From Roseivivax sp. THAF197b (GTDB lineage: Bacteria; Pseudomonadota; Alphaproteobacteria; Rhodobacterales; Rhodobacteraceae): a stretch of DNA of 64,000 nucleotides. The translations under genes and the position numbers were made by a program. Positions 1-64,000 of this stretch are shown here, one piece after another. The stretch is from the NCBI RefSeq assembly GCF_009363255.1, contig NZ_CP045318.1, forward strand, positions 2,655,501 through 2,719,500, written 5' to 3'. Each line of letters starts with the position of its first letter. Within the stretch, counting starts at the first letter, position 1. The notes beneath the pieces are model-generated. The model saw only the letters and a program-made list of their open reading frames with translations. It did no database searches and was not told the DNA's origin.

Positions 1-651
1 GTCGCTGACGGCCCGGCTGTTGCGTGCATTTCGTTCGGCAACGCGCGCAAGGCGGGCCATGACGACCAGCATCAACATCAGAACGCCGATCAGGGCGGTC
101 GTGACCAGCGCCACGTAACTCAGCGTGTCTGAGACGCCGGTGCGGTTCTGATCGCTCTGATTGGCGAAACGCTCTATGCCCTTGAGGGCGACGCGCCGCA
201 TGACCGGACGCAGCGCCACGACCTCGCTTTGAATGCGCGGCAACGCCTCCCGCAGAACCGGATCTTCGCTGTCGAAATAGGACACGTTGCGATTCAGGAA
301 TTCGCGCAATTCCATCAGGCTGCCATTGGCATCGGGATCGCGACGCAGCGTGGCAAAGGACGGACCTTCGGCCAGGGTCGTCACCCTGCTGTAGAAGATA
401 TCGAAGCGACGACGCAGCTCGACCAGGGAGGCCTCGGGGTCCAGCGCGGCGACCGAGACGGCCTTGTCCAGCGCGGCCAGTTCAACCTCGCCCTGCGACA
501 GGGTCCATTGCACGTTGTCCGAAGAGGCCGTGGCCAATTGATCGAGCTGACGCAAAACGTCGCTGGCCAGGAACAGCCAGATACCGCAAAGCAAAAGCAC
601 GACGAGGCCGAAAAGGCCTCGTTTCACGCTGAAGATACCGGTCAGGGACAC
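1..651 (-). CDS. Membrane sensor protein, probable histidine kinase, N-terminal part (cut by window edge)
   Basis: The visible 217 codons start at a GTG preceded by a GGAGG six bases upstream. They encode a short cytoplasmic N-terminus, a first membrane segment (about residues 12-30), a roughly 140-residue periplasmic region rich in Leu, Arg and Glu, and a second membrane segment (about 172-192) followed by a basic stretch. This is the usual input half of a two-component sensor kinase; the catalytic half would lie outside the window. The gene follows a secreted protein by 35 bases on the same strand, and a response regulator is encoded divergently, which supports a signalling role. The kinase identity is inferred from topology and neighbours because no H-box is visible. 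A chemoreceptor-like protein is the alternative. Confidence 0.6.
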   Translation of the reverse strand, partial: MSLTGIFSVKRGLFGLVVLLLCGIWLFLASDVLRQLDQLATASSDNVQWTLSQGEVELAALDKAVSVAALDPEASLVELRRRFDIFYSRVTTLAEGPSFATLRRDPDANGSLMELREFLNRNVSYFDSEDPVLREALPRIQSEVVALRPVMRRVALKGIERFANQSDQNRTGVSDTLSYVALVTTALIGVLMLMLVVMARLARVAERNARNSRAVSD

Positions 652-686
652 GATTGTCCTCCGTTACGCGCCGCGCGGCGCATTCG

Positions 687-1214
687 TTACGATCCGTCCG
701 CCAAGCCGAGGCGGTCGAGTTGCCAGATGCTGCGCGAGTAATGCACTTCGCTCTGGTAGTCGGGGTTGGCGTCATAGGGGTACACGACCCAGATAGGCCC
801 CTTGTCGCGCACGGACATCGGCTCTCCGTTGCGATCGAGCGCGAGGATCGGGCCATCCTCGACCGCGTCCGAGACCGGGATCTCGACCGCGTAATCGTTC
901 ACGGCGGTGGCCGTCAGCGTGCCCTCTTCGATGCCAAGCAGATCGGTCAGCGCCTTGAGCGACGGGCCGGAGAATTCCTGTTCGCCCTCGGTCCAGATCG
1001 TCGAGGTCGTGATCGTCACGAGGCCAAGCTCTTCCAGCATGGCGCGGTCGAATTGTGCGGTGTCGCCGACATTCGTCGCTGCGAGCTCTCCCGAAACGGT
1101 CAGGATCACATCTCCTTCTGGCTGAGCGAGGTCTGCGGCCAGAGCCGCCGAACCGGAGCACGCGAGCGCGATGGAGACAATGGCAGCGCGGGGAAGGCCA
1201 GTGATATTCTGCAT
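687..1214 (-). CDS. Periplasmic molybdopterin-binding-domain-like protein, probable sensor accessory
   Basis: A 175-residue protein with a signal peptide (basic start, hydrophobic core, cleavage near the Ala-Ala-Leu-Ala-Ala at about residue 27). The mature part resembles the small oxidoreductase molybdopterin-binding fold of SorT/YedY-type proteins: it has a stretch around SLKALTDLLGI and a tail with GPIWVVYPYD. I see no obvious Mo-ligating cysteine, so it may bind a ligand rather than catalyse. I chose the ATG at 1214 because it gives a clean signal peptide; an upstream in-frame start would add 23 non-signal residues. It lies directly upstream of the sensor gene on the same strand, so it probably feeds a periplasmic input to that sensor. 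The domain call rests on sequence resemblance only. Confidence 0.6.
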   Translation of the reverse strand: MQNITGLPRAAIVSIALACSGSAALAADLAQPEGDVILTVSGELAATNVGDTAQFDRAMLEELGLVTITTSTIWTEGEQEFSGPSLKALTDLLGIEEGTLTATAVNDYAVEIPVSDAVEDGPILALDRNGEPMSVRDKGPIWVVYPYDANPDYQSEVHYSRSIWQLDRLGLADGS

Positions 1215-1549
1215 TGATCCAGGATCCTTGATGGTTAACGCATCTAACTCGTACAGCATGGCGTATTGCCTTCGCGCAGTCACAACTGCAAATGTATGCT
1301 CGGCCTATACTTTCGCATAGTTTGTCTATGCGGCGTGGCGTTGCCGCCTTTCAGAAGAGCGAAAGTCACGTGCAACTTATTGGGTTAATGTAACCGCAGA
1401 TCGCTTGACGCGGCCCTTTGCGCAAGGTGGCATGACGAAAGACATCGCAATGTCTCGGAATTGCCGCTCTGACCACAAAGGCGTCAAATTCGGGCGCGAT
1501 AACAAAATTGATTTAACTCTGATGACCCCTGGAGGGCGGATAGAATGTC
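1215..1549. promoter_or_regulatory. Divergent promoter region with an inverted repeat
   Basis: This 335-bp region separates the periplasmic protein (leftward) from the response regulator (rightward) and should hold both promoters. It contains a perfect inverted repeat, CGCATAG-TTTGT-CTATGCG, at 1314-1332, a plausible operator. A GGAGGG ribosome-binding site lies at 1531-1536, eight bases before an ATG at 1545. That ATG is one frame off from the regulator reading frame. Confidence 0.4.
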
Positions 1550-2152
1550 CTGCGTATCCTTGTTGCCGATGACCATATTCTTGTACGTGATGCGATTGCT
1601 GCCTTTTTGCAGGCCGACGATTTTGCCGAAGTGACCACCGTTTCCAGCCTGCCCGAGGCGCTCGACACGGTCCGGGAAGTGGGCGCGTTCGACCTCGTGC
1701 TTCTGGATTATTCCATGCCGGGCATGGACGGGCTCGACGGGCTGGCCAAGATGCGCAAGGCCAACAACGAAAAACCGGTGGCGATCCTGTCGGGCACGGC
1801 ACCGCGCGAAGTGGCCGAAGCCGCGCTGAAGGCCGGCGCGCAGGGCTTCGTTCCCAAGACCCTGGCCGCCAAATCGCTGGTCGTGGCGGCGCAATTCATG
1901 GCCGCGGGCGAGATCTACGCCCCCTTCGGCTTCATGCAGCAGAACGAAGACGATGGCACGGGTCCGATGACCAAGCGCGAACTCGAGGTGCTCCGCGGCA
2001 TCTGCCAGGGCAAGTCCAACAAGGAAATCGCCCGCGATACCGACCTGCAGGAAGTGACCATCAAGCTGCACGTCAAGACGCTCTGCCGGAAGCTCGGCGC
2101 CCGCAATCGCACACAGGCTGCAATGATCGCACGCGACCGCTACCTGGTCTGA
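1550..2152 (+). CDS. NarL/FixJ-family response regulator with apparent start-codon frameshift
   Basis: REC domain followed by a LuxR-type helix-turn-helix. The N-terminus reads RILVADDH (acidic pocket), the phospho-acceptor is the Asp in LLDYSMPGMDG, and the conserved Lys is in VPKT. The C-terminal 65 residues (MTKRELEVLRGICQGKSNKE and following) are a GerE/LuxR DNA-binding domain. It should be the output of the adjacent sensor. The frame has no ATG, GTG or TTG before the essential Asp-Asp pair; the first possible codon is CTG at 1550. A well-placed ATG with a good ribosome-binding site at 1545 is one base out of frame, so either a single base is missing, a rare CTG start is used, or the sequence has an error. 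The coordinates follow the frame that encodes the complete receiver. Confidence 0.8.
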   Translation: MRILVADDHILVRDAIAAFLQADDFAEVTTVSSLPEALDTVREVGAFDLVLLDYSMPGMDGLDGLAKMRKANNEKPVAILSGTAPREVAEAALKAGAQGFVPKTLAAKSLVVAAQFMAAGEIYAPFGFMQQNEDDGTGPMTKRELEVLRGICQGKSNKEIARDTDLQEVTIKLHVKTLCRKLGARNRTQAAMIARDRYLV

Positions 2153-2219
2153 TCCCCCCAAATCCAACGCGTCCCGGCCCGAGCACCTGCCAGTCGCTTA
2201 AGCCCTGACCTTCATCTTC

Positions 2220-5200
2220 ATGGCCCCGCCAATGACACCTGCCACATCGCATCGATGCGGGGGACAGCCCCCTCATGCGCAATCGGATGCCGCGCAGCCC
2301 AAGGGCACGCAGCTTCTGATGTTTGCGCTGATGATCGCCTTCGTGCTGCATGGCGGGCTGTTGCCGTTCACTCACGGCAACACCTACGACGCCTTCATCC
2401 ACATGTTCTTCGCCGACAGCTATCACCGCAGCTGGTTCGATGTGTGGGAGCCGCGTTGGTACACGGGCTTTGCCACCACCTCCTACCCGCCGGGCACGCA
2501 TATGGCGCAGGCCGCCCTCATGCATGTGATGCCCCTGCGCGCCGCCTTCATCACGGTGCAGCTGACCGGCGTTCTTCTGCTGGTCGTGGGCGTCTACCGC
2601 TTTGCGCTGATCTGGGTGCCCGCGCGGGCGGCGGGCTATGCCGCGATTGCGCTCGCGCTCTCCTCCGCAGTGTCGGAGACGGTGCATCTTTTCGGGCAAT
2701 TGCCCACCATCGTGTCGCTGAGCATCTTCCTCAACGCCCTGCCCTACGTGCATCGCTGGTTCGTCATCGGCGGCTGGGGCAACCTGGCCATGGCGATCCT
2801 GCTCTCGGCAGCCACCACCGCGGCGCATCACGTCACCACGATCTTCGGCGCGGTGCTGTTCATCATTCCGCTGGCGCTCGATACCCTGCGGCAGGTCACG
2901 CTGCGCGATCCGCGCCGAGGCCAGCCCGCCTGGCGGCGCGCTCTGCGCTACGTGAAGCCCGTGGGCCGGGGCGTGTTCCTCGCCATCCTGATGATCGGTG
3001 CCGTGGCCACCACCGTGCTGCCCTACTGGCTGTGGTCCATTTCGGACCCGATCACGCAGGTGCCGATCCCGCACGGCTCCCGCGAAAGCTTTCTCGAGCG
3101 CAAGGATCTCGGCTTCATCTTCTTCCTTCTGCCCTGGGGGCTGCCGCTTCTGGCCCTGCCTTACGTGCTGTGGAAGACGCTGACCACGCGGCTCTGGCCC
3201 CTGGGCGGAGCGGTGCTATTGTGCTTCGTGCTGGGCACGGGCGGGACGACGCCCATTTCGCGGATGATCCTCGGCGGCGCGTTCGACATCCTGACGCTCG
3301 ACCGGTTCACCTTCTGGGCGACGATCCTGATCCTGCCCTTCCTTGGCGTGCTGATCGACAGCCTGCTGCATGGCCGCTCGGGACGCCTTCTCGACGAGAT
3401 GTTCGGCCGCACCCTGCGCCGCGCGATCACCGGCGGTATCTTCGCGGGCCTTGCCATCATCGCCGTCTTCGCGGCCATCCTGCCGACGATCCGGCCGACG
3501 CAGCCCGATTTCATCGACCCCGCCCCCATCGTGCGCTTCCTCGAGACCGATGAGCATCACCGCTGGCGGTATCTCACGCTGGGCTTCGGGGACCAGTTCG
3601 CCTATCTCTCGGCGCAGACCACAGCGCAATCGGTCGACGGCAATTACCATTCCGCCCGCCGCCTGCCCGACCTCACGCGCTATTCGGTGGAGCGGCTGGA
3701 GAATGCCAAATATCTCGGCGTGCCGGGCTTGGGATCGCTGCGGCAATTCCTGGTCAATGCGGGGCATTACAACCTCAAATACGTCTTTTCGAACGATGCC
3801 TTCTACGACCCCCTTCTCTATTTCGCGGGCTGGAACCCCCTGAACCGGCTGCAGAACGGCGTCGTGGTCTGGGAGCGCCCCGACGCGCCGCCCCTGCCGC
3901 GGCTGATGCCCCGCCGCGAATTTCCGACATCGCATCTGCTGCTGTGGGGGATCGTGCCGCCCAGCGCGCTGGTTCTCGCAGCCCTCGCGATGACCGGGGC
4001 CGCCTTCGGCCTCACGCGCAACCTGCCCGCCCTGCCGCGCCCGCAGCCCCTGCCCCAGGCGGCCGCATATCCCGCGCCGCACCGGCTGCGCCGCGTGATC
4101 CTCGTGCTGCTGTTCCTCGCGGTTGCGGGCGGCACCGCGCTCTCGGCACGCATCGTGGCAGAGCTCAATCGTCCGGTCAGCGCCGAGCAGGCGATCACCA
4201 ACTTCTTCACCCATCTCGATTTCCGCCGCTTCGAAGACGCGTACGAACTGCTCGATCCCGAAACCCGTGCGCCGCTTGACGACACGCTCTTTGCCTGGCG
4301 CTGGACCGGCGGGCTTCTGGCCTCCTACGGCAAGCTCTCGGATCTCACGATCACCGCGCTCGATGGCGATGGCGGCACCCTGTCGGCAGAGGTCACGCTG
4401 GACTGGTTGACCGCGCTCGACATGCGGCAGGAGACGCGGCGGCTGCAACTCGTCCGGCGCGATGGCGACTGGTACCTCATGCCTATGGACCTGCGGCCCT
4501 GGCAGACGCCCGTGCGGCTGCAGCGCGAGGTCTCAACGGTCTGGAACGCAGTCGGACGCCGTCAGCCGCGCCCCGAGGCCGATCTGCACCGCGACCGCCT
4601 CGACCGGCCCCGCATCGCCATCACCGGCGCGCGGCTGGTGCGGGCGGAGGGCAAGCTTTCGGTGGTCGGCCAGGTGACCAACGCGGATGCGGACCCCGCC
4701 CATGCCACGATCGAAGCCACCGCCCTTGCAGGCAAGACGCCGCAAGGCCGCCAGAATGCGGGCGTGGACGCGGCCCACCGCCTGCTTCCCGCCGAGGCGG
4801 CAGGCTTCCGCGTCACCTTCGAGAACGTTCTGTCGCTGACCGATGCCGCTGCAGACGATGCCTTCGATCCCGAGATGTTCGTGCCGCCGGAATTCGAGGC
4901 CGCCCCCGATGGCGCGGGGATCGAGGCGCGCGCGCTGGTCGGGACCGAAGGGCTCTATCGCGGTATCATCCTGACCGATCTCGACATCCGCGAGACGGAA
5001 GACGGCCTCGTGCTGGAAGCGCTGGCCTCGAACGCGGGCACCGAGACGGCCACGATCCCGGCGGTCAACGCGCTTCTTTACGACCGCAACGGTCTGCCGA
5101 TCTGGAGCGAGACCGGCTTTGTCGAAAGCAATCTCTATCCCGGACAAAGCGCGCCCATCCGGCTGACCCTGCCCGCCTGTCGCGACATCGAGGTCGTGGC

Positions 5201-5360
5201 GTCGGTCGCGGAGGCGGACCTGGTGGTCAATGCCAGCCGTCAGCAGATCGACATCGCCCTGCCCGGCGCAGAGGACGGCACGCTGACGCTTGCGGGTCTC
5301 GGCGGCTGCGGCGCGCTGCGTCTGCACCTCACTGCCATGACCTATGAGCCGCTGCGATGA
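2220..5360 (+). CDS. Large multi-spanning GT-C-like membrane protein with C-terminal extracytoplasmic domains
   Basis: A 1046-residue protein. The first 640 residues hold about 12-13 membrane segments. The first long extracytoplasmic loop carries a motif, DAFIHMFFADSYHRSWFDVW, followed by an EPRWYTGF...YPPGTH stretch, like the acidic loop of GT-C polyprenyl-linked glycosyltransferases and the '6-pyruvoyl-tetrahydropterin synthase-related' membrane proteins. After a further membrane segment (about 620-640) comes an NTF2-like region (about 655-760, FFTHLDFRRFEDAYELLDPE) and beta-rich FxLYD-like segments to the end. It is the first gene of a four-gene operon with ATGA overlaps that also encodes a glycosidase and a glycosyltransferase, so transfer or polymerisation of a surface glycan is likely. 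The start is uncertain: no strong ribosome-binding site precedes the ATGs at 2220 or 2232. Confidence 0.75.
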   Translation: MAPPMTPATSHRCGGQPPHAQSDAAQPKGTQLLMFALMIAFVLHGGLLPFTHGNTYDAFIHMFFADSYHRSWFDVWEPRWYTGFATTSYPPGTHMAQAALMHVMPLRAAFITVQLTGVLLLVVGVYRFALIWVPARAAGYAAIALALSSAVSETVHLFGQLPTIVSLSIFLNALPYVHRWFVIGGWGNLAMAILLSAATTAAHHVTTIFGAVLFIIPLALDTLRQVTLRDPRRGQPAWRRALRYVKPVGRGVFLAILMIGAVATTVLPYWLWSISDPITQVPIPHGSRESFLERKDLGFIFFLLPWGLPLLALPYVLWKTLTTRLWPLGGAVLLCFVLGTGGTTPISRMILGGAFDILTLDRFTFWATILILPFLGVLIDSLLHGRSGRLLDEMFGRTLRRAITGGIFAGLAIIAVFAAILPTIRPTQPDFIDPAPIVRFLETDEHHRWRYLTLGFGDQFAYLSAQTTAQSVDGNYHSARRLPDLTRYSVERLENAKYLGVPGLGSLRQFLVNAGHYNLKYVFSNDAFYDPLLYFAGWNPLNRLQNGVVVWERPDAPPLPRLMPRREFPTSHLLLWGIVPPSALVLAALAMTGAAFGLTRNLPALPRPQPLPQAAAYPAPHRLRRVILVLLFLAVAGGTALSARIVAELNRPVSAEQAITNFFTHLDFRRFEDAYELLDPETRAPLDDTLFAWRWTGGLLASYGKLSDLTITALDGDGGTLSAEVTLDWLTALDMRQETRRLQLVRRDGDWYLMPMDLRPWQTPVRLQREVSTVWNAVGRRQPRPEADLHRDRLDRPRIAITGARLVRAEGKLSVVGQVTNADADPAHATIEATALAGKTPQGRQNAGVDAAHRLLPAEAAGFRVTFENVLSLTDAAADDAFDPEMFVPPEFEAAPDGAGIEARALVGTEGLYRGIILTDLDIRETEDGLVLEALASNAGTETATIPAVNALLYDRNGLPIWSETGFVESNLYPGQSAPIRLTLPACRDIEVVASVAEADLVVNASRQQIDIALPGAEDGTLTLAGLGGCGALRLHLTAMTYEPLR

Positions 5361-6439
5361 CGATGCGCGCGTCTCTTTTCGCCCTCGCGGCCCTGCTTGT
5401 CGCGGCGACAGCGCCTGTTCCGGCGGCCGCCGAGGATTGGCGCAGCGACGCCTTCGGTCTTTACCGGGAGGGCAGCGATGCCGAGCGGGGCCGCTGGGCC
5501 GGGCTCGTCCTTGGCGAAGATGCCGATTTCCGCAAGGTCGTCGCCCCCGACGAGGTCAAGGATCTCGCCATTTTCGCAGGTCCCAAAAGCCAGCCCGCGG
5601 GCAAGGACCGCGTGCATATCGTGGCGCTTGGCTTCGATGCGCATGGCAATGCCGTATCGGACGGCACGCGCGTGGCCCTGACCACCGGCGACGGGCGCGG
5701 GGCCATCCGGGCCGCGACAGGCGGGCTTGCCGATCTGCTGCACGATCCGAGCGACCGGGCCGCACTCTACCATGCGGGCGCAGCGAGCGGGACGGTGCAA
5801 AGCAGCCGCGCCATCTATCGCGTGGTCGCCGATATCTCGAGCATGGCGCCCCGGCTGGAGCGCCCCGGCCCGGCGCAACTCGAAAGCTTCGTCGACCTTA
5901 CGACAAAGCCGCTGGTCGACCGGTTCGGCAATCGCGCCGAGGACGGGCTGGCCCTGCCTCTCTGGATCGAGGATGCGAATGGCCGCCAGGCGCGGCTGAC
6001 CGGCACCGCCTCGGGCGCCATCGCCCGTGCGCGGCTGCTGACCCGCGGGCTGCGCGGCCCTGCCGAACTTTCGGCCTCGCTGGGAGACCGGAGCGCACCG
6101 AAGAGCGCGTTCGATCTGCGCGGCATGCAGGCCGCCGGTGCCCTTGGTGCCGAGGTGGTGCCCCTGCCCGAGATCGACGCGATGCAGCTGCGCGTCGGAC
6201 CGTTCCTGACCGATGCGGGCCATGTGCTCAACGATGGCGCCCTCGCCCGGATCGAGACGGAGACACGCCACGGCAATCTGCAGGTGCGCGACGCCTGGAT
6301 CCGCGACGGCATGGCCGAGGCGATCCTGCCCGATCTGGGCGCGGGCCTGCCCGCCCGCGTCACCGTCACAAGCGCGCTTGGCGCGCAAACCACCCATCCC
6401 CGGCTCGTCCTCGCAGGGCCAAAAAGGACACGCGAATGA
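5357..6439 (+). CDS. Secreted Ig-like-domain protein of the glycan operon
   Basis: A 360-residue protein with a clear signal peptide (MRASLFALAALLVAAT, cleavage near AAAED). The rest is predicted beta-rich with three segments that look like invasin/bacterial Ig-type repeats: GFDAHGNAVSDGTRVALTTG, then PLVDRFGNRAEDGLALPLWI, then ALARIETETRHGNLQVRDAW. Each has the 'D-x-x-G-N-x-V/A-x-D-G' pattern typical of Big_1-like domains. No catalytic motif is visible. The start overlaps the previous stop by four bases (ATGA) and the end overlaps the next gene in the same way, so the product is probably made stoichiometrically with its neighbours. Its role as a periplasmic or surface partner of the membrane protein is inferred from the operon alone. 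Confidence 0.75.
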   Translation: MTMRASLFALAALLVAATAPVPAAAEDWRSDAFGLYREGSDAERGRWAGLVLGEDADFRKVVAPDEVKDLAIFAGPKSQPAGKDRVHIVALGFDAHGNAVSDGTRVALTTGDGRGAIRAATGGLADLLHDPSDRAALYHAGAASGTVQSSRAIYRVVADISSMAPRLERPGPAQLESFVDLTTKPLVDRFGNRAEDGLALPLWIEDANGRQARLTGTASGAIARARLLTRGLRGPAELSASLGDRSAPKSAFDLRGMQAAGALGAEVVPLPEIDAMQLRVGPFLTDAGHVLNDGALARIETETRHGNLQVRDAWIRDGMAEAILPDLGAGLPARVTVTSALGAQTTHPRLVLAGPKRTRE

Positions 6440-7965
6440 AACGCCCGATCCAGACCATGCTCGGCCTCGCCTGCGGCGCGGTCCTGCTTTACCTTCTGCC
6501 GCTCACGGGCGTCTCGACGCAATATGAGGCGCTGCTCGAACGGCAGGTGCAATACCGCTATATCGACGAGGCGCTGAGCCGCCCGGAACAGCTTCTGCAG
6601 CCGATCCGCTGGGAGCCCGAGACCCGCCCGCTCGTACGCGAGATCAACGACACCGACCGCCGCGTGTTGGAGCGGCGCCTGGGCGATGCCTGGGTCAGCT
6701 TCGCATTGGCGCAGGAGACCGGCGAGACCGCGATGCTGGCCGATTGGTTCGGTGGCAGCGCCCAGACACGCGCCCAGCGCGCGGCGGACACCGCCTTTCG
6801 GGAAGACACCCGGATGGTGGTCCTGCGCCAGACCGCGCGGCCCAGCTTCTACCATCTCGACGGCTCCATCATGCAGCTCGAGACCGACGCGCTGACGGTG
6901 CGCTATGCCGCCGATGCCGACGGGCTGGCCTTCTACGAGCTGGGCGTCGATCATAACCGCAGCACGCTCGTGAACCGCGCGACCGGTTGGCACATCGCAT
7001 CCCATGAGCGCATGGGCTGGACCCCCGAAGCGCGAGACAGCGCGCCGCGTTCGGTGCCGCTGCCGCTGGTCGGCGTGAATTATTATCCCGCCGAAACGCC
7101 GTGGCGGCTGTTCTGGCCGAACTACGATCCCGCGACCATCGGCACGGATTTCGACCATGTCACGGCACTGGGCGGCAATGCGGTTCGGGTCTTCCTGCCC
7201 GAGGAGGATTTCCGCCCCGGCTCTGCCGCGCTCGAGACGAACCTCGCGCATCTGCAAGACCTTCTGGACCAGGCCGAGGCCCGCGGATTGCACGTGATCC
7301 CCACGCTGTTCGACCTCAAGCACAGCTACGCCACCTCGAACTGGAACCGCGATGTTCAGTATCTCGACGCGGTGCTGCCGGTTCTCGCAACCTCGCCCGC
7401 GGTCGCGCTGATCGATCTGAAAAACGAACCCGACCTCGATTTCGAGGCCCATGGCGAGGCCCATGTCCTGGCCTGGCTTCTGAGCATGACCGGCATCGTG
7501 CGGCGCGCGGCGCCCGAGACGGCGCTGACCATCGGCTGGGCATCAGCCGAGGCGGCAGACGCGCTCTGGTACGAGCTCGATGCCGTCAGCTACCACGATT
7601 ACGCCCCCCTTGAGGGCACGGCCGACCGGCTGTCGGAACTGAAGGCGCGGATCGGCGCGCGCCCCGTTCTCGTCACCGAAATCGGTGTCACCGCCTGGGA
7701 TATCGCCGCAGGCGTTCCGAGCTCGCCCAACGCGCAGGATCGCAAACTCGCCCAGCGGATGGCCGGATTGTCGGACGCCGACGGGGTGATGATCTGGACG
7801 CTGCATGACTTCCCCGACCCCGATCCCACCGCAATCGGCGCCTCCCCCTGGGTGCGCGGGCTGCAATCCCATTTCGGCCTGATCGCCGCCGATGGCTCGC
7901 CCCGCCCCGCCGCCAACACCGTCAGAACCGCTTTCAAATCCTTCCAGACCGGAGACCCCCAATGA
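6436..7965 (+). CDS. Membrane-anchored glycoside hydrolase (TIM barrel, clan GH-A-like)
   Basis: A 509-residue protein with an N-terminal membrane anchor (about residues 7-25), then about 180 residues of unassigned linker domain, then a TIM-barrel glycosidase starting near GVNYYPAETPWRLFWPNYD. Clan GH-A catalytic pair: acid/base Glu331 in IDLKNEPD and nucleophile Glu415 in VLVTEIGVT. The barrel also shows the NAVRVFLP strand and the HDY and WTLHDF segments. This places it near GH5/GH2-like enzymes acting on beta-linked polysaccharide outside the membrane. The substrate cannot be read from sequence. Context suggests trimming or releasing the glycan made by this operon. It overlaps both neighbours by ATGA. 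Confidence 0.78.
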   Translation: MKRPIQTMLGLACGAVLLYLLPLTGVSTQYEALLERQVQYRYIDEALSRPEQLLQPIRWEPETRPLVREINDTDRRVLERRLGDAWVSFALAQETGETAMLADWFGGSAQTRAQRAADTAFREDTRMVVLRQTARPSFYHLDGSIMQLETDALTVRYAADADGLAFYELGVDHNRSTLVNRATGWHIASHERMGWTPEARDSAPRSVPLPLVGVNYYPAETPWRLFWPNYDPATIGTDFDHVTALGGNAVRVFLPEEDFRPGSAALETNLAHLQDLLDQAEARGLHVIPTLFDLKHSYATSNWNRDVQYLDAVLPVLATSPAVALIDLKNEPDLDFEAHGEAHVLAWLLSMTGIVRRAAPETALTIGWASAEAADALWYELDAVSYHDYAPLEGTADRLSELKARIGARPVLVTEIGVTAWDIAAGVPSSPNAQDRKLAQRMAGLSDADGVMIWTLHDFPDPDPTAIGASPWVRGLQSHFGLIAADGSPRPAANTVRTAFKSFQTGDPQ

Positions 7966-9137
7966 TCCACTCACGCAAGATTGCCCTCGTCAGTGCCTTT
8001 CCGCCCGGAAAAGGCAGCCTCAACGAATACGGATTGCACCTCGCCCGCGGCTTTGCCGAAAGGCCCGACGTGGCCGAAGTGGTGGTGCTGGCCGACAGGC
8101 TCGATGCGCCGATGGCCGAGCTGGACCTCGGCCCCAAGATCCGCGTGCGGCGGGTCTGGCGGTTCAACGCGCTCGGCACGCCGGTGGATCTGCTGCGCGC
8201 GCTGCGCAGCGAACGCCCCGATGGCATTGTCTACAACCTCCAGATGGCCAGTTTCGGCGACCGCGAACTTCCCGCGGCGCTGGGATTGTGCACACCGCTG
8301 GCCACGCGACTGGCAGGCCTGCCAAGCGGCATCATCGCGCACAACCTCGTCACCGGTGTCGATCTCGAACAGACGCTCCTGAAAGGCCAGCCCGTCCGGC
8401 AGGCCGTGGTGCGCGCGGGCGCGTCGCTCATCACCCGCGCCATGACCGGGGCGAATTACATGACCGTCACGCTGCGCAGCTATGCCGAGACGATGCAGGC
8501 ACGCTATCCCGGCGCCGATATCTCGCTCGTGCCGCATGGCACGTTCGATACCGAGCAGCGGCCTTGGCATCCGCTGTCCACGCGCCCTCTGAAGATCGTG
8601 ACCATGGGCAAGTTCGGCACCTACAAGCGGCTCGAGACCCTGCTCGAAGCCTTCGACCGCGTGCGCAAAACGCCAGGTTTCGAAGGGCTCACGCTGGAAA
8701 TCGGCGGCAGCGATCACCCCAATACGCCGGGCTACATGGCGGGGCTGGCCGCCGCACGCGCAGAAGATCCCGGCGTGTGCTTCCGCGGCTATCTCGCCGA
8801 GGAGGAAATCCCCGACTTCTTCGAGACCGCGCGCATTTCCGTCTTCGATTACGAGACCACGACCGGCTCGTCGGGCGTGCTGCACCAGACGGCGAGCTAT
8901 GGCGCGCTTCCGGTCTTCCCACGCATCGGCGATTTCGTCGATCTCTGCGAAGATGAAGGGCTGACCGGTCTGCATTACGAACCGGGCGACGTGGATGGCA
9001 TGGCCGCGGCGATCCTGCGCGGCCTGCGCGAGACGGACGCCTCCGAGGCGCTGGCCCGCGCCAATGCCGAAGCCGCCCGCGGCATGCCCTTCGCCGAGGT
9101 CATCGCGGTGCACATGGACAAGTTGCAGGCGGCCTGA
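7962..9137 (+). CDS. GT4-type glycosyltransferase
   Basis: A 391-residue cytoplasmic protein of GT-B fold. The N-terminal domain begins KIALVSAFPPGKGSLNEYG with the donor-side glycine loop. The C-terminal domain begins at LKIVTMGKFGTYKRLETLLE and contains DHPNTPGYMAG and the nucleotide-sugar region GVCFRGYLAEEEIPDFF. The usual GT4 E-x7-E segment is replaced by SSGVLHQTASYGALPVFPRI, so the donor-binding glutamate is not obvious and the enzyme belongs to a divergent branch. It is the last gene of the four-gene operon; the start overlaps the hydrolase stop by four bases. It probably adds one sugar to the lipid-linked or surface glycan handled by the upstream proteins. Confidence 0.8.
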   Translation: MIHSRKIALVSAFPPGKGSLNEYGLHLARGFAERPDVAEVVVLADRLDAPMAELDLGPKIRVRRVWRFNALGTPVDLLRALRSERPDGIVYNLQMASFGDRELPAALGLCTPLATRLAGLPSGIIAHNLVTGVDLEQTLLKGQPVRQAVVRAGASLITRAMTGANYMTVTLRSYAETMQARYPGADISLVPHGTFDTEQRPWHPLSTRPLKIVTMGKFGTYKRLETLLEAFDRVRKTPGFEGLTLEIGGSDHPNTPGYMAGLAAARAEDPGVCFRGYLAEEEIPDFFETARISVFDYETTTGSSGVLHQTASYGALPVFPRIGDFVDLCEDEGLTGLHYEPGDVDGMAAAILRGLRETDASEALARANAEAARGMPFAEVIAVHMDKLQAA

Positions 9138-9185
9138 ACCGCCAGCAGGCACGGACGCGCCGAAGCAGCGATGCAAAGACCCCGG

Positions 9186-9232
9186 ATCATCCAACCCGAC
9201 CAGGAAAAATCCGTTTCAACGGGTTGGATGAT
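9186..9232. repeat. Perfect 13-bp inverted repeat, 21-nt loop
   Basis: ATCATCCAACCCG (9186-9198) and CGGGTTGGATGAT (9220-9232) are exact reverse complements around a 21-base, A/T-rich loop. It lies 48 bases after the glycan operon stop. No T-run follows, so it is not a typical intrinsic terminator. It could be an mRNA 3'-end stabiliser, a Rho-related structure or an operator for the downstream small gene. Confidence 0.6.
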
Positions 9233-9388
9233 GCGCGCGATCCCGGGATATATGCATGTCGCCATATACGAAAGAACAGCGCCCCTATGCCGCGAGACGT
9301 CGGCGCTCCTCCTCCGCGCGATAGCTTGGGCACCCTGGGTCGGGCTATTGTGAAGACAGACCACAGCAGCCCAACCCGGAGACACCAG

Positions 9389-9538
9389 ATGTCCTACCTT
9401 GAGCAGACAGCCCGCTTGAACCGCCGCAAGGCCCTCGCAGCTCTCGCGGACAAGCCGCGCAACCGCCGCGCTCAGATGACCATCCGCAACGTCTTCGCCC
9501 ATATTGACGGTGGTGCGCCCCTCGCCGGCACGGCCTGA
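9389..9538 (+). CDS. Small basic hypothetical protein, 49 aa
   Basis: An ATG preceded by GGAG seven bases upstream opens a 49-codon frame ending at TGA 9536-9538. The product is Arg- and Ala-rich (two RR pairs and KPRNRRAQ) and has no membrane segment or recognised domain. The good ribosome-binding site and the position behind a strong hairpin favour a real gene, but there is no homology I can name. The function is unknown. Confidence 0.4.
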   Translation: MSYLEQTARLNRRKALAALADKPRNRRAQMTIRNVFAHIDGGAPLAGTA

Positions 9539-10099
9539 GGCGCATCCGCAAAAGAACACTCCGGAACGGGACGGATCCCCCCTCATGCCGTCCGGTCCCC
9601 GGAGACCCCCCGATGCGCCGCGCGCCTGGCGTGCCCCACCCCAGCAAAGCGCCCATCACCCGCGACAGGCAAGAGATACAAACAGGGTGAAGGTCGCGGC
9701 GCATCGGAACGAAACCAAAGGCCCCGCATGCAATGGCAGCCCCCAGTGCCGGCGCATGACAGCCCTGTCCGGCATGGCCTCGCGCCTCCCGGGCAGGTGC
9801 ACCACAGACAAAATCGTCCAGGCCGCTCCGGATAGCCCACCAGACGCGCCCCGAAGGTCTTCTATCGCTCTCTCCGTCCCTCGCTCTCCCCACCCGTTCC
9901 GCGTCCTTCGCGCGGGGCGGGTCCGGGCGTGTCATGTCTGCGGTCATCAGCACGCCGGAGACGCAGACCACGACTGTACGAAAGGCTAGCGGCCTATGCG
10001 GCAGAACGCCCGCGCTGAACTTCTGCCGAGGCCACCCGGCCCGCATTTCGTGACACTTTGCGTCAACCGCCCCTGCCAACAAATGTCTGGTTCACCGCC
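9539..10099. other. Intergenic region before the DUF11 protein
   Basis: 561 bases with no convincing gene. Open frames here have no ribosome-binding site and low-complexity, Pro/Arg-rich translations. The promoter of the downstream secreted protein should lie towards the right end. Confidence 0.4.
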
Positions 10100-13000
10100 A
10101 TGCTTGCCAAAACGCCCCGCCTCAAGACCCGCATGCGCCGTCTCCGTACGGCGCTTCTGACCGCTGTCATGGCACAAACAGCGCTGAGCGGCGCTAAGGC
10201 CGGCGAATTCACGGTCGACTGGACGCTTCTCGACTATCCGGCAGGTTTCACAGGCAACGCTCGTGTCACGTTGACCGACGAACATGGTTACCGACTGGCG
10301 GCCACCTTTTCACATGGCGGCGGTCCCTTTGCCGATCCGGCCTTCAACCCGCCCACTCCCGACGATCTGCAGATATTCGGTGGCAATGCGCCCGCGCTTG
10401 CGCTCATCGGCGATGCGCCTCTGGGCCGGGGCGCCGTCGGAGAATCCTCGATCCTGTCGCGGCTGCGCTTCAGCGCGGGCGGTGCGCCCTACGCGGTCAA
10501 CGGCCTGCGCTATGAAATTCACGACATCGACGCCTCGGACAATGATGCCCTCGATGACCGATGCGATTTCGTGACCGTGAACGGCGATTCCGGACCTCCC
10601 ATCTTGAGCGCGGCCTCGGCAACGCCCGTGTTCCTGCTTGGGCCGGGTCCGGGGGCTGGACGCACAGGCGCCTTGCAGGCGAACCAGGCGCAATGTGCGT
10701 ATGTCGAAGGGCGAAGAGTATCGCCGACATCCGACAACGACAGAACCGGAACTCTGATCGTCAGGCATCCAGACGGTCTGACCGAGGCCAGCATTACCTA
10801 TGACGAATCCATCGGGTCCATACGGCCGCCAAATGGACGCGAAGACCCTTATGCGCGTGGTATCTCCGTCTGGGGCGAGGTGTCTTTTTCCTCGCAGGAC
10901 CAGGGCATCACCCTGTCAATCACGCCTGACCAGACGGAGTATCTGGTGGGCGACACGGTGCGCTACACCTACACCATCACCAATGCCGGGGACCTTTCGC
11001 TGAACCCGTCGCAATCCATCGTGGTGCAGGATGCGCGCGTGGGATCGGTCAGCTGTCCCGCGATCACGACAGACATCGCGCCCGGCGGCACGTTGGAATG
11101 CACGGCGACGACCCTCGCCACGAGCGCGGATGCCGGCGCGGGCCGCATCGACACGACCGCGATCGCGGCCATCGGCCTGCCCGGTCAGACCTTCGCGGAC
11201 CGCCTGCAATCAAGCCCCGCCACCGCAAGCGTTGCGGTCGTGACGACAGCCCCCACCCCATTCACGCCGGGTCCGGGACTCGCGGCCAGCCAATGTGGCG
11301 CAACGACCCCCACGACCGCCTGGGAAGATTACGGGCTCAACTGGCACAACAACGACGCGCTGGGCTACGACAACGCGCGTCCGGACATCTTCGCGATCCC
11401 CGGACCCGAAATCGTGCGCGGGCTCTCAACGGCCCAGATCAACACGGTGACCGAGATCGAGCGGACGTCCCTGCCCGACCGCTTCGATGCCGCGCGGTCC
11501 TTCGATTACAGTTTCACCACCGGCGCCTATACTGATATCGCGGAGATCTGGGGCGTGGGCGTCGGCGCATATGACGACGACAATGGGCGGTATGCCGACA
11601 GCAGCGGCGCCTTCAGCTTCTCGGTTCTCATCGATGACGATCCGACCTTCGGCAGTGCCGATGTGCTGCTGACCCAGGGCCAGATCGACGGTGTGACCTT
11701 CCCCGGCGCGCAGGCCATCGAAACACAGGATACCGGCTGGAACATCTACGGCTTCGGCCATTTCGACGCCGACGGCACCGTGGTCCAGATCAACCCCAAT
11801 CAAACCTATTACGTGCGCGTCAATGTCTACGGCGACACGCGCTCCGGCACGCATTTCGGCCAGTTCGCCCCCGAGATCGTGTTGTGGGACGACTTCACGC
11901 TGAAAACCAGGACCTGCCCACCGCCCGAGGCCGATCTGTCCCTGACCAAAACCGTGCAGGACACTTTGGGTGCCGCGATCAGCGATGCGGTGGCGGGCAC
12001 ATTGCTCGACTTCACGCTGACGGTGACCAATGACGGCCCCGGCACCGCGGATGGTGTGGTGGTGCGCGATCTCCTGCCCTCGGGTCTCGCCTATCTCCTG
12101 GACGATGCCGCAGCCCAGGGCATGAGCTTCGATGCCGCGACGGGGCTGTGGCAGGTGGGCAGCGTCCCCGCCGGTCAGTCCCGCGTGCTGACGATCCGGG
12201 CGACGATGCAGGCCGATGGCGTGCATGTGAACCGCGCGGAGATCATCGCGTCCTCGGTACCCGATCCGGACAGTGATCCCGCCGTTGGTGCGGCGAGCGA
12301 CGATCTGGGCGACGGGATTGCCGACGATGACGAGGCCAGCGTTTCGGTCACCCTGCGGGCCAACGCCGCGACTTTGTCAGGGACGATCTTCCTCGATACC
12401 GGTGCGGGGGGAGCAACCGCCCATGACGGCACGCAAGCAGGCGCGGAGAGCGGCACCAGCGCCGCCCTCGTCACAATCGCCGACGCGGCGGGCACGGTGC
12501 TCGGAACCGCGACGCCCGGCAGCGATGGCACCTGGGCCTTCACCCTGCCCGATGGCTACAATGGAGCGGTCACCGTGACCCTCGCCGCCACCGGCGATTA
12601 CCTGATCATCTCGGAAACAGGCGCGCCCCTGCCGGGCCGTGTCCTGCCCGACGCCACCGATGGCGCCATCCGCTTTCTGCCGGATCCCGCGACCGATTAC
12701 GCGGGGCTCGATTTCGGCCTGATCCGCGAGGCAACCCTGACACAGGATCAGGAGGCCACGATTGCCGCGGGCCAGATCGTCGCGCTGCGCCACGAATACC
12801 TGGCGCACAGCGCGGGCAATGTGGATTTCGCGCTCGTGGATATCAGCCAGGTCCCAGCGGGCAGCTTCAGCGCCACGCTCTTTCTCGATCCCGCCTGCGA
12901 CGGCACGCCCGTCTCGCCCGTGACCGGCCCCATGACCGTGACGGAGGGCACGCGGATCTGCCTCGTGGCGCGCGTTGCCGCCGATCAGGGCATCGGCACC

Positions 13001-13453
13001 GGCGCGGTGCATGTCTTCGAGATCACCGCCGAGACAAGTTATACCGGCACGACCATCGTGGAGCGGGACACCAATACCGACCGTCTCTCCAGCCAGTCGG
13101 AGGGCTCGAACCTCGAGCTCAGCAAGACGGTCGAGAATATCACCCGCGCCTCGGGCGAAGGATCGCAGAATGCGGCCGCCGTCGGGGACGTGCTGGAATA
13201 CCGTATCTACTTACGCAATGCGTCGGAGACGGCGGCGCGGAACGTGACGATCTACGACCAGACGCCCGCCTATACGCGGCTCGCTGCCCCCGTGCCCTCG
13301 CCCATCTCGGTCGGTACGGAGCTTGTCTGCAATCTCGCATCCCCCGCAACCAATGCGGCGGGCTATGCCGGGGGGCTGCGCTGGGATTGCACGGGCGATT
13401 ACGCGCCGGGCGAGACGGGTTTCGTGCGGTTCCGGGTCGAGATCGCGCCTTGA
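10100..13453 (+). CDS. Secreted DUF11-repeat surface protein
   Basis: A 1117-residue protein. The ATG at 10100 gives a typical signal peptide (basic MLAKTPRLKTRMRRLRTALL, then a hydrophobic core, cleavage near GAKA); an upstream in-frame start would add 14 residues. The mature protein has an N-terminal beta domain, a DUF11-type repeat at about 268-363 (VGDTVRYTYTITNAGDLSL), a Cys-bounded insert at about 390-610 ending in DDFTLKTRTCPPPEADLSLT, a second DUF11 repeat at about 612-755 (LDFTLTVTNDGPGTADGVVV), an SdrD-B-like domain at about 756-880 (SGTIFLDTGAGG) and a final DUF11 repeat at about 1010-1117. There is no C-terminal anchor, membrane segment or RTX repeat. It is probably an exported structural or adhesive protein. 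It stands alone transcriptionally. Confidence 0.82.
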   Translation: MLAKTPRLKTRMRRLRTALLTAVMAQTALSGAKAGEFTVDWTLLDYPAGFTGNARVTLTDEHGYRLAATFSHGGGPFADPAFNPPTPDDLQIFGGNAPALALIGDAPLGRGAVGESSILSRLRFSAGGAPYAVNGLRYEIHDIDASDNDALDDRCDFVTVNGDSGPPILSAASATPVFLLGPGPGAGRTGALQANQAQCAYVEGRRVSPTSDNDRTGTLIVRHPDGLTEASITYDESIGSIRPPNGREDPYARGISVWGEVSFSSQDQGITLSITPDQTEYLVGDTVRYTYTITNAGDLSLNPSQSIVVQDARVGSVSCPAITTDIAPGGTLECTATTLATSADAGAGRIDTTAIAAIGLPGQTFADRLQSSPATASVAVVTTAPTPFTPGPGLAASQCGATTPTTAWEDYGLNWHNNDALGYDNARPDIFAIPGPEIVRGLSTAQINTVTEIERTSLPDRFDAARSFDYSFTTGAYTDIAEIWGVGVGAYDDDNGRYADSSGAFSFSVLIDDDPTFGSADVLLTQGQIDGVTFPGAQAIETQDTGWNIYGFGHFDADGTVVQINPNQTYYVRVNVYGDTRSGTHFGQFAPEIVLWDDFTLKTRTCPPPEADLSLTKTVQDTLGAAISDAVAGTLLDFTLTVTNDGPGTADGVVVRDLLPSGLAYLLDDAAAQGMSFDAATGLWQVGSVPAGQSRVLTIRATMQADGVHVNRAEIIASSVPDPDSDPAVGAASDDLGDGIADDDEASVSVTLRANAATLSGTIFLDTGAGGATAHDGTQAGAESGTSAALVTIADAAGTVLGTATPGSDGTWAFTLPDGYNGAVTVTLAATGDYLIISETGAPLPGRVLPDATDGAIRFLPDPATDYAGLDFGLIREATLTQDQEATIAAGQIVALRHEYLAHSAGNVDFALVDISQVPAGSFSATLFLDPACDGTPVSPVTGPMTVTEGTRICLVARVAADQGIGTGAVHVFEITAETSYTGTTIVERDTNTDRLSSQSEGSNLELSKTVENITRASGEGSQNAAAVGDVLEYRIYLRNASETAARNVTIYDQTPAYTRLAAPVPSPISVGTELVCNLASPATNAAGYAGGLRWDCTGDYAPGETGFVRFRVEIAP

Positions 13454-13662
13454 GTTCACCGCCGTACACCCCCTGCACGACGGCGCGCGGATCTTAGGAG
13501 TCTCAAAAGTATATTCGCATATGCCGATGCACAATTCGCATGCCGCGCGCCTGTGATACACCGCCATCCAGTCACTATGCCCGTTCGCGAGACGCATCAT
13601 CGATGTGGTCGCGGCGGGCACTGGGTTCGGGGCGTTTTGATCGACAAGGTAGGGAGCCACGC

Positions 13663-14118
13663 ATGCGCCTTGGATTCTTGAAGAAACTCACCGGACGAGG
13701 CCGCGCGGCCGCCACCGACGGGCCAGAGCCCGGCAACACAGGCGCTGTCATCGATACGCCCGGCGCGCCGGACCCGATCGACCTTGCCCGCCTTGGCGAA
13801 CTGAAACAGGTCTTGCCCGAAGATGCGGTGCGGACCCTTGTTCAGACCTTTCTCTCCGAGACGGAGGCCGAACTGCCGGTGCCGCCAATCGCGGCGGAGG
13901 ATACCGCAGCGACCGCTCGCGTGGTGCACAAGATCGCAGGCTCTGCCGCCGTGCTCGGCGCGCACCGCTTTCACGCAGCACTCGGCACCGCAGAGGCCGC
14001 CTTGCGCGAAAACCAGGTGGCGCTGTCCGAGGCGGGCCTCGAAGAGGCGCATCGCATCTGGGCCATCACCAAGGCCCGTCTCGAGGCGCTGGATATCGAC
14101 GCGATCCAAGCCCCTTAA
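13663..14118 (+). CDS. Hpt-domain phosphotransfer protein
   Basis: A 151-residue protein. After a basic N-terminus and a 30-residue variable stretch, residues 40-145 form a four-helix Hpt domain with the phospho-acceptor His89 in VVHKIAGSAAVLG, matching the H-K-x-x-G-S pattern. It should shuttle phosphoryl groups between a hybrid kinase and a response regulator in a multistep relay; no hybrid kinase is adjacent, so its partners are elsewhere. The start at 13663 is chosen because AGGGAG lies six bases upstream; a longer in-frame extension to 13540 has no ribosome-binding site. Confidence 0.85.
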   Translation: MRLGFLKKLTGRGRAAATDGPEPGNTGAVIDTPGAPDPIDLARLGELKQVLPEDAVRTLVQTFLSETEAELPVPPIAAEDTAATARVVHKIAGSAAVLGAHRFHAALGTAEAALRENQVALSEAGLEEAHRIWAITKARLEALDIDAIQAP

Positions 14119-14224
14119 CGGCGACCGAAGCCGCCCCCATCGCCACCTGCAAGAACGCCCCGCCTCGCATGCCCGTGTCTTTTGGGATAATCCCCACGGC
14201 AAAAGGCGCGGAGGATGAAAGCCG

Positions 14225-15352
14225 ATGCAGGATCTCGAAGGCATCACGGTGGTCACGCTGGAGCAGGCGGTCGCCGCCCCCTATGCGTCGGGGCGACTGG
14301 CCGATGGGGGTGCGCGCGTCATCAAGATCGAACGTGAGGAGGGCGATTTCGCCCGCAACTACGATTCCCTCGTCGACGGGGAGAGCGCCTATTTCGTCTG
14401 GCTCAATCGCGGCAAGGAATCGATCCGCCTGAACGTGAAAGACCCCGGCGATCACGCGCTCATGGCGCGGATGCTGGCCAAAGCGGACGTCTTCATCCAG
14501 AACCTCGCCCCGGGTGCGGCGGCGCGGCTCGGTTTCGGGGCGGAGGCGCTTTGCGAGACATATCCGCGCCTGATCTGTTGCTCGATCTCGGGCTACGGCG
14601 AGGACGGCCCCTACCGCGATCAGAAGGCCTATGACCTGCTGATCCAGGCCGAAAGCGGGCTCTGCGCGATCAACGGGACGGAGCATGGATCGGCCCGCGT
14701 CGGCGTGTCCGTCTGCGATATCGCGGCAGGCATGACCGCGTTCCAGGCGATCCTCCAGGCGCTTTTCGCGCGCGAACGGACCGGTCGAGGCCGCGCCATC
14801 GAGGTGTCGCTGTTTCACGCCATGGCCGATTGGATGAACGTGCCGTATCTGCAGACGCGCTATGGCGGCAAACCGCCCGCACGGGTCGGGCTGAAACATC
14901 CGACCATCGCGCCTTACGGTGCTTATGATTGCGCCGATGGCAAGGCGGTGCTGATCTCGATCCAGAACGAACGCGAATGGGTCCGGCTTTGCGCCGAGGT
15001 GCTGGACCATGCCGACCTCGCCACCGATCCGCGCTTTGCGTCGAACTCCGACCGGGTCGCCCATCGCGACGCGCTGGAGCCGCAGGTCGCCGCCGTTTTC
15101 GCAGCCCATCGCCGCGAAGCTATGATCGCGAAGTTGCAAGCCGCGAAGATCGCCTATGGGCGTCTGTCGGATCTCGACGATCTGATGGCCCATCCGCAGA
15201 ACCGCCTGATCACCGTGCAGACCGGCGCGGGCGAGATCGAGATGCTGGCCCCGGGTGCCGTGGTGTGCGGACAGGCGCCCCGCTTCGGCGCGGTGCCGAC
15301 CCTTGGCGCGCATGACGACGCCTTGCGCGCGGAATTCGCGGCATCGGACTAA
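14225..15352 (+). CDS. CaiB/BaiF family class III CoA-transferase
   Basis: A 375-residue enzyme with the family landmarks: ARVIKIEREEGDFARNYD near the N-terminus, the SLRLNVKDP-like segment (ESIRLNVKDPGD), the catalytic Asp137 in KAYDLLIQAESG that forms the acyl-enzyme anhydride, and RVGVSVCDIAAGMTAFQAIL. It moves CoA between two carboxylic acids. The nearest style is the mesaconyl/succinyl-type transferases common in alphaproteobacteria, but the substrate cannot be fixed from sequence. A GGAGG at 14210-14214 serves the ATG at 14225. It is followed 93 bases later by a dehydrogenase on the same strand, so the two may act on one small-acid pathway. Confidence 0.85.
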   Translation: MQDLEGITVVTLEQAVAAPYASGRLADGGARVIKIEREEGDFARNYDSLVDGESAYFVWLNRGKESIRLNVKDPGDHALMARMLAKADVFIQNLAPGAAARLGFGAEALCETYPRLICCSISGYGEDGPYRDQKAYDLLIQAESGLCAINGTEHGSARVGVSVCDIAAGMTAFQAILQALFARERTGRGRAIEVSLFHAMADWMNVPYLQTRYGGKPPARVGLKHPTIAPYGAYDCADGKAVLISIQNEREWVRLCAEVLDHADLATDPRFASNSDRVAHRDALEPQVAAVFAAHRREAMIAKLQAAKIAYGRLSDLDDLMAHPQNRLITVQTGAGEIEMLAPGAVVCGQAPRFGAVPTLGAHDDALRAEFAASD

Positions 15353-15445
15353 GGGCTTCGCCTGACCTCCGCCTCTTGACTTCGCCTGCCCCCTGCTGGG
15401 CAAGATCGCCCGGCAGGACCATGCGCGGCATCAAGGGGGGATGAC

Positions 15446-16189
15446 ATGCGACTAGCAGACAAGACGGCGCTGATCACGGGCGGCGCGTCGGGCTTCGGCC
15501 GGGCGATTGCCGAAACCTTCGCGCGCGAAGGCGCCGAGGTCACCATTGTCGATCTCAATGGCGACGGGGCCGAGGCCGTGGCGGCAAAGATCGGCGGCAG
15601 GGCCATTCAGGGCGACGTCACGAAAGCCGCCGATATCGCAGCGGCGGTCGATGCGGCGCAAGGCGCGGACGGCCGGCTCGATATCGTGGTGAACAATGCA
15701 GGCTGGACCCACAAGAACAAGCCGATCATGGAAGTCACCGAAGAGGAATACGACCGGCTTTATGACGTCAATGTCCGCTCCATCTTCCACATGACGCGGG
15801 CCTGCGTGCCGGTGATGCGGGCGCAGGGCGGCGGCAACATAATCAATATCGGCTCGACCGCCGGGCTCCGTCCGCGTCCGGGTCTGACCTGGTACAATTC
15901 CACCAAGGGCGCGGTGAACCTTCTGTCGAAGTCCATGGCGGTGGAGCTTGCCCCCGACAAGATCAGGGTGAATTGCGTGGCCCCGGTCATCGGGGCAACC
16001 GGGCTTCTGGAGGATTTCATGGGCAAGCCCGACACGCCCGAGAACCGCGCGGGCTTCATTGCGGGCATCCCGCTGGGCCGCATGTCGGAGCCTGCGGATA
16101 TTGCCAATGCCTGTCTCTACCTTGCCTCGGACGAAGCGGAGTTCATCACCGGCATCATCCTCGAAGTGGATGGCGGGCGCACGATCTGA
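15446..16189 (+). CDS. Short-chain dehydrogenase/reductase
   Basis: A 247-residue classical SDR with Rossmann motif TGGASGFG (residues about 11-18), Asp in VDLNGDGA suggesting NAD preference, NNAG, catalytic Ser137 (NIGSTAG), Tyr150 and Lys154 (WYNSTK), and the C-terminal VDGGRTI. It catalyses NAD(P)-dependent oxidation of an alcohol or reduction of a ketone; the closest style is the 3-oxoacyl-ACP reductase/glucose-dehydrogenase branch. A G-rich Shine-Dalgarno lies just upstream of the ATG. The gene probably works with the preceding CoA-transferase; the substrate is unknown. Confidence 0.88.
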   Translation: MRLADKTALITGGASGFGRAIAETFAREGAEVTIVDLNGDGAEAVAAKIGGRAIQGDVTKAADIAAAVDAAQGADGRLDIVVNNAGWTHKNKPIMEVTEEEYDRLYDVNVRSIFHMTRACVPVMRAQGGGNIINIGSTAGLRPRPGLTWYNSTKGAVNLLSKSMAVELAPDKIRVNCVAPVIGATGLLEDFMGKPDTPENRAGFIAGIPLGRMSEPADIANACLYLASDEAEFITGIILEVDGGRTI

Positions 16190-16578
16190 CCGCCTGCTGA
16201 GCTGGGTGCGTTAACTGCTGCTGCCCGAGAGCTGCCTGCGATTCGTCTCTGCCCCAACGCCACCATGTCTTGCGGCCAAATCCATGGCCCTCCGCCTCGA
16301 AACCCACTCGGAACAACGCTTTTCGGACACCGCGCGGGCGGGCGTCGGGTGGCCGCGTATGACCGCGCGATTGCGGCGCCATGATCCCGTCCGGTGCCTG
16401 TCCGGGTCTTGCCACATTCCGGTCTGAAAGCCGTACGACCTTGGTATGAAACGCCTACAACCTCCGGTGGGACGGGGGTTTTTGCCACCTAGGACGGATT
16501 TCGATTTCCCGGCAACTCGACGATTTCACTCTCATCCCGGGTCAACACCGACCCCCAAAAACTGAGAGAGATTTCGAC
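16190..16578. promoter_or_regulatory. Upstream region of the tad operon
   Basis: 389 bases with no gene. It should carry the promoter of the Flp pilin; a GAGAGAG ribosome-binding site lies just before the pilin ATG. I see no clear operator. Confidence 0.35.
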
Positions 16579-16785
16579 ATGACCAAGACACGCATCGCCA
16601 TCAAAGCCTTCGCCCGTACCTTTGCCAAAGACGAAGACGGCGCGACCGCGATCGAATACGGCCTCTTCGCCGCCCTCGTGGGTGCGGTGATTGTCGGCAC
16701 CGTTGCCACGCTGGGCGGTCAGACCAATTCCGGCTTCCAAACGATGAGCGACGCTTTGTCAGCCGAGGCACCCGCCGACACGTAA
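16579..16785 (+). CDS. flp: Flp/Fap-type pilin subunit
   Basis: A 68-residue type IVb prepilin. It has a basic leader (MTKTRIAIKAFARTFAKDEDG) and the prepilin-peptidase site G|ATAIEYGL with the conserved Glu5-Tyr6 of the mature protein. The hydrophobic helix AALVGAVIVGTVATLGG follows, then a short polar tail. After cleavage by a CpaA/TadV peptidase, which is not encoded in this window, it would polymerise into Flp pili used for surface attachment. It lies 99 bases upstream of tadZ and is separately spaced, as usual for the abundant pilin. Confidence 0.95.
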   Translation: MTKTRIAIKAFARTFAKDEDGATAIEYGLFAALVGAVIVGTVATLGGQTNSGFQTMSDALSAEAPADT

Positions 16786-16884
16786 TAACACCACGGTCAG
16801 CGACCATCGCGTCCCCCGCACGGGCGATGCGCGCGGCCCGACCGCGTGCATCGCCTGCCCCTTCCCCCATCAAGGACTCCCCTC

Positions 16885-18096
16885 ATGCCGTTCGATTCCG
16901 CCACATCCCAAGGTATCGCCCGATTTGCCGCCTATGTTTGCACCGATGCGGGCGCAGCCCTTGCCCGTTCTGTCGTCCAGCACGGCGGTGGCGACAGCCG
17001 GGCGGTGCATGGCGGCGGTCTGAGCGGTGCGGCCCGGCTTTGCGCCGACGTGCCACTGGCGCTCACGGTCCTGGCCGAGATCGGCAACATTCCCCTCGAT
17101 CTTGCCTGTGAATGCGTGCGCGAGATTTGCCGCACGGGCGCGAAGCTCGTCGTTCTGGGCGAACAGGACGATATGGAGACTTACCGCGCCCTGCGAAAGG
17201 CGGGGGCCACGGAATACTTCCCCCTTCCCGCCCAGGCCGATGACATTCTTGCCGTGCACCGGGATGCGCCCGAGCGTCCGGTCGTGGTGAAGATGCCGGT
17301 GCCCGCCCCGAAAAGCCCCTCTATCGCTGTCATGGGCAGCAACGGGGGCGTGGGCGCCAGTCTTCTGGCGCAGAACCTCGCCTTTCACGGCGCGGCCCCC
17401 AAAGGCGCGAACCGGCGCATGGCGCTGCTCGATGCGGATCTGCAATTCGGATCGCAGGCCATCGACCTCGACCGGGATGAAACCGGCGGGCTTTATGAGG
17501 CGCTGGTCGCACCGGACCGGATCGACGCCACCTTCCTCTCGGCGACGATGGATCACCTGACGGAGACCCTCTCGCTCTATTCCCACCAGATCCGCGCGGG
17601 CCAGGAGGCCCAGAGCCTCGAACGAGGCCTGCCCCGGATCTTCGCGCCGCTCCGGGCCGAGTTCGACGCGGTCATCACCGATCTGCCCCGCGGCACGCTG
17701 TTTCAGCACGCAACGCTTGCTGCACAGCTCGACGCGCTGGTGCTGGTGATCCCGGCCGGATTCGCGGGCGTGAATGCGGCGAGCCAATTGATCGACCGGA
17801 TCGCGGCGGAGAGCCCGGATCTGCGCATCCTGCCCGTCCTGTCCGAGCTGCGGCGCGATGCGGGCCTGTCCCGCAAGGATATCGAGACCACAATCGGCCG
17901 TCCCATCGTGGCAACCCTGCCCCGCTGCGACGCGCAGATCGCGCGCGCGCATCGCGCCGCCCGTCCGCTGATCGAATGCCAGCCCCGCAGCGCTTACGCC
18001 AAGGCCGTCGCCGCGATCTGGGCGGCAGCGCTGCCGATTGCGAACACGGACGACGCGCCAGCGAAGCGTTCCCTGATGCGGAGGCTCTTCGGATGA
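16885..18096 (+). CDS. cpaE: Flp pilus localisation ATPase TadZ/CpaE
   Basis: A 403-residue protein with an N-terminal receiver-like half (about 1-140, no clear phospho-Asp, ALRKAGATEYFPLP) and a C-terminal ParA/MinD-type ATPase (about 145-403) with a deviant Walker A SNGGVGASLLA and Walker-B-like ALLDADLQFGSQAIDLD. TadZ places the Tad pilus machine at the pole and recruits TadA. The ATG at 16885 follows AAGGA by nine bases; a GTG 39 bases upstream is less likely. The stop overlaps the tadA start by four bases. Confidence 0.9.
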   Translation: MPFDSATSQGIARFAAYVCTDAGAALARSVVQHGGGDSRAVHGGGLSGAARLCADVPLALTVLAEIGNIPLDLACECVREICRTGAKLVVLGEQDDMETYRALRKAGATEYFPLPAQADDILAVHRDAPERPVVVKMPVPAPKSPSIAVMGSNGGVGASLLAQNLAFHGAAPKGANRRMALLDADLQFGSQAIDLDRDETGGLYEALVAPDRIDATFLSATMDHLTETLSLYSHQIRAGQEAQSLERGLPRIFAPLRAEFDAVITDLPRGTLFQHATLAAQLDALVLVIPAGFAGVNAASQLIDRIAAESPDLRILPVLSELRRDAGLSRKDIETTIGRPIVATLPRCDAQIARAHRAARPLIECQPRSAYAKAVAAIWAAALPIANTDDAPAKRSLMRRLFG

Positions 18097-19751
18097 ACGT
18101 GCACGTCCCCCAGGGTTTGATCGCGGATGCGCTGCCGCAGGTCCTGTCGATTGCAGAGCAGATCGATGCGGAGGGCCTATCCGCGTCCGAGCGGGCGAAT
18201 GTCGCGGTCACCTACCTGCTTGAGACTTCGGCAGCCGCATGGCCACTGGCGCTCCAGCGTCAGATCCTTGTCGCGGCGACCGCGGCGCTTGAGGGCGATC
18301 CCGATCCGGAGACGCCGCTCCCTGCCGCTACTCCGCTTCCTGCCGCGGCCCCCGATGAGGACGCGAGCCCGCAGCCTTCGCGCCTCGCAGATACCGCCCC
18401 GGCGCAGACCTTGGAGACGTGGCAGCACGCCTCCGACGCACCCGTGAAGCCCGCATCCGCCGCTGTCGAGACGGGCGCGTTCTCCGGCGATCTGATGAAT
18501 CTGGCCAACAAGGTCGTGCAGGATCTGTCTGATATCCTCGACTTCTCGGACCTCGCGGGCAAGCCGCGCGCGGAGCAGGAAAAGGCCATTCACGACGCCA
18601 TCCGCAGGCTGTCCGAAGACCGCAAGATGCATCTCAACGGACGCGAAGTGTCCGATCTGGTGAACGCGGTTCTGGCGGACATGCTGGGCCTCGGCCCGCT
18701 TGAGGCATTGCTGGCCGATGACCGGGTGACGGACATCATGGTGAACGGGCCCCACCAGGTCTATGTCGAACGGTCGGGCAAGCTGGAACTGACGCAAGTG
18801 CGGTTTCGCGACAATGCGCATGTCTTCGCCGTGGCAAGCCGCATCGTGGCCGCCATCGGGCGGCGCATCGATGAAAGCCAGCCCATGGTCGATGCACGCC
18901 TCAAGGATGGCAGTCGCGTCAACGTGGCCGTGCCGCCCCTGGCGATCGACGGGCCGACCATCACGATCAGGAAGTTCCCGTCCAATCCGATCCGGCTCGA
19001 GGCACTGGTCGACAATGGCAGCCTGACATCGCAGATGGCGGCCTTTCTGGGTCTCGCCGCGTTCCTGCGGCTCAATATCCTCGTCTCCGGCGGCACCGGG
19101 TCCGGCAAGACGACCCTGATGAACGCCATGTCGCAATTCATCCCCGAGGGCGAGCGCGTCGTGACCATCGAAGACGTCGCCGAATTGCGGTTCCAGCAGC
19201 CCCATGTGGTCCGCTTCGAAACGCGTCCGCCCAATGTCGAAGGCACCGGCGAAGTGACCATGCGGACCCTCGTGCGCAACGCGCTGCGCATGCGCCCCGA
19301 CCGGATCATCATTGGCGAGATCCGCGGCGACGAGGTGCTCGATCTCCTGCAGGCGATGAATACCGGGCATGACGGCTCCATGAGCACGCTGCACGCCAAT
19401 TCCCCGCGCGAAGCGCTGACCCGCGTTGAAAGCATGGCCGCCCTCGCCGGATTTGCCCCGGGCACGGGCGTTGTCCGGCGCCAATTGTCCGATGCGGTGC
19501 ATCTCATCGTGCAGGTCTCGCGGATGCGCGACGGCAAACGCCGGATCACCTCCATCTCCGAGATTGCGGGCATCGCGGGCGACACGATCACCCTGCAGGA
19601 CCTGTTCACCTTCGAAGCCGATCCGAGCAGCACCCGCACGGAGGTCCGGGGCGATTTCCGCTATTCCGGCTTCCGTCCGAAATTCGCGAGCCGGGCCGCC
19701 GAATACGGCGTGGCCGATGAGCTCGACGCGCTGTTGAGGGCCAAGCCATGA
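18093..19751 (+). CDS. cpaF: Flp pilus assembly ATPase TadA/CpaF
   Basis: A 552-residue secretion ATPase of the GspE/VirB11 superfamily. The first 180 residues are a variable, Ala/Pro-rich region longer than in many homologues. The catalytic core then runs from about 190 to 545 with Walker A GGTGSGKTT (Lys339), an Asp box (VVTIEDVAELRF), Walker B DRIIIGEIRGDE and the His box TGHDGSMSTLHANS. It powers Flp pilus extension, and probably retraction, at the inner membrane with TadB and TadC. The start overlaps the cpaE stop (ATGA) and the end overlaps tadB by ATGA. Confidence 0.95.
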   Translation: MNVHVPQGLIADALPQVLSIAEQIDAEGLSASERANVAVTYLLETSAAAWPLALQRQILVAATAALEGDPDPETPLPAATPLPAAAPDEDASPQPSRLADTAPAQTLETWQHASDAPVKPASAAVETGAFSGDLMNLANKVVQDLSDILDFSDLAGKPRAEQEKAIHDAIRRLSEDRKMHLNGREVSDLVNAVLADMLGLGPLEALLADDRVTDIMVNGPHQVYVERSGKLELTQVRFRDNAHVFAVASRIVAAIGRRIDESQPMVDARLKDGSRVNVAVPPLAIDGPTITIRKFPSNPIRLEALVDNGSLTSQMAAFLGLAAFLRLNILVSGGTGSGKTTLMNAMSQFIPEGERVVTIEDVAELRFQQPHVVRFETRPPNVEGTGEVTMRTLVRNALRMRPDRIIIGEIRGDEVLDLLQAMNTGHDGSMSTLHANSPREALTRVESMAALAGFAPGTGVVRRQLSDAVHLIVQVSRMRDGKRRITSISEIAGIAGDTITLQDLFTFEADPSSTRTEVRGDFRYSGFRPKFASRAAEYGVADELDALLRAKP

Positions 19752-20686
19752 CACTCATCCTTCTTTGTCTCGCGGCCGGCTTCGTCACCCTTGCCGGGTT
19801 GGGCCTGTGGTTCATGATCCAGGCGGACCGTCAGCGCCGCCGACACCACACCCGCCTGCAGCGCGCGCGCCGCATGCGAGCGCAACCCGCCGCCGCGCCG
19901 CAGGCCAAGCGCACCGCCAAGCAGGAGCGACACGGCACGTTCGGCCGGATCGAAGCGCATCTGGCGCAAACCAGCCTGCGGGTCAGCATCGAGGAGCTTC
20001 TGGTGCAGGTATCGCTTGCCGTGCTCGGCCTCTACGCCCTGGCGGTCCTCTTTCTCGGGATGCATCCCGTGCTGGCGCTGCCCCTCGCGGTCCTGCTGCC
20101 GATTGGCGCGGCAAGCCTGATCCTGCGGATCGCGAAGGCCCGCTACCGGGCGGCTTTCACGGCCGAATTGCCCGAAACGCTCGATATCTTCGCACGCGGA
20201 TTGCGCGCGGGCCGTCCCGTTGCCGACTCGCTGGCCATCGTGGTCGACACCACCAAGGGGCCCGTCCATGCGGAGTTTTCGCGCTGCCATGACGAGATCC
20301 GGATGGGCACCTCCTTGGCCGATAGCCTTGCGCGGCTCGAGCTGCGGGTGCCCACCCCGGAGGTAAGCTTCTTTTCGGTCGCCACATCGCTGCAAACCGA
20401 AACCGGCGGAAACCTGATCGAGACGATGGAGGGGTTGGCCGCGCAGCTTCGCGAACGGCGCAAGCTGCGCAAGAAGGCGCGCGCCTTGTCTTCCGAGGCC
20501 CGTGCCAGTGCGCTCATTCTGGCGTCCCTGCCCTTTGCCGTGGTGCTCGCGATCGGGTTTCTGAACGGCGGCTACCTTGAGCCGCTCTATGCAGATCCAC
20601 GTGGGCAGGTGATGTCGCTCGTCGCGATCTCCAGCATCAGCCTGGGCGTTTTCATGATGGCGCAGATGGGCAAGCTCGATGTTTGA
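19748..20686 (+). CDS. tadB: Inner-membrane platform protein TadB
   Basis: A 312-residue GspF-type membrane protein with an N-terminal TM, a cytoplasmic helical domain carrying the T2SSF pattern (LPETLDIFARGLRAGRPVAD and FSVATSLQTETGGNLIETME) and two C-terminal membrane segments (about 255-305). With TadC it forms the membrane platform rotated by TadA. It overlaps tadA by four bases and tadC by eight, indicating translational coupling. Confidence 0.92.
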   Translation: MTLILLCLAAGFVTLAGLGLWFMIQADRQRRRHHTRLQRARRMRAQPAAAPQAKRTAKQERHGTFGRIEAHLAQTSLRVSIEELLVQVSLAVLGLYALAVLFLGMHPVLALPLAVLLPIGAASLILRIAKARYRAAFTAELPETLDIFARGLRAGRPVADSLAIVVDTTKGPVHAEFSRCHDEIRMGTSLADSLARLELRVPTPEVSFFSVATSLQTETGGNLIETMEGLAAQLRERRKLRKKARALSSEARASALILASLPFAVVLAIGFLNGGYLEPLYADPRGQVMSLVAISSISLGVFMMAQMGKLDV

Positions 20687-21650
20687 GACCCTGACCCCGA
20701 CCATCTTCTGGCCCGCCTTTTGCGGCCTGGTGCTCAGCGTGCTGGGCTTTGCCGCACTCTTGCATAATGAACGGCAACGCGAGCGCCTGACCCTGCGCCT
20801 CAATCGCGCGAACGGCACGGCCCCGGCGCGCCACCTGCATCAGACGCGGCGCCAGAGCGGCAGCCTCGCCCATGCGGGCCGCAAGCTGCACGGAATCGTC
20901 GTGCAGATGGGCGAGCGGTTGTCGATCATCCTCGGCGGTGAGGCGCGCGAGACCGCGATGGAGCTTGCCTCCGCCGGGTATCGCGGGCGCGACGCGCTGC
21001 TGATCTACGCCTTTCTGAAGACCGTCCTGCCGCTCATTGTCGTGGTTCTGGGCACGATCTGGGTTCTGAGCAGCCGAAGCTTCGGACTTCAGATGGTCCT
21101 GCCCGCCGCCGGCGTGATCGCGGCAGCCCTTGCCGTGTCGAAATGCGTCGATGCTGTCGTGTCCCGGCGGCGCAAGGCACGTCTTGCCCGTATTCGCCGC
21201 GGCTTTCCGGACATGCTCGAATTGCTGGTGATCTCGTCGGAGGCGGGCCTCGGGCCGCAACCGGCACTGCACCGCGTGGCGCATGAGCTGGCCGCGATCA
21301 GCCCGGAACTGGCGCGCGAGATCCTGCAGATGGTCTCCGAGATGCACATGACCAATGATCGGCGCGCGGCCTATGACAAGCTGAATATCCGCGTGCCTCT
21401 GCCGGAATTCGGTGTCTTCACCCAAACGCTGGATCAGTCCGACACCTACGGCACGCCGTTCTCGAAGGCGATGCGCACCCTGATCACCGAACAGCGCGCC
21501 AACCGTCTCATCGCGATCGAGGAGAAGGCCGCACGCCTTCCGGTCATCATGACCATGCCGCTGATCTTCTGCATCATGCCCGCGGTCTTCGTGGTCCTGG
21601 TCGGTCCCGCGGCCCTGAGCATCTTCGACAACATCATCTCCGGAGGATGA
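20679..21650 (+). CDS. tadC: Inner-membrane platform protein TadC
   Basis: A 323-residue partner of TadB with the same T2SSF architecture: two N-terminal membrane segments around 8-28 and 105-150, the cytoplasmic domain FPDMLELLVISSEAGLGPQP, and C-terminal membrane helices. The signature FTQTLDQSDTYGTPFSKAMR matches the TadC branch. It starts inside the last codons of tadB and ends just before tadE. Confidence 0.92.
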   Translation: MFETLTPTIFWPAFCGLVLSVLGFAALLHNERQRERLTLRLNRANGTAPARHLHQTRRQSGSLAHAGRKLHGIVVQMGERLSIILGGEARETAMELASAGYRGRDALLIYAFLKTVLPLIVVVLGTIWVLSSRSFGLQMVLPAAGVIAAALAVSKCVDAVVSRRRKARLARIRRGFPDMLELLVISSEAGLGPQPALHRVAHELAAISPELAREILQMVSEMHMTNDRRAAYDKLNIRVPLPEFGVFTQTLDQSDTYGTPFSKAMRTLITEQRANRLIAIEEKAARLPVIMTMPLIFCIMPAVFVVLVGPAALSIFDNIISGG

Positions 21651-21655
21651 CACGA

Positions 21656-22087
21656 ATGGCCCGTCTTTCACGTCGCTTCGCACGCCGGTTCCTCAAGGAT
21701 CAATCCGGCGCGGTTGCTGTCGAGTTCGTCCTGATCGCGCCCCTCTTGTTCGCGCTGCTATTCGGCATCGTCACGCTGGGCTATTTCATGGGGGTCAGCC
21801 ATTCCGTTCAGCATTTGGCCTCGGGCGCAGCGCGTGCCTCCGTGACCGGTCTCGACGAGACCGAACGCGCGACGCTCGCCAACGCCTACCTGTCAGAGGC
21901 GGGCCAGCGCTATCCGCTGCTCGCACAGGATTCCGTCACGCCGACCGTGACCTTCGACACCGAAGCCCCCGCAGGCATCAACGTAGAGGTGGCCTATGCC
22001 GTGGACGGATCTTTGCTGGACCTCGCCAACGGGTTTCTGAAACTGGGCATCACCCGCATCACCGGGAGCGCCTATCTTGCTTACTGA
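21656..22087 (+). CDS. tadE: TadE-like pseudopilin
   Basis: A 143-residue minor pilin-like protein with a basic leader followed by the TadE motif SGAVAVEFVLIAPLLFALLF, including the conserved Glu in the hydrophobic helix, and a short periplasmic domain. I prefer the ATG at 21656, nine bases after GGAGG (21642-21646). The ATG at 21647 directly abuts that site and would be too close. TadE is cleaved by the prepilin peptidase and is thought to help pilus assembly. Confidence 0.88.
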   Translation: MARLSRRFARRFLKDQSGAVAVEFVLIAPLLFALLFGIVTLGYFMGVSHSVQHLASGAARASVTGLDETERATLANAYLSEAGQRYPLLAQDSVTPTVTFDTEAPAGINVEVAYAVDGSLLDLANGFLKLGITRITGSAYLAY

Positions 22088-23867
22088 CCTGGCAACGGAC
22101 CGCGTGCGGCGTTTCACCGAAGACGAAGACGGCGCGGTGGCGATCATCGTCTCGCTGATGTTGACCGTGCTGATCGGTTTCGTGGCTTTGGGCGTGGACG
22201 CAGCCTCGCTCTACCGGGATCGGTCGCTTCTGCAGCAGGTCACCGACCTGACCGCTGTCAGCGCGATGGCCGAGCCCGACGAGGCCCCCGCCCGCGCGAC
22301 CCATACCCTTGCGCGAAACGGGACGGCGGCTTCTGCGCTGGACAGCCTTCAGACGGGTCGGCTTCTGCGCAATCCCGCCATCGCGCCGCAAGACCGCTTC
22401 ACCGCCCTGCCCGCAGGCAGTCCCGGCATCAACGCCGTCCGCGTTGTCCTGAAAGACGACGCCCCCCTCCATTTCGCCCGCGCCTTCACCACGGAGACCC
22501 ATGTGCCGCTGACGCGAACGGCAACGGCATCCCGGACCGGTGCCGCCAGCTTTGCGCTGACAAGTCACGTGGCCCATCTGGATGCGGCGGACCTCAATCA
22601 GCTCATTGCGCAAAACTATGGGGCAAGCGCCGCCATCGGCTTTGCAGATATGCAGATCATGGCGCAGACATCCGTGAACCTTGGCACGCTGCTCGGCGCG
22701 CTCGCCACAGGCCTCGGCAGCGACGCGCGCAACCCTGCGGAGGTGCTGACAGCCACAACGAGCGTCGGCGACATGATCGACGCGCTGTCCACGATTCTGC
22801 CGGCACCCTTGGCAGAGGCCGTGAGCGGGCTGGCCCAAGCGGCGGACACGTCTTCGGTATCGGTGGCGGCGCTCGTCGGTGGCATCGACCCCGCGCTCGG
22901 CCTGACCGCCTCGGATTTCCTGTCCGAGATCGAGATTTCGGCGCTGGATGTCGTACGGGCCGTGGTGGCCGCGGGTGATGCGCAGGCGCCCATCGCCCTG
23001 ACCACCGATCTGGGCGTGCCAGGGATCCTCGCCACGGATATCACCCTGACCGCTGCAGAGCCCCCCGCGCAATCGGGCTGGGTCGCGTTGGGCGAAGAAG
23101 GCGTGCAACTGCACCGCGCCGCCATGAATGTGCAGACGGATATCACCGTCGATCCGACCATCCTTGGCAATCTGGGCATCGGCGTTCAGGCCACCCGCAT
23201 CCATCTGCCGCTTGTCGCGGAACTCGCAGGCGCAACCGCCACGCTGGAGGAGATCGGCTGTTCGGTCACCAACCCGCAAGCGGTCGCGACCTCCTTCTCG
23301 ACCGCGCCCACCGCGCTGCATCCGCAAAACGGAACGGCAGTCGCTGCGCTTTACCTCGGTTCATTGCCCGAGGACGCGGACACCGCAGGCGGCATCGATC
23401 CGGCGGATCTGGGCTTTGCCGATCTGCTCGAGGTGACCCTCGTGATCGATCTGCCGCTGCTGCCCGATGTGACCATCGCCGGGCTGACGCTCCAGGCGCG
23501 GTCGCACGCGACGGCAGGCCGCGCGCAAGCCGAGACTGTCCGCTTCACCCATGAAGAGATCGCCGCAGGCACGACGACGAAGACCTACGGGTCGGGCGAT
23601 CTGCTCTCGACGGCCATCACGGATCTGCTGTCGCCTGCCAATACGGAACTGCGCGTCAAACCCGGCCAGGAAGGTCTGGTCTCCGGGCTCGCAGCGCCGC
23701 TGGTCGCAGACTTGCTCACCCTTCTGCCGACACGGTTTCTTTCCGCCCTCGCCGGACCGATTGACGCGGTCCTCGACGGCGCGCTCGACGCGGCCGGGCT
23801 GCAGATGGGTGCGGGGGAGCTGACCCTGACCGGGCATCATTGCGAGCCGATCCGCCTCGTTCAGTGA
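22077..23867 (+). CDS. TadG-like pilus-associated protein
   Basis: A 596-residue protein opening at a TTG (22077) with GGGAG eight bases upstream, overlapping tadE by 11 bases. The N-terminus carries the TadG/Tad motif EDGAVAIIVSLMLTVLIGFV followed by GVDAASLYRDRSLLQQVTDL, a single TM anchor. The remaining 550 residues are a periplasmic domain that I do not recognise beyond its Ala/Thr/Leu-rich composition; a von Willebrand fold, common in TadG, is not evident. As the last gene of the operon it is probably the envelope-spanning accessory subunit of the pilus. Confidence 0.8.
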   Translation: MLTDLATDRVRRFTEDEDGAVAIIVSLMLTVLIGFVALGVDAASLYRDRSLLQQVTDLTAVSAMAEPDEAPARATHTLARNGTAASALDSLQTGRLLRNPAIAPQDRFTALPAGSPGINAVRVVLKDDAPLHFARAFTTETHVPLTRTATASRTGAASFALTSHVAHLDAADLNQLIAQNYGASAAIGFADMQIMAQTSVNLGTLLGALATGLGSDARNPAEVLTATTSVGDMIDALSTILPAPLAEAVSGLAQAADTSSVSVAALVGGIDPALGLTASDFLSEIEISALDVVRAVVAAGDAQAPIALTTDLGVPGILATDITLTAAEPPAQSGWVALGEEGVQLHRAAMNVQTDITVDPTILGNLGIGVQATRIHLPLVAELAGATATLEEIGCSVTNPQAVATSFSTAPTALHPQNGTAVAALYLGSLPEDADTAGGIDPADLGFADLLEVTLVIDLPLLPDVTIAGLTLQARSHATAGRAQAETVRFTHEEIAAGTTTKTYGSGDLLSTAITDLLSPANTELRVKPGQEGLVSGLAAPLVADLLTLLPTRFLSALAGPIDAVLDGALDAAGLQMGAGELTLTGHHCEPIRLVQ

Positions 23868-23879
23868 GGCGTCAGATGC

Positions 23880-23933
23880 CCCCGGCTGCGGGGTTTCGAG
23901 CCAGTCAGATACGCGCCGCCGGTTCAGGCGGCG
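23880..23933. terminator. Convergent terminator candidates between the tad operon and the LuxR-type gene
   Basis: The hairpin CCCCG-GCTG-CGGGG at 23880-23893 is followed by TTT and could end the rightward tad transcript. A second hairpin, CGCCGCC-GGTTCA-GGCGGCG at 23914-23933, overlaps the last codons of the leftward regulator. Both are GC-rich with weak U-tracts, so this is a moderate call. Confidence 0.4.
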
Positions 23934-24475
23934 GACTTGCTGCGCCCGACAAGGGGAAGAACATTACGCGTGCGCATCTGGGTCTGCGGCGCGTCCGTTT
24001 CATTGGCCATCGAGCATACTTCGTCGGTGACGAAAGCGATGAGCTGGTAGCGCGATTCCAGACCGGATTTCTGGTAGATACGGCCAAGCTGCGATTTCAC
24101 CGTGGCGATGGCGCAGCCGCGCATCTCGGCGATTTCGCTGTTGGAAAATCCCTTCACCACGAAGATCGCGACATCCGCCTCGGCCTTGGACAGCCCCCAA
24201 TCGGAAGCATGGCGCAGGATCACCGTCTCCTTGGCCACGGGCTCCCCTGCGCCCGGTGCCAGCTTTTCCTTGCGCTGACGGTTCAGGAATGAGCGCAATT
24301 GCGTAAAGGTAACATAGGCCACCGTCGCCGTGAGCGCGAAGAACAGGGCAAAAAGCGCCGACAGGATTGCCGGGTCCGCGGCCTCGCCGGGCATCGCAAA
24401 ATGCCAGATCAAATACGTCTTGAGCGCAGCTATCGCTGTGACCAAACCAAACCCCGAAATCCAAATACGCAACAC
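23924..24475 (-). CDS. Membrane-anchored LuxR-type transcriptional regulator
   Basis: A 183-residue protein with two N-terminal membrane segments (about 5-25 and 38-62), a basic linker (FLNRQRKEKLAPG) and a C-terminal GerE/LuxR helix-turn-helix (WGLSKAEADVAIFVVKGFSN, then SEIAEMRGCAIATVKSQLGR). There is no receiver or autoinducer domain, so a membrane event would control DNA binding directly. The GTG start at 24475 has AGGAG seven bases upstream. It converges with the tad operon and is a candidate regulator of it, by proximity only. Tandem-TM plus LuxR proteins of this size recur in Rhodobacteraceae. Confidence 0.82.
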   Translation of the reverse strand: MLRIWISGFGLVTAIAALKTYLIWHFAMPGEAADPAILSALFALFFALTATVAYVTFTQLRSFLNRQRKEKLAPGAGEPVAKETVILRHASDWGLSKAEADVAIFVVKGFSNSEIAEMRGCAIATVKSQLGRIYQKSGLESRYQLIAFVTDEVCSMANETDAPQTQMRTRNVLPLVGRSKSAA

Positions 24476-24750
24476 AAGCCTGCTCCTGTTAATTTTCCTT
24501 CTCGGTGGGGCTTAGATTAACGATGATTGTGGCGAGACTAGGCCCCGGGGAAGCGTTATCCCCGACACTCCTGCAACCACGACCTTGCGGATAAGCCGCA
24601 GATATGACGGAACTTATGGGGTGTCGCGACGGGCAACTGCGCCGGTGACCGGGGGCGCCATAGGATCGTTGCGATGCATCAGGCCGCGCAGCTGTCGTGC
24701 CTGTCGGCAAGCCGCCATACGGATGCAATTTGCTCAATGAGGAAAATGGC

Positions 24751-25565
24751 GGTGCTGGCAGACCAATTCGAACTCGTCTCTACTGCGGCAGTCGCGCTGA
24801 CCTTTATGCCGCGCCGAGACCGCCCCACTCGGCGAGAGTAGCTGCGCGGTTCTGCTTGAAGATGTCGCGGCTGGAGAGAATGCGCTCCTAGTTGAAGTGA
24901 TCGTGAGCGGATGAGTGGACGGCGGCGAATTTCTGAAGACTTAGTATCCGCCGGAATCGAAGCATCGCGCGCTCGCGTCTTCGCAATGATAGATGCGAGT
25001 TCTCGGCGCGGTTGTTGATCCAGCGCCCTTCGGCTTCGTGGTTGATGTGGCCGACATCGTGCACAGCCGCGCTGTAGGACCGGAGCGTGTCCGTCGTGAG
25101 CACCTCGACCCGCCCGTGCCGTTTCATCAGTTCCCGCAGGAATTTCAGCGCCCCCTTGCAGTCGCTGCGCTTGGTGACCACGCTTTCCAGCACCTCGCCT
25201 TCGTGGTCGACGGCCCGCCAGAGATAGTGCGTCTTGCCGATGATCGTGACGAACACCTCGTCGAGGCGCCAACGCCACCGGCTCGATCGAAGCCCCTCGA
25301 TCCGGCGTTTCCGGATCTCGGCGGCGAAGGTCGGGCCGAAGCGGTTCCACCAGTAGCGCACCGTCTCGTGGCTGATTTCGATGCCGCGCTCGTGCAGAAG
25401 GTCATCGACGTTCCGCAGCGACAGCGGGAACCGAACATATAGCATCACCGCCAGACGAATGATCTCCGGGCTGGTCTTTAATACCGGAACGGGCTGCGCT
25501 TGATCATCGCCCGACGCTACGCAACCGCCCTGCCCCGCTCAAGTCCCAGTTCCTCTGACAGTGCC
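24751..25565 (-). mobile_element. IS6-family insertion sequence, decayed
   Basis: About 815 bp bounded by imperfect inverted repeats: GGTGCTGGCAGACCAATTC at the left end and, read inward on the minus strand from 25565, GGCACTGTCAGAGGAACTG. The length and the GGCACTG-type end match IS6. No 8-bp target duplication is seen (AAAATGGC on the left, CTGCGATG on the right), so the element has been rearranged after insertion or arose by adjacent deletion. The right end abuts an IS3 transposase fragment. Confidence 0.75.
24804..25507 (-). pseudogene. IS6-family transposase, frameshifted and with an amber stop
   Basis: The DDE core is intact: RWRLDEVFVTI, VLTTDTLRSYSAA and the RAENSHLSLRRRERAMLRF stretch. 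A start at 25507 (MIKRSPFRY) runs into TAA because one base is missing near 25480; the correct frame resumes with KTSPEIIRLAVMLYVRFPLS. At the other end an in-frame TAG at 24888-24890 interrupts the protein after AHDHFN. The expected continuation ERILSSRDIFKQNRAATLAE then reads to TAA at 24804. Repairing both would give 234 residues, the normal IS6 length. The copy is very probably inactive. Confidence 0.85.
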
Positions 25566-25570
25566 CTGCG

Positions 25571-25753
25571 ATGGAGAGTTTCTTATCATCGCTTAAGATC
25601 GAGCGGACGGCACGAAAGGTCTACCGCACCCGCGATGCCGCCCGCGCCGACGTCTTCGATTGCATAGAGCGCTTCTACAATCCGAGACGACGCCAATCGA
25701 AGTTGGGTTATCTCAGCCCCACGGCGTTCGAGGACCGAGCAATGCAAATCTAA
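25571..25753 (+). pseudogene. IS3-family transposase OrfB, C-terminal fragment
   Basis: Sixty codons match the end of an IS3 OrfB: MESFLSSLKIERTARKVYRT, then FDCIERFYNPRRRQSKLGYL, then SPTAFE. The Glu of the DDE triad is probably the one in MESF. The fragment begins six bases beyond the IS6 right end, so the IS6 element either inserted into or deleted the rest of this element. Confidence 0.75.
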
Positions 25754-25886
25754 ACCCGTGTCCACGGAAACGGAAGCAGGCCATTCTCTCCATTCGTCCG
25801 GCAGAGAAATTTCTACTTCCAAATCACCTGTACATCCGGGGATTTACCCTGACACGTGTCTTGCTGAGTTTGTCTGAAAGCACCCC

Positions 25887-26846
25887 TCAAGAAGCCATCG
25901 CCATCAAGCCAGGATTACCCTTCTTTGCTTTTATGCGCGCCTTCGCAACTTTGATCAAACGATCGAAATTTGGAGGCGAACCAACGTACATCTGAATTGG
26001 TTCTCCGATCGTAATATCCAGATGTGCTTCGCCAACCCTCTCTGCAAGAAGGCTACTTATCTGCGACGTCATTACATCTGGGTCAGGCACGTCCGTATTG
26101 ACCATCGAAAAGATGAATGTGCCCATTCCAATATGACTTACAAACATATCCTGCAATTCAAATACCTCCCTCAGAACCCCAATAAAGATTGAGAGAACAT
26201 CCAGAAACTCTTCCGCCGTTTTCTCTGAATAGAGCGCATCTATGTTGCTTATCTGAATTTGTGCCACTTGAACATTGTTGCCTTCGCTTCGAGTTAACTT
26301 CTCAAGGTAACTTTCGAAAGACCGAAGCGAAACCATGTTCTGGCTTTCAACATTCATGCTCATGACATCAATGGAGCGATCAACAGACACCATTGGGAAG
26401 CCAGAGATATCATTTGACTTACTGCTCTCCAACCGAAGCGCTAAATAACTATCCATCGCTGCTTTGCGCTCGGAGATTGACCTTTGCGCAACGCGCATCC
26501 TCGCGCTTACCTCAAGCAATTCAAATGGCTTTGTAATATAATCGAACGCCCCAGCACGAAATGATAAGTCAATGAACTTCTTGTCCGTCATTGCTGTTAT
26601 CATGATGATAGGTGTGTTCTTATAGCTCTCAAGCGTCCTAATATCGCGGCATAGCTCGATACCATTTTTCTCCGGCATGACGATATCAAGTAAAATACAA
26701 TCAAATGGCTTCCCTCCCTGATTCAATAAGGAGTAGGCCTCATCTGGATTGGTAACAATCGTCGTTTCGCTATACCCGACGTCGTGGAGGTATGCCTCCA
26801 AAATTTCACAAGCGTGCACATCATCATCTACAATCAGGATTTTCAT
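25887..26846 (-). CDS. Response regulator: receiver plus degenerate GGDEF-like domain (paralogue A)
   Basis: A 319-residue protein. Residues 1-125 form a receiver with Asp7-Asp8-Asp9, phospho-acceptor Asp54 in FDCILLDIVMPEKNG, the Thr in IIMITA and Lys in ITKPF. Residues about 155-300 follow the layout of a GGDEF domain, but the catalytic signature is GMGTF (in SHIGMGTFIFSMV) and the metal-binding Asp of the early strand is replaced, so cyclic-di-GMP synthesis is not expected. It shares the FDC-x-x-x-D54-I pattern with four other genes in this window. The gene is visibly AT-richer than the flanking operons. It is not overlapped with its neighbours; a GAGG ribosome-binding site precedes the ATG. 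It could act as a phosphorylation-controlled protein-protein or nucleotide-sensing output. Confidence 0.85.
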   Translation of the reverse strand: MKILIVDDDVHACEILEAYLHDVGYSETTIVTNPDEAYSLLNQGGKPFDCILLDIVMPEKNGIELCRDIRTLESYKNTPIIMITAMTDKKFIDLSFRAGAFDYITKPFELLEVSARMRVAQRSISERKAAMDSYLALRLESSKSNDISGFPMVSVDRSIDVMSMNVESQNMVSLRSFESYLEKLTRSEGNNVQVAQIQISNIDALYSEKTAEEFLDVLSIFIGVLREVFELQDMFVSHIGMGTFIFSMVNTDVPDPDVMTSQISSLLAERVGEAHLDITIGEPIQMYVGSPPNFDRLIKVAKARIKAKKGNPGLMAMAS

Positions 26847-27040
26847 TTTTTACCTCATGGCTTTCATAGGATTTGTCCCCGATGTCACCGTAGAAAATGT
26901 TACTAGTATACTGTTTTGTTTTCGTTGATCGCAACTAAAGCGATTTCTACCAGTCATTTTAAGAGGCATACACTACTTAGCACTCAGCTTTAGCCTACAA
27001 GTAAGGTAGTAGCCAAAAGTATTCGGTGGGGTATGTTCGA

Positions 27041-28015
27041 TCATATCCCGCTAACCTTCTTTTGAACTTCCGTCGAGCTCCCCGCATCCAAGTTTCCCGC
27101 TATCATTTCAGCATCCATTGCCGCCTTCCTCAGCGCCCTTATCGTGGCCTGTTGAGACTTGAAAACCAGAGGAACAGGGTCACTGACCGATACATTATAG
27201 ACAAATGCTCGGCCGTCTCCGTAGTAGAGATCATATCTGGATGACACTTCTGCCCATCGGTCTAGGAACCGCTGCCTGCCGAATTGCCTTCCGAGATCAG
27301 TTACGCCCGCAAAGCTACCACCCCCGGCATGGGAAAACATGAACCGGCTTGGCTTCAATACCTCTGCCAAGATCTCAGCGACATCCTGAAGGATAAAGCG
27401 AAACTCATACTCCTTCATCCCTGTACATAATCGCGCGATGTTATTTATTGACACTCCGAATGCGCACATACCGAACGTGTCTGACCTCGAAAGGTAAAGC
27501 AGGTAGTTTTCAAGGCGAAGATAGTCGATGCAACCATCCACATCCTCGATCCGAACTTCTTGAATTAGGTTCGCTGGACGAGATCGCTGCTCAGTTACGC
27601 CTACGACATCCTGCTTAAGCCTTTGTATTTCATTATTTTTATTGACCAGCTGAATGATGGCGTTCATTCTTGATCGCAAATTGAAGCTATCAAGCGGCTT
27701 GTTCACGAAGTCCGTTGCGCCCATCTGAAAAGCGCCATCAACATACTTCCGATCAGTCTCCTTAGTGATCATCAAAATTGGCGTAGAATGATATCCCGGA
27801 GTTGCTCGGATGAAACCTACCAAGTCAACACCGCTCATTCCGGGCATCTGAATATCAACTAAAAAACAATCGTAGGCTACTTTCGCGTGGTGAATCCTTA
27901 AAACAGCCTCTTCACCTGAAGAAGCAAAATCAATTCCACCTACGTCCATACCGCTAAGTATGAGTGAGGTGATTTCATGAATAATAGGGTCGTCATCTAC
28001 AACTAGAATTCGCAT
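27041..28015 (-). CDS. Response regulator: receiver plus degenerate GGDEF-like domain (paralogue B)
   Basis: A 324-residue paralogue of the gene at 25887. It has receiver 1-125 with Asp7-9, Asp54 in YDCFLVDIQMPGMSG, the Thr in ILMITK and the Lys in FVNKPLDSF, then a helical linker, then a GGDEF-like region from about 160. The domain opening is DYLRLENYLLYLSRSDTFGM instead of the D-x-L-T-G-L-x-N-R of active cyclases. The signature position reads GGGSF (FSHAGGGSFAGV), keeping the two glycines but losing both acids. It is therefore most likely catalytically dead. It is transcribed leftward with paralogues A and C, with 40 bases between C and B. Confidence 0.85.
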   Translation of the reverse strand: MRILVVDDDPIIHEITSLILSGMDVGGIDFASSGEEAVLRIHHAKVAYDCFLVDIQMPGMSGVDLVGFIRATPGYHSTPILMITKETDRKYVDGAFQMGATDFVNKPLDSFNLRSRMNAIIQLVNKNNEIQRLKQDVVGVTEQRSRPANLIQEVRIEDVDGCIDYLRLENYLLYLSRSDTFGMCAFGVSINNIARLCTGMKEYEFRFILQDVAEILAEVLKPSRFMFSHAGGGSFAGVTDLGRQFGRQRFLDRWAEVSSRYDLYYGDGRAFVYNVSVSDPVPLVFKSQQATIRALRKAAMDAEMIAGNLDAGSSTEVQKKVSGI

Positions 28016-28055
28016 CCGGGCGATCCTTTTTCAGATAGCTTGCTTCTACCCAATT

Positions 28056-28565
28056 TCACTTTTTATTATATTTATATAATTCATCAGCGAATATTGACAT
28101 TATTTCGCTCTTGGTAATCATCGGCTTATTCGACCTTGAGGAGCCTCCCTGACTTATCCTCTCATTTGATCGCTTCATGTTCCTCCTGGAGGAATGGAGG
28201 TGTATTGCCGCATTCATCCTAAAATCGATCTCCGCAACCTCAAAAGGCTTTGTGATGTAGTCGGAAGCACCGGCATGCATCGCGTCGACTAGATATTTAG
28301 TCTCTCGTTTTGCTGTAAGCATGAGTATGGGCGTATTATCGAGTTCGGGCATACTTCTTGCGAGGCGACAAAGCTCGATCCCGTTCATCTCCGGCATAAT
28401 GATGTCGAATATCAAGCAGTCATATTTTCCAGAATTTTTGGATAACGCACGGATTGCATCTACCGGTGACACCATGCAGTCGACAGTATGCCTACCGTCG
28501 ACCGTAAGGATCGTTGTGAGAAGATCTAAGATGAACGTATCGTCATCTACGACCATGACATGCAT
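28056..28565 (-). CDS. Receiver-only response regulator (paralogue C)
   Basis: A 169-residue protein with the same receiver as paralogues A and B (Asp7-9, Asp54 in YDCLIFDIIMPEMNG, ILMLTAK, YITKPF), but it stops after a 45-residue basic/Ser-rich tail (MKRSNERISQGGSSRSNKP) and has no GGDEF-like part. It could be a phosphate sink or competitor for the same kinase. GGAGG precedes the ATG by seven bases. It is first in a leftward string C-B-A. Confidence 0.85.
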   Translation of the reverse strand: MHVMVVDDDTFILDLLTTILTVDGRHTVDCMVSPVDAIRALSKNSGKYDCLIFDIIMPEMNGIELCRLARSMPELDNTPILMLTAKRETKYLVDAMHAGASDYITKPFEVAEIDFRMNAAIHLHSSRRNMKRSNERISQGGSSRSNKPMITKSEIMSIFADELYKYNKK

Positions 28566-29029
28566 CTTGCGGCCTCCAAGCGTTGCTTGAAGGTACCATC
28601 AAATGTGACTCCAACTTGGGAGTCGGCATGTTGATAGTGTGGTCGTTTCTAGTCCGCATATTGTTCTAAATATGGCGTATGACGGTGGTTCGGACGCACA
28701 TGGTAGCCTAAAACCGAAAATTTACCGGCTTACCAAACACTTGGTCAGCTGCGGTACTTCGGACCATAAATCAATCAAGCCGTTGCTTAGGTCTGATATC
28801 GGCGGATCGCCCGGTCTTCTTGGTCAGCTCTCAAATAGCTCAGGGAGGAGCATCAGGAAAAGATGTAAACCCTAGACAACGAAATTCTGATCCAATTTAA
28901 CGAGAGGGTGATGGTGTTGCAGCTCATCTTAAGATCTTGCAACAACACCACCCCAGCAGGCTGTAGACATGCCATGCAATTGTGACCAAAACAGGTTATG
29001 CAAACGAAACAGAGAGCCCAACCAGAACA
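28566..29029. promoter_or_regulatory. Divergent intergenic region with nested inverted repeats
   Basis: This 464-bp AT-rich region lies between the leftward response-regulator string and rmlC. Near the rmlC side it contains GTTGCA (28916-28921) and TGCAAC (28938-28943) flanking the perfect palindrome ATCTTAAGAT (28926-28935); GGTGTTG/CAACACC also pairs across the same site. This is a good operator or hairpin candidate. A 78-codon frame at 28639-28875 lacks support. Confidence 0.4.
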
Positions 29030-29590
29030 GTGAACATTGAGCAGACAAGTCTTCCGAGCGTTTTGATCCTCACGCCACGCCGTTTCGGCGACCACCGCGG
29101 CTTTTTTGAGGAGACCTGGAACCACGACGTCTTCGAGGCAGCTGGGCTGGCCTTCGACTGGCGCCAGGACAACCATTCGCTGTCAGCGGCAGCGGGTACG
29201 GTGCGTGGGCTGCATTTCCAGGCCCCGCCGCGCGCTCAGGATAAGCTGGTACGCTGCGGTCGCGGCGCGTTGTTCGATGTTGCTGTCGATATCCGGCAGG
29301 GCAGCCCGACCTACGGCGACTGGGTGGGCGTGAAACTGACCCCAGAAAACGGCCGCCAACTGCTGGTCCCCGCAGGCTTCGCTCATGGCTTTATGACGCT
29401 GGCTCCAGATACCGAGATTGTCTACAAGTGCTCGGACACGTATGCGCCCGAGAACGAGGGGGCTCTTTTGTGGAACGATCCTAGAATCGGCATCGTCTGG
29501 CCAGATCCTGGCGTTACCCCGATTCTTTCTGAAAAAGATGCCGCCGCGCAAAAGCTATCTGCGCTCACTACCCCGTTCAAAATTGTCTGA
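29030..29590 (+). CDS. rmlC: dTDP-4-dehydrorhamnose 3,5-epimerase
   Basis: A 186-residue cupin enzyme of dTDP-L-rhamnose synthesis. Conserved landmarks: LILTPRRFGDHRGFFEETW, the QDNHSLSAAAGTVRGLHFQ segment with the catalytic His in RGLHFQ, FDVAVDIR and VPAGFAHGFM. The GTG at 29030 gives the usual VNIEQTSLPSV start; an upstream GTG at 28982 would add 16 residues not seen in the family. The other three genes of the pathway (rmlA, rmlB, rmlD) are absent from the window, so this copy is either redundant or serves another deoxysugar. Four bases separate it from an acyltransferase, suggesting joint action on a decorated surface glycan. Confidence 0.93.
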   Translation: MNIEQTSLPSVLILTPRRFGDHRGFFEETWNHDVFEAAGLAFDWRQDNHSLSAAAGTVRGLHFQAPPRAQDKLVRCGRGALFDVAVDIRQGSPTYGDWVGVKLTPENGRQLLVPAGFAHGFMTLAPDTEIVYKCSDTYAPENEGALLWNDPRIGIVWPDPGVTPILSEKDAAAQKLSALTTPFKIV

Positions 29591-29594
29591 CAAA

Positions 29595-30692
29595 ATGCAC
29601 GCCCATCTGCGCTACCTCCAGACCCGCCATTTCGGCGCGCTGGACGGGGTGCGGGCGCTGGCTATCGCGATGGTGCTCTACCATCACTCCCCAGTGGGTG
29701 CGGCGCTGACCGATGGGCCGGTGATTGCGGCGCGCGGATTTCTAGGGGTGGACCTGTTCTTCGTACTTTCAGGCTATCTGATCACCACGCTGCTTCTACG
29801 AGAGCGGGACCGGAGCGGTTCCATTTCTTTGCGGGGCTTTTATTGGCGGCGCGCCTTGCGGATTCTACCGCTATACCTCGTCGTGGTGACTGCCGTTGGG
29901 GGCTATTACGTCCTGATTCAGGGCGATGCAGAGGCAGCCGAGATCTGGCCCTTCTATTATCTCTTCCTTGCGAATTTCCTGACTACCGACATCCCTAACC
30001 TTGCGCCGATGTGGTCGCTGTCGGTGGAGGAGCAATATTATCTGCTCTGGCCGGTTATCCTGATCATCTTGCCCACTCACTGGCTTTTGCCGGTGCTGGT
30101 AGCGGGCATAGCGGTGAACGTAGCGGGTGTAATGGGGGTCTTCGGCCTCACTGCACCAGAATGGGGACCCTTAAGGTTCGCACTGCCCGTCGCAACCTAC
30201 GCGCCGATCCTGATGGGCTCGGGCCTTGCAATCATGTTGCATGGCAGGAAGGGCTTCGCGACACTCTGGCCAGTCCTTGGCACCCGCTGGGCGAGCCTTG
30301 CCGCGCTGACCGTGCTGGTGGCGCTAATGGCTCTTCTACCCCGCGACGTGACAGGTCTACCGAACCTCGCGCTGCATCTCACCATGACGGCGTTGCTGGC
30401 CGCCCTGGTGATGCGCGAGGACAGCGCGCTGGCGCCGGTACTCCGGCAAGCGCCCTTGGCCCGGGTCGGCGCGGTGAGCTACGGGCTCTACCTGTTGCAC
30501 CTGCCAGTCCTGCATTTTGTGAGAGAAGCCTCCAAGATTTTGGGGCTCAATCTGGAAACTGTGCTGTTTCACCTGATTTATTGGAGCGCCTGTTTGATCG
30601 CTGCCGAATTCAGTTTTCGATACTACGAGAAGCCGTTTCTGAATCTAAAGACGTCATTTGCATCGGGAGGCGCTGCAAAGCGCCGAACATGA
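29595..30692 (+). CDS. AT3-family membrane O-acyltransferase
   Basis: A 365-residue acyltransferase-3 protein with about ten membrane segments. Diagnostic features: LDGVRALAIAMVLYHH near the start (the catalytic His is in this region), the R-x-x-R segment YWRRALRILPLYL, and MWSLSVEEQYYLLWPVILI. It transfers acetyl or another acyl group to sugars during surface-polysaccharide or LPS assembly. The start is the ATG four bases after the rmlC stop. Confidence 0.88.
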   Translation: MHAHLRYLQTRHFGALDGVRALAIAMVLYHHSPVGAALTDGPVIAARGFLGVDLFFVLSGYLITTLLLRERDRSGSISLRGFYWRRALRILPLYLVVVTAVGGYYVLIQGDAEAAEIWPFYYLFLANFLTTDIPNLAPMWSLSVEEQYYLLWPVILIILPTHWLLPVLVAGIAVNVAGVMGVFGLTAPEWGPLRFALPVATYAPILMGSGLAIMLHGRKGFATLWPVLGTRWASLAALTVLVALMALLPRDVTGLPNLALHLTMTALLAALVMREDSALAPVLRQAPLARVGAVSYGLYLLHLPVLHFVREASKILGLNLETVLFHLIYWSACLIAAEFSFRYYEKPFLNLKTSFASGGAAKRRT

Positions 30693-30855
30693 TCGATCGG
30701 ATGGCTTTCAAACAACGGTGACATCCCGCCCGAAAAATTCCCAAGTTAGCCCATCGAAAAGGCCACGCTTTCTGGCAATCACGCGCAAGAGCCCCGCTCC
30801 CGAAGGACAAGACCCGCCCGATGTCGCATCACTCCGCCCCCTGTTTCGCCCCCAG

Positions 30856-32844
30856 ATGAGCGGGCTGGCCACCCCGCATCTGCCCTACAGGGCCGATATC
30901 GACGGGCTACGCGCGATCGCGGTGGGGGCGGTCGTGCTTTATCATTTTGGCGTGGCGCTGCCCGGGGGCTTTACCGGGGTGGACGTGTTTTTCGTTATCT
31001 CGGGCTACCTCATCGGCGGGCTGCTCTGGGCCGAACGCGCGGCCACGGGCCGGGTGCGCCTCGGGGCCTTTTGGCAGAGGCGCTTCCGCCGCTTGGCCCC
31101 CGCCTTCTTCGCCATGACGCTGGTCACGAGCCTCGTGGCCTGGGCGCTCCTGCTGCCCTTCGAGCTACGCGAATACGGCAAGGCGCTGATCGCGGCCTCT
31201 GTCTATCTAGCGAATGTGCTCTTCTACCGCCAGGCCGGCTATTTCGACGCGGCGTCGGAGGAAAAGCCCCTCCTGCACACCTGGTCGCTCTCGGTCGAGG
31301 AGCAGTTCTATCTCTGCCTGCCGCTCTTGGTGCTGACGCTCGCCCGCCGGCCGCAGGCCTTGATATGGGCGCTGGCGGCGATCTGGGCCGCCTCGCTCGC
31401 CGCGTGCCTCTGGGTGACGCCGCGCGATCCGCAGGCCGCTTTCTACCTCTTTCCTTTCCGAGCATGGGAGCTTCTTTCGGGCGTACTTTTGGCGATCTGG
31501 ATGCGGGGACGGCCCACGCTCGGTCCCCGTTGGGCAGGCTGGACAGGCCTTGCGCTGATCGGCGCGGGACTTATCTCTATTTCTTCCGAAAAAGCCTTTC
31601 CGGGTGCCTGGGCCCTACTGCCCGTGATCGGCACGATGGGCGTGCTCTGGGCAGGGGCAGGGCGCGGTGTGGGCTCGCTTCTGCGCCATCCCGCCATGGT
31701 CTTTGTGGGGCGCATTTCCTATGCGCTCTATCTCTGGCACTGGCCCGTTCTCACCCTGTCACTGCAGCTGCGCGGGGCCTATGCGGGCTGGTGGGAGGCC
31801 GCGGCCTGGATGGCGCTGTCCGTCGCCCTCGCCTGGGCCTCCTGGGCCGCGATCGAACAGCCTGTGCGCAGAGGCCGCCTCGCGAGCCCCCGCGCGCTTC
31901 TGGGCTTTGTAATCACAGCCAGCGGCGCGGCCATGGCCTTTGGCGTCCTTGCCTATCTCAAGGACGGGGTGCCGGGGCGGTTCGGCCCCGAGGCGCGGGT
32001 TCATATCGCTGCCTCGGACGATTTCCTGCAGGATTTCAGCCGCTGCACCACACCGGAGGAGGACCCCTTCACCGGGCTCGAGATCTGCCCGCTTGGTCCG
32101 GACGGCCCGCCACAGGTGCTGGTTTGGGGCGACAGCCATCTGCGCGCCCTTTACGAGGGTCTGCGCCTTGCCGCCGAGGATACGCCAGCACTGGCCATCT
32201 GGCGCGCGGGCTGCCCGCCGCTTTTCGGCATCACAAAGTCCGAGAACAGCGCGAGCCCTGCCGAGGATGCCGCCTGCGCCGCAGCCAATGCCCGGATCGA
32301 GACCGCCATCGCCGGGATGCCCAGCCTCGCCCGCGTGCTCCTGATCGGACGATGGAATTACTACGCGTCCGGCACCGGGATCGGGCTTGATGCGGAGAAC
32401 CGCATTGCCGTGTCGCATCCGACAAGCGGCAGGACGGGCGGTCCCGCTTTGGACGCGGCAGTGACGCAGACTGTGGAGACATTCCGCACCGCCCGCTTGC
32501 CGGTCTTCGTGCTGACCCAGCCCCCCGAACAGCCCGCCTATGACAGCCGCCTTGCCGCCCAAGAAGCCGCGCATCGGGGCTGGCCGCTGGCCGCGCCGCC
32601 GGTGACCGAGACCTCCGTGAGCCGCGCCGCGCTGGGGCCGCGTGTGGCCGAGGCCCGCGCGCTCTGGTCCGGGGCGGAGGTCACGCGGCTTGATCCCTGG
32701 CCCGCGCTCTGCGATGCGGTGACCTGCTTCGCGCTCCACGATGGCGTGGTGCAGTATTTCGACACCAACCACCTTACAAATAGTGCTGCCCGTCGGCTTG
32801 CGCCGATATTGGAACCGGTCTTCCAAAATTTGCGAAGACAGTAG
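30856..32844 (+). CDS. AT3-SGNH fusion O-acetyltransferase (OafA-like)
   Basis: A 662-residue protein. Residues about 8-340 are the AT3 membrane domain (DIDGLRAIAVGAVVLYHFGV; FWQRRFRRLAPAFF; HTWSLSVEEQFYLCLPLLVL). After a linker, residues about 420-662 are an SGNH hydrolase-like domain with the nucleophile motif VWGDSHLRALYEG and the C-terminal DTNHLTN His. AT3 passes an acetyl group across the membrane and the SGNH part transfers it to a periplasmic glycan. The ATG at 30856 is chosen because the AT3 fold begins eight residues later; 66 upstream codons in the frame lack family similarity. It is the second acyltransferase in tandem but belongs to a different subfamily. Confidence 0.88.
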   Translation: MSGLATPHLPYRADIDGLRAIAVGAVVLYHFGVALPGGFTGVDVFFVISGYLIGGLLWAERAATGRVRLGAFWQRRFRRLAPAFFAMTLVTSLVAWALLLPFELREYGKALIAASVYLANVLFYRQAGYFDAASEEKPLLHTWSLSVEEQFYLCLPLLVLTLARRPQALIWALAAIWAASLAACLWVTPRDPQAAFYLFPFRAWELLSGVLLAIWMRGRPTLGPRWAGWTGLALIGAGLISISSEKAFPGAWALLPVIGTMGVLWAGAGRGVGSLLRHPAMVFVGRISYALYLWHWPVLTLSLQLRGAYAGWWEAAAWMALSVALAWASWAAIEQPVRRGRLASPRALLGFVITASGAAMAFGVLAYLKDGVPGRFGPEARVHIAASDDFLQDFSRCTTPEEDPFTGLEICPLGPDGPPQVLVWGDSHLRALYEGLRLAAEDTPALAIWRAGCPPLFGITKSENSASPAEDAACAAANARIETAIAGMPSLARVLLIGRWNYYASGTGIGLDAENRIAVSHPTSGRTGGPALDAAVTQTVETFRTARLPVFVLTQPPEQPAYDSRLAAQEAAHRGWPLAAPPVTETSVSRAALGPRVAEARALWSGAEVTRLDPWPALCDAVTCFALHDGVVQYFDTNHLTNSAARRLAPILEPVFQNLRRQ

Positions 32845-33076
32845 TCTAAGTTTGCGTAAGTGTCCCTATCCCGCCTTCAGCGAAAAAGCGTAAGTTATTG
32901 ACAAAGGATCAGTTTGAGCAGTTCCCGGTCTATTCCTACCTGTCCCCCAGGCTCTTCTGTGCACAAAGTTCTTGTGGGCGTAGCGCAACACATTCAGTTC
33001 TCAGATTTTCATTAAATATTCCTGTAGCGCATTACACACTACGGTCATTTGCTACTTGAGCCAGTAAGGACGCGGC

Positions 33077-34669
33077 GTGAAGGATATATCACTCAATCGG
33101 CCGCTCCCAGCGAGCGACGATGCTCGGATCGATGAAGCCCTAAGGCAGCTCTTTGTTCTAGCGCTCGATGCCGAGATCCTCTTCGAGGAAAAGGCCCGGC
33201 GTCTTCTACGCATAGGCTGCGAGGCTCTCAACCTCTCGTTGGGGATCATCAGTGTGGTCACCGAAGGGCGGTACGTTGTGCGCTATAGCCACGCGCTAGA
33301 AGCCGCGCCTGCTCCAGGGACAGCATTTGACCTGTCCGGCACTTATTGCGTCCACACGCTTCAGGCGGACGATGTCACCGCCTTCCATCACGTTGCCAAG
33401 TCCGAGATCCGAACCCATCCATGCTACCAGGATTTTGGTTTGGAGAGTTATATCGGCGTACCTTTGCGGGTGAACGGTCGGGTACACGGCACTCTGAACT
33501 TTTCAAGCTCTGCAGCCCTGAACCGTCCCTTCAGCGACAAAGAGTATGACCTGGCGCGCCACTTCGGCCAATGGATCTCTAAAGAATGGGAGCACTCTGA
33601 AGCCAAACGTGAGCTCGATAAGAAGACGACGCTGCTGGAAGCCATCCTCTCTGCGATGCCGGACGCCGTTGTCTTCGCGAGTCCTGAACGCGAAATCATC
33701 TCCGTGAACCCTGCTACTGAGACGATGTTCGGCTACTCCGCCTCGAACTTGACCGGTCGTCAAACCTCAGCGCTTTACTCGAGTTTAGCAGCCTACCAGG
33801 AAGCCGGAGAAAAAGCATATAACGAGTGGAAATCTGGGAAGAATGAACCGATGCTCGTCGAGTACATGCACCAGTCCGGTCGGATGATTGTCGGCGAAAC
33901 GCATTCAATTCCGATGGACGCCCATGACGGGAGCCGGATGGGTTACCTCGCAGTCATTCGGGATGCTACTCAACGCAGCAAGTTGGACGCAGAGCGCGAC
34001 AACGCGATCTCTACGGCAAGCCATGAGCTCAAGACACCCCTCACGTCCCTAAAAGGCGCCCTTCGCCTTCTGGACCTCTATGCCGCAGATCTGCCGTCTG
34101 ATGCGAAGCAGCTGCTCAAAACCGCGGCGAGGAATTCGGATCGCCTAGAAGCTCTGACAAGAGCCATTCTGGATGCGGGTAAGTTGTCCAGCCAGCAAAC
34201 CAACGTAGATCGCGAAGATGTTAGCCTCACTTTTTTGCTGAACGTATGCGCCATCGACACGAAACAGTTCGCAGCAGACAACAACGTGACAGTGAGTATT
34301 TCAAGCTTGGCCCAAATGGACTACATCGTTCACGGCGTCGAAGCCATGCTCCTGCAACTTGCGGTCAATCTAGCGACAAACGCCATCAAAGCGTCGCCAA
34401 AAGGCGGTCAGGTTGATCTTGGACTACTAGATGGCCGCTGCGGATTCTGGGTCAGGGATCGTGGAAAAGGCATCCCAGAAAAGATGAGACCCGTGCTTTA
34501 TGATCGTTTTACAAAAGCAAGCGAAAGTTCGTATCGTTTCGGCGGAGGGACCGGCCTCGGCATGAGTATCGTCAAAGCAATCGTCGACCAGCACCACGGG
34601 CATATTTCGTTTAAGAGCGAGATCGGCGCTGGGACGACTTTCTACGTTGAGTTGCCTGAAGTCGAATAG
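33077..34669 (+). CDS. Soluble GAF-PAS histidine kinase
   Basis: A 530-residue sensor kinase without membrane segments. A GAF domain occupies about 15-170 (YSHALEAAPAPGTAFDLSGT; ESYIGVPLRVNGRVHGTLNF). A PAS domain covers about 180-305 (AMPDAVVFASPEREIISVNP; ATETMFGYSASNLTG). The HisKA H-box is ISTASHELKTPLTSLKGALR, and the HATPase has N-box NLATNAIKAS, G1 VRDRGKGIP and G2 FGGGTGLGMSIV. It starts at GTG with AAGGA upstream. It is followed by a 47-residue frame and then a D54 response regulator on the same strand, the clearest kinase/regulator pairing in the island. The GAF ligand is unknown. Confidence 0.9.
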   Translation: MKDISLNRPLPASDDARIDEALRQLFVLALDAEILFEEKARRLLRIGCEALNLSLGIISVVTEGRYVVRYSHALEAAPAPGTAFDLSGTYCVHTLQADDVTAFHHVAKSEIRTHPCYQDFGLESYIGVPLRVNGRVHGTLNFSSSAALNRPFSDKEYDLARHFGQWISKEWEHSEAKRELDKKTTLLEAILSAMPDAVVFASPEREIISVNPATETMFGYSASNLTGRQTSALYSSLAAYQEAGEKAYNEWKSGKNEPMLVEYMHQSGRMIVGETHSIPMDAHDGSRMGYLAVIRDATQRSKLDAERDNAISTASHELKTPLTSLKGALRLLDLYAADLPSDAKQLLKTAARNSDRLEALTRAILDAGKLSSQQTNVDREDVSLTFLLNVCAIDTKQFAADNNVTVSISSLAQMDYIVHGVEAMLLQLAVNLATNAIKASPKGGQVDLGLLDGRCGFWVRDRGKGIPEKMRPVLYDRFTKASESSYRFGGGTGLGMSIVKAIVDQHHGHISFKSEIGAGTTFYVELPEVE

Positions 34670-34858
34670 CTTTCTCAATCTAACTAAACTTATGCAGTGA
34701 ATGCCCATCCCCAGCCGTTTTCTTTTTCAAAAAATTCTCAGATTGAATCTGATATCTACAGCCCACTTCCTGAGTCGTACGCAGATCGTTGGTATTTATA
34801 TTAGCTTCAGGCGGTCATAACCGCTCCGGCTCTATGTAGTATGCGCGGGGGAACAGCG

Positions 34859-35002
34859 ATGCGAACCCATATACTTGGTGACCGGTATCTACCGAGTCGG
34901 CAAGTCACCGCTGAAATTATGCCAGCACTCCTGAAGATTCTGACACAGATTTTCCCTGAAATTGCTTTCAAAAAGACCTCATCCTTCAGCCATGTACATT
35001 AG
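34859..35002 (+). CDS. Small hypothetical protein, 47 aa, between kinase and regulator
   Basis: An ATG at 34859 lies six bases after a GGGGGAA ribosome-binding site. It opens a 47-codon frame (MRTHILGDRYLPSRQVTAEI at the start, ending in SFSHVH) that stops 24 bases before the response regulator start. There is no membrane segment and no recognised domain; the composition has a mixed hydrophobic/basic middle. The site and spacing suggest a real small gene, possibly coupling translation to the regulator. It is too short for firm support. Confidence 0.4.
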   Translation: MRTHILGDRYLPSRQVTAEIMPALLKILTQIFPEIAFKKTSSFSHVH

Positions 35003-35026
35003 GTCGACCCTGGAGGGTGCTCGTAA

Positions 35027-36028
35027 ATGCGCATACTTGTCGTAGATGATGACCCAATATTTTTGGATTTGGTTGCAGTGAGACTCGAACAAAAAGGTCT
35101 TACCGATCTCACGCTGGCTGTGTCTTCCGAAGATGCCCTCAAGGTAATCGACGCACAGATTACGCCGTTCGACTGTATTTTACTTGATATATTGATGCTT
35201 GGAATAGATGGGATTGAGCTTTGCGCACTACTTCGGCAGAGATCAGAATATCGCGCCACGCCAATCATCATGATTACGGCAACTCAAGAAGCCGAGAGCA
35301 TGGATCGCGCATTCGACGCGGGCGCCACGGACTTCTTAAGAAAACCACTGGACGACATTGATCTGACTGGCCGCATACACATGGCAATGCTGCTTGTGGA
35401 CGCCTTACGGAATATGCAAAAAAGCCGTGAGACACTCCGAGCTGTACTCGATAACGGCTCCACCCTTGACTTGGCAGACGTATCTAAACGAATTTGCTTT
35501 CCTGATGCCGATGGGATGCTAGACTATTTCCAGTTTGAAAATAAGTTGCTTCAACTCAAAGACGGTAATTATCAGGCTACATTGTACAGAATAGATCTGA
35601 GCGAAATATGCAGAGAAAAGAAGCTTTATCAACCACAAAATACTGTCGTTTTTTTGCACAAGCTCAGCAAAGCACTTAGTAACATTAAATTCGAGAAGCC
35701 GTTCTGGTACTCCTACATAGGTGCTGGTCGTTTTATTTGCTGTGTAGTGGGTCGACTTCCCATAAATTCAACGCCTCTTCGTGAGCAGGTGGATATCGGT
35801 ATCCACAAAGCATATGAGGCAGCCGACTTTCTGCGTTTGAACGCGCCTTCGATCGCCGTAACGCCTCTTATTGAGCAGCGCGTTACTCCCAGATCGACCC
35901 TTATCGACCTTGTTCGAAATGAATACAAGTCAGCTAGTACAGCAGGTCTCCATGGCTTCCCCGAGATAAGTGTAGTTGAAGATAATATCTTCGCTCAGAT
36001 CTCTGAGTTCATAGATGCAGATTCCTGA
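35027..36028 (+). CDS. Response regulator: receiver plus degenerate GGDEF-like domain (paralogue D)
   Basis: A 333-residue member of the same family as the genes at 25887, 27041 and 42934. The receiver has Asp7-9, Asp54 in FDCILLDILMLGIDG, IIMITA and LRKPLDD. The second domain starts DYFQFENKLLQLKDGNY and carries GAGRF at the GGDEF position (SYIGAGRFICCVV), so both catalytic acids are lost. It is the only family member encoded directly behind a histidine kinase on the same strand, hence the best candidate for that kinase's substrate. Confidence 0.85.
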   Translation: MRILVVDDDPIFLDLVAVRLEQKGLTDLTLAVSSEDALKVIDAQITPFDCILLDILMLGIDGIELCALLRQRSEYRATPIIMITATQEAESMDRAFDAGATDFLRKPLDDIDLTGRIHMAMLLVDALRNMQKSRETLRAVLDNGSTLDLADVSKRICFPDADGMLDYFQFENKLLQLKDGNYQATLYRIDLSEICREKKLYQPQNTVVFLHKLSKALSNIKFEKPFWYSYIGAGRFICCVVGRLPINSTPLREQVDIGIHKAYEAADFLRLNAPSIAVTPLIEQRVTPRSTLIDLVRNEYKSASTAGLHGFPEISVVEDNIFAQISEFIDADS

Positions 36029-36219
36029 CCAGTGAGTCGTGTAGGAAATGCTTCGCGACTGCGCCATCGACCTCATAAGGGTTTGGACGTGTTGGCACTA
36101 GCCGCTTGGGCGAACTCCACATAGCGAACTAGACACGCGTTCGGAATTGCCGGAAGAAATGGCGGCCGACCGGACGGCTTGATTAACAGAATTCTCATCA
36201 AGCATTGCCACCTCGCTAC

Positions 36220-37041
36220 CTAGAGGTGCTTGGTCAGATCGTCGATCGCCGCGAGCCCGCGTAGTAGGTCCGTAAGCTTGCCGATCTCCACCATGTTCGG
36301 CCCATCGCTTGGCGCATTGTCCGGATCCTCATGCGTCTCAATGAAGACCGCGGCACAGCCCACCGCAAGGGCCGCGCGGGCCAGCGGCTCGACGAATTCG
36401 CGCTGCCCGCCCGAGGAGCTGCCCTGCCCGCCCGGCAGCTGCACCGAATGGGTAGCGTCGAAGACGACCGGGTAGCCGGTCTTGGCCATGATCGGCAGCG
36501 ACCGCATGTCCGAGACCAGCATGTTGTAGCCAAACGAGGCCCCGCGTTCGCAGAGCATCACCCGCTCATTGCCGGTCGAGGCGATCTTGGCCGCCACGTT
36601 CTCCATGTCCCAGGGCGCGAGGAACTGGCCCTTCTTGACGTTGATCGCCGCCCCCGTTTCGCCCGCGGCGAGCAACAGGTCGGTCTGGCGCGACAGGAAG
36701 GCCGGGATCTGCAGCACGTCGACCACCTCGGCCACCGGCGCGCATTGCTCCGCGCTGTGCACGTCCGTCAGGACCGGCACGCCGAATTCGGACTTGATCG
36801 CGGCAAGGATCGACAGCCCCTCCTCCATGCCGAGGCCGCGCTTGCCAGACAGCGAGGAGCGGTTGGCCTTGTCGTAGCTCGCCTTGAAGATCCAGGGGCG
36901 GCCTACCGCCTCCGCGGCGGCGGCGATCTTCTCGGCCAGCATGCGCGCGTGATCGAGGCTTTCCAATTGGCAGGGCCCCGCGATCAGGGCGAATGGGGCT
37001 GTGTTAGAGACGGTCATGTCTCCGATACGGACGTCTTTCAT
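36220..37041 (-). CDS. kdsA: 3-deoxy-8-phosphooctulonate (KDO-8-P) synthase
   Basis: A 273-residue DAHP/KDO8P synthase-fold TIM barrel. It condenses arabinose-5-phosphate with PEP. Conserved: [11 protein letters not shown] near the N-terminus, [49 protein letters not shown] and [12 protein letters not shown]. The Cys in AGPCQLES corresponds to the metal ligand of the metal-dependent (class II) enzymes, which metal-independent forms replace by Asn, so a divalent-metal enzyme is predicted. The start overlaps the kdsB stop by four bases. It is the third gene of the kdsD-kdsB-kdsA operon. Confidence 0.95.
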
Positions 37042-37829
37042 GCGATTCCTTCCTCTCGCAGCACCGCCTCGATCCGGGCGACATCGACGGGGTTGTTGAG
37101 CTCCCAGAAGACGCGGCCGCGCGCCTCGACCTCGACGCAGGTGACGGGCCAGCCGTTCTCCAGAAAGCGCAGCTGTTCGAGCCCTTCGGCGCGCTCGAGC
37201 GGGCCTTCGTCCCAGCCCCCATAGGCGCGCAGAGCGTCCGGGCGGTAAGCATAGACGCCCACATGATGCCAGACCTCGGGCGGGGTTTTCAGGCTGCCCA
37301 CATAAGGCAGCACCTCTTTCGAGAAATAGAGCGCCGAGCCATCGCCGCGCATCACCGCGGTGGTGCCGCCGACCCGGCCTTCCTTGCGGTCGGTGACGAA
37401 GTTCGTGAGCGTCTGAGGCTCGGTGCGCAGCACGGGCGTCGCCATCCGCACGGCATTTTCCCCCTGCATGCGCGCGATCAGCGCCTCGAGAAACCAAGGC
37501 GGGGTCAAGGGCGCGTCGCCCTGCAGGTTCACCACGATCTCGGGATCGACATCGAGCTGGGCGAGCCCTTCGGCGCAGCGCTCCGTGCCGTTGCGCGCGG
37601 CGGAGGAGGTCATCAGAACCTCCGCACCGAAGTCTGTCGCGGCATCGCGAATACGGTCGTCATCGGTCAGAACGCAGACGCGGGAGACGCCGGGCACGCC
37701 TTGGGCCGCCTCCCAGCTGCGCTGGATTAGAGACGCTTTGCGCCCCGTTGCCCCGGCGAGCTCCACGAGCGGCTTTCCGGGATAGCGCGTCGAGGCATAG
37801 CGTGCGGGGATGAAGACGACGGCGCTCAT
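37038..37829 (-). CDS. kdsB: CMP-KDO synthetase
   Basis: A 263-residue nucleotidyltransferase that activates KDO with CTP. It has the family start [18 protein letters not shown], followed by [36 protein letters not shown] and [13 protein letters not shown], all matching KdsB. It overlaps kdsD and kdsA by ATGA at both ends, so KDO-8-P synthesis and activation are translated together. Confidence 0.95.
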
Positions 37830-38794
37830 GCAACACCTGCACGAAGCGCGTCGTGGATATGCACGAGCCCCTTGAGCGCGCCGCCCTCGTCCACCGCGAA
37901 GAGCGCCGAGATCTTGCGGTCGTTCATGATCCCCAGGGCCTCCACCAGCAGGGCCTCGGGCGCGATGGTCGTGGGGTTGCGCGTGGCCACATCCCCCGCC
38001 CAGCGGCCCATCAGCCCGTCGAGATTGCGTCGCAGGTCGCCATCTGTGATCACACCGGTGAGCTTGCCCTCCTCCACGAGGGCCGCCACGCCGAAGCCCT
38101 TGGCGGTCATGGTCAGGAGCGTTTCGCCCATATCCGTGTCGGGCCCGACCACCGGGAGCGCGTCGCCTTGGTGCATCACCGCGGCAACGCTGAGAAGCTG
38201 CGCGCCAAGCGTGCCGCCGGGGTGGAAGGTGCGAAAGCTTTCACGATCAAAGCCCCGCGCCTCCATCAGCGCCACAGCCAGCGCATCGCCCAGGGCCATG
38301 GTCATGGTGGTCGAGGTGGTCGGCGCCATGCGCAACGCGCAGGCCTCGGGCGCGTCGGGCAGCAGGAGCACATGATCCGCCTGCCGGGCCAGCGTGGACT
38401 CAGGGTTCCGCGTGATCGCGACCATCGGCACCCGGAAGCGGCGCGTGTGGGCGATGATATCGGCAAGCTCCTTCGTCTCGCCCGAATTCGAGATCAGGAT
38501 CGCCGCATCGTCCCTGGTGATCATGCCGAGATCGCCATGGGAGGCCTCACCGGGATGGACGAATTGCGCAGGACTGCCGGTGGAGGCGAGCGTCGCTGCG
38601 ATCTTCGCGGCCACATGGCCCGACTTGCCCATGCCCGAGACCACGATGCGCCCCGGGATGGCCAGGAGACTGGCGACCACCTCCTCGATCTCGGGCGAGA
38701 TCTCCTCGGCCAGACGGGCAAGGGCTGCGCTTTCGGTCTCGAGGACCGCGCGGGCGATCCGCATGCTGGTGCTTGTTGCGTTCATAGCGGCCAT
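37826..38794 (-). CDS. kdsD: Arabinose-5-phosphate isomerase
   Basis: A 322-residue protein with an SIS sugar-isomerase domain (about 30-190: GRIVVSGMGKSGHVAAKIAA; TLASTGSPAQFVHPGEASHG; DAAILISNSGETKEL) and two C-terminal CBS domains (about 205-320, e.g. GVITDGDLRRNLDGLMG). It converts ribulose-5-phosphate to arabinose-5-phosphate, the first KDO step. GAGG lies five bases before the ATG. It is the first gene of the operon and divergent from ugd. The KDO-8-P phosphatase gene kdsC is not present here. Confidence 0.93.
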   Translation of the reverse strand: MAAMNATSTSMRIARAVLETESAALARLAEEISPEIEEVVASLLAIPGRIVVSGMGKSGHVAAKIAATLASTGSPAQFVHPGEASHGDLGMITRDDAAILISNSGETKELADIIAHTRRFRVPMVAITRNPESTLARQADHVLLLPDAPEACALRMAPTTSTTMTMALGDALAVALMEARGFDRESFRTFHPGGTLGAQLLSVAAVMHQGDALPVVGPDTDMGETLLTMTAKGFGVAALVEEGKLTGVITDGDLRRNLDGLMGRWAGDVATRNPTTIAPEALLVEALGIMNDRKISALFAVDEGGALKGLVHIHDALRAGVA

Positions 38795-38986
38795 TTGTCC
38801 TCTAGGCTCTGTTGGCCCGGGTGTATCGGGGCCGCCTCGCCCTGTCCACGGAGCCTTTTACCGGGGGCGTGGCCTATGTGCCAAAACAGGGAAATGGCTA
38901 CACGCGCTTGACCGGTGTAATCGTTGACACTGAAAGCGCCCTGCCCCATTCAAAGCCGCAACAGTTTTTTAGCAGGGATTGACCCC

Positions 38987-40300
38987 ATGAAGATTGCAAT
39001 GATCGGCACCGGCTATGTGGGCTTGGTATCAGGAGTATGTTTTTCAGATTTTGGCCACGAGATCGTCTGTGTCGACAAGGATCCGCGCAAGATCGAGATG
39101 CTTGAGCGCGGCGAGGTGCCGATCTACGAGCCGGGGCTCGACAGGCTCATGGCAAAGAACGTGGAAGCCGGGCGGCTGTCCTTTACCCGCGACATCAAGG
39201 CCGCGATCAAGAATGCGGATGCGGTCTTCATCGCCGTGGGCACGCCCACGCGGCGCGGCGACGGGCATGCGGATCTGACTTATGTGATGGCCGCCGCCGA
39301 AGAGATCGCAAAGGCTGCCGACCACTACCTCGTCATCGTTACTAAATCGACTGTTCCGGTAGGCACCAATGCCAAGGTTCGCGAGGTCGTGGCCGCGGCA
39401 AACCCCGACCTTGATTTCGACGTTGCCTCGAACCCGGAATTCCTGCGTGAAGGTGCGGCGATTGACGATTTCATGAAGCCCGACCGTGTGGTTGTAGGCG
39501 TAGAGACCGATCGTGCAGCTCAAGTCATGCAGGACATTTACAAGCCACTCTACTTGCGCGACTTCCCCATCGTAGTGACAGACTTGGAATCGGCGGAAAT
39601 GATCAAATACGCCGCCAACGCCTTCCTCGCCACGAAGATTACCTTCATCAACGAGATCGCGGCTTTGTGCGAAAAGGTCGGCGCGGATGTGAAACAGGTC
39701 TCCAAGGGGATGGGCCTCGACGGGCGGATCGGCAAGACCTTCCTGCATGCAGGCCCCGGCTATGGCGGCTCGTGCTTTCCGAAGGACACCAAGGCCCTGG
39801 CGCGGATTGGCCAGGATCACGCCAGCCCGATGCAAATCACCGAGGCGGTCATCAAGATCAACGACGAGGTCAAGCGGCGCATGGTCGATAAGCTCATCGA
39901 CCTCGCGGACGGATCATTCAATGGAAAAACGGTCGCTGTCCTTGGCGTCACGTTTAAGCCGAACACTGACGACATGCGCGACGCGCCTTCACTTACGATT
40001 GTTCCCGCCCTTGTAGGCGGAGGAGCCAAGGTCCGCGTGGTCGACCCACAGGGTCGCCGCGAAGGCGAGGCTCTGCTTCCCGGTGTCGTGTGGGAGAGCG
40101 ACCCATATGAAGCGGCCAAGGATGCCGATCTCCTGGTGATCCTGACCGAGTGGAACGAGTTCCGTGCGCTTGACTTGAAGGCTATGTCGGAAGCGATGAA
40201 AACTCCGCGGCTCGGCGATCTGCGCAACATCTACGCACCCGAGGATGCTCGCGCCGCGGGATTTGAAGCCTACGCCACAATCGGACGCGCTGGATTTTGA
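38987..40300 (+). CDS. ugd: UDP-glucose 6-dehydrogenase
   Basis: A 437-residue NAD-dependent enzyme oxidising UDP-glucose to UDP-glucuronate for surface polysaccharide. The Rossmann start is MKIAMIGTGYVGLVSGVCFS, then VGTPTRRGDG, SNPEFLREGAAIDDFM, the catalytic Cys263 in YGGSCFPKDTKAL, and the C-terminal UDP-binding domain (VLGVTFKPNTDDMRDAPSL). AGGGA lies eight bases before the ATG at 38987. It is divergent from kdsD, so both sugar-nucleotide lines may share control from the 192-bp gap. Confidence 0.95.
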   Translation: MKIAMIGTGYVGLVSGVCFSDFGHEIVCVDKDPRKIEMLERGEVPIYEPGLDRLMAKNVEAGRLSFTRDIKAAIKNADAVFIAVGTPTRRGDGHADLTYVMAAAEEIAKAADHYLVIVTKSTVPVGTNAKVREVVAAANPDLDFDVASNPEFLREGAAIDDFMKPDRVVVGVETDRAAQVMQDIYKPLYLRDFPIVVTDLESAEMIKYAANAFLATKITFINEIAALCEKVGADVKQVSKGMGLDGRIGKTFLHAGPGYGGSCFPKDTKALARIGQDHASPMQITEAVIKINDEVKRRMVDKLIDLADGSFNGKTVAVLGVTFKPNTDDMRDAPSLTIVPALVGGGAKVRVVDPQGRREGEALLPGVVWESDPYEAAKDADLLVILTEWNEFRALDLKAMSEAMKTPRLGDLRNIYAPEDARAAGFEAYATIGRAGF

Positions 40301-40521
40301 CAGTAGGTGCGTGACGTTGTTCCCATTCCCGATGGTGTCGTCCGGCCTTGTCCATGTGGATGCGGTGGGCATGCAACGCACGTAGGGAGAGCTGACGAAG
40401 AACCAATGATGCACGGATGTGAACTCTACGTTCGTCGGTGGGTGCGATCACCCATCGACGCGCGCATTTCAAAGATTAAGCATTCTTAAAATCCGCCTAT
40501 ACGATTGCGCCCCCCAAAACC

Positions 40522-41949
40522 TCAAGCAACCCTCGAGTCCGGCTCCGCATGCGAAAGTGGTTCTTCCTCTTCATAAAGCTCTATTGAGAAAACCGTGCCC
40601 GAGCCAAGCTTGCTTTCAAAGTCGATCGAGCCTTGATGCGCTTTCATGATCTGCTTGGATATGGTCATCCCAAGACCAGTTCCCTCGTGGGCGCGAGTCG
40701 ACGACGAGTTTATTTGCTGAAACTCCTCGAAGACTTTTTCTCGAGCCTCCTCGGGAATGCCTATACCATCATCTTTAATTGACAGCCTTACGAACGGCCC
40801 TTTGGTCATCATCGATATCGTCACGGCACCGCTCTCATTAGAAAACTTAACAGCATTCGAGAGGATGTTGACGATCACCTGATCGATGCGTTTGCTATCA
40901 AATCGCGCCCAGTTCACTCCGGCCCGAACATCAGAGATCAGCGAGATCCCCTTACGTTCGGCGTATGGACGAAAGGCCTCGATAGTCTCGCATACTGCGG
41001 CGCCAAAATCTTGAATGTCGAAATTATAGTCGATTTCACCCGCTTCCCCTTTTTGCAACAGCAGCAGGTCATCGACAAGATCAGCCAGTCGACGGCTGTT
41101 GCGAACAGCGACATCAAGAGGTCTTTTGAACTTCTCTGGAGGCTCCCCGAGCATGCCGGAGTTGACGATCTCAAGAGAGCCTTTGATTGAAGTCAGCGGC
41201 GTCCGGAGCTCGTGACTAACCGTCGATAAGAAACGCGATTTTGCCAGATACGCCGCCTTCGTCCGCTCGTGCTCATCTTCCAGTGCTTTGCGACCGACAA
41301 GATACTGACTGTAGCCGACCAAAAAGCTTCGGGCGCATTCGAATATGAAGCCAAGAACGAACAGAACCGTAAAGAAGTGAAGCCAAATGTCCGAAGACAG
41401 CGGCGGCCTGACCAGCCAAATATCTCTGAGCGGTATGAACAATATCGCGGCCGTATATATGGCGAGCCTGACCGCCAGCACACCCAAAAAGTGCCGATTG
41501 TTGATGCATGCGAAGACAGCGGCTGAAAACAAGATGAAATGCGCCAGGAAATGGCCGTCCCAAGGCCCTTGTAGGATCGCCAGAGAGATGGAGAAACCTG
41601 CAATCGCGAGCGCGCTGAGAACAGTTCCTGCATATATCTGGAGCATCGCCGTCTTGTTAGATTGCGAAGACCACCTTCGTGTTCTCAAAATCGACAAAAA
41701 TACGCGGCCATCGAACACCTCAACAAGGCCGACAAGACAGTAAAATAGGGTGGCAACGCCCCAGTCGTAATACGCACCCGCGAGCGTGATCGCGAAGGAG
41801 TATATGATAATGCGCTGTAGAAAGAGCTGTCGGCCAACCTTTGCATAATCTCGCAGGCGCCGACGTACCGACCATAGATCGGCATCTTCGCCCTGCCGAG
41901 GCAATAGTGAACTCAGAACCGCTGCTTGATGCCGGAAATGGCTAGTCAT
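40522..41949 (-). CDS. Six-TM membrane histidine kinase
   Basis: A 475-residue kinase with about six membrane segments between residues 40 and 225 (RIIIYSFAITLAGAYY; IYAGTVLSALAIAGFSISLA; LHFFTVLFVLGFIFECA among them) and no large periplasmic loop. Then come a short linker, the H-box STVSHELRTPLTSIKGSLEI and an ATPase domain (N-box VNILSNAVKFSNE, G1 IKDDGIGIP, G2 EGTGLGMTISK). Such polytopic input domains resemble those of kinases for lipophilic signals (CqsS/LuxN-like in layout, not by clear homology). It is divergent from the LuxI-type gene with 165 bases between. The ATG at 41949 is preferred; a TTG five codons upstream is possible. Confidence 0.87.
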   Translation of the reverse strand: MTSHFRHQAAVLSSLLPRQGEDADLWSVRRRLRDYAKVGRQLFLQRIIIYSFAITLAGAYYDWGVATLFYCLVGLVEVFDGRVFLSILRTRRWSSQSNKTAMLQIYAGTVLSALAIAGFSISLAILQGPWDGHFLAHFILFSAAVFACINNRHFLGVLAVRLAIYTAAILFIPLRDIWLVRPPLSSDIWLHFFTVLFVLGFIFECARSFLVGYSQYLVGRKALEDEHERTKAAYLAKSRFLSTVSHELRTPLTSIKGSLEIVNSGMLGEPPEKFKRPLDVAVRNSRRLADLVDDLLLLQKGEAGEIDYNFDIQDFGAAVCETIEAFRPYAERKGISLISDVRAGVNWARFDSKRIDQVIVNILSNAVKFSNESGAVTISMMTKGPFVRLSIKDDGIGIPEEAREKVFEEFQQINSSSTRAHEGTGLGMTISKQIMKAHQGSIDFESKLGSGTVFSIELYEEEEPLSHAEPDSRVA

Positions 41950-42114
41950 GGTGCTGCCTGTCAATGAGTATGTGCAGTCAAAAATTCTACCAGATCAAAA
42001 TTGACACAACTGAAGATTGTAGCGGGCTTGTATGGCTTCCCTTTGACGAGAAATTGACATATTCATGGCGAGACTAAGTCGAGACGTCGCAACTCATAGG
42101 TAGAGCCAAATTAT

Positions 42115-42861
42115 ATGGGACTTCAGAAATCAAGCCTCTCGGAACCACGGCGGCGCGATCTTCCCGAGTTACTACCTGCGAGCGACGCTCACGATCAGCG
42201 CCGCAAGACGACCTCTCAAAGCGACCAGGGCAACGCGCTTCAGCAAACGCTGTCTCACCTGTACCCGAAACGCCTTCGCACAGCCGAGCTGTCTATTCAT
42301 ACGCAAGCCCGGTATGGAGACCTCTACCCTGAGTTTTTAAGGGCAAGAAAGCGGGTCTTCATAGATCAAAAGGGATGGAATCTCCCAAACGTTGATGGGA
42401 TGGAGTTCGATCAGTACGACACCCCTCAGAGCGTCTCCATCGCCATCCATGATTTCGGTCAGGTGCTTGCAGGCATTCGATTACTGCCCACAACCGCTAA
42501 GTGTGGCTGCTACAGTTACATGTTGAGAGATGCCCAGCGCGGTCTGCTAACGGATATTCCCGCGCACGTTCTTTATGAGAGTGCTCCTGTAGCGGATCAC
42601 GTATGGGAAGCCACTCGTCTCTTCGTGTCATCAGACGTACCTGCCGAGCGTCGCAGTGTTGTTCAGGCGCAGCTAATGATTGAAATGGCCTCGATAGCTG
42701 TTCGCCACGGTGCCTCCCACGTCATCGGGATAGTTCCGGCTGTCTTTCGCCGGTGGATGGGAAGGCTGGGCCTCAGTGCGTTACCTCTCGGCCCCCAATT
42801 GGTTATCGATGGCGACAAAACCCAGGCTGCCGTCATGCACGTCGCAAAGTTTGCACAGTAG
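42115..42861 (+). CDS. LuxI-type N-acyl-homoserine-lactone synthase with N-terminal extension
   Basis: Residues about 60-248 carry the LuxI family invariants in order: Arg78 and Phe82 (RARKRVFIDQKGW), Trp88, Asp99 and Asp102 (MEFDQYD), Arg122 (AGIRLLPT), Glu165 and Arg168 (WEATRLFV). The enzyme joins S-adenosylmethionine to an acyl-ACP chain. The first 57 residues are a polar Ser/Gln/Arg-rich extension absent from typical 200-residue LuxI proteins; no other in-frame start is available close to the domain. No LuxR with an autoinducer domain is encoded nearby. The neighbours are a six-TM kinase (divergent) and a response regulator (convergent), which suggests kinase-based sensing. Confidence 0.85.
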   Translation: MGLQKSSLSEPRRRDLPELLPASDAHDQRRKTTSQSDQGNALQQTLSHLYPKRLRTAELSIHTQARYGDLYPEFLRARKRVFIDQKGWNLPNVDGMEFDQYDTPQSVSIAIHDFGQVLAGIRLLPTTAKCGCYSYMLRDAQRGLLTDIPAHVLYESAPVADHVWEATRLFVSSDVPAERRSVVQAQLMIEMASIAVRHGASHVIGIVPAVFRRWMGRLGLSALPLGPQLVIDGDKTQAAVMHVAKFAQ

Positions 42862-42933
42862 GCAAAGCCGTGAATTGAACGGACATGCTTTCACGATATC
42901 TCAAAAGGGCGCGCGGCAAACTCCGGAGCTGCC

Positions 42934-43869
42934 TCACCAGTCTGTCAGCTGTTCCGCCTCTGGCTTCTCACTCATTTGACGAACTGACTTTAAAGTTCGC
43001 CGCAGCCGAACGACACGCTCTGATTTGGGTACGTGCTTGGGAGGCCCTGAAGACGCTATGACAACATGCGGCCGTGCCTGTGTGTCTCGTGGTATATTTC
43101 GGAAGGCTTGGTTGATCGAGGCTCCCAGTCGCCGATGGGACAGCAGCTTGTTGGTCGCTATGACGATACTCAGTATACCATTGCCATGATGTGACATCAT
43201 GAATGGCTTATTTTGCAGGGCCCCAGCAGCGGCCTTGCCAACTTTTCCCATGACGTTCTGAAATTTTTCACGCGATAGCTGCGCATGCAAGTTCGGGGCG
43301 TTTGTTACCTTCAAGCCCAGAAAGGTCATCTGTGTGAACATCGGCAGATCCATCAACCGATAGGTCATGTCTTGTAGATTGAAGAAGTTCGAAACCCCCT
43401 TCAACGGGAATGCCTCGGACACACGTCCTTGAGCAATGTTACAAAGCTCAGAGGGAACGAGAAAGGGCTTCGACATCCTCTCATGTGGCATTAGAAGCCT
43501 ACGTACTTCCGCGAGCTCGATCCGCATGATCACTTCAGGGCCTTCGAAGGGTTTGACCACGTAATCGCTCGCGCCGGCCATGATAGCACGCTCCAAATAA
43601 TTGCGATGGTCAAGGCGTGTCACCATGATGATCGGAGTCTGATCATATTCCGGATATTCCCGGATCCTCTTGCACAGCTCGATGCCATCCATTCCTGGCA
43701 TCCGGATGTCGAGCAAGAAGCACTCGAAAGGATCCTCGGATTCCTCAAGAAGCTGCAACGCCTCCTCGCTTGAGGAGGTAAGCTCAAAATCGTTGTACGG
43801 TGAGTTCGAGAGCGCCAGACCTAGGAGGTCCAGGATGATCGGATCGTCATCAACTGCGAGGATGCGCAT
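42934..43869 (-). CDS. Response regulator: receiver plus degenerate GGDEF-like domain (paralogue E)
   Basis: A 311-residue family member. The receiver has Asp7-9, Asp54 in FECFLLDIRMPGMDG, the IIMVTRLD Thr and VVKPFEGPE. The second domain (about 150-290) has GNGIL in place of GGDEF (SHHGNGILSIVIA), the most altered of the four. The C-terminus is basic (ERVVRLRRTLKSVRQM). It converges on the LuxI-type gene with 72 bases between stops and is the regulator closest to it. Confidence 0.85.
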   Translation of the reverse strand: MRILAVDDDPIILDLLGLALSNSPYNDFELTSSSEEALQLLEESEDPFECFLLDIRMPGMDGIELCKRIREYPEYDQTPIIMVTRLDHRNYLERAIMAGASDYVVKPFEGPEVIMRIELAEVRRLLMPHERMSKPFLVPSELCNIAQGRVSEAFPLKGVSNFFNLQDMTYRLMDLPMFTQMTFLGLKVTNAPNLHAQLSREKFQNVMGKVGKAAAGALQNKPFMMSHHGNGILSIVIATNKLLSHRRLGASINQAFRNIPRDTQARPHVVIASSGPPKHVPKSERVVRLRRTLKSVRQMSEKPEAEQLTDW

Positions 43870-44253
43870 AAGAGACCTGTATATTCTAGTTTCTGGCCGC
43901 TTCTACTTACAGTTGAACTTGTTCAAAAGTTGGCGACAAGATGACGATTACAGGTTCCAAATACGTTCATTCGGCAGCTCAAGGACAATCCTAGATGCAG
44001 ATGATTCTAGCAGCCACCAAGCCGACGTTGCGGGTCACAGATTGAACATTGCCAAGGCCATCTTCGAAGGTCATGTTGAGGTTCTCACGTTGATAGGTGA
44101 ACCGAGAGAGACTTTGCATTTAGCAGCAGCCTTCCAGCCTCGAAACACCAAGCACCAAAGATAGCATGATCATGATGTTGACGATGAGATATGTGAAGTT
44201 GACCAACTGGCTCGCACCGGTCTTCAGATCGCTCTGCATTTGGGACGAAAAAT
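43870..44253. promoter_or_regulatory. Divergent intergenic region between two response regulators
   Basis: 384 bases between paralogue E (leftward) and the CheY-like gene (rightward). They should contain both promoters. A 31-codon frame at 44166 overlaps the start of the CheY-like gene but has no clear ribosome-binding site. Confidence 0.35.
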
Positions 44254-44622
44254 ATGTATAGAATACTTCATGTCGAGGATGACGATGACATTCGTGAAAT
44301 ATGTCGAATTAGCTTCGATTTCGCGGGGCTAACTGACGTCGTACAATGCCATGATGCTTTCTCGGCCCTTGAGGTATGCGACGACCATGAACCAGACCTC
44401 TTACTTCTCGACCAAATGATGCCTGGCATGAATGGGATGGAGTTGTTGGCCGAACTGCGAAAGAAGCCGGCCTACCAAGATGTTCCCGCGGTTTTCTTCT
44501 CAGCTCTGTCCCAAGAAAGCGAACGGGACGAAATGATGCGGTCCGGAGCAATCGATATCATCTCCAAGCCCTTTGACCCGATGACACTGGGGGAAAAGAT
44601 CTGGAAATTCTTCGAAACCTAG
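44254..44622 (+). CDS. Single-domain CheY-like receiver
   Basis: A 122-residue stand-alone receiver (MYRILHVEDDDDIREICRIS; phospho-Asp in PDLLLLDQMMPGMNG; PAVFFSALS; ISKPFDPM). It lacks the FDC motif of the D54 paralogues and so belongs to a different receiver branch. It has no output domain. It may act as a phosphate shuttle or sink in the kinase network around it. Confidence 0.88.
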   Translation: MYRILHVEDDDDIREICRISFDFAGLTDVVQCHDAFSALEVCDDHEPDLLLLDQMMPGMNGMELLAELRKKPAYQDVPAVFFSALSQESERDEMMRSGAIDIISKPFDPMTLGEKIWKFFET

Positions 44623-45198
44623 AAAGCCTCCAGTGGATAGGTACGGAAGAAAATCCTTGAGCTCAAATTAAAAACATAAACCCCAAGCTATTCAAGACAA
44701 CAGTCTGCCAATTATAAAATTTTGTCACGCGATCACCTTGCGCCAACTTCTTGTAAATAAATCAAATTATTTCTTGCATATCTTCATCTGCAACAACAGC
44801 TATTTAGCGGTAGAATCAGAGAAAATAACTTGCCCTTATAAAAAGGATGACCCCGAATACCGAAATCAATCTCGCAGAACCTCATTATGAACGAGGGTTG
44901 GAAAGGGGGAGATCAATAGATCTGGCAGGTTTTCTCCATAGACTTTAAGCTTAAGCTCACCTTTAGAGATGTTTAATTCGATGATCTGCGCTTAATTTTC
45001 TGAATTACCACAAATGGTTGACCAATTTTTATTGGAGCTAAACAGCAAATACTGCGACACTTACACCAAGTTGAAATAGAAGAGTGAGACCACTCAAACA
45101 CATTCACCAAAGACTTCAAGTTTCGTTATATCTCAACTACCATCTGTTATTATTTCAAGATTTTCTACATACGCTTAAGATGTAAGAATGAACTTAGC
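44623..45198. other. AT-rich intergenic region without a gene
   Basis: 576 bases, strongly AT-rich against the window. The only short frames (up to about 33 codons) lack spaced ribosome-binding sites. It probably holds the promoter of the MarR gene and is otherwise empty. Confidence 0.45.
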
Positions 45199-45651
45199 AT
45201 GTCAGGTCATACTATGCCCGAGAAGTCGAATTTATTCCATCCTATTCTGTATGCTGCAGTAGCGCTGGAAGAGCGGCTGCGCGAACGCCTTGCACCGCTT
45301 GGTATCACGCCTAGGCAAGCTCGCATCCTTTTAAAGCTGGATAGACTAGGAACCGTGTCTCAGAACGTGCTTGCAGAGGAATTTCAAGTCAGGGCCGCAA
45401 GCATGAGCACGATGACTGCACGATTGATTGCAAATGGTTTTGTGACCCGGCAGATAAGTGCTTCGGACAAACGTGCCAACGCGATTGAGCTGACGGACAA
45501 GGGTCGAAACCTCCTGACGGAGGTGCGCCGGGTATGGCGTGACATCAATATAATCATCGAGCAGGCCTTGGGCACCGAAGTTGCCCGCACCCATAGCAAA
45601 CAAGCAATAAATCTTATTAATGGTCTGAATAGGTCCGCATCGACTAAATGA
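45199..45651 (+). CDS. MarR-family transcriptional regulator
   Basis: A 150-residue winged-helix protein. The dimerisation helices are followed by ITPRQARILLKLDRLGTVSQ, the recognition helix VRAASMSTMTARLIANGFVT and the wing SDKRANAIELTDKGRN, all standard MarR features. No ligand can be predicted. It stands at the right edge of the signalling island next to an IS3 element. An ATG at 45214 is an alternative start five codons in. Confidence 0.88.
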   Translation: MSGHTMPEKSNLFHPILYAAVALEERLRERLAPLGITPRQARILLKLDRLGTVSQNVLAEEFQVRAASMSTMTARLIANGFVTRQISASDKRANAIELTDKGRNLLTEVRRVWRDINIIIEQALGTEVARTHSKQAINLINGLNRSASTK

Positions 45652-45778
45652 CCCCTCTCAACCCGACGCAAACTCGCTAACTCAAATCCCTGAAACAGCG
45701 AGAAACATTAAAACCATGCATTAAGTGCCACTGTACTTGAAAAATCGGCCCTCTGACCTGCCCCCTTGGGTCCCTCGT

Positions 45779-46583
45779 TCATAAAGAGAGTCTGCGGATT
45801 TGAGATTGGTAGTCTGGCAGGTCGTTCCGGGCAAGCGCGCCGGGCTTGGAGCCGTCAAATTGGCCAAGCGTCCGGCGGGCGTCCTCCAGTGTGTCAAAGA
45901 TCTCCTCATTCAAAAGCTCGTCGCGTAGGCTGCCGTTGAATGACTCAATGAAGGCGTTCTGCTGCGGCGTGCCGGGGTCGATGTAATGCCAGGGCGCCCC
46001 GTTATTGTCGGTCCACTTCAGGATGGCGCGGCTGGTGAACTCGGTGCCATTATATCTGACGACGCAAGCGGGCTTTCCGTAGATCCGCACCAGCGCTTCC
46101 AACTCACGGGCGACACGGGCGCCCTAGATGCTGGTGTCGGCGGTCAGGCACAAGTTCTCCCGGCAGCAATCGTCGATCACCGCCAGAATGCGGAACTTGC
46201 GCGAGGCGCCGACGAAGTCGGCCAGAAAGTTGAGCGACCAGCGGGCATTGGGATGCGCCGCCTCAGGCATCGGCGTTCGTGACCCCCGGGCTCGCTTGCG
46301 CCCGCGCCGTCGCTTCACCGACAGTCCCTTTTTTCGGTAGAGCCGATAAAGCTTCTTGTGGTTCATGAGTATGCCCTTGCGCTCGAGCAAGATACCAATC
46401 CGGCGATAATCGAACCGGCGCCGCTTCCCGGCGATCCCCTTCATCTCCTCGCGGATCTCGGTGCAGTCCTGCGGGCGTGTGCGCCGGACTGTTTTTGGAT
46501 CGACACCAAGAAGCTAGCAGGCCCGGCGCTGCGAGATATCATGATCACGCATTGCCCTGAGCGCCGCCTCTCGCCGCCCGGTC
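45779..46583 (-). pseudogene. IS3 OrfB transposase, multiply disrupted
   Basis: Identifiable blocks are RACx[81 protein letters not shown] and [20 protein letters not shown]. There are four defects. An in-frame TAG lies at 46514-46516 where Gln is usual. A second TAG lies at about 46124-46126, after TADTSI. The second catalytic Asp is changed (RYNGTEF instead of SDNGTEF). About 30 residues are missing between [10 protein letters not shown] and QFDGS, apparently by recombination between DARR-like repeats. Confidence 0.85.
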
Positions 46584-46854
46584 AATGTCGCCAGTTCTTT
46601 CCCAGCAGATCCTTCAGGACGACATTGTCGAGCATGGTGTCGGCCAGCAGGCGCTCGAGCTTGGCGTTCTCGTCTTCCAGCGCTTTCAGCCTGGCGGCCG
46701 CGGAAGCCTCCATGCCGCCATTCTTAGACTTTAGCTTGTAGAACGTCACCGGACTCGGGCCGTGCCTACGGCACACCTCCGCAGTTGGCATCCCAGCCTC
46801 CCGCTCTTTGATCATCCCGATTATCTGCGCATCGATGAAACGGCTCTTCCTCAT
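46582..46854 (-). CDS. IS3 OrfA (helix-turn-helix, leucine-zipper protein)
   Basis: A 90-residue OrfA (MRKSRFIDAQIIGMIKEREA; GMPTAEVCRRHGPSPVTFYK; a C-terminal coiled coil LKALEDENAKLERLLADTML). It is intact and normally joined to OrfB by -1 frameshifting. Because OrfB here is dead, OrfA could only act as an inhibitor or DNA-binding relic. Confidence 0.88.
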   Translation of the reverse strand: MRKSRFIDAQIIGMIKEREAGMPTAEVCRRHGPSPVTFYKLKSKNGGMEASAAARLKALEDENAKLERLLADTMLDNVVLKDLLGKNWRH

Positions 46855-47027
46855 TTGTCTGCTCCTTCACGTTTAAGCAGACACTACATCAGACTGTGGG
46901 ATGTCCGGGGGTGGGCAGGTTAAAAGGAGAACATGCTGGGTCCCCCGGGCGTTTGCAGCGAGTAAACAACGACCAAGCAGCCGGTCCTGTTACACTAGTT
47001 TCTCCACATTGCAGCAAGGAGGACGCA

Positions 47028-48533
47028 ATGCCAACTTCGGACCAGGTCCCAGACTGCGTGCCCGATGCGGCGAAAGGCAGAGTGCTCGCCTGCCCGTTTC
47101 GGGAGCAGCATCTAATCGAGGCCCTAGAGTTTCGCGAGTCTGCCTACTTTCACACCCTGCTTGTTGGGCGGCACATCGGCGTACATCGACCCGATGGGAG
47201 AATCTGCAACTGGACAGCCCGCATACTAACCACTGACAAGAGATACATTCAGAAGTGCCTGGGACCCGCACTACCGCTGGGTCGCGGTCAGGTCAGTTAC
47301 CTCCTTGCAATCGAGCGGGCGTTTGACTGGTTCGAAACCCCTGAAGTCAAATCCATCGCCCATGGAACGAGGCCCGCCGAACGCACAAAGGAGCTCTCCG
47401 TTTGCCCAATCGGGGAGACCTACACAGTAGGACATGCCTTGAAGGATTATACTGAGTGGACGCGGATCGCTCGTTCTCCGGGAGGCCACTACAACAACCT
47501 GATCCTTATGAATTATCACATCGTGCCGGACTTCTCCTCAATCCCGCTGGATGAGTTCAGCGCCAAGCATCTGGTCCGCCTCGCACGCCAAGTTCTCGAA
47601 CGACCTCCAAGGTTTGGGTTCATGGATTACTCGCGCACGGCTGATTCGCGCGAGCTTACCGTAGATGAGGTAAGGTGCAGAAAGCGCACCTTCAATTCGC
47701 TGGTGTCGATCATGCGGATGGCCTTTCAACATGCCTGGGACAATGGACAGATCGATACCGAACGCCCTTGGCGCTGCCTGAAACGCATGCCGGTGACGCA
47801 CAGTCCTCGCACAATCTTCCTCACCCGCGAGGAATGCAGACGACTTCTCACCAACTGCACGCCAGCCCTGCGGCTGCTGGTCTTGGCCGGACTCTACACT
47901 GGTTGTCGAGTGGGGGAACTCGCCAAGCTTCGGGTTGAAGATGTGGGCGATCAGGGTTTTGGCATTCGCATCGCGGCCTTCAAACGCAGCCCCGCACGAT
48001 TTGTGTTCTTGCCCGACGAAGGCATGGCCTTCTTTCTGAAGTGCTGCGAAGGCAAGGCGCGACGCGAGCCGGTGTTTACTTCAGACATGGGTTTGAACTG
48101 GCGCAAGCAGCACACGTCTCTTTTCCGCAGAGCCGTCTCAAGATCAGGGCTACCTAAAAGCTTCGTTTTCCACGGACTGCGACACACCTACGCAAGCGAC
48201 CTTGTTCGTGCTGGCGTCCCGCTAGAAGTCATCGCGAAGCAACTTGGTCACGCCAACACCATTACGGTCAGCAACACCTACGGACACTTGGCAGACCATT
48301 TTCGCGAAGACCAAATACGAACCCGCTTCACACCACTCGACCAAGCTCTGTACAACGAAGCGTTGGAGCGGAAGCAACAATTGGGTGAGCTTTGGAAAGC
48401 TGTTCAACCAGATGACTGGCGAGACTACGGAGCAATACCCAGCGTGTCTTCCCATCCTCCGCGAACCTACGTGAACACCCACAAGGACATCCTCGAAGTG
48501 TTTGGGCGAGCAGAGAAAGATGCACTCTCTTAA
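47028..48533 (+). CDS. Tyrosine recombinase / phage-type integrase
   Basis: A 501-residue integrase. The N-terminal half (about 1-290) holds a SAM-like core-binding region; the catalytic domain (about 300-470) has Arg in YTGCRVGELAKLR, His-x-x-Arg in FHGLRHTYASDL, the LGHANTITVSNTY box and the nucleophile Tyr in NTYGHL. AGGAGG lies five bases before the ATG. It lies at the left side of the mobile region, directly after the dead IS3. A tRNA-Ser marks the far side, and tRNA 3' ends are common targets for this enzyme class. Confidence 0.88.
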   Translation: MPTSDQVPDCVPDAAKGRVLACPFREQHLIEALEFRESAYFHTLLVGRHIGVHRPDGRICNWTARILTTDKRYIQKCLGPALPLGRGQVSYLLAIERAFDWFETPEVKSIAHGTRPAERTKELSVCPIGETYTVGHALKDYTEWTRIARSPGGHYNNLILMNYHIVPDFSSIPLDEFSAKHLVRLARQVLERPPRFGFMDYSRTADSRELTVDEVRCRKRTFNSLVSIMRMAFQHAWDNGQIDTERPWRCLKRMPVTHSPRTIFLTREECRRLLTNCTPALRLLVLAGLYTGCRVGELAKLRVEDVGDQGFGIRIAAFKRSPARFVFLPDEGMAFFLKCCEGKARREPVFTSDMGLNWRKQHTSLFRRAVSRSGLPKSFVFHGLRHTYASDLVRAGVPLEVIAKQLGHANTITVSNTYGHLADHFREDQIRTRFTPLDQALYNEALERKQQLGELWKAVQPDDWRDYGAIPSVSSHPPRTYVNTHKDILEVFGRAEKDALS

Positions 48534-49020
48534 TTTCAACTATTCTTTCAAATCGCAACAGATGCTGCGATCGATCCGGATTGGCTCCAAGCTTCCGTCG
48601 CTTTGTCGGCGAAACAGAGACAAAATGGCGTCCGCTTGACCTGATGCTGTGGACGGCCCCTGCGGTGCAAGAGGTTTCTGGCGGCAATACGCACCGGTCG
48701 GGTGCATCCTTGTGTCCTGCCTGTTCGCGCAGCACGACATGGCTGCTGGCCCTGATGAAGTCCGCGGATCGGGTCCCTGATCAGGTCAACGCGCTCGAAG
48801 CGCTCTGCTCCCCTGGGTTTGGCCGATCACCGGTCTGACCGGTTTGTCATCACCACTCAGCCCTCTCTCACCATCCTGTCGCCAGATTTCGGCGGTTCGG
48901 TGAACTCTATGCGGTGTACGCTTCCTTTCGTGTCATGACGGCCCACGCGATTCGAGCAGACTTGTTTGCCAAGCCGACATTCGCTACACGTACCGTCTTT
49001 TGCTCGAGCGATGCCGCCAG
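48534..49020. other. Non-coding stretch after the integrase
   Basis: 487 bases with no supportable gene. Several overlapping frames of 60-135 codons exist on both strands but have no ribosome-binding site or family signature. Confidence 0.4.
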
Positions 49021-49452
49021 TCAGGGCTGTCGGCTTAGGTCTTTACGGACCATACGAACGACAGCGGTCGCTCCGACAACCAACAATCTTCGAAGGTAGC
49101 CGTCGCCTTGTTTGCTGATGCCGCCCAAACGATCCGTGCCGCCAGAGCTGTTGGATCGCGGCGTCAGATCGAGCCAAGCTGCAAATTGTCGGCCTGATCT
49201 GAACTGGCCCGGGTCGGGAACAGCTGCGGCGATGGCGGAGGCGGTTATCGGACTGATACCGGGTATCGTGGCAAGACGACGGCTCGTTTCATCGGCCCCA
49301 TGCCAGGCAAGTATTTTCTCCTCCAGGTGATCGATCTGTCGCTGGAGTGTGTCCAACTGTGTGACAATCGGGAACAGAGCCGGTTGCGCTTCCTGCCTCG
49401 GTCCCATCATCGCCAATCCTCCCACCCATCGGTGGAATTGAATCAGCACCAT
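49021..49452 (-). pseudogene. IS110-family transposase, C-terminal fragment
   Basis: The Transposase_20 part is clear: RRLATIPGISPITASAIAAA, then DPGQFRSGRQFAAWLDLTPR, SNSSGGTDRLGGISKQGD and YLRRLLVVGATAVVR. The N-terminal DEDD catalytic half is missing and the C-terminus is cut short (VRKDLSRQP). It is a remnant inside the mobile region. The upstream 49453-49540 continuation is not similar. Confidence 0.8.
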
Positions 49453-49753
49453 AGCCCTCGATCAAGCGCGGGTTTTTCAACGGAATAAGCCCAAACCTAT
49501 CAGTAGCCTTTAGCCGCACGTCGCGGCTAAGCCACGCCAAATCAACCTTCCCAGTTCAACGCCGCGGTTGAAGCCTACGAGCGCTGTGTTGCCGCTCTGA
49601 CGGCGTGCGTGGTCGTAGCGCAGCCATAACGATTCTGTCCTATAGTACTTGCCCCATTCCCTCGAATAAATCGCTCCAGAAAACCGTGGAACCGAACAAC
49701 GAGCTGTCCATCAGAGCTGGTGCCCATGCTTTCCTTCACACATTTGCCCCCGT
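49453..49753. other. Gap between IS110 fragment and terminase gene
   Basis: 301 bases with no supported gene. They are probably residual insertion-sequence or element DNA. Confidence 0.35.
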
Positions 49754-51169
49754 TCATTCCTGCGTCCCGACCAAGGCGACCTGCCTTGGCCGCCCAAACC
49801 ACCCCAAAAACTGCGTAAGACTGTCGACCTGATCGTCATACCTTGAATTTGGAAACAGCGTGAGTTCGCGCCGGAAGTTGGCAAGCCATGGAGCCTGTGC
49901 TGGAAGCGCAATACGCCTGGCCTCGATCAAGGGAGACGCCGACATAAGACGCGTGGCTTTATCGTCCTTGGGCCGATTTCCGACGACATTCAGGCGAGAT
50001 GCTCTTCTCAGATCCTGCAGCAGATGCATTCCCGATCCAGCATCTTCGATCAGGATCAACGACGCTCGGTGGTTGGCGGCGTCGGCAGTGATGCGGCGGC
50101 GCAATTCAGGGTATTCAAGCCGCCCTCGAAAGAGATCCAGAAGCCAAGCCTCGGTTCGGCGCACCAGCCAGGTGGTGCAGACGGAATAATCATGGACCTC
50201 ATCGGCCTTCGAGGCCGTGTCCCAGGATTGAACGATCCGATCACCCGGCTGGCGTGTTGGAGGCACGTCATAGGTTGGGAACCACGACCATTTCACAAGG
50301 CCGCCATCGAGCGGCGCTGGACGCTGCTGATATTGCGCGGCGAACACGTAGGAGCCGAGATCCTGGCGATGGCGCTCCAAGACCTCCCGAGGCAGCCGTG
50401 CAGGATGCAGAAGGTGCCCCTCCGGGCGGCGCAGTGTTCCGCGACGGCCCAGGTCAATCTCCACTGGCTCCTCGGCAATGGCTTGAAGATCGAGGTGCGT
50501 CCAGCCGCCCTTGCTGAGTAACTCTCCGGCCAGATCCGCCTCATGCACCCTTTGCTGGATAAGGACGATAGACCCGTGTGCCGGGTCGTTCAGTCGGCTC
50601 AGAAGGGTTGTGCGGTACCAATCCAAGACCTGGTTGCGCTTGGCCTCGGAGGTCGCCTCCTCCGGCTTGTGCGGATCATCGAGTAGAATGATGTCCCCAC
50701 CCCGCCCCGTCACCGTTCCTCCGATCGAGGTCGAGAACCTCCCCCCGCCCCTGGTGGTCTCAAAATCGGCGCGGCCGCCGCGCCCGCGCGCGATCCGCGT
50801 CGCCGGGAAGCACTGACGATACCACGGTGCCTCCATTACCTTCAGGCAATCGAGCGCCAGCTTTTCTGAGAGGCCTTCCGCATATGAGACAGCCAGGATG
50901 CGCGCGCGTGGATCATTGCCTAACAGCCATGCTGGGAAGGCCACCGACGCCGCGATGGACTTCATGGACCGCGGCGGCATCGTGATGATGAGCCGCGTGA
51001 TCTCTCCGCGCGCCACCTGGTTGAGGCGATAGGCGATCGCATCGATATGCCAGTTGTGATGATAGGCGTTGCCCGGTGCCACCACCCCAAATGCGCGCTG
51101 GATGAAGGAAGACAAATCCGCTCGTAGAACTGCGTTTAACAGCGTGACGGGATCAATTGCTTGGGGCAT
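49754..51169 (-). CDS. Phage terminase large subunit
   Basis: A 471-residue packaging motor protein. ATPase: Walker A-like TMPPRSMKS, Walker B IILLDDPHKP and the coupling region SIVLIQQRVHEADLAGELLS. RNase-H-like nuclease: QSWDTASKADEVHDY, LILIEDAGSG and RYDDQVDSLTQFLGW. I start at the ATG at 51169 (GGGAG nine bases upstream); it overlaps the DUF5681 gene by 17 bases. No portal, protease, capsid or tail gene follows, so this is an isolated packaging gene. Confidence 0.9.
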   Translation of the reverse strand: MPQAIDPVTLLNAVLRADLSSFIQRAFGVVAPGNAYHHNWHIDAIAYRLNQVARGEITRLIITMPPRSMKSIAASVAFPAWLLGNDPRARILAVSYAEGLSEKLALDCLKVMEAPWYRQCFPATRIARGRGGRADFETTRGGGRFSTSIGGTVTGRGGDIILLDDPHKPEEATSEAKRNQVLDWYRTTLLSRLNDPAHGSIVLIQQRVHEADLAGELLSKGGWTHLDLQAIAEEPVEIDLGRRGTLRRPEGHLLHPARLPREVLERHRQDLGSYVFAAQYQQRPAPLDGGLVKWSWFPTYDVPPTRQPGDRIVQSWDTASKADEVHDYSVCTTWLVRRTEAWLLDLFRGRLEYPELRRRITADAANHRASLILIEDAGSGMHLLQDLRRASRLNVVGNRPKDDKATRLMSASPLIEARRIALPAQAPWLANFRRELTLFPNSRYDDQVDSLTQFLGWFGRPRQVALVGTQE

Positions 51170-51584
51170 CAGCTTCGCTCCCGTCTTGATCAGGGCCGGT
51201 CTCCACACCGGCTCTATGTAAGACATCATGCTCATATCGCATAAGGATGTCCGCCTCTGCCTCGCTGAGCGAACGCTCCTGAGATTGTGCCTCCTTCTCC
51301 GCCGAATGCGCCGCTGCCAAATCTAGAAGGCGGTCGAGCGCGCGCGCATTGCCCTTCAAAGCCTCCGCCTTGAGCCTTTTGAGCGCCGCCACCTGGCTGC
51401 TGACCGATTTTGGTTTCCCGTTCTCGGTGATCTGGATGCGCTCGTTCAGGACGGCCTCAAGATCGGTTGCAAAGTTTCGCGCCGCTTTGGGTCGGCCGTC
51501 AGGGTTTCCGGACCTGCCTTTTTTGAAACGCGTATGTTGCGGGGGTTTGCCGTAGCCCACGTCGTACTCTGTCTTCTTGCTCAT
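51153..51584 (-). CDS. DUF5681 protein (small terminase-like)
   Basis: A 143-residue protein with the DUF5681 N-terminus (DVGYGKPPQHTRFKKGRSGN, PDGRPK), followed by charged helices. Proteins of this type sit immediately upstream of large terminase genes and are presumed to play the small-subunit, DNA-recognition role. It starts in an ATGA overlap with the ParB/methyltransferase gene and its end overlaps the terminase gene. Confidence 0.85.
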   Translation of the reverse strand: MSKKTEYDVGYGKPPQHTRFKKGRSGNPDGRPKAARNFATDLEAVLNERIQITENGKPKSVSSQVAALKRLKAEALKGNARALDRLLDLAAAHSAEKEAQSQERSLSEAEADILMRYEHDVLHRAGVETGPDQDGSEADAPSN

Positions 51585-52876
51585 GCCGCACGCTCCATTC
51601 CGGAGAACGCCGCGCCGTCGCCCGCGCGCATCGGGTCATTGCCGGTGTCTGCGCGCCAGCGCCGCAGGATGACATCGACATAGGCCGGGTCAATCTCTAG
51701 CCCGCGGGCGATCCGGCCAGATCGCTCGGCGGCCATCACCGTTGCCCCTGCCCCAAGGAACGGATCCAGCACGACGTCACCGCGCCTTGAGACATCGAGG
51801 AGCGCATCCCGCACCATCGCGACGGGCTTGGCCGTCGGATGCGCGCGCAGCTCTTCCATCCGGCCCGCCCGGAACGTGTTCACACCGGGATAGGTCCAGA
51901 CATTCGTCCGGTTTCGGCCATGCTGCCCAAGCTGCACATTGTTGCGATGCGGCGCGCCCCCGTTTCGGAAGACAAAGATCAACTCATGCTGACTTCGATA
52001 AAGGCTCCCCATCCCGCCATTGGTCTTGGCCCAGACGCAAAGATTCAGCCAGTGCCCAAAGGCCTCAAGACCCGCCGCGCGCATCTCGCCAAGGTGCCGC
52101 CAATCCATACACGCGAACCAGACCGCACCATCGCAACTATGCGCCGCCGCAAGACCAAGCGCCTCGGACAGGAAGCTCGTAAACGCAGCGGAACTCATCT
52201 CACCAGAGGCTTCGGCGAATTCACGATGCTGAACGCTGCCCTTGCCACTGACATGACCCGCAATCGGAACATTGTACGGAGGATCGGTGAAGCCAACCTG
52301 CGCTCGCTCACCTTGCATCAAGCTTTCATAATCTTCTGGGTTGCGTGCGTCCCCACAGAGGATCCGGTGTTCCCCAAGGATCCAAATGTCCCCGGGGCGC
52401 GTAATCAGCGGGCCTGACCATTGCGGCTCGGGAACGACCTCCGGCTCCTCACTCTCTGCCGCGCCTTGCGATCCAATGATAAGATCAATCTCCGGTGCCT
52501 CGAAGCCTGTTGTCTCGATGTCAAAATCGAGCGCCGCAGCCGATAATTCCTCAAGCTCCTGCGCCAAGAGCTTCATATCCCAGCCCGCATTCAGTGCGAT
52601 CTTGTTATCCGCAAGCATAAGTGCGCGCTTTTCAGGCCCCGAGAGATACGCGACCTGGATGGCCGGCACCGTCGTGCGTCCAAGCGTTTTGGCCGCTTCA
52701 AGACGCCCATGGCCCGCGATGAGCGTGCCGGTCTCATCGATCAAAACCGGATTTGTGAAGCCAAAGCGTCGAATACTCTCTGCGATCTGTTTGATCTGCT
52801 TCGGCGTATGTGTGCGCGCATTGCGCGCAGAGGGACGGACGTCGCCGATGGCGACATCAAGATAGGTCAGGCTCAT
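51581..52876 (-). CDS. ParB-domain / DNA methyltransferase fusion
   Basis: A 431-residue protein. Residues about 5-95 are a ParB/Srx-like nuclease domain (PSARNARTHTPKQIKQIAES; GHGRLEAAK). The rest is an N6-adenine/N4-cytosine methyltransferase with the catalytic DPPYN (FTDPPYNVPIAG) ahead of the SAM-binding VLDPFLGAGATVMAAERSGR. No restriction enzyme is encoded next to it, so it is an orphan methylase of the kind carried by alphaproteobacterial phage-like elements, probably protecting element DNA. It is first of the leftward trio with DUF5681 and terminase. Confidence 0.9.
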   Translation of the reverse strand: MSLTYLDVAIGDVRPSARNARTHTPKQIKQIAESIRRFGFTNPVLIDETGTLIAGHGRLEAAKTLGRTTVPAIQVAYLSGPEKRALMLADNKIALNAGWDMKLLAQELEELSAAALDFDIETTGFEAPEIDLIIGSQGAAESEEPEVVPEPQWSGPLITRPGDIWILGEHRILCGDARNPEDYESLMQGERAQVGFTDPPYNVPIAGHVSGKGSVQHREFAEASGEMSSAAFTSFLSEALGLAAAHSCDGAVWFACMDWRHLGEMRAAGLEAFGHWLNLCVWAKTNGGMGSLYRSQHELIFVFRNGGAPHRNNVQLGQHGRNRTNVWTYPGVNTFRAGRMEELRAHPTAKPVAMVRDALLDVSRRGDVVLDPFLGAGATVMAAERSGRIARGLEIDPAYVDVILRRWRADTGNDPMRAGDGAAFSGMERAA

Positions 52877-53457
52877 GGCGAGCTCCTTCGAACGCCCGCC
52901 GACGCAGCGCGCCTCCGGGCAATTGATGGGGTGCGCCTAAAGGCGCTGTCGGCTTTTAAATGGCAGCAGCTGGATCATCCGAACCGAACTGCACGTGCCC
53001 CCATCCAAGGGCGTGCGCCACGAGGCTATCCAGCCAGTGGACTTTTCTCTGGAGCCAGGGCTGCCATCCGGCACTTCGTTCCACCAATCCAGAGGCGGGC
53101 AGACGTCGATCCCTATCAAGAAGCAGGCTAAGCTCAGATTAAAATACAAATCAAGAACTACCGCCGTCGCGACCAGATATTGAGATGCAATTATGCAGAA
53201 GCGCAACAATTGGTGCCGTTCCTGAAAGCGTGTTTGTGGCCCCAACGAGCCTCAAACGAGCGCGATCAGCGCCACCAGGCCGAGGGAATAGCAACCTGTC
53301 GCCAAGAGACATGACTTGGGCGGCATGAGTATGTACAAATCGGACTGGACTTCCCAAGGCAGACGAGCGTCAGTGGGATGAGCCCGGATACGCGCCGGGC
53401 GCGCCTCAGTACAAGGCCCGGCATACTGTGCGGGTCGATCAATACTGAGGATATCTC
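52877..53457. promoter_or_regulatory. Divergent promoter region of the mobile element
   Basis: 581 bases between the leftward methylase trio and the rightward DUF3489 trio. They must contain two outward promoters. A 102-codon frame at 52937-53245 on the minus strand shows no family signature and I do not call it. Confidence 0.4.
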
Positions 53458-53700
53458 ATGCCGACATCTCTTTCTCGAACGCAAAAAACCAAGACCGCGA
53501 AAGTCCTATCGCTTCTGAGCCGCAAAGCGGGCGCGGATCTCGCCACGCTTCAAAGCGCTACGGGCTGGCAAGCACATTTGGTTCGGGCCGCACTGAGCAG
53601 GCTCCGACAGGCAGGACATCAGATCACCTATGCCCCTCCGACCAAACATGGCGATAAGGGCACATACCGCCTCGCCGCGCGTGTCGGGACAAAACCGTGA
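53458..53700 (+). CDS. DUF3489 small DNA-binding-like protein
   Basis: An 80-residue protein (KTKTAKVLSLLSRKAGADLA; TLQSATGWQAHLVRAALSRL; GTYRLAAR) that reads as a winged-helix domain, matching the DUF3489 pattern. It is conserved as the first gene of the DUF3489-DUF2924-recombinase module in Rhizobiales, Rhodobacterales and Sphingomonadales. It is likely a regulator or recombination-directionality helper. The next gene starts in its stop codon (GTGA). Confidence 0.88.
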   Translation: MPTSLSRTQKTKTAKVLSLLSRKAGADLATLQSATGWQAHLVRAALSRLRQAGHQITYAPPTKHGDKGTYRLAARVGTKP

Positions 53701-54104
53701 GGCCTTCTGTTGCAGTGATCGAAGCCATGGACCGGGAGACGCTGCTTGCGACCTGGGATAAGCTCTTTGGTCAATCTGCCCCGAAGCATGTCAGTCAGCC
53801 CTTTTTGAGGCGCTACCTGGCATTTGAACTCCAAGCCAGGGCGCGCGGCGGTCTGCCAAAAAGATTTGCTGCCGAGCTTGAGAAGGCAGCCAAACAGGAC
53901 CGCCGGCACGGCATCCCAAACACGCTGAAGCCCGGTGCCCGCCTGATCCGGGAATGGAATGGCATGACCCATGTGGTCGATGTGGTGGATCACGGCTTTC
54001 TTTGGAACGGGCAGCATTATCGATCGCTGTCGCCGATCGCGCGCGCGATCACAGGCGCGCGATGGTCTGGCCCGCGGTTCTTTAGCCTGAAGCGTCCGGC
54101 CTGA
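53697..54104 (+). CDS. DUF2924 protein
   Basis: A 135-residue protein with the DUF2924 landmarks: LLATWDKLFGQSAPKHVSQP, FLRRYLAFELQARARGG, PGARLIREWNGMTHVVDV and FLWNGQHYRSLSPIARAITG. The GTG start overlaps the DUF3489 stop. It is almost always found immediately upstream of a large serine recombinase, with two bases between them here, so it is a probable partner in site-specific integration. The biochemical role is undescribed. Confidence 0.88.
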   Translation: MRPSVAVIEAMDRETLLATWDKLFGQSAPKHVSQPFLRRYLAFELQARARGGLPKRFAAELEKAAKQDRRHGIPNTLKPGARLIREWNGMTHVVDVVDHGFLWNGQHYRSLSPIARAITGARWSGPRFFSLKRPA

Positions 54105-54106
54105 CC

Positions 54107-55801
54107 ATGTCCAAGCCGCGGATCCGCTGCGCCATCTATACGCGCAAATCCTCCGATGAGGGGCTCGATCAGGCCTTCAACTCATTGGATGCTCAACACG
54201 AGGCATGTGCCGCCTATATTGCCAGCCAGCGCCATGAAGGCTGGGTTGCGGCAAAGACACGCTTTGATGACGGAGGTCTGTCGGGCGGCACCCTGGACCG
54301 TCCGGCCCTGCAGCGCCTGCTGGCTGAGATTGCTGCCGGGCACATACAAATGGTCGTGGTCTACAAGATCGACCGGCTGACGCGGTCTTTGGCGGACTTT
54401 GCCAAGCTGGTCGAGCGCCTCGATGCCGCCGACTGCTCCTTTGTCTCCGTCACCCAGGCCTTCAACACCGCCTCCTCGATGGGGCGATTGACGCTTAACG
54501 TCTTGTTGTCCTTCGCCCAGTTCGAACGGGAGGTAACCGCGGAGCGGATCCGCGACAAGATTGCCGCGTCAAAGAAGAAGGGACTGTGGATGGGTGGGCT
54601 TCCCCCTCTTGGCTACGATCCGCATCCCGACCCAAAGATCCGTGGCCTGATCGTGAACAGCGAGGAAGCGCGGGTCGTGCGCAACCTCTTCATGATTTAC
54701 GAAGAGTTGGGCTGTCTCAACGCGGTCATGAAGAGCGCGACCGAGAAAGGCCTCCGTTCAAAGCTGCACCAGTTCAAAAGCGGCCGTCACCAAGGTGGCG
54801 GTCCCTTTTCGCGCGGTCAGATCTATGCCGTGCTGCGCAACCCGATCTATATCGGCAAGATCCGGCACAAGTCCCAGCTCTTTGATGGCCAGCATGAACC
54901 CATCATCGATGAGGCAATCTGGGACAGCGTTCAGAGCAAGCTTCAAACTGCCAGCGCGCGTCCTCGGAGGCGCAAAGACGATCCAGTCGCGTCACGTTCC
55001 AGATGGGCGGCCCCGCTCACCGGCAAAATGCACGACGAGACCGGCGATCGTCTCACCCCTACCCACACCAAACGTTACGGTCGCCAGATCCGCTATTATG
55101 TCTCGAACAGGCTGATCTCAGGCGGCAAGGATGCACGCGGCTGGCGTCTCCCCGCAACCGCTCTCGAACAAGCCATCACGCGGGCAATCGCACGTCACCT
55201 CACGGACCTGTCCATTACGCACCGCATCTGCAGGGAGCCTGATCTGACGCAGGCGGATAGAGTGTCCACGCGGGTCCAGATGATTGCGAACGCGCTCGAC
55301 AAGGAGGCCGCAGACCCATTGCGCGCTATCCTGGCCTCCGGCCGGATCGAAGACCGGCGTCTGATTTTGAGCCTCAATAGCTTCGAGCTTGCCGCTGCAC
55401 TGGAGCTTCCAATCCAGGACATCGCCCCGGAGGTCCTCACGATCAACGTGCCATTCGCGCTCCGGCGGCGCGGTGTCGAAGGAAAGATTGTGACAGGCGA
55501 GGCCCTGCCCTCCCCGGACCACACGATCCTGCGTGCCTTGAAGAGCGCCCATGCCTGGGCGTCGGATGTGCGCTGCGGCATCCCCTTGCACGAGATCGCT
55601 GCTAAGTCCGGACGCTCGGCCTCCTATATCAGGACGCGCACGCAGCTGGCATTCCTGTCGCCCCGGATCCAAATCGCCCTTCTCGAAGGCCTGCAGCCTC
55701 CGGATCTGACGCTCGAGCAGATCATTCGCCGGCCCGTCCCCCTCGACTGGTCACGCCAGGAAGAGATCTACGGCTTCAATGCCGTAGCGATTTCTCCCTA
55801 A
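54107..55801 (+). CDS. Large serine recombinase
   Basis: A 564-residue recombinase. The N-terminal resolvase domain (about 1-150) has the nucleophile Ser15 in IYTRKSSDEG and the Arg-rich core VVYKIDRLTRSLADF. A Recombinase domain follows (about 160-280: PPLGYDPHPDPKIRG; YAVLRNPIYIGKI). The usual Cys4 zinc-ribbon is absent: that position reads LTGKMHDETGDRLTPTHTKR, without cysteine. A C-terminal helical domain follows, ending in an HTH-like GIPLHEIAAKSGRSASYIRT. It should catalyse integration or excision of the module. Confidence 0.92.
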   Translation: MSKPRIRCAIYTRKSSDEGLDQAFNSLDAQHEACAAYIASQRHEGWVAAKTRFDDGGLSGGTLDRPALQRLLAEIAAGHIQMVVVYKIDRLTRSLADFAKLVERLDAADCSFVSVTQAFNTASSMGRLTLNVLLSFAQFEREVTAERIRDKIAASKKKGLWMGGLPPLGYDPHPDPKIRGLIVNSEEARVVRNLFMIYEELGCLNAVMKSATEKGLRSKLHQFKSGRHQGGGPFSRGQIYAVLRNPIYIGKIRHKSQLFDGQHEPIIDEAIWDSVQSKLQTASARPRRRKDDPVASRSRWAAPLTGKMHDETGDRLTPTHTKRYGRQIRYYVSNRLISGGKDARGWRLPATALEQAITRAIARHLTDLSITHRICREPDLTQADRVSTRVQMIANALDKEAADPLRAILASGRIEDRRLILSLNSFELAAALELPIQDIAPEVLTINVPFALRRRGVEGKIVTGEALPSPDHTILRALKSAHAWASDVRCGIPLHEIAAKSGRSASYIRTRTQLAFLSPRIQIALLEGLQPPDLTLEQIIRRPVPLDWSRQEEIYGFNAVAISP

Positions 55802-55815
55802 TCCCGCTGAGACCT

Positions 55816-55984
55816 TCCCTGATCTGCTGAAAAACATCCCTGATCGGACGAACGAATTCCCTGTTAACGCATGCAGGGAATTCTCAGCAAACCAATGGGA
55901 TTAGAAGGATTTTTGCGCAGGATCCAACTCCTCCTATTCCTAGGGGCACTAAATTCCCTGCAAATTCCCTGCGAACAGGGAAAT
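55816..55984. repeat. TCCCTG repeat field with a perfect inverted repeat
   Basis: Downstream of the recombinase, TCCCTG occurs at 55816, 55837, 55858, 55955 and 55966, with inverted CAGGGA at 55874 and 55976. Within it, GAATTCCCTG (55854-55863) and CAGGGAATTC (55874-55883) form a perfect 10-bp inverted repeat. AAATTCCCTG is directly duplicated at 55951 and 55962. It is a candidate attachment site or recombinase-binding array. Confidence 0.6.
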
Positions 55985-56150
55985 CCAGACAAAACCGAAG
56001 CGCCGGATGCACCGTGCAGAGACGCCGTCCGAAACAGGCAACTGATCAAGAGATGAGGAGAGTCTCTTCGCGGAAAGCCATCGGCTAAACCGCCGGGAAA
56101 TCGGCAGAAATCAGCGGGAAATCGGGCGGGGAAACAGAGACGGGGGTCAG

Positions 56151-56240
56151 TGGCGGAGACGAAGGGATTCGAACCCTCGAGACGGTTTCCCGCCTACTCC
56201 CTTAGCAGGGGAGCGCCTTCGACCACTCGGCCACGTCTCC
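56151..56240 (-). tRNA. tRNA-Ser (anticodon GCU)
   Basis: A 90-nt tRNA read leftward. The acceptor stem GGAGACG (5' end at 56240) pairs with CGTCTCC, followed by discriminator G and an encoded CCA (56151-56153). The anticodon loop CTGCTAA gives GCU. A long variable arm (TAGGCGGGAAACCGTCT) marks a serine tRNA, and the T-loop is GGTTCGAATCC. Its 3' end faces the mobile region. Confidence 0.95.
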
Positions 56241-56523
56241 GCCGACGGGTATAGACGTCCAACCCGCAGAAATACAAGGCGAATTTTCGGCAATTCGGCA
56301 TAACGGTGCAAATGCCGCCAAGCCCTTGATAACGGGCGAAAAGACACCCCTATTCGAAAGCCTGCCGCGCGCGGCGTTGCATCAGGCCCTGCTCGGAACG
56401 GGTCGACCGGGTGCATATCGCTCAGGGCTTTCAGACAAAGCGCGCGGCTTGATCCCGATCATGTCACCCGGCCGAAGCCTGTCGCTAACGTTGTGCGCGA
56501 CGAGGTCATTCACGGAGATCACA

Positions 56524-59106
56524 GTGGGAGAGACGGCAAACCGCGGATTGAGCGCGGCCGAGGTGCTGGAGCGACGGCGGGATGCCGGGTGGAACGCCCT
56601 GCCCGACGCCACGATCTCCGGGCCGTGGGCAATCCTGCTCAGGCAGTTCTCCAGCTTCCTGATCCTGATCCTCGTCATTGCGGCTTGTGTCGCGCTGGCG
56701 CTTGGCGAATGGATCGACGCTGCGGCGATCGGGCTTGTCGTCGTGTTGAACGCCGTTTTGGGCTTCGTGCAGGAATGGCGGGCAGAGACGGCGCTGGCTG
56801 CCCTGCGCTCGCTCATGGCGCCGAAGGCCACGGTGATCCGGGACGGGCAGGAACAGATCATTCCCGCGCGCGAGCTGGTGCCAAGCGATCTGATCCTGCT
56901 GGAGACGGGCGATACGGTGCCCGCCGATGCGGTCTTGGGCGACAGCAAGGGGCTGCGGGTCGACGAAAGCGTGCTCACGGGCGAGTCCGTCCCGGTCAGC
57001 AAGAGTGCAGAAGCGCCCGCCCTCTTCTCGGGCACCGCCATCGTCGCGGGCCGGGCGGAGGCGCAGGTCAGCGCCATCGGTGCCGCGACCGAGTTCGGCC
57101 AGATCGCGGGCCTCACCGGCGGGACGATCCGTCAGAAAACCCACCTGCAACGCCATCTTGGACGCCTGGCCACGCAGCTCGGGCTCGCGGCATTGGCGAT
57201 TGCCGCGGGGATCGCCCTCCTGGGGCTGGCGCTCGGGCGTGATCTCACCGAGATGCTCATGACAGGCCTGTCGCTGGCCGTGGCCATCGTGCCCGAAGGT
57301 CTGCCCGCGGTGGTGACGATCACGCTGGCGCTCGGCGCTGCGGCCATGGTGCGCCAACATGCCCTCGCCCGGCGGCTGCAAGCCATCGAAACACTCGGCG
57401 CGGCATCGGTCATCTGCACCGACAAGACCGGCACGCTCACCGAGAACAAGATGACCGCGACCGCGATCTGGACGCCCGCCCGCAGCTACAGCGTCACCGG
57501 AACGGGCTACGATCCCACCGGTCACATCGCCGAGAACGGGGCCCGCATCCGCGCCAAGGACGACCCCCTGCTCGCGGACCTCTTGCGCGTGGCGATTGGC
57601 TGCACCCATGCCCGCCTTGCGCATGGCCCCGAGGGCTGGACCATGACGGGCGCACCGACCGAAGGAGCCCTCGTTACGCTGGCTTACAAAGGCTGGCAGC
57701 CGATACCGGCCGAGGCGGCGATCCTCTCCGAGATCCCCTTCGACAGTGACCGCAAGCGCATGAGCGTCGTGATCCGCGACGCGGACGGTTTCCGAATGCT
57801 GATGAAAGGCGCACCCGAGGCCGTGAGCGATGTCTCCACCCGCATCCGCGAGGGCGACCGGGCGCGCGCCCTGACGGCGGCGGACCGTGAGGCCATCCGC
57901 ACAGCCTATGAGGCCATGGCCGAACAGGGTCTGCGGGTGATCGCGCTCGCTGACCGCGCCGCTGATGATGTGACCGGCACCGAAGAGGAAATGACCTTCC
58001 TCGGGCTTGTGGGCCTGATCGATCCGCCCCGGACCGAGGTACGCGCGGCCATCGGGCAGACCCGCTCCGCCGCGATCCGGGTCATCATGATCACGGGTGA
58101 CAGTCCGGTCACGGCGCGCGCCATAGCCGATCAGGTGGGGCTGTCCCCGACCGAGACGCTGACGGGCGACGCGCTCGATACCGTGTCTGATGCGGAGCTG
58201 ACGGACCGGCTGGAGCATGACATCCTCTTCGCCCGCACGCGGCCTGCCGAAAAGATGCGCATCGTCTCGGCGCTGCAGGCGCGCGGTCAGATCGTCGCCA
58301 TGACGGGCGATGGCGTGAACGACGCGCCCGCGCTGAAGCAGGCCGATATCGGCGTCGCGATGGGAATCCGCGGCACGGACGTGGCGCGCGAGGCTGCGGA
58401 CCTCGTGCTTCTGGACGACAATTTCGCCACCATCGTCGCGGCCATCGGCGAAGGCCGTCGGCAATTTGCCAACATTCGCAAATTCGTGCGCTACCTTCTG
58501 TCCTCCAATGCAGGGGAGATCGTGGCCCTTGTGATCAATATCGCCATGGGCGGGCCGCTGATCTTCCTTGCCACGCAGATCCTCTGGATGAACCTCGTGA
58601 CCGATGGCGTGACCGCCGTGGCGCTCGGGCTGGAGAAGGCGGAGCCTGACCACATGGACGAGCCGCCGCGCGCGCGTGATGCGCCCATCCTCGGCTGGGC
58701 CGGGATCGGGACGATTGCGCTCTTCGGGGCCTATTCCGGTTCGGCCAGCCTGTGGCTCTTCCTGTCGCTGCAGGATCTCGGCGTCGATGTCGCGCGCACG
58801 GCGGCCTTCACGGGCATGGTCGTCTTCGAAAAGGTCAGCGTCTTTGCCTTCCGCTCGCTACACACGCCGTGCTGGCGCATCGGCTGGCTGTCGAACCCGC
58901 TTTTGCTGCTGGCCCTTGCCGTGACCATGGCCGCACAGGCGCTGGCGGTCTATTGGCCACCGCTGCAACTGTTGCTGCATACAGCCCCCATCGGATGGGC
59001 CGAATGGCAGTTGATCGCGGCCCTCGCGCTGCCGCTGCTGATCGTGCCCGAAGCGGTAAAGACGATCTGGCATCTGCGGGCACGGCGAGCTCAGCGGACG
59101 AGGTAA
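56524..59106 (+). CDS. P-type Ca2+-transporting ATPase (type II)
   Basis: About 860 residues. The actuator motif is LTGESVPVS, the phosphorylation site is Asp300 in [12 protein letters not shown], the nucleotide-binding [10 protein letters not shown] follows, and the hinge is [17 protein letters not shown]. Membrane ion-site residues match SERCA/PMR1-type Ca2+ pumps: VPEGLP in M4, SSNAGE in M5 and NLVTDG in M6. It should export Ca2+ (or Mn2+) using ATP. The start is uncertain: this GTG has GGAG six bases upstream, while ATGs at 56461 and 56326 would extend it by 21 or 66 residues with little family similarity. It converges with a Ca2+ exchanger, and the two genes overlap by 16 bases. Confidence 0.88.
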
Positions 59107-60128
59107 TAGGCCCAGAGGCTCCCCGCGAAGCCCAGAAGCACGAGGATCGAGTCGAGCCCCGCAGGCCCGATCCGAGGCTTGCGCCGCACGATGAGCCCCA
59201 CGAGGTACAGAGCCGTCACGAGGATGCCGAAACAGAGCGACAGCCGCACCGTGTCGGTGGATTGATTGAGGATCGGCGCGCCACTCACAAGGATATCGGC
59301 CGGAAGGACCAGCACGACCATGATGAGGTTGCTACCGAAGATGTTGGAGATAGCGAGCGTGTAGGCGCCGATCCGGACGGCGGTCAGGCTGGTCGTTAGC
59401 TCGGGCAGCGATGTCGCGGCCGCCAGCAGCGTGACACCGATGAAGCTGGCCCCGAGCCCTGATTGCGTGGCGATGCGCCCCGCCAGCACCACAAGCAAGA
59501 GCCCGAAGACGAGGATCAGCGCGCAGGCCAGCGCTACCTGAAGGCCAAGCGCGCGATTGCTTTCAAGATGCAGGCCCGTGGGCGCGGGAAAGGGCAGCGG
59601 ATCGGGATCGGGCAAATCCACAGGCACCCAATCGGTATTGCCGTCATAGCGCCGCAGCAAGGCGATGGCACCCAGATAAGCCAGCCCCACCAAGGCCGCG
59701 CCAAGGCCGATCCCCGCAAAACTGAGCCTGTCGCCGAGGATGGTGAAGATTAGCGTGAGGGACAGCAAAAGAACGACCAGCGTCGCCTCCAGCGCGTGAT
59801 TGGCCTTGCGCGGATAGCTGGTGATCGCGCGGCGCGCGCGGAAATCCGCAGCAGCCAGGATCGCCGTCTGCAGGGCGATGCCCCCGAAGAGGTTGTTCAG
59901 GACGAGGTCGCTGTCCTGCCGCACGGCTGCGGTCAGCGTCGTCGCCACTTCGGGCAAGGAGGTCGCGAGCGAAAGGAACAAGAGCCCCACGAGCGAGGTC
60001 GCAAGCCGCATCCGTTCGGACAGCGTATCAGCGAGGTAGGCCAGCCGCGCCCCGGACACCCAGATCACGCAAGCGGCCAGCACGAAGCCCAGAAGACTGA
60101 TCGGCAGGGAGGTCGCGGGCAGCATCAT
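59091..60128 (-). CDS. Calcium/cation exchanger, CaCA family
   Basis: A 345-residue membrane protein with 10-11 membrane segments and the duplicated alpha-repeat signatures: SLATSLPEVATTLTA with NNLFGGIA in the first half, and AAATSLPELTTSLTA with SNIFGSNLI in the second. The conserved Glu in each S-L-P-E is the ion ligand. It probably exchanges Ca2+ for Na+ or H+. The last bases overlap the 3' end of the convergent P-type ATPase, so the two Ca2+ efflux systems lie tail to tail. Confidence 0.9.
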   Translation of the reverse strand: MMLPATSLPISLLGFVLAACVIWVSGARLAYLADTLSERMRLATSLVGLLFLSLATSLPEVATTLTAAVRQDSDLVLNNLFGGIALQTAILAAADFRARRAITSYPRKANHALEATLVVLLLSLTLIFTILGDRLSFAGIGLGAALVGLAYLGAIALLRRYDGNTDWVPVDLPDPDPLPFPAPTGLHLESNRALGLQVALACALILVFGLLLVVLAGRIATQSGLGASFIGVTLLAAATSLPELTTSLTAVRIGAYTLAISNIFGSNLIMVVLVLPADILVSGAPILNQSTDTVRLSLCFGILVTALYLVGLIVRRKPRIGPAGLDSILVLLGFAGSLWAYYLVR

Positions 60129-60236
60129 GCATGTGCGATAGGGCGTCCGGGCGCGTCAGGCGTTGACCGGGATCAATCGGGGGTCTCGGCGCCCCGCCGA
60201 AACGCGTCTGGAGACCGCGTTCAGACCGCGCCCTCA

Positions 60237-60272
60237 AACTGCGCCCCTAACTGCGCCACCAACTGCGCCTGT
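60237..60272. repeat. Three tandem 12-bp units (AACTGCGCC...)
   Basis: AACTGCGCCCCT, AACTGCGCCACC and AACTGCGCCTGT follow each other directly between two leftward genes. The first nine bases are identical in all three. The function is unknown; replication slippage is the simplest origin. Confidence 0.6.
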
Positions 60273-60303
60273 CAGCAGTGCGCGCCGATGGGCCAAGCGG
60301 CGA

Positions 60304-63168
60304 TCAGACGGCGAAAGCCGCGGCTTCGAGGTAGGATTGCGACAGCTTGGGCCGCGCGCCGCGCGCTAGCCTGCGAGGCGGGGCTTTCGTCGCCCGGCAC
60401 GAGGCTGCCCGCACCAATGCGGCCACCTGTTTCTTCCGGGCGAAGGGGCGCGCCAGAACGCTGTAGCACCGCTCGGCCTCCGCGACGGACGCCACGCCTG
60501 CCAGCTGCGGAAACCGCGCCTCGAGGCCCTGCCGCACGTCCGGCGCCATCATCTGCAACGCCATGGGACCGGGAAAGAAGCTCTCGCTCGGGCTGCCTTC
60601 GGCGAAGATGATCTGGTGGGCATCGAACATCAGATGGAAATAGGTCACGGCCTTCTTGCCATGCGCGATGCGCACGCCCGGCACGATATCCGTCAGATGG
60701 ATCGCCCGCACGAGGTGATCCGTGCCCACCATCATCCCGTGCTGGCGCGAGACCAGGAGGTCGCGCTCATTGCCCAGCGCACCTGCCGGGATAAGCACGG
60801 GACGCAGGCCGATATCGGCCTTGAGCGCCTCCGCCCCCACCTCGCGGCGGCCGATCCAGGCCAGGGGCTGCGCGCCGTTGTCCTTCGTGCAGACCAGATC
60901 GCCCGCGCGCAGCGTCTCGATGGCGACCTCGCCATTGGGGGTCAGGATGCGCGTGCCCTCGGTAAAGCAGACGATCCCGGTATTGTCGTATGAGAAGGTC
61001 CCGCCATCGGCACCGAGCACGGTCAGGGAATTGGCGCCGAACTGGGCGTTGTCGGTATAATCGACTGCGTTGCCTTCGTCGTCGAAGGCATTGGACTGGT
61101 TCAGGATGCCGTCATCCGCGAGGTCGGCATTCAGCTCGTCGAGGCTGTCGTAATACGCGCCGAGATCGATGAAATCGTTGTTCGTCGGGTCGTCGTCACC
61201 CGCGCCCGCGATGTTGAAATCGGTGATCGTGTCGGTGCCGTCCGACAGGGTGAAGATGTCGTTGCCATCGCCGCCGGTCAGGCTGTCATTGCCAAGGCCA
61301 CCGTCGATCGTGTCATCGCCGGAGCCACCGATGATCGTGTCGTCACCGGCACCCGCATCGACGACGAGGGGCGCGGAGGAGGCGGTGCCGTCGAAGCTGT
61401 CCGCGCCGCTGGAAAGCTCGAAGGCCTCGATCTCGGTGAAGGTGCCGCTGTCGCCGTCCGCGTCGGTGTAGGTGCCGCTTTCATTGCCGTTGAGCAGCAC
61501 CGTGACCGCATCATCCGCATCCGCGAAGGACAACGTGTCGAAATCGGTCCCGCCCTCGCCGCCGGTGATGGTGGCCGTGCCGAAGCCCGCGTTGAACAGG
61601 TCCGCGCCATCGCCACCTTCGAGCGTCGAGAGACCAGAGCCCTCGGTCAGGACGTCGTCGCCCGCCCCACCAACGAGGCTGTCACCCGTCCCGGTGCTGT
61701 CGCCTGCGATCAGCGTGTCGTTGCCATCCCCGCCGAGGAGCGTGTCGTCGCCAGCCCCGCCCGACAGGACGTCGTCGCCAATGCCGCCCTCGAGGCTGTC
61801 ATTGCCGTCCCCGCCATCAAGCGAGTCGTTGCCATCATCGCCGGTGATCGTGTCGTCGCCCGCCTCACCGAAGATCGTGTCGGCCCCGGCGCCGCCCGTG
61901 ATCACGTCATCGTCCGGCGCGGTCGGGATCACGTCATACGACATGTCGGTGACCCAGATGCCCTGGGTCCCGCCTTGCAGGTTGGCATAGCTGATATCGA
62001 CCGACGAGACCGGACCGGCAATCTCCACCAGCACCGCGCCGCCTGCTTGTGCCGCGGTATCGGCATTCGTGCTTGCGGTGATGGTATTGCCGCTGACGGT
62101 ATCCGCACCGAAGGGCGTCAGCTGGACGGTGACCGGATCGCCGTTCGCGTCGATGGCGGTGACGGTCACGAGGTCCGTATGGTTGCCGGCGCCCCAGTCG
62201 ATATCGTTGATGATGAAGGTCAGGTTTTCGACCTCATCCTCGTACTCTGCGGTCGCCCCGCTGAACCCGATGGTGGTGGTCGAGGTGGGGCCATCCCCGT
62301 TGCCGAAGAGGAAGAGCGACGAGTTCGTCGCGAAGCCCTCACTGCCCACGAATTGGGGCTGGCCAGTGTCGATCTCGAAGGTCGGGGCGTTATTGCCGGT
62401 ATTCGCGAACGCGACCGTGACATCGACGGCGCCTGCATTCTGGGTGAAGCCGCCCGAGACATCCGTGCCGTCCGGGGCGACGTCGCTCCACTGGAAGGTC
62501 TCGTTGAGGTTCGGGTTCGTCAGCGTGTCGCTGCCGCCATAGATCAGGTCGTCGCCGCTGCCGCCATCGATCGTGTCCGACCCTTCGCCGCCATAGACGG
62601 TGTCGTTGCCCGCGCCCGCGAAGATCGTGTCGCCGAACGCGGCCGGGTTCTGGTCGATGCCTTCGAGTTGCGGATCGTTGTAGCCGAAGTCGATGGAATC
62701 GTTGCCCGCCGTGCCCTCGATCGTGCCGATCGTGTAATCGTCATAGGTGAAAAGCGGATCACCCGCGGCGGCATTGGGTGTCGTATCGACCTGGTCGACC
62801 GTGTAGCTGCGGCCCTGAACGAGGGTCTGTTCCGACAGCGTGTAATAGCCGGTGGAATCCCCGGAGGTGACGCGCAGGGTGGCGACCTGGAACGTCTCCC
62901 CGGTGACGGTATCCGTGACCGTCCAGACCTCTTCGGCGTAGACCGATACGTTGGTGGATGTGCCGCTTGGCGTTGTGACCGTGGCGGTCGCGGTCTCGCC
63001 GGCCCCGATATCTTCGAGCGTAAGCGACCCGGCACCCGGCTGGTTATCGGTGATCGTCGCCGTGCCGCCGGTATCGGCGGCACCGGTCCACGTCCGTGTC
63101 ACGCCTGCGGTTGTGCCCCAGACGTTCAGCGGATCCGTGATGTAGATGTCCACCGAATACGTCGGCAT
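60304..63168 (-). CDS. RTX-repeat secreted protein with C-terminal Hint domain
   Basis: A 954-residue protein without a Sec signal. Several blocks of Ca2+-binding nonapeptides (GGxGxDxxx type, e.g. [15 protein letters not shown] and [16 protein letters not shown]) occupy about residues 170-220, 420-530 and 600-660, interspersed with beta domains. At Cys734 ([20 protein letters not shown]) a Hint (hedgehog/intein-type) autoprocessing domain begins, with SRQHGMMV and [20 protein letters not shown]. This is the roseobacter Hint-protein layout. Export by a type I system is expected; none is encoded here. AGGAG precedes the ATG at 63168. Confidence 0.88.
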
Positions 63169-63483
63169 CGACCTGCTCCTTGCTCGAACGGGTGCCGTTT
63201 TTGGTAAACGGCGCGACCGCGAGAGCCCAAATTTCCCCGTTTGCACGGGTTTGTTTCGAAGTCAGATACGATGCGCAGGTGTCTTAAATGCGCTGAGAAT
63301 TAGGCGAAAATTTGTAGTTAATTTTAGGGTCAAAGGGCTGTCAGGGTATTCTGAGCCGGCGCGGCCCTCCGGTCACATAGCCTCGTCCTGCTGCTGCCGC
63401 CCTGTCGCGGGCGGCGCCTCCGCGCATTGCAATGGGCGGCGGCTTTCGATCAATGTCGCCGCGCAACGACGAGGATCCGATAC

Positions 63484-64000
63484 ATGACGAAAGAGACCGC
63501 AATCACCGCAATATCGGACTATTTCGATACGGGAGCATTCACCGACGAATTGGCCGGCCTCGTGGCCTTCGAGACGGAAAGCCAGAACCCCGATCAGGCG
63601 CCCGAACTGATGCGCTACCTGCGCGAGCCCATGACCGACCGGCTGAGCCGGATGGGGTTTTCCTGCGAAATCCACGCCAATCCCGTCGCTTCGGCCCATC
63701 CGATCCTTGTTGCAAGGCGGCAGGAAAGCGCAGACCTGCCAACCATCCTGATCTACGGCCACGGCGACGTGATCCGTGCCCAGCAGGACCAATGGCGGGA
63801 GGGTCTGCATCCCTTTCGCCTCAAGGAGGAAGGCGCGCGGCTTTATGGACGCGGAACGGCGGACAACAAGGGACAGCACCTGATCAACCTCGCCGCGCTC
63901 GAGGCCGTGCTGCAGACGCGCGGCGCGCTCGGCTTCAATTGCTGCGTGGTCATCGAGACCGGCGAAGAGACCGGCTCTCCCGGTCTTGCCGAGTTCTTCG
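63484..64000 (+). CDS. M20-family metallopeptidase/deacylase, N-terminal part (cut by window edge)
   Basis: 172 visible codons. Zinc-site residues of the M20 family are present: His93 and the following Asp95 in IYGHGDV, Asp127 in YGRGTADNKGQH, and Glu161-Glu162 in IETGEETGSPG. It probably removes an acyl or amino-acid group from a small substrate, as in ArgE/DapE/CPG2-type enzymes; the specificity cannot be told from this part. The gene runs off the right edge. Confidence 0.88.
   Translation, partial: MTKETAITAISDYFDTGAFTDELAGLVAFETESQNPDQAPELMRYLREPMTDRLSRMGFSCEIHANPVASAHPILVARRQESADLPTILIYGHGDVIRAQQDQWREGLHPFRLKEEGARLYGRGTADNKGQHLINLAALEAVLQTRGALGFNCCVVIETGEETGSPGLAEFF

Follow-up and report, generated by a model that had tools for sequence, protein, structure and literature searches.

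It is a common assumption that AHLs made by LuxI-type synthases are perceived within the cell by LuxR. In the LuxM/LuxN and AinS/AinR systems of vibrios, a polytopic membrane kinase encoded beside the synthase serves as the AHL receptor, and receptors of the LuxN type are hybrid kinases with a receiver domain of their own.

For roseobacters, the passages of Cude & Buchan (2013; PMC3824088) considered here describe orphan luxI genes that have a kinase upstream of them (topologies H, I and J) and propose a LuxN-like two-component relay; the identity of the kinases to LuxN is modest, 26% or less. In Ruegeria sp. KLH11, according to the part of the paper at hand, a solo synthase works inside a network with LuxR regulators (PMC3907830). 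We saw no experimental follow-up of the orphan luxI-kinase pair in the portion of the open literature covered, which lies outside bioRxiv and most subscription journals.

Here, we describe such a locus from Roseivivax sp. THAF197b (genome size 4.24 Mb). It lies in a stretch of 64,000 nucleotides (NZ_CP045318.1, positions 2,655,501 to 2,719,500), which was analysed as a whole and is called the window in the following. A first-pass annotation of the window had suggested that an AHL is read at this locus by a phosphorelay and not by LuxR. This idea is not new, because a LuxN-like relay was already in print for roseobacters (PMC3824088, passages considered here). The suggestion is strengthened by the present analysis, but it is supported only in part. 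The new part is that one sensor family is attached to two different LuxI-fold synthases.

The locus has the orphan LuxI and the upstream kinase in common with topologies H-J, and in J the kinase is opposite in direction (PMC3824088, same passages). Roseovarius nubinhibens ISM, a strain included in that paper, stands there under topology I with a kinase in the same direction, whereas in the corresponding locus of our set (L188) this kinase is divergent from LuxI. Relative to those passages the sensor domain, the regulator, the genome-wide exclusivity of LuxR and FeeM are additions.

The luxI-kinase locus

The features of the locus are as follows (positions are those of the window).

40522-41964, minus strand: six-TM sensor histidine kinase, HisKA and HATPase_c (ORF, Pfam, AlphaFold2 model)
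41275..41883, minus strand: sensor region of the kinase, residues 28-230, without a Pfam family (Pfam, alignment, model)
41965..42114, no strand: divergent intergenic region between kinase and luxI (sequence)
42115-42861, plus strand: LuxI-family acyl-homoserine-lactone synthase (248-aa ORF, PF00765)
42934-43869, minus strand: response regulator with receiver (D54) and degenerate GGDEF-like domain, candidate partner of the kinase (Pfam, model)
44254-44622, plus strand: single-domain receiver protein of 122 aa, candidate relay partner (ORF, Pfam)

Open reading frames and domains confirm the layout given in the first-pass annotation, a LuxI-type synthase divergent from a kinase and convergent with a D54 regulator. 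That this layout goes beyond chance follows from a tally across 394 genomes (see below).

The synthase belongs to PF00765 by profile (E 7.5e-16, 58.6 bits, cut-off 24). R78, F82, W88, D99, D102, R122, E165 and R168 align with solved synthases (LasI, 3p2f); we take these eight positions to be the invariants of the LuxI family, and the match bears out the family residues that had been ascribed to the gene at 42115. Its N terminus is about 50 residues longer than in the solved synthases, and this extension is kept in the closest relatives. A canonical LuxI-LuxR pair has LuxR beside LuxI, but neither the open reading frames nor a profile search gave a LuxR gene next to the luxI of the window; with a kinase upstream and no adjacent luxR, the gene falls under the roseobacter orphan topologies H-J. 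The annotated absence of LuxR thus holds for the locus, and the LuxR genes of this genome lie outside the window: one at C1:285610, just upstream of a second LuxI at C1:286432, and one without LuxI at C1:1801571.

The intergenic region between kinase and luxI contains the 9-base direct repeat AAATTGACA at 41998 and 42051, and no consensus promoter was found in it. An alignment of six kinase/LuxI intergenic regions revealed no conserved palindrome, and CtrA site patterns matched none of them (0/6).

The Pfam domains of the kinase are HisKA and HATPase_c only. It has no receiver domain of its own, and its N-terminal part matched no Pfam family at E 0.1. Thus, the locus is like LuxM/LuxN and AinS/AinR in that synthase and membrane kinase are neighbours, but it differs from them in that the synthase is LuxI-type and the kinase is not a hybrid of the LuxN kind. 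The AlphaFold2 model of the kinase (mean pLDDT 82.9, pTM 0.51) has membrane-length helices at approximately 48-65, 68-94, 100-132, 139-155, 160-185 and 192 onward, which are read, together with hydropathy, as six predicted membrane passes before HisKA. Model and hydropathy therefore support the polytopic kinase with six membrane helices that had been annotated. The listed start is a TTG, giving 480 aa; the database copy has 475 aa and begins at an ATG five codons in, at 41949, which is more likely the true start.

Sensor residues such as R51, E82, D85, H138, N155-N156, R166, Y170, D181, W194 and Y218 are each kept in at least 94% of 36 LuxI-linked relatives; N155-N156 and H138 are less kept in 17 kinases unlinked to LuxI. 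A PDB sequence search with the sensor gave no match. Foldseek and VIA-align yielded no structural relative of it among the matches listed, which were kinase cores, so that the sensor was barely probed by them, and among the 25 of 88 NCBIfam matches listed only the kinase core was covered. When the class was searched with the sensor, at most seven candidates being scored per genome, 3/385 genomes matched; two belong to the own family and one matched via the kinase part only. This suggests that the sensor is confined to its own bacterial family.

Linkage of the kinase to LuxI and FeeM

Among 101 genomes (the host and 100 relatives), kinase and LuxI are adjacent, besides in the host, in G052, G005, G004, G017 and G039 (divergent) and in G013 (same strand); in G058 and G014 the kinase has no LuxI neighbour. 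The pair is unevenly distributed in the genus (host and 2/8 congeners). A search of 394 genomes of the family with the sensor alone (residues 25-235) revealed 52 kinases in 49 genomes. Judged by the LuxI matches listed, LuxI is at most 6 kb away from 34 of them, FeeM is at most 2 kb away from 7, and 11 are near neither; three of the latter are found at the ends of contigs or on a short one (G437:C79, G207:C152, G260:C162). A PF00765 search of the kinase genomes except G260 added, beside kinases and above the cut-off, only the FeeM-type genes of G014 and G283. The 34 kinase-LuxI pairs are divergent in 18 cases, on the same strand in 15 and opposite-downstream in one; since several orientations are kept, the pair is not one frozen block. 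The survey of homologous loci thus found the pairing of synthase and kinase conserved (34/52) and not poorly kept.

Named genomes added at least 17 sensor loci among the best 80, after three duplicates had been dropped. The combined set has at least 67 kinases, 45 with LuxI, 11 with FeeM and 11 with neither. For seven of the 11 kinases that lack both synthases (L130, L133, L140 and L145 left out), ten ORFs beside the kinase were inspected, and none of them was a candidate synthase.

The surroundings of LuxI and kinase genes, about 3.7-20 kb in each case, were searched with own profiles for LuxI, LuxR, the sensor, the kinase core and the receiver; 73 LuxI loci were covered in this way. LuxR matched in none of the 36 with the sensor-kinase (0/36); the other 37 have no sensor-kinase (0/37), and in all of them LuxR stands beside LuxI (37/37). 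These 37 are the second LuxI of the host and selected strong and weak matches, a part of the LuxI genes of 173 genomes. They resemble topology B, and their LuxI proteins are related to the kinase-linked ones, mostly about 42-56% identical. LuxR without such a kinase is their arrangement, and the locus of the window is the reverse. At L086:8930-10438 and L130:3700-5045, two sensor-kinases without LuxI do have LuxR-type genes next to them, one and two respectively, which might reflect cross-talk or a different arrangement.

Elsewhere in the genome, LuxR is not missing. Each genome with a LuxI-linked kinase has at least one LuxR away from the pair (36/36), so that no genome had the pair and no LuxR at all (0/36). 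In G005, G017, G152 and G397 the sole LuxI match is the kinase-linked one, yet LuxR is present.

Co-divergence was determined for 35 genomes; G135 was left out because its RpoB match is a fragment at the end of a contig, and short RpoB pieces had to serve in five cases. LuxI and sensor distances correlate with r = 0.744, or 0.738 with RpoB partialled out (0/1000 permutations as high), the value for LuxI and RpoB being 0.137. Tight linkage alone would lift the correlation of LuxI with the sensor; specificity is indicated only by the amount by which the sensor exceeds the catalytic half of the kinase. With RpoB and the catalytic half partialled out, the value for LuxI and sensor is 0.515 (0/1000 permutations as high); LuxI and catalytic half, given RpoB and sensor, give 0.153 (13/1000). 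The control, RpoB against sensor given the catalytic half, gave 0.073 (213/1000). In 20 draws that used only 100 random sensor columns each, the correlation averaged 0.697, compared with 0.637 for the whole catalytic half, and the correlation for 45 pairs without RpoB has the same pattern. The kinase-LuxI unit is inherited jointly, with little dependence on the species tree, and it is the sensing half that LuxI follows most closely. A signal and its receptor would be expected to behave in this way; linkage and rate effects also play a part, and the excess of the sensor could be enlarged by differing rates of change. In the LuxI tree, the root of which lies on long branches, eight kinase-linked LuxI proteins group with LuxR-linked ones, and their kinases all fall within one clade of nine. 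Therefore, the type of partner has changed within the LuxI family.

The fold of FeeM is similar to that of LuxI. Six loci with the kinase (L086, L135, L136, L139, L195, L199) match PF21926 (FeeM, N-acyl amino acid synthase) with E 1e-33 to 1e-40, and the FeeM-type genes match PF00765 weakly. A FeeM profile from five loci found a FeeM-type gene within two genes of the kinase in 11/22 distinct kinase loci without LuxI and in 0/45 LuxI-linked ones. A search of the 394 genomes with the FeeM of L195, a locus of Roseovarius atlanticus, gave 7 matches at E <= 1e-8, all beside the sensor-kinase (7/7); being a search with one query, it covers the close relatives of this FeeM. A methyltransferase accompanies FeeM in 11/11 loci. 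It is of the class I SAM type in eight (L086, L136, L137, L138, L195, L197, L198, L199) and of the phospholipid/isoprenylcysteine-carboxyl (PEMT/ICMT) type in three (L088, L135, L139). At L136:8053-9642 methyltransferase and FeeM-type synthase form one 529-aa frame beside the sensor-kinase, and this fusion speaks for one pathway.

In the kinase tree, made by a quick method with SH-aLRT as the only support and a midpoint root, the FeeM-linked kinases form two separate starred clades (8 and 3) nested among LuxI-linked ones; the LuxI label changes 11 times on this tree, compared with a shuffled mean of 18.7. From this nesting the LuxI linkage looks older, and it would have been replaced by FeeM at least twice, with two unrelated methyltransferases.

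NAME lipids, N-acyl amino acid methyl esters, are known from Roseovarius, of which R. tolerans EL-164 is a producing strain, and from Loktanella, and they were inactive on LuxR-type receptors in reporter assays, according to the part of PMC6296433 at hand; the part of PMC11580390 at hand has no candidate synthase gene for them as of 2024. The FeeM-type genes described here lie outside the window and are linked to the same sensor-kinase, and NAMEs are their likely products. In the portion of the open literature covered, again outside bioRxiv and most subscription journals, we recognised no paper that ties FeeM to a histidine kinase.

A probable sensor for the product of its neighbour

Since the sensor follows two LuxI-fold lipid synthases, it is best read as a receptor for their products. 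On balance, we favour the explanation that the locus is a synthase-receptor pair, in which the AHL from LuxI would be read by the six-helix sensor kinase and then by a phosphorelay. LuxI, going by its family, is predicted to use SAM and an acyl donor for the synthesis of a diffusible AHL. This lipophilic signal would reach the inner membrane, where the divergent kinase would bind it with its six-helix sensor, and binding may alter the kinase or phosphatase activity at H251. The phosphate could then move to receivers such as the neighbouring D54 regulator. The kinase would stand where related LuxI genes have LuxR as their neighbour. Of the annotated claim that the AHL is read by a phosphorelay and not by LuxR, the first half gains from adjacency, the mutual exclusion of kinase and LuxR at LuxI loci, co-divergence and the swap for FeeM; the second half is weakened by the LuxR genes elsewhere in 36/36 genomes.

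These genes are the basis of a different explanation: an unlinked LuxR, in the host perhaps that at C1:1801571, reads the AHL, and the kinase does no more than control the synthase from upstream or co-regulate it. The solo synthase of Ruegeria sp. KLH11 within a LuxR network is a precedent (PMC3907830, part at hand). However, such a scheme leaves the pairing of the same kinase with FeeM unexplained, the NAMEs, as the likely products of FeeM, being inactive on LuxR-type receptors in reporter assays (PMC6296433, part at hand), and it does not explain why the co-divergence of LuxI is stronger with the sensor than with the kinase core. We regard it as unlikely. The kinase could also sense another cue, such as membrane state, redox or a nutrient, with its regulators gating the transcription of the divergent synthase. 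This would suit the 18/34 pairs that are divergent and a sensor that has no family hinting at a ligand, but it does not suit the 16/34 that are not divergent, a modelled regulator without a recognisable DNA-binding domain, or the stronger co-divergence with the sensor than with the catalytic half; we judge it quite improbable. One might also think of the genes as mere passengers of one mobile segment that have no functional link, because transposase and phage genes start about 3 kb from luxI and the pair is patchy within the genus. The survey already disfavours this, since 34 pairs across 394 family genomes are kept in several orientations and another LuxI-fold synthase often stands in where LuxI is missing, and we consider it very improbable indeed.

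Returning to the synthase-receptor pair, the same sensor family, being associated with FeeM and a methyltransferase in other genomes, would comprise receptors for N-acyl amino-acid-derived lipids in general. It is tempting to go one step further, albeit with somewhat less than even confidence, and to regard the six-TM kinases of roseobacters as such a receptor family with swappable LuxI-fold synthases, in which AHLs are read without LuxR and NAMEs are quorum signals. If the kinase indeed holds the place of LuxR, a very common Gram-negative signal would have a second reading route in a major marine group, and LuxI genes without LuxR would not always be orphans. The FeeM variant provides concrete candidate genes for the making and sensing of NAMEs, by which an open question of chemical ecology becomes testable.

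The response regulator and the surroundings of the locus

The convergent neighbour of luxI is indeed a D54 response regulator, as annotated: its receiver matches with E 7e-27, and D54 is accompanied by D7, D8, T84 and K106. The best 15 Foldseek matches of its model are REC-GGDEF entries over both domains (E 1e-11 or better), but over the whole chain these give TM 0.34-0.38 and rmsd 15-24, that is, the domains are placed differently. The GGDEF-like assignment comes from this fold match and not from Pfam; PF00990 has no match in the window regulator, and one weak sub-threshold match to Pfam GGDEF was seen among the seven relatives and regulators scanned. In its predicted REC and GGDEF fold the regulator is like the diguanylate cyclases WspR, DgcR and PleD. 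However, REC-GGDEF cyclases have GG(D/E)EF where the window regulator has GNGIL, and the motif is absent from all regulators of the window type within 4 kb of sensor-kinases (0/57). Neither Pfam nor the model revealed a DNA-binding domain in the window regulator.

A regulator of this type lies within 4 kb in 33/45 LuxI-linked, 2/11 FeeM-linked and 4/11 other kinase loci collected. The partner of the kinase is therefore not fixed. The adjacent regulator is a candidate partner in the suggested relay, which would then lead to a degenerate GGDEF-like output and not to a recognisable DNA-binding domain. With such a fold, the regulator probably acts by contacting other proteins or by binding nucleotides.

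The locus has five further receiver or kinase genes at a distance of at most 20 kb (25887-36028), namely three receivers at 25887-28565, a GAF-PAS kinase at 33077 and a receiver protein at 35027. The regulators at 25887, 27041 and 35027 share one layout, RR1. Similar receiver/kinase clusters occur at some LuxI-kinase loci of relatives (L084, L151, L188).

A mobile segment adjoins the locus at 45779-55801. It contains transposase pieces, presumably IS3-like, a tyrosine integrase, an IS110-type transposase, a terminase, a DNA methylase and a serine recombinase. A large RTX-repeat protein with a C-terminal Hint domain is encoded at 60304-63246. On the other side, just past the kinase, KDO biosynthesis genes, which we take to encode KdsA, KdsB and a KpsF/KdsD-like isomerase, adjoin a UDP-glucose dehydrogenase gene (36220-38794).
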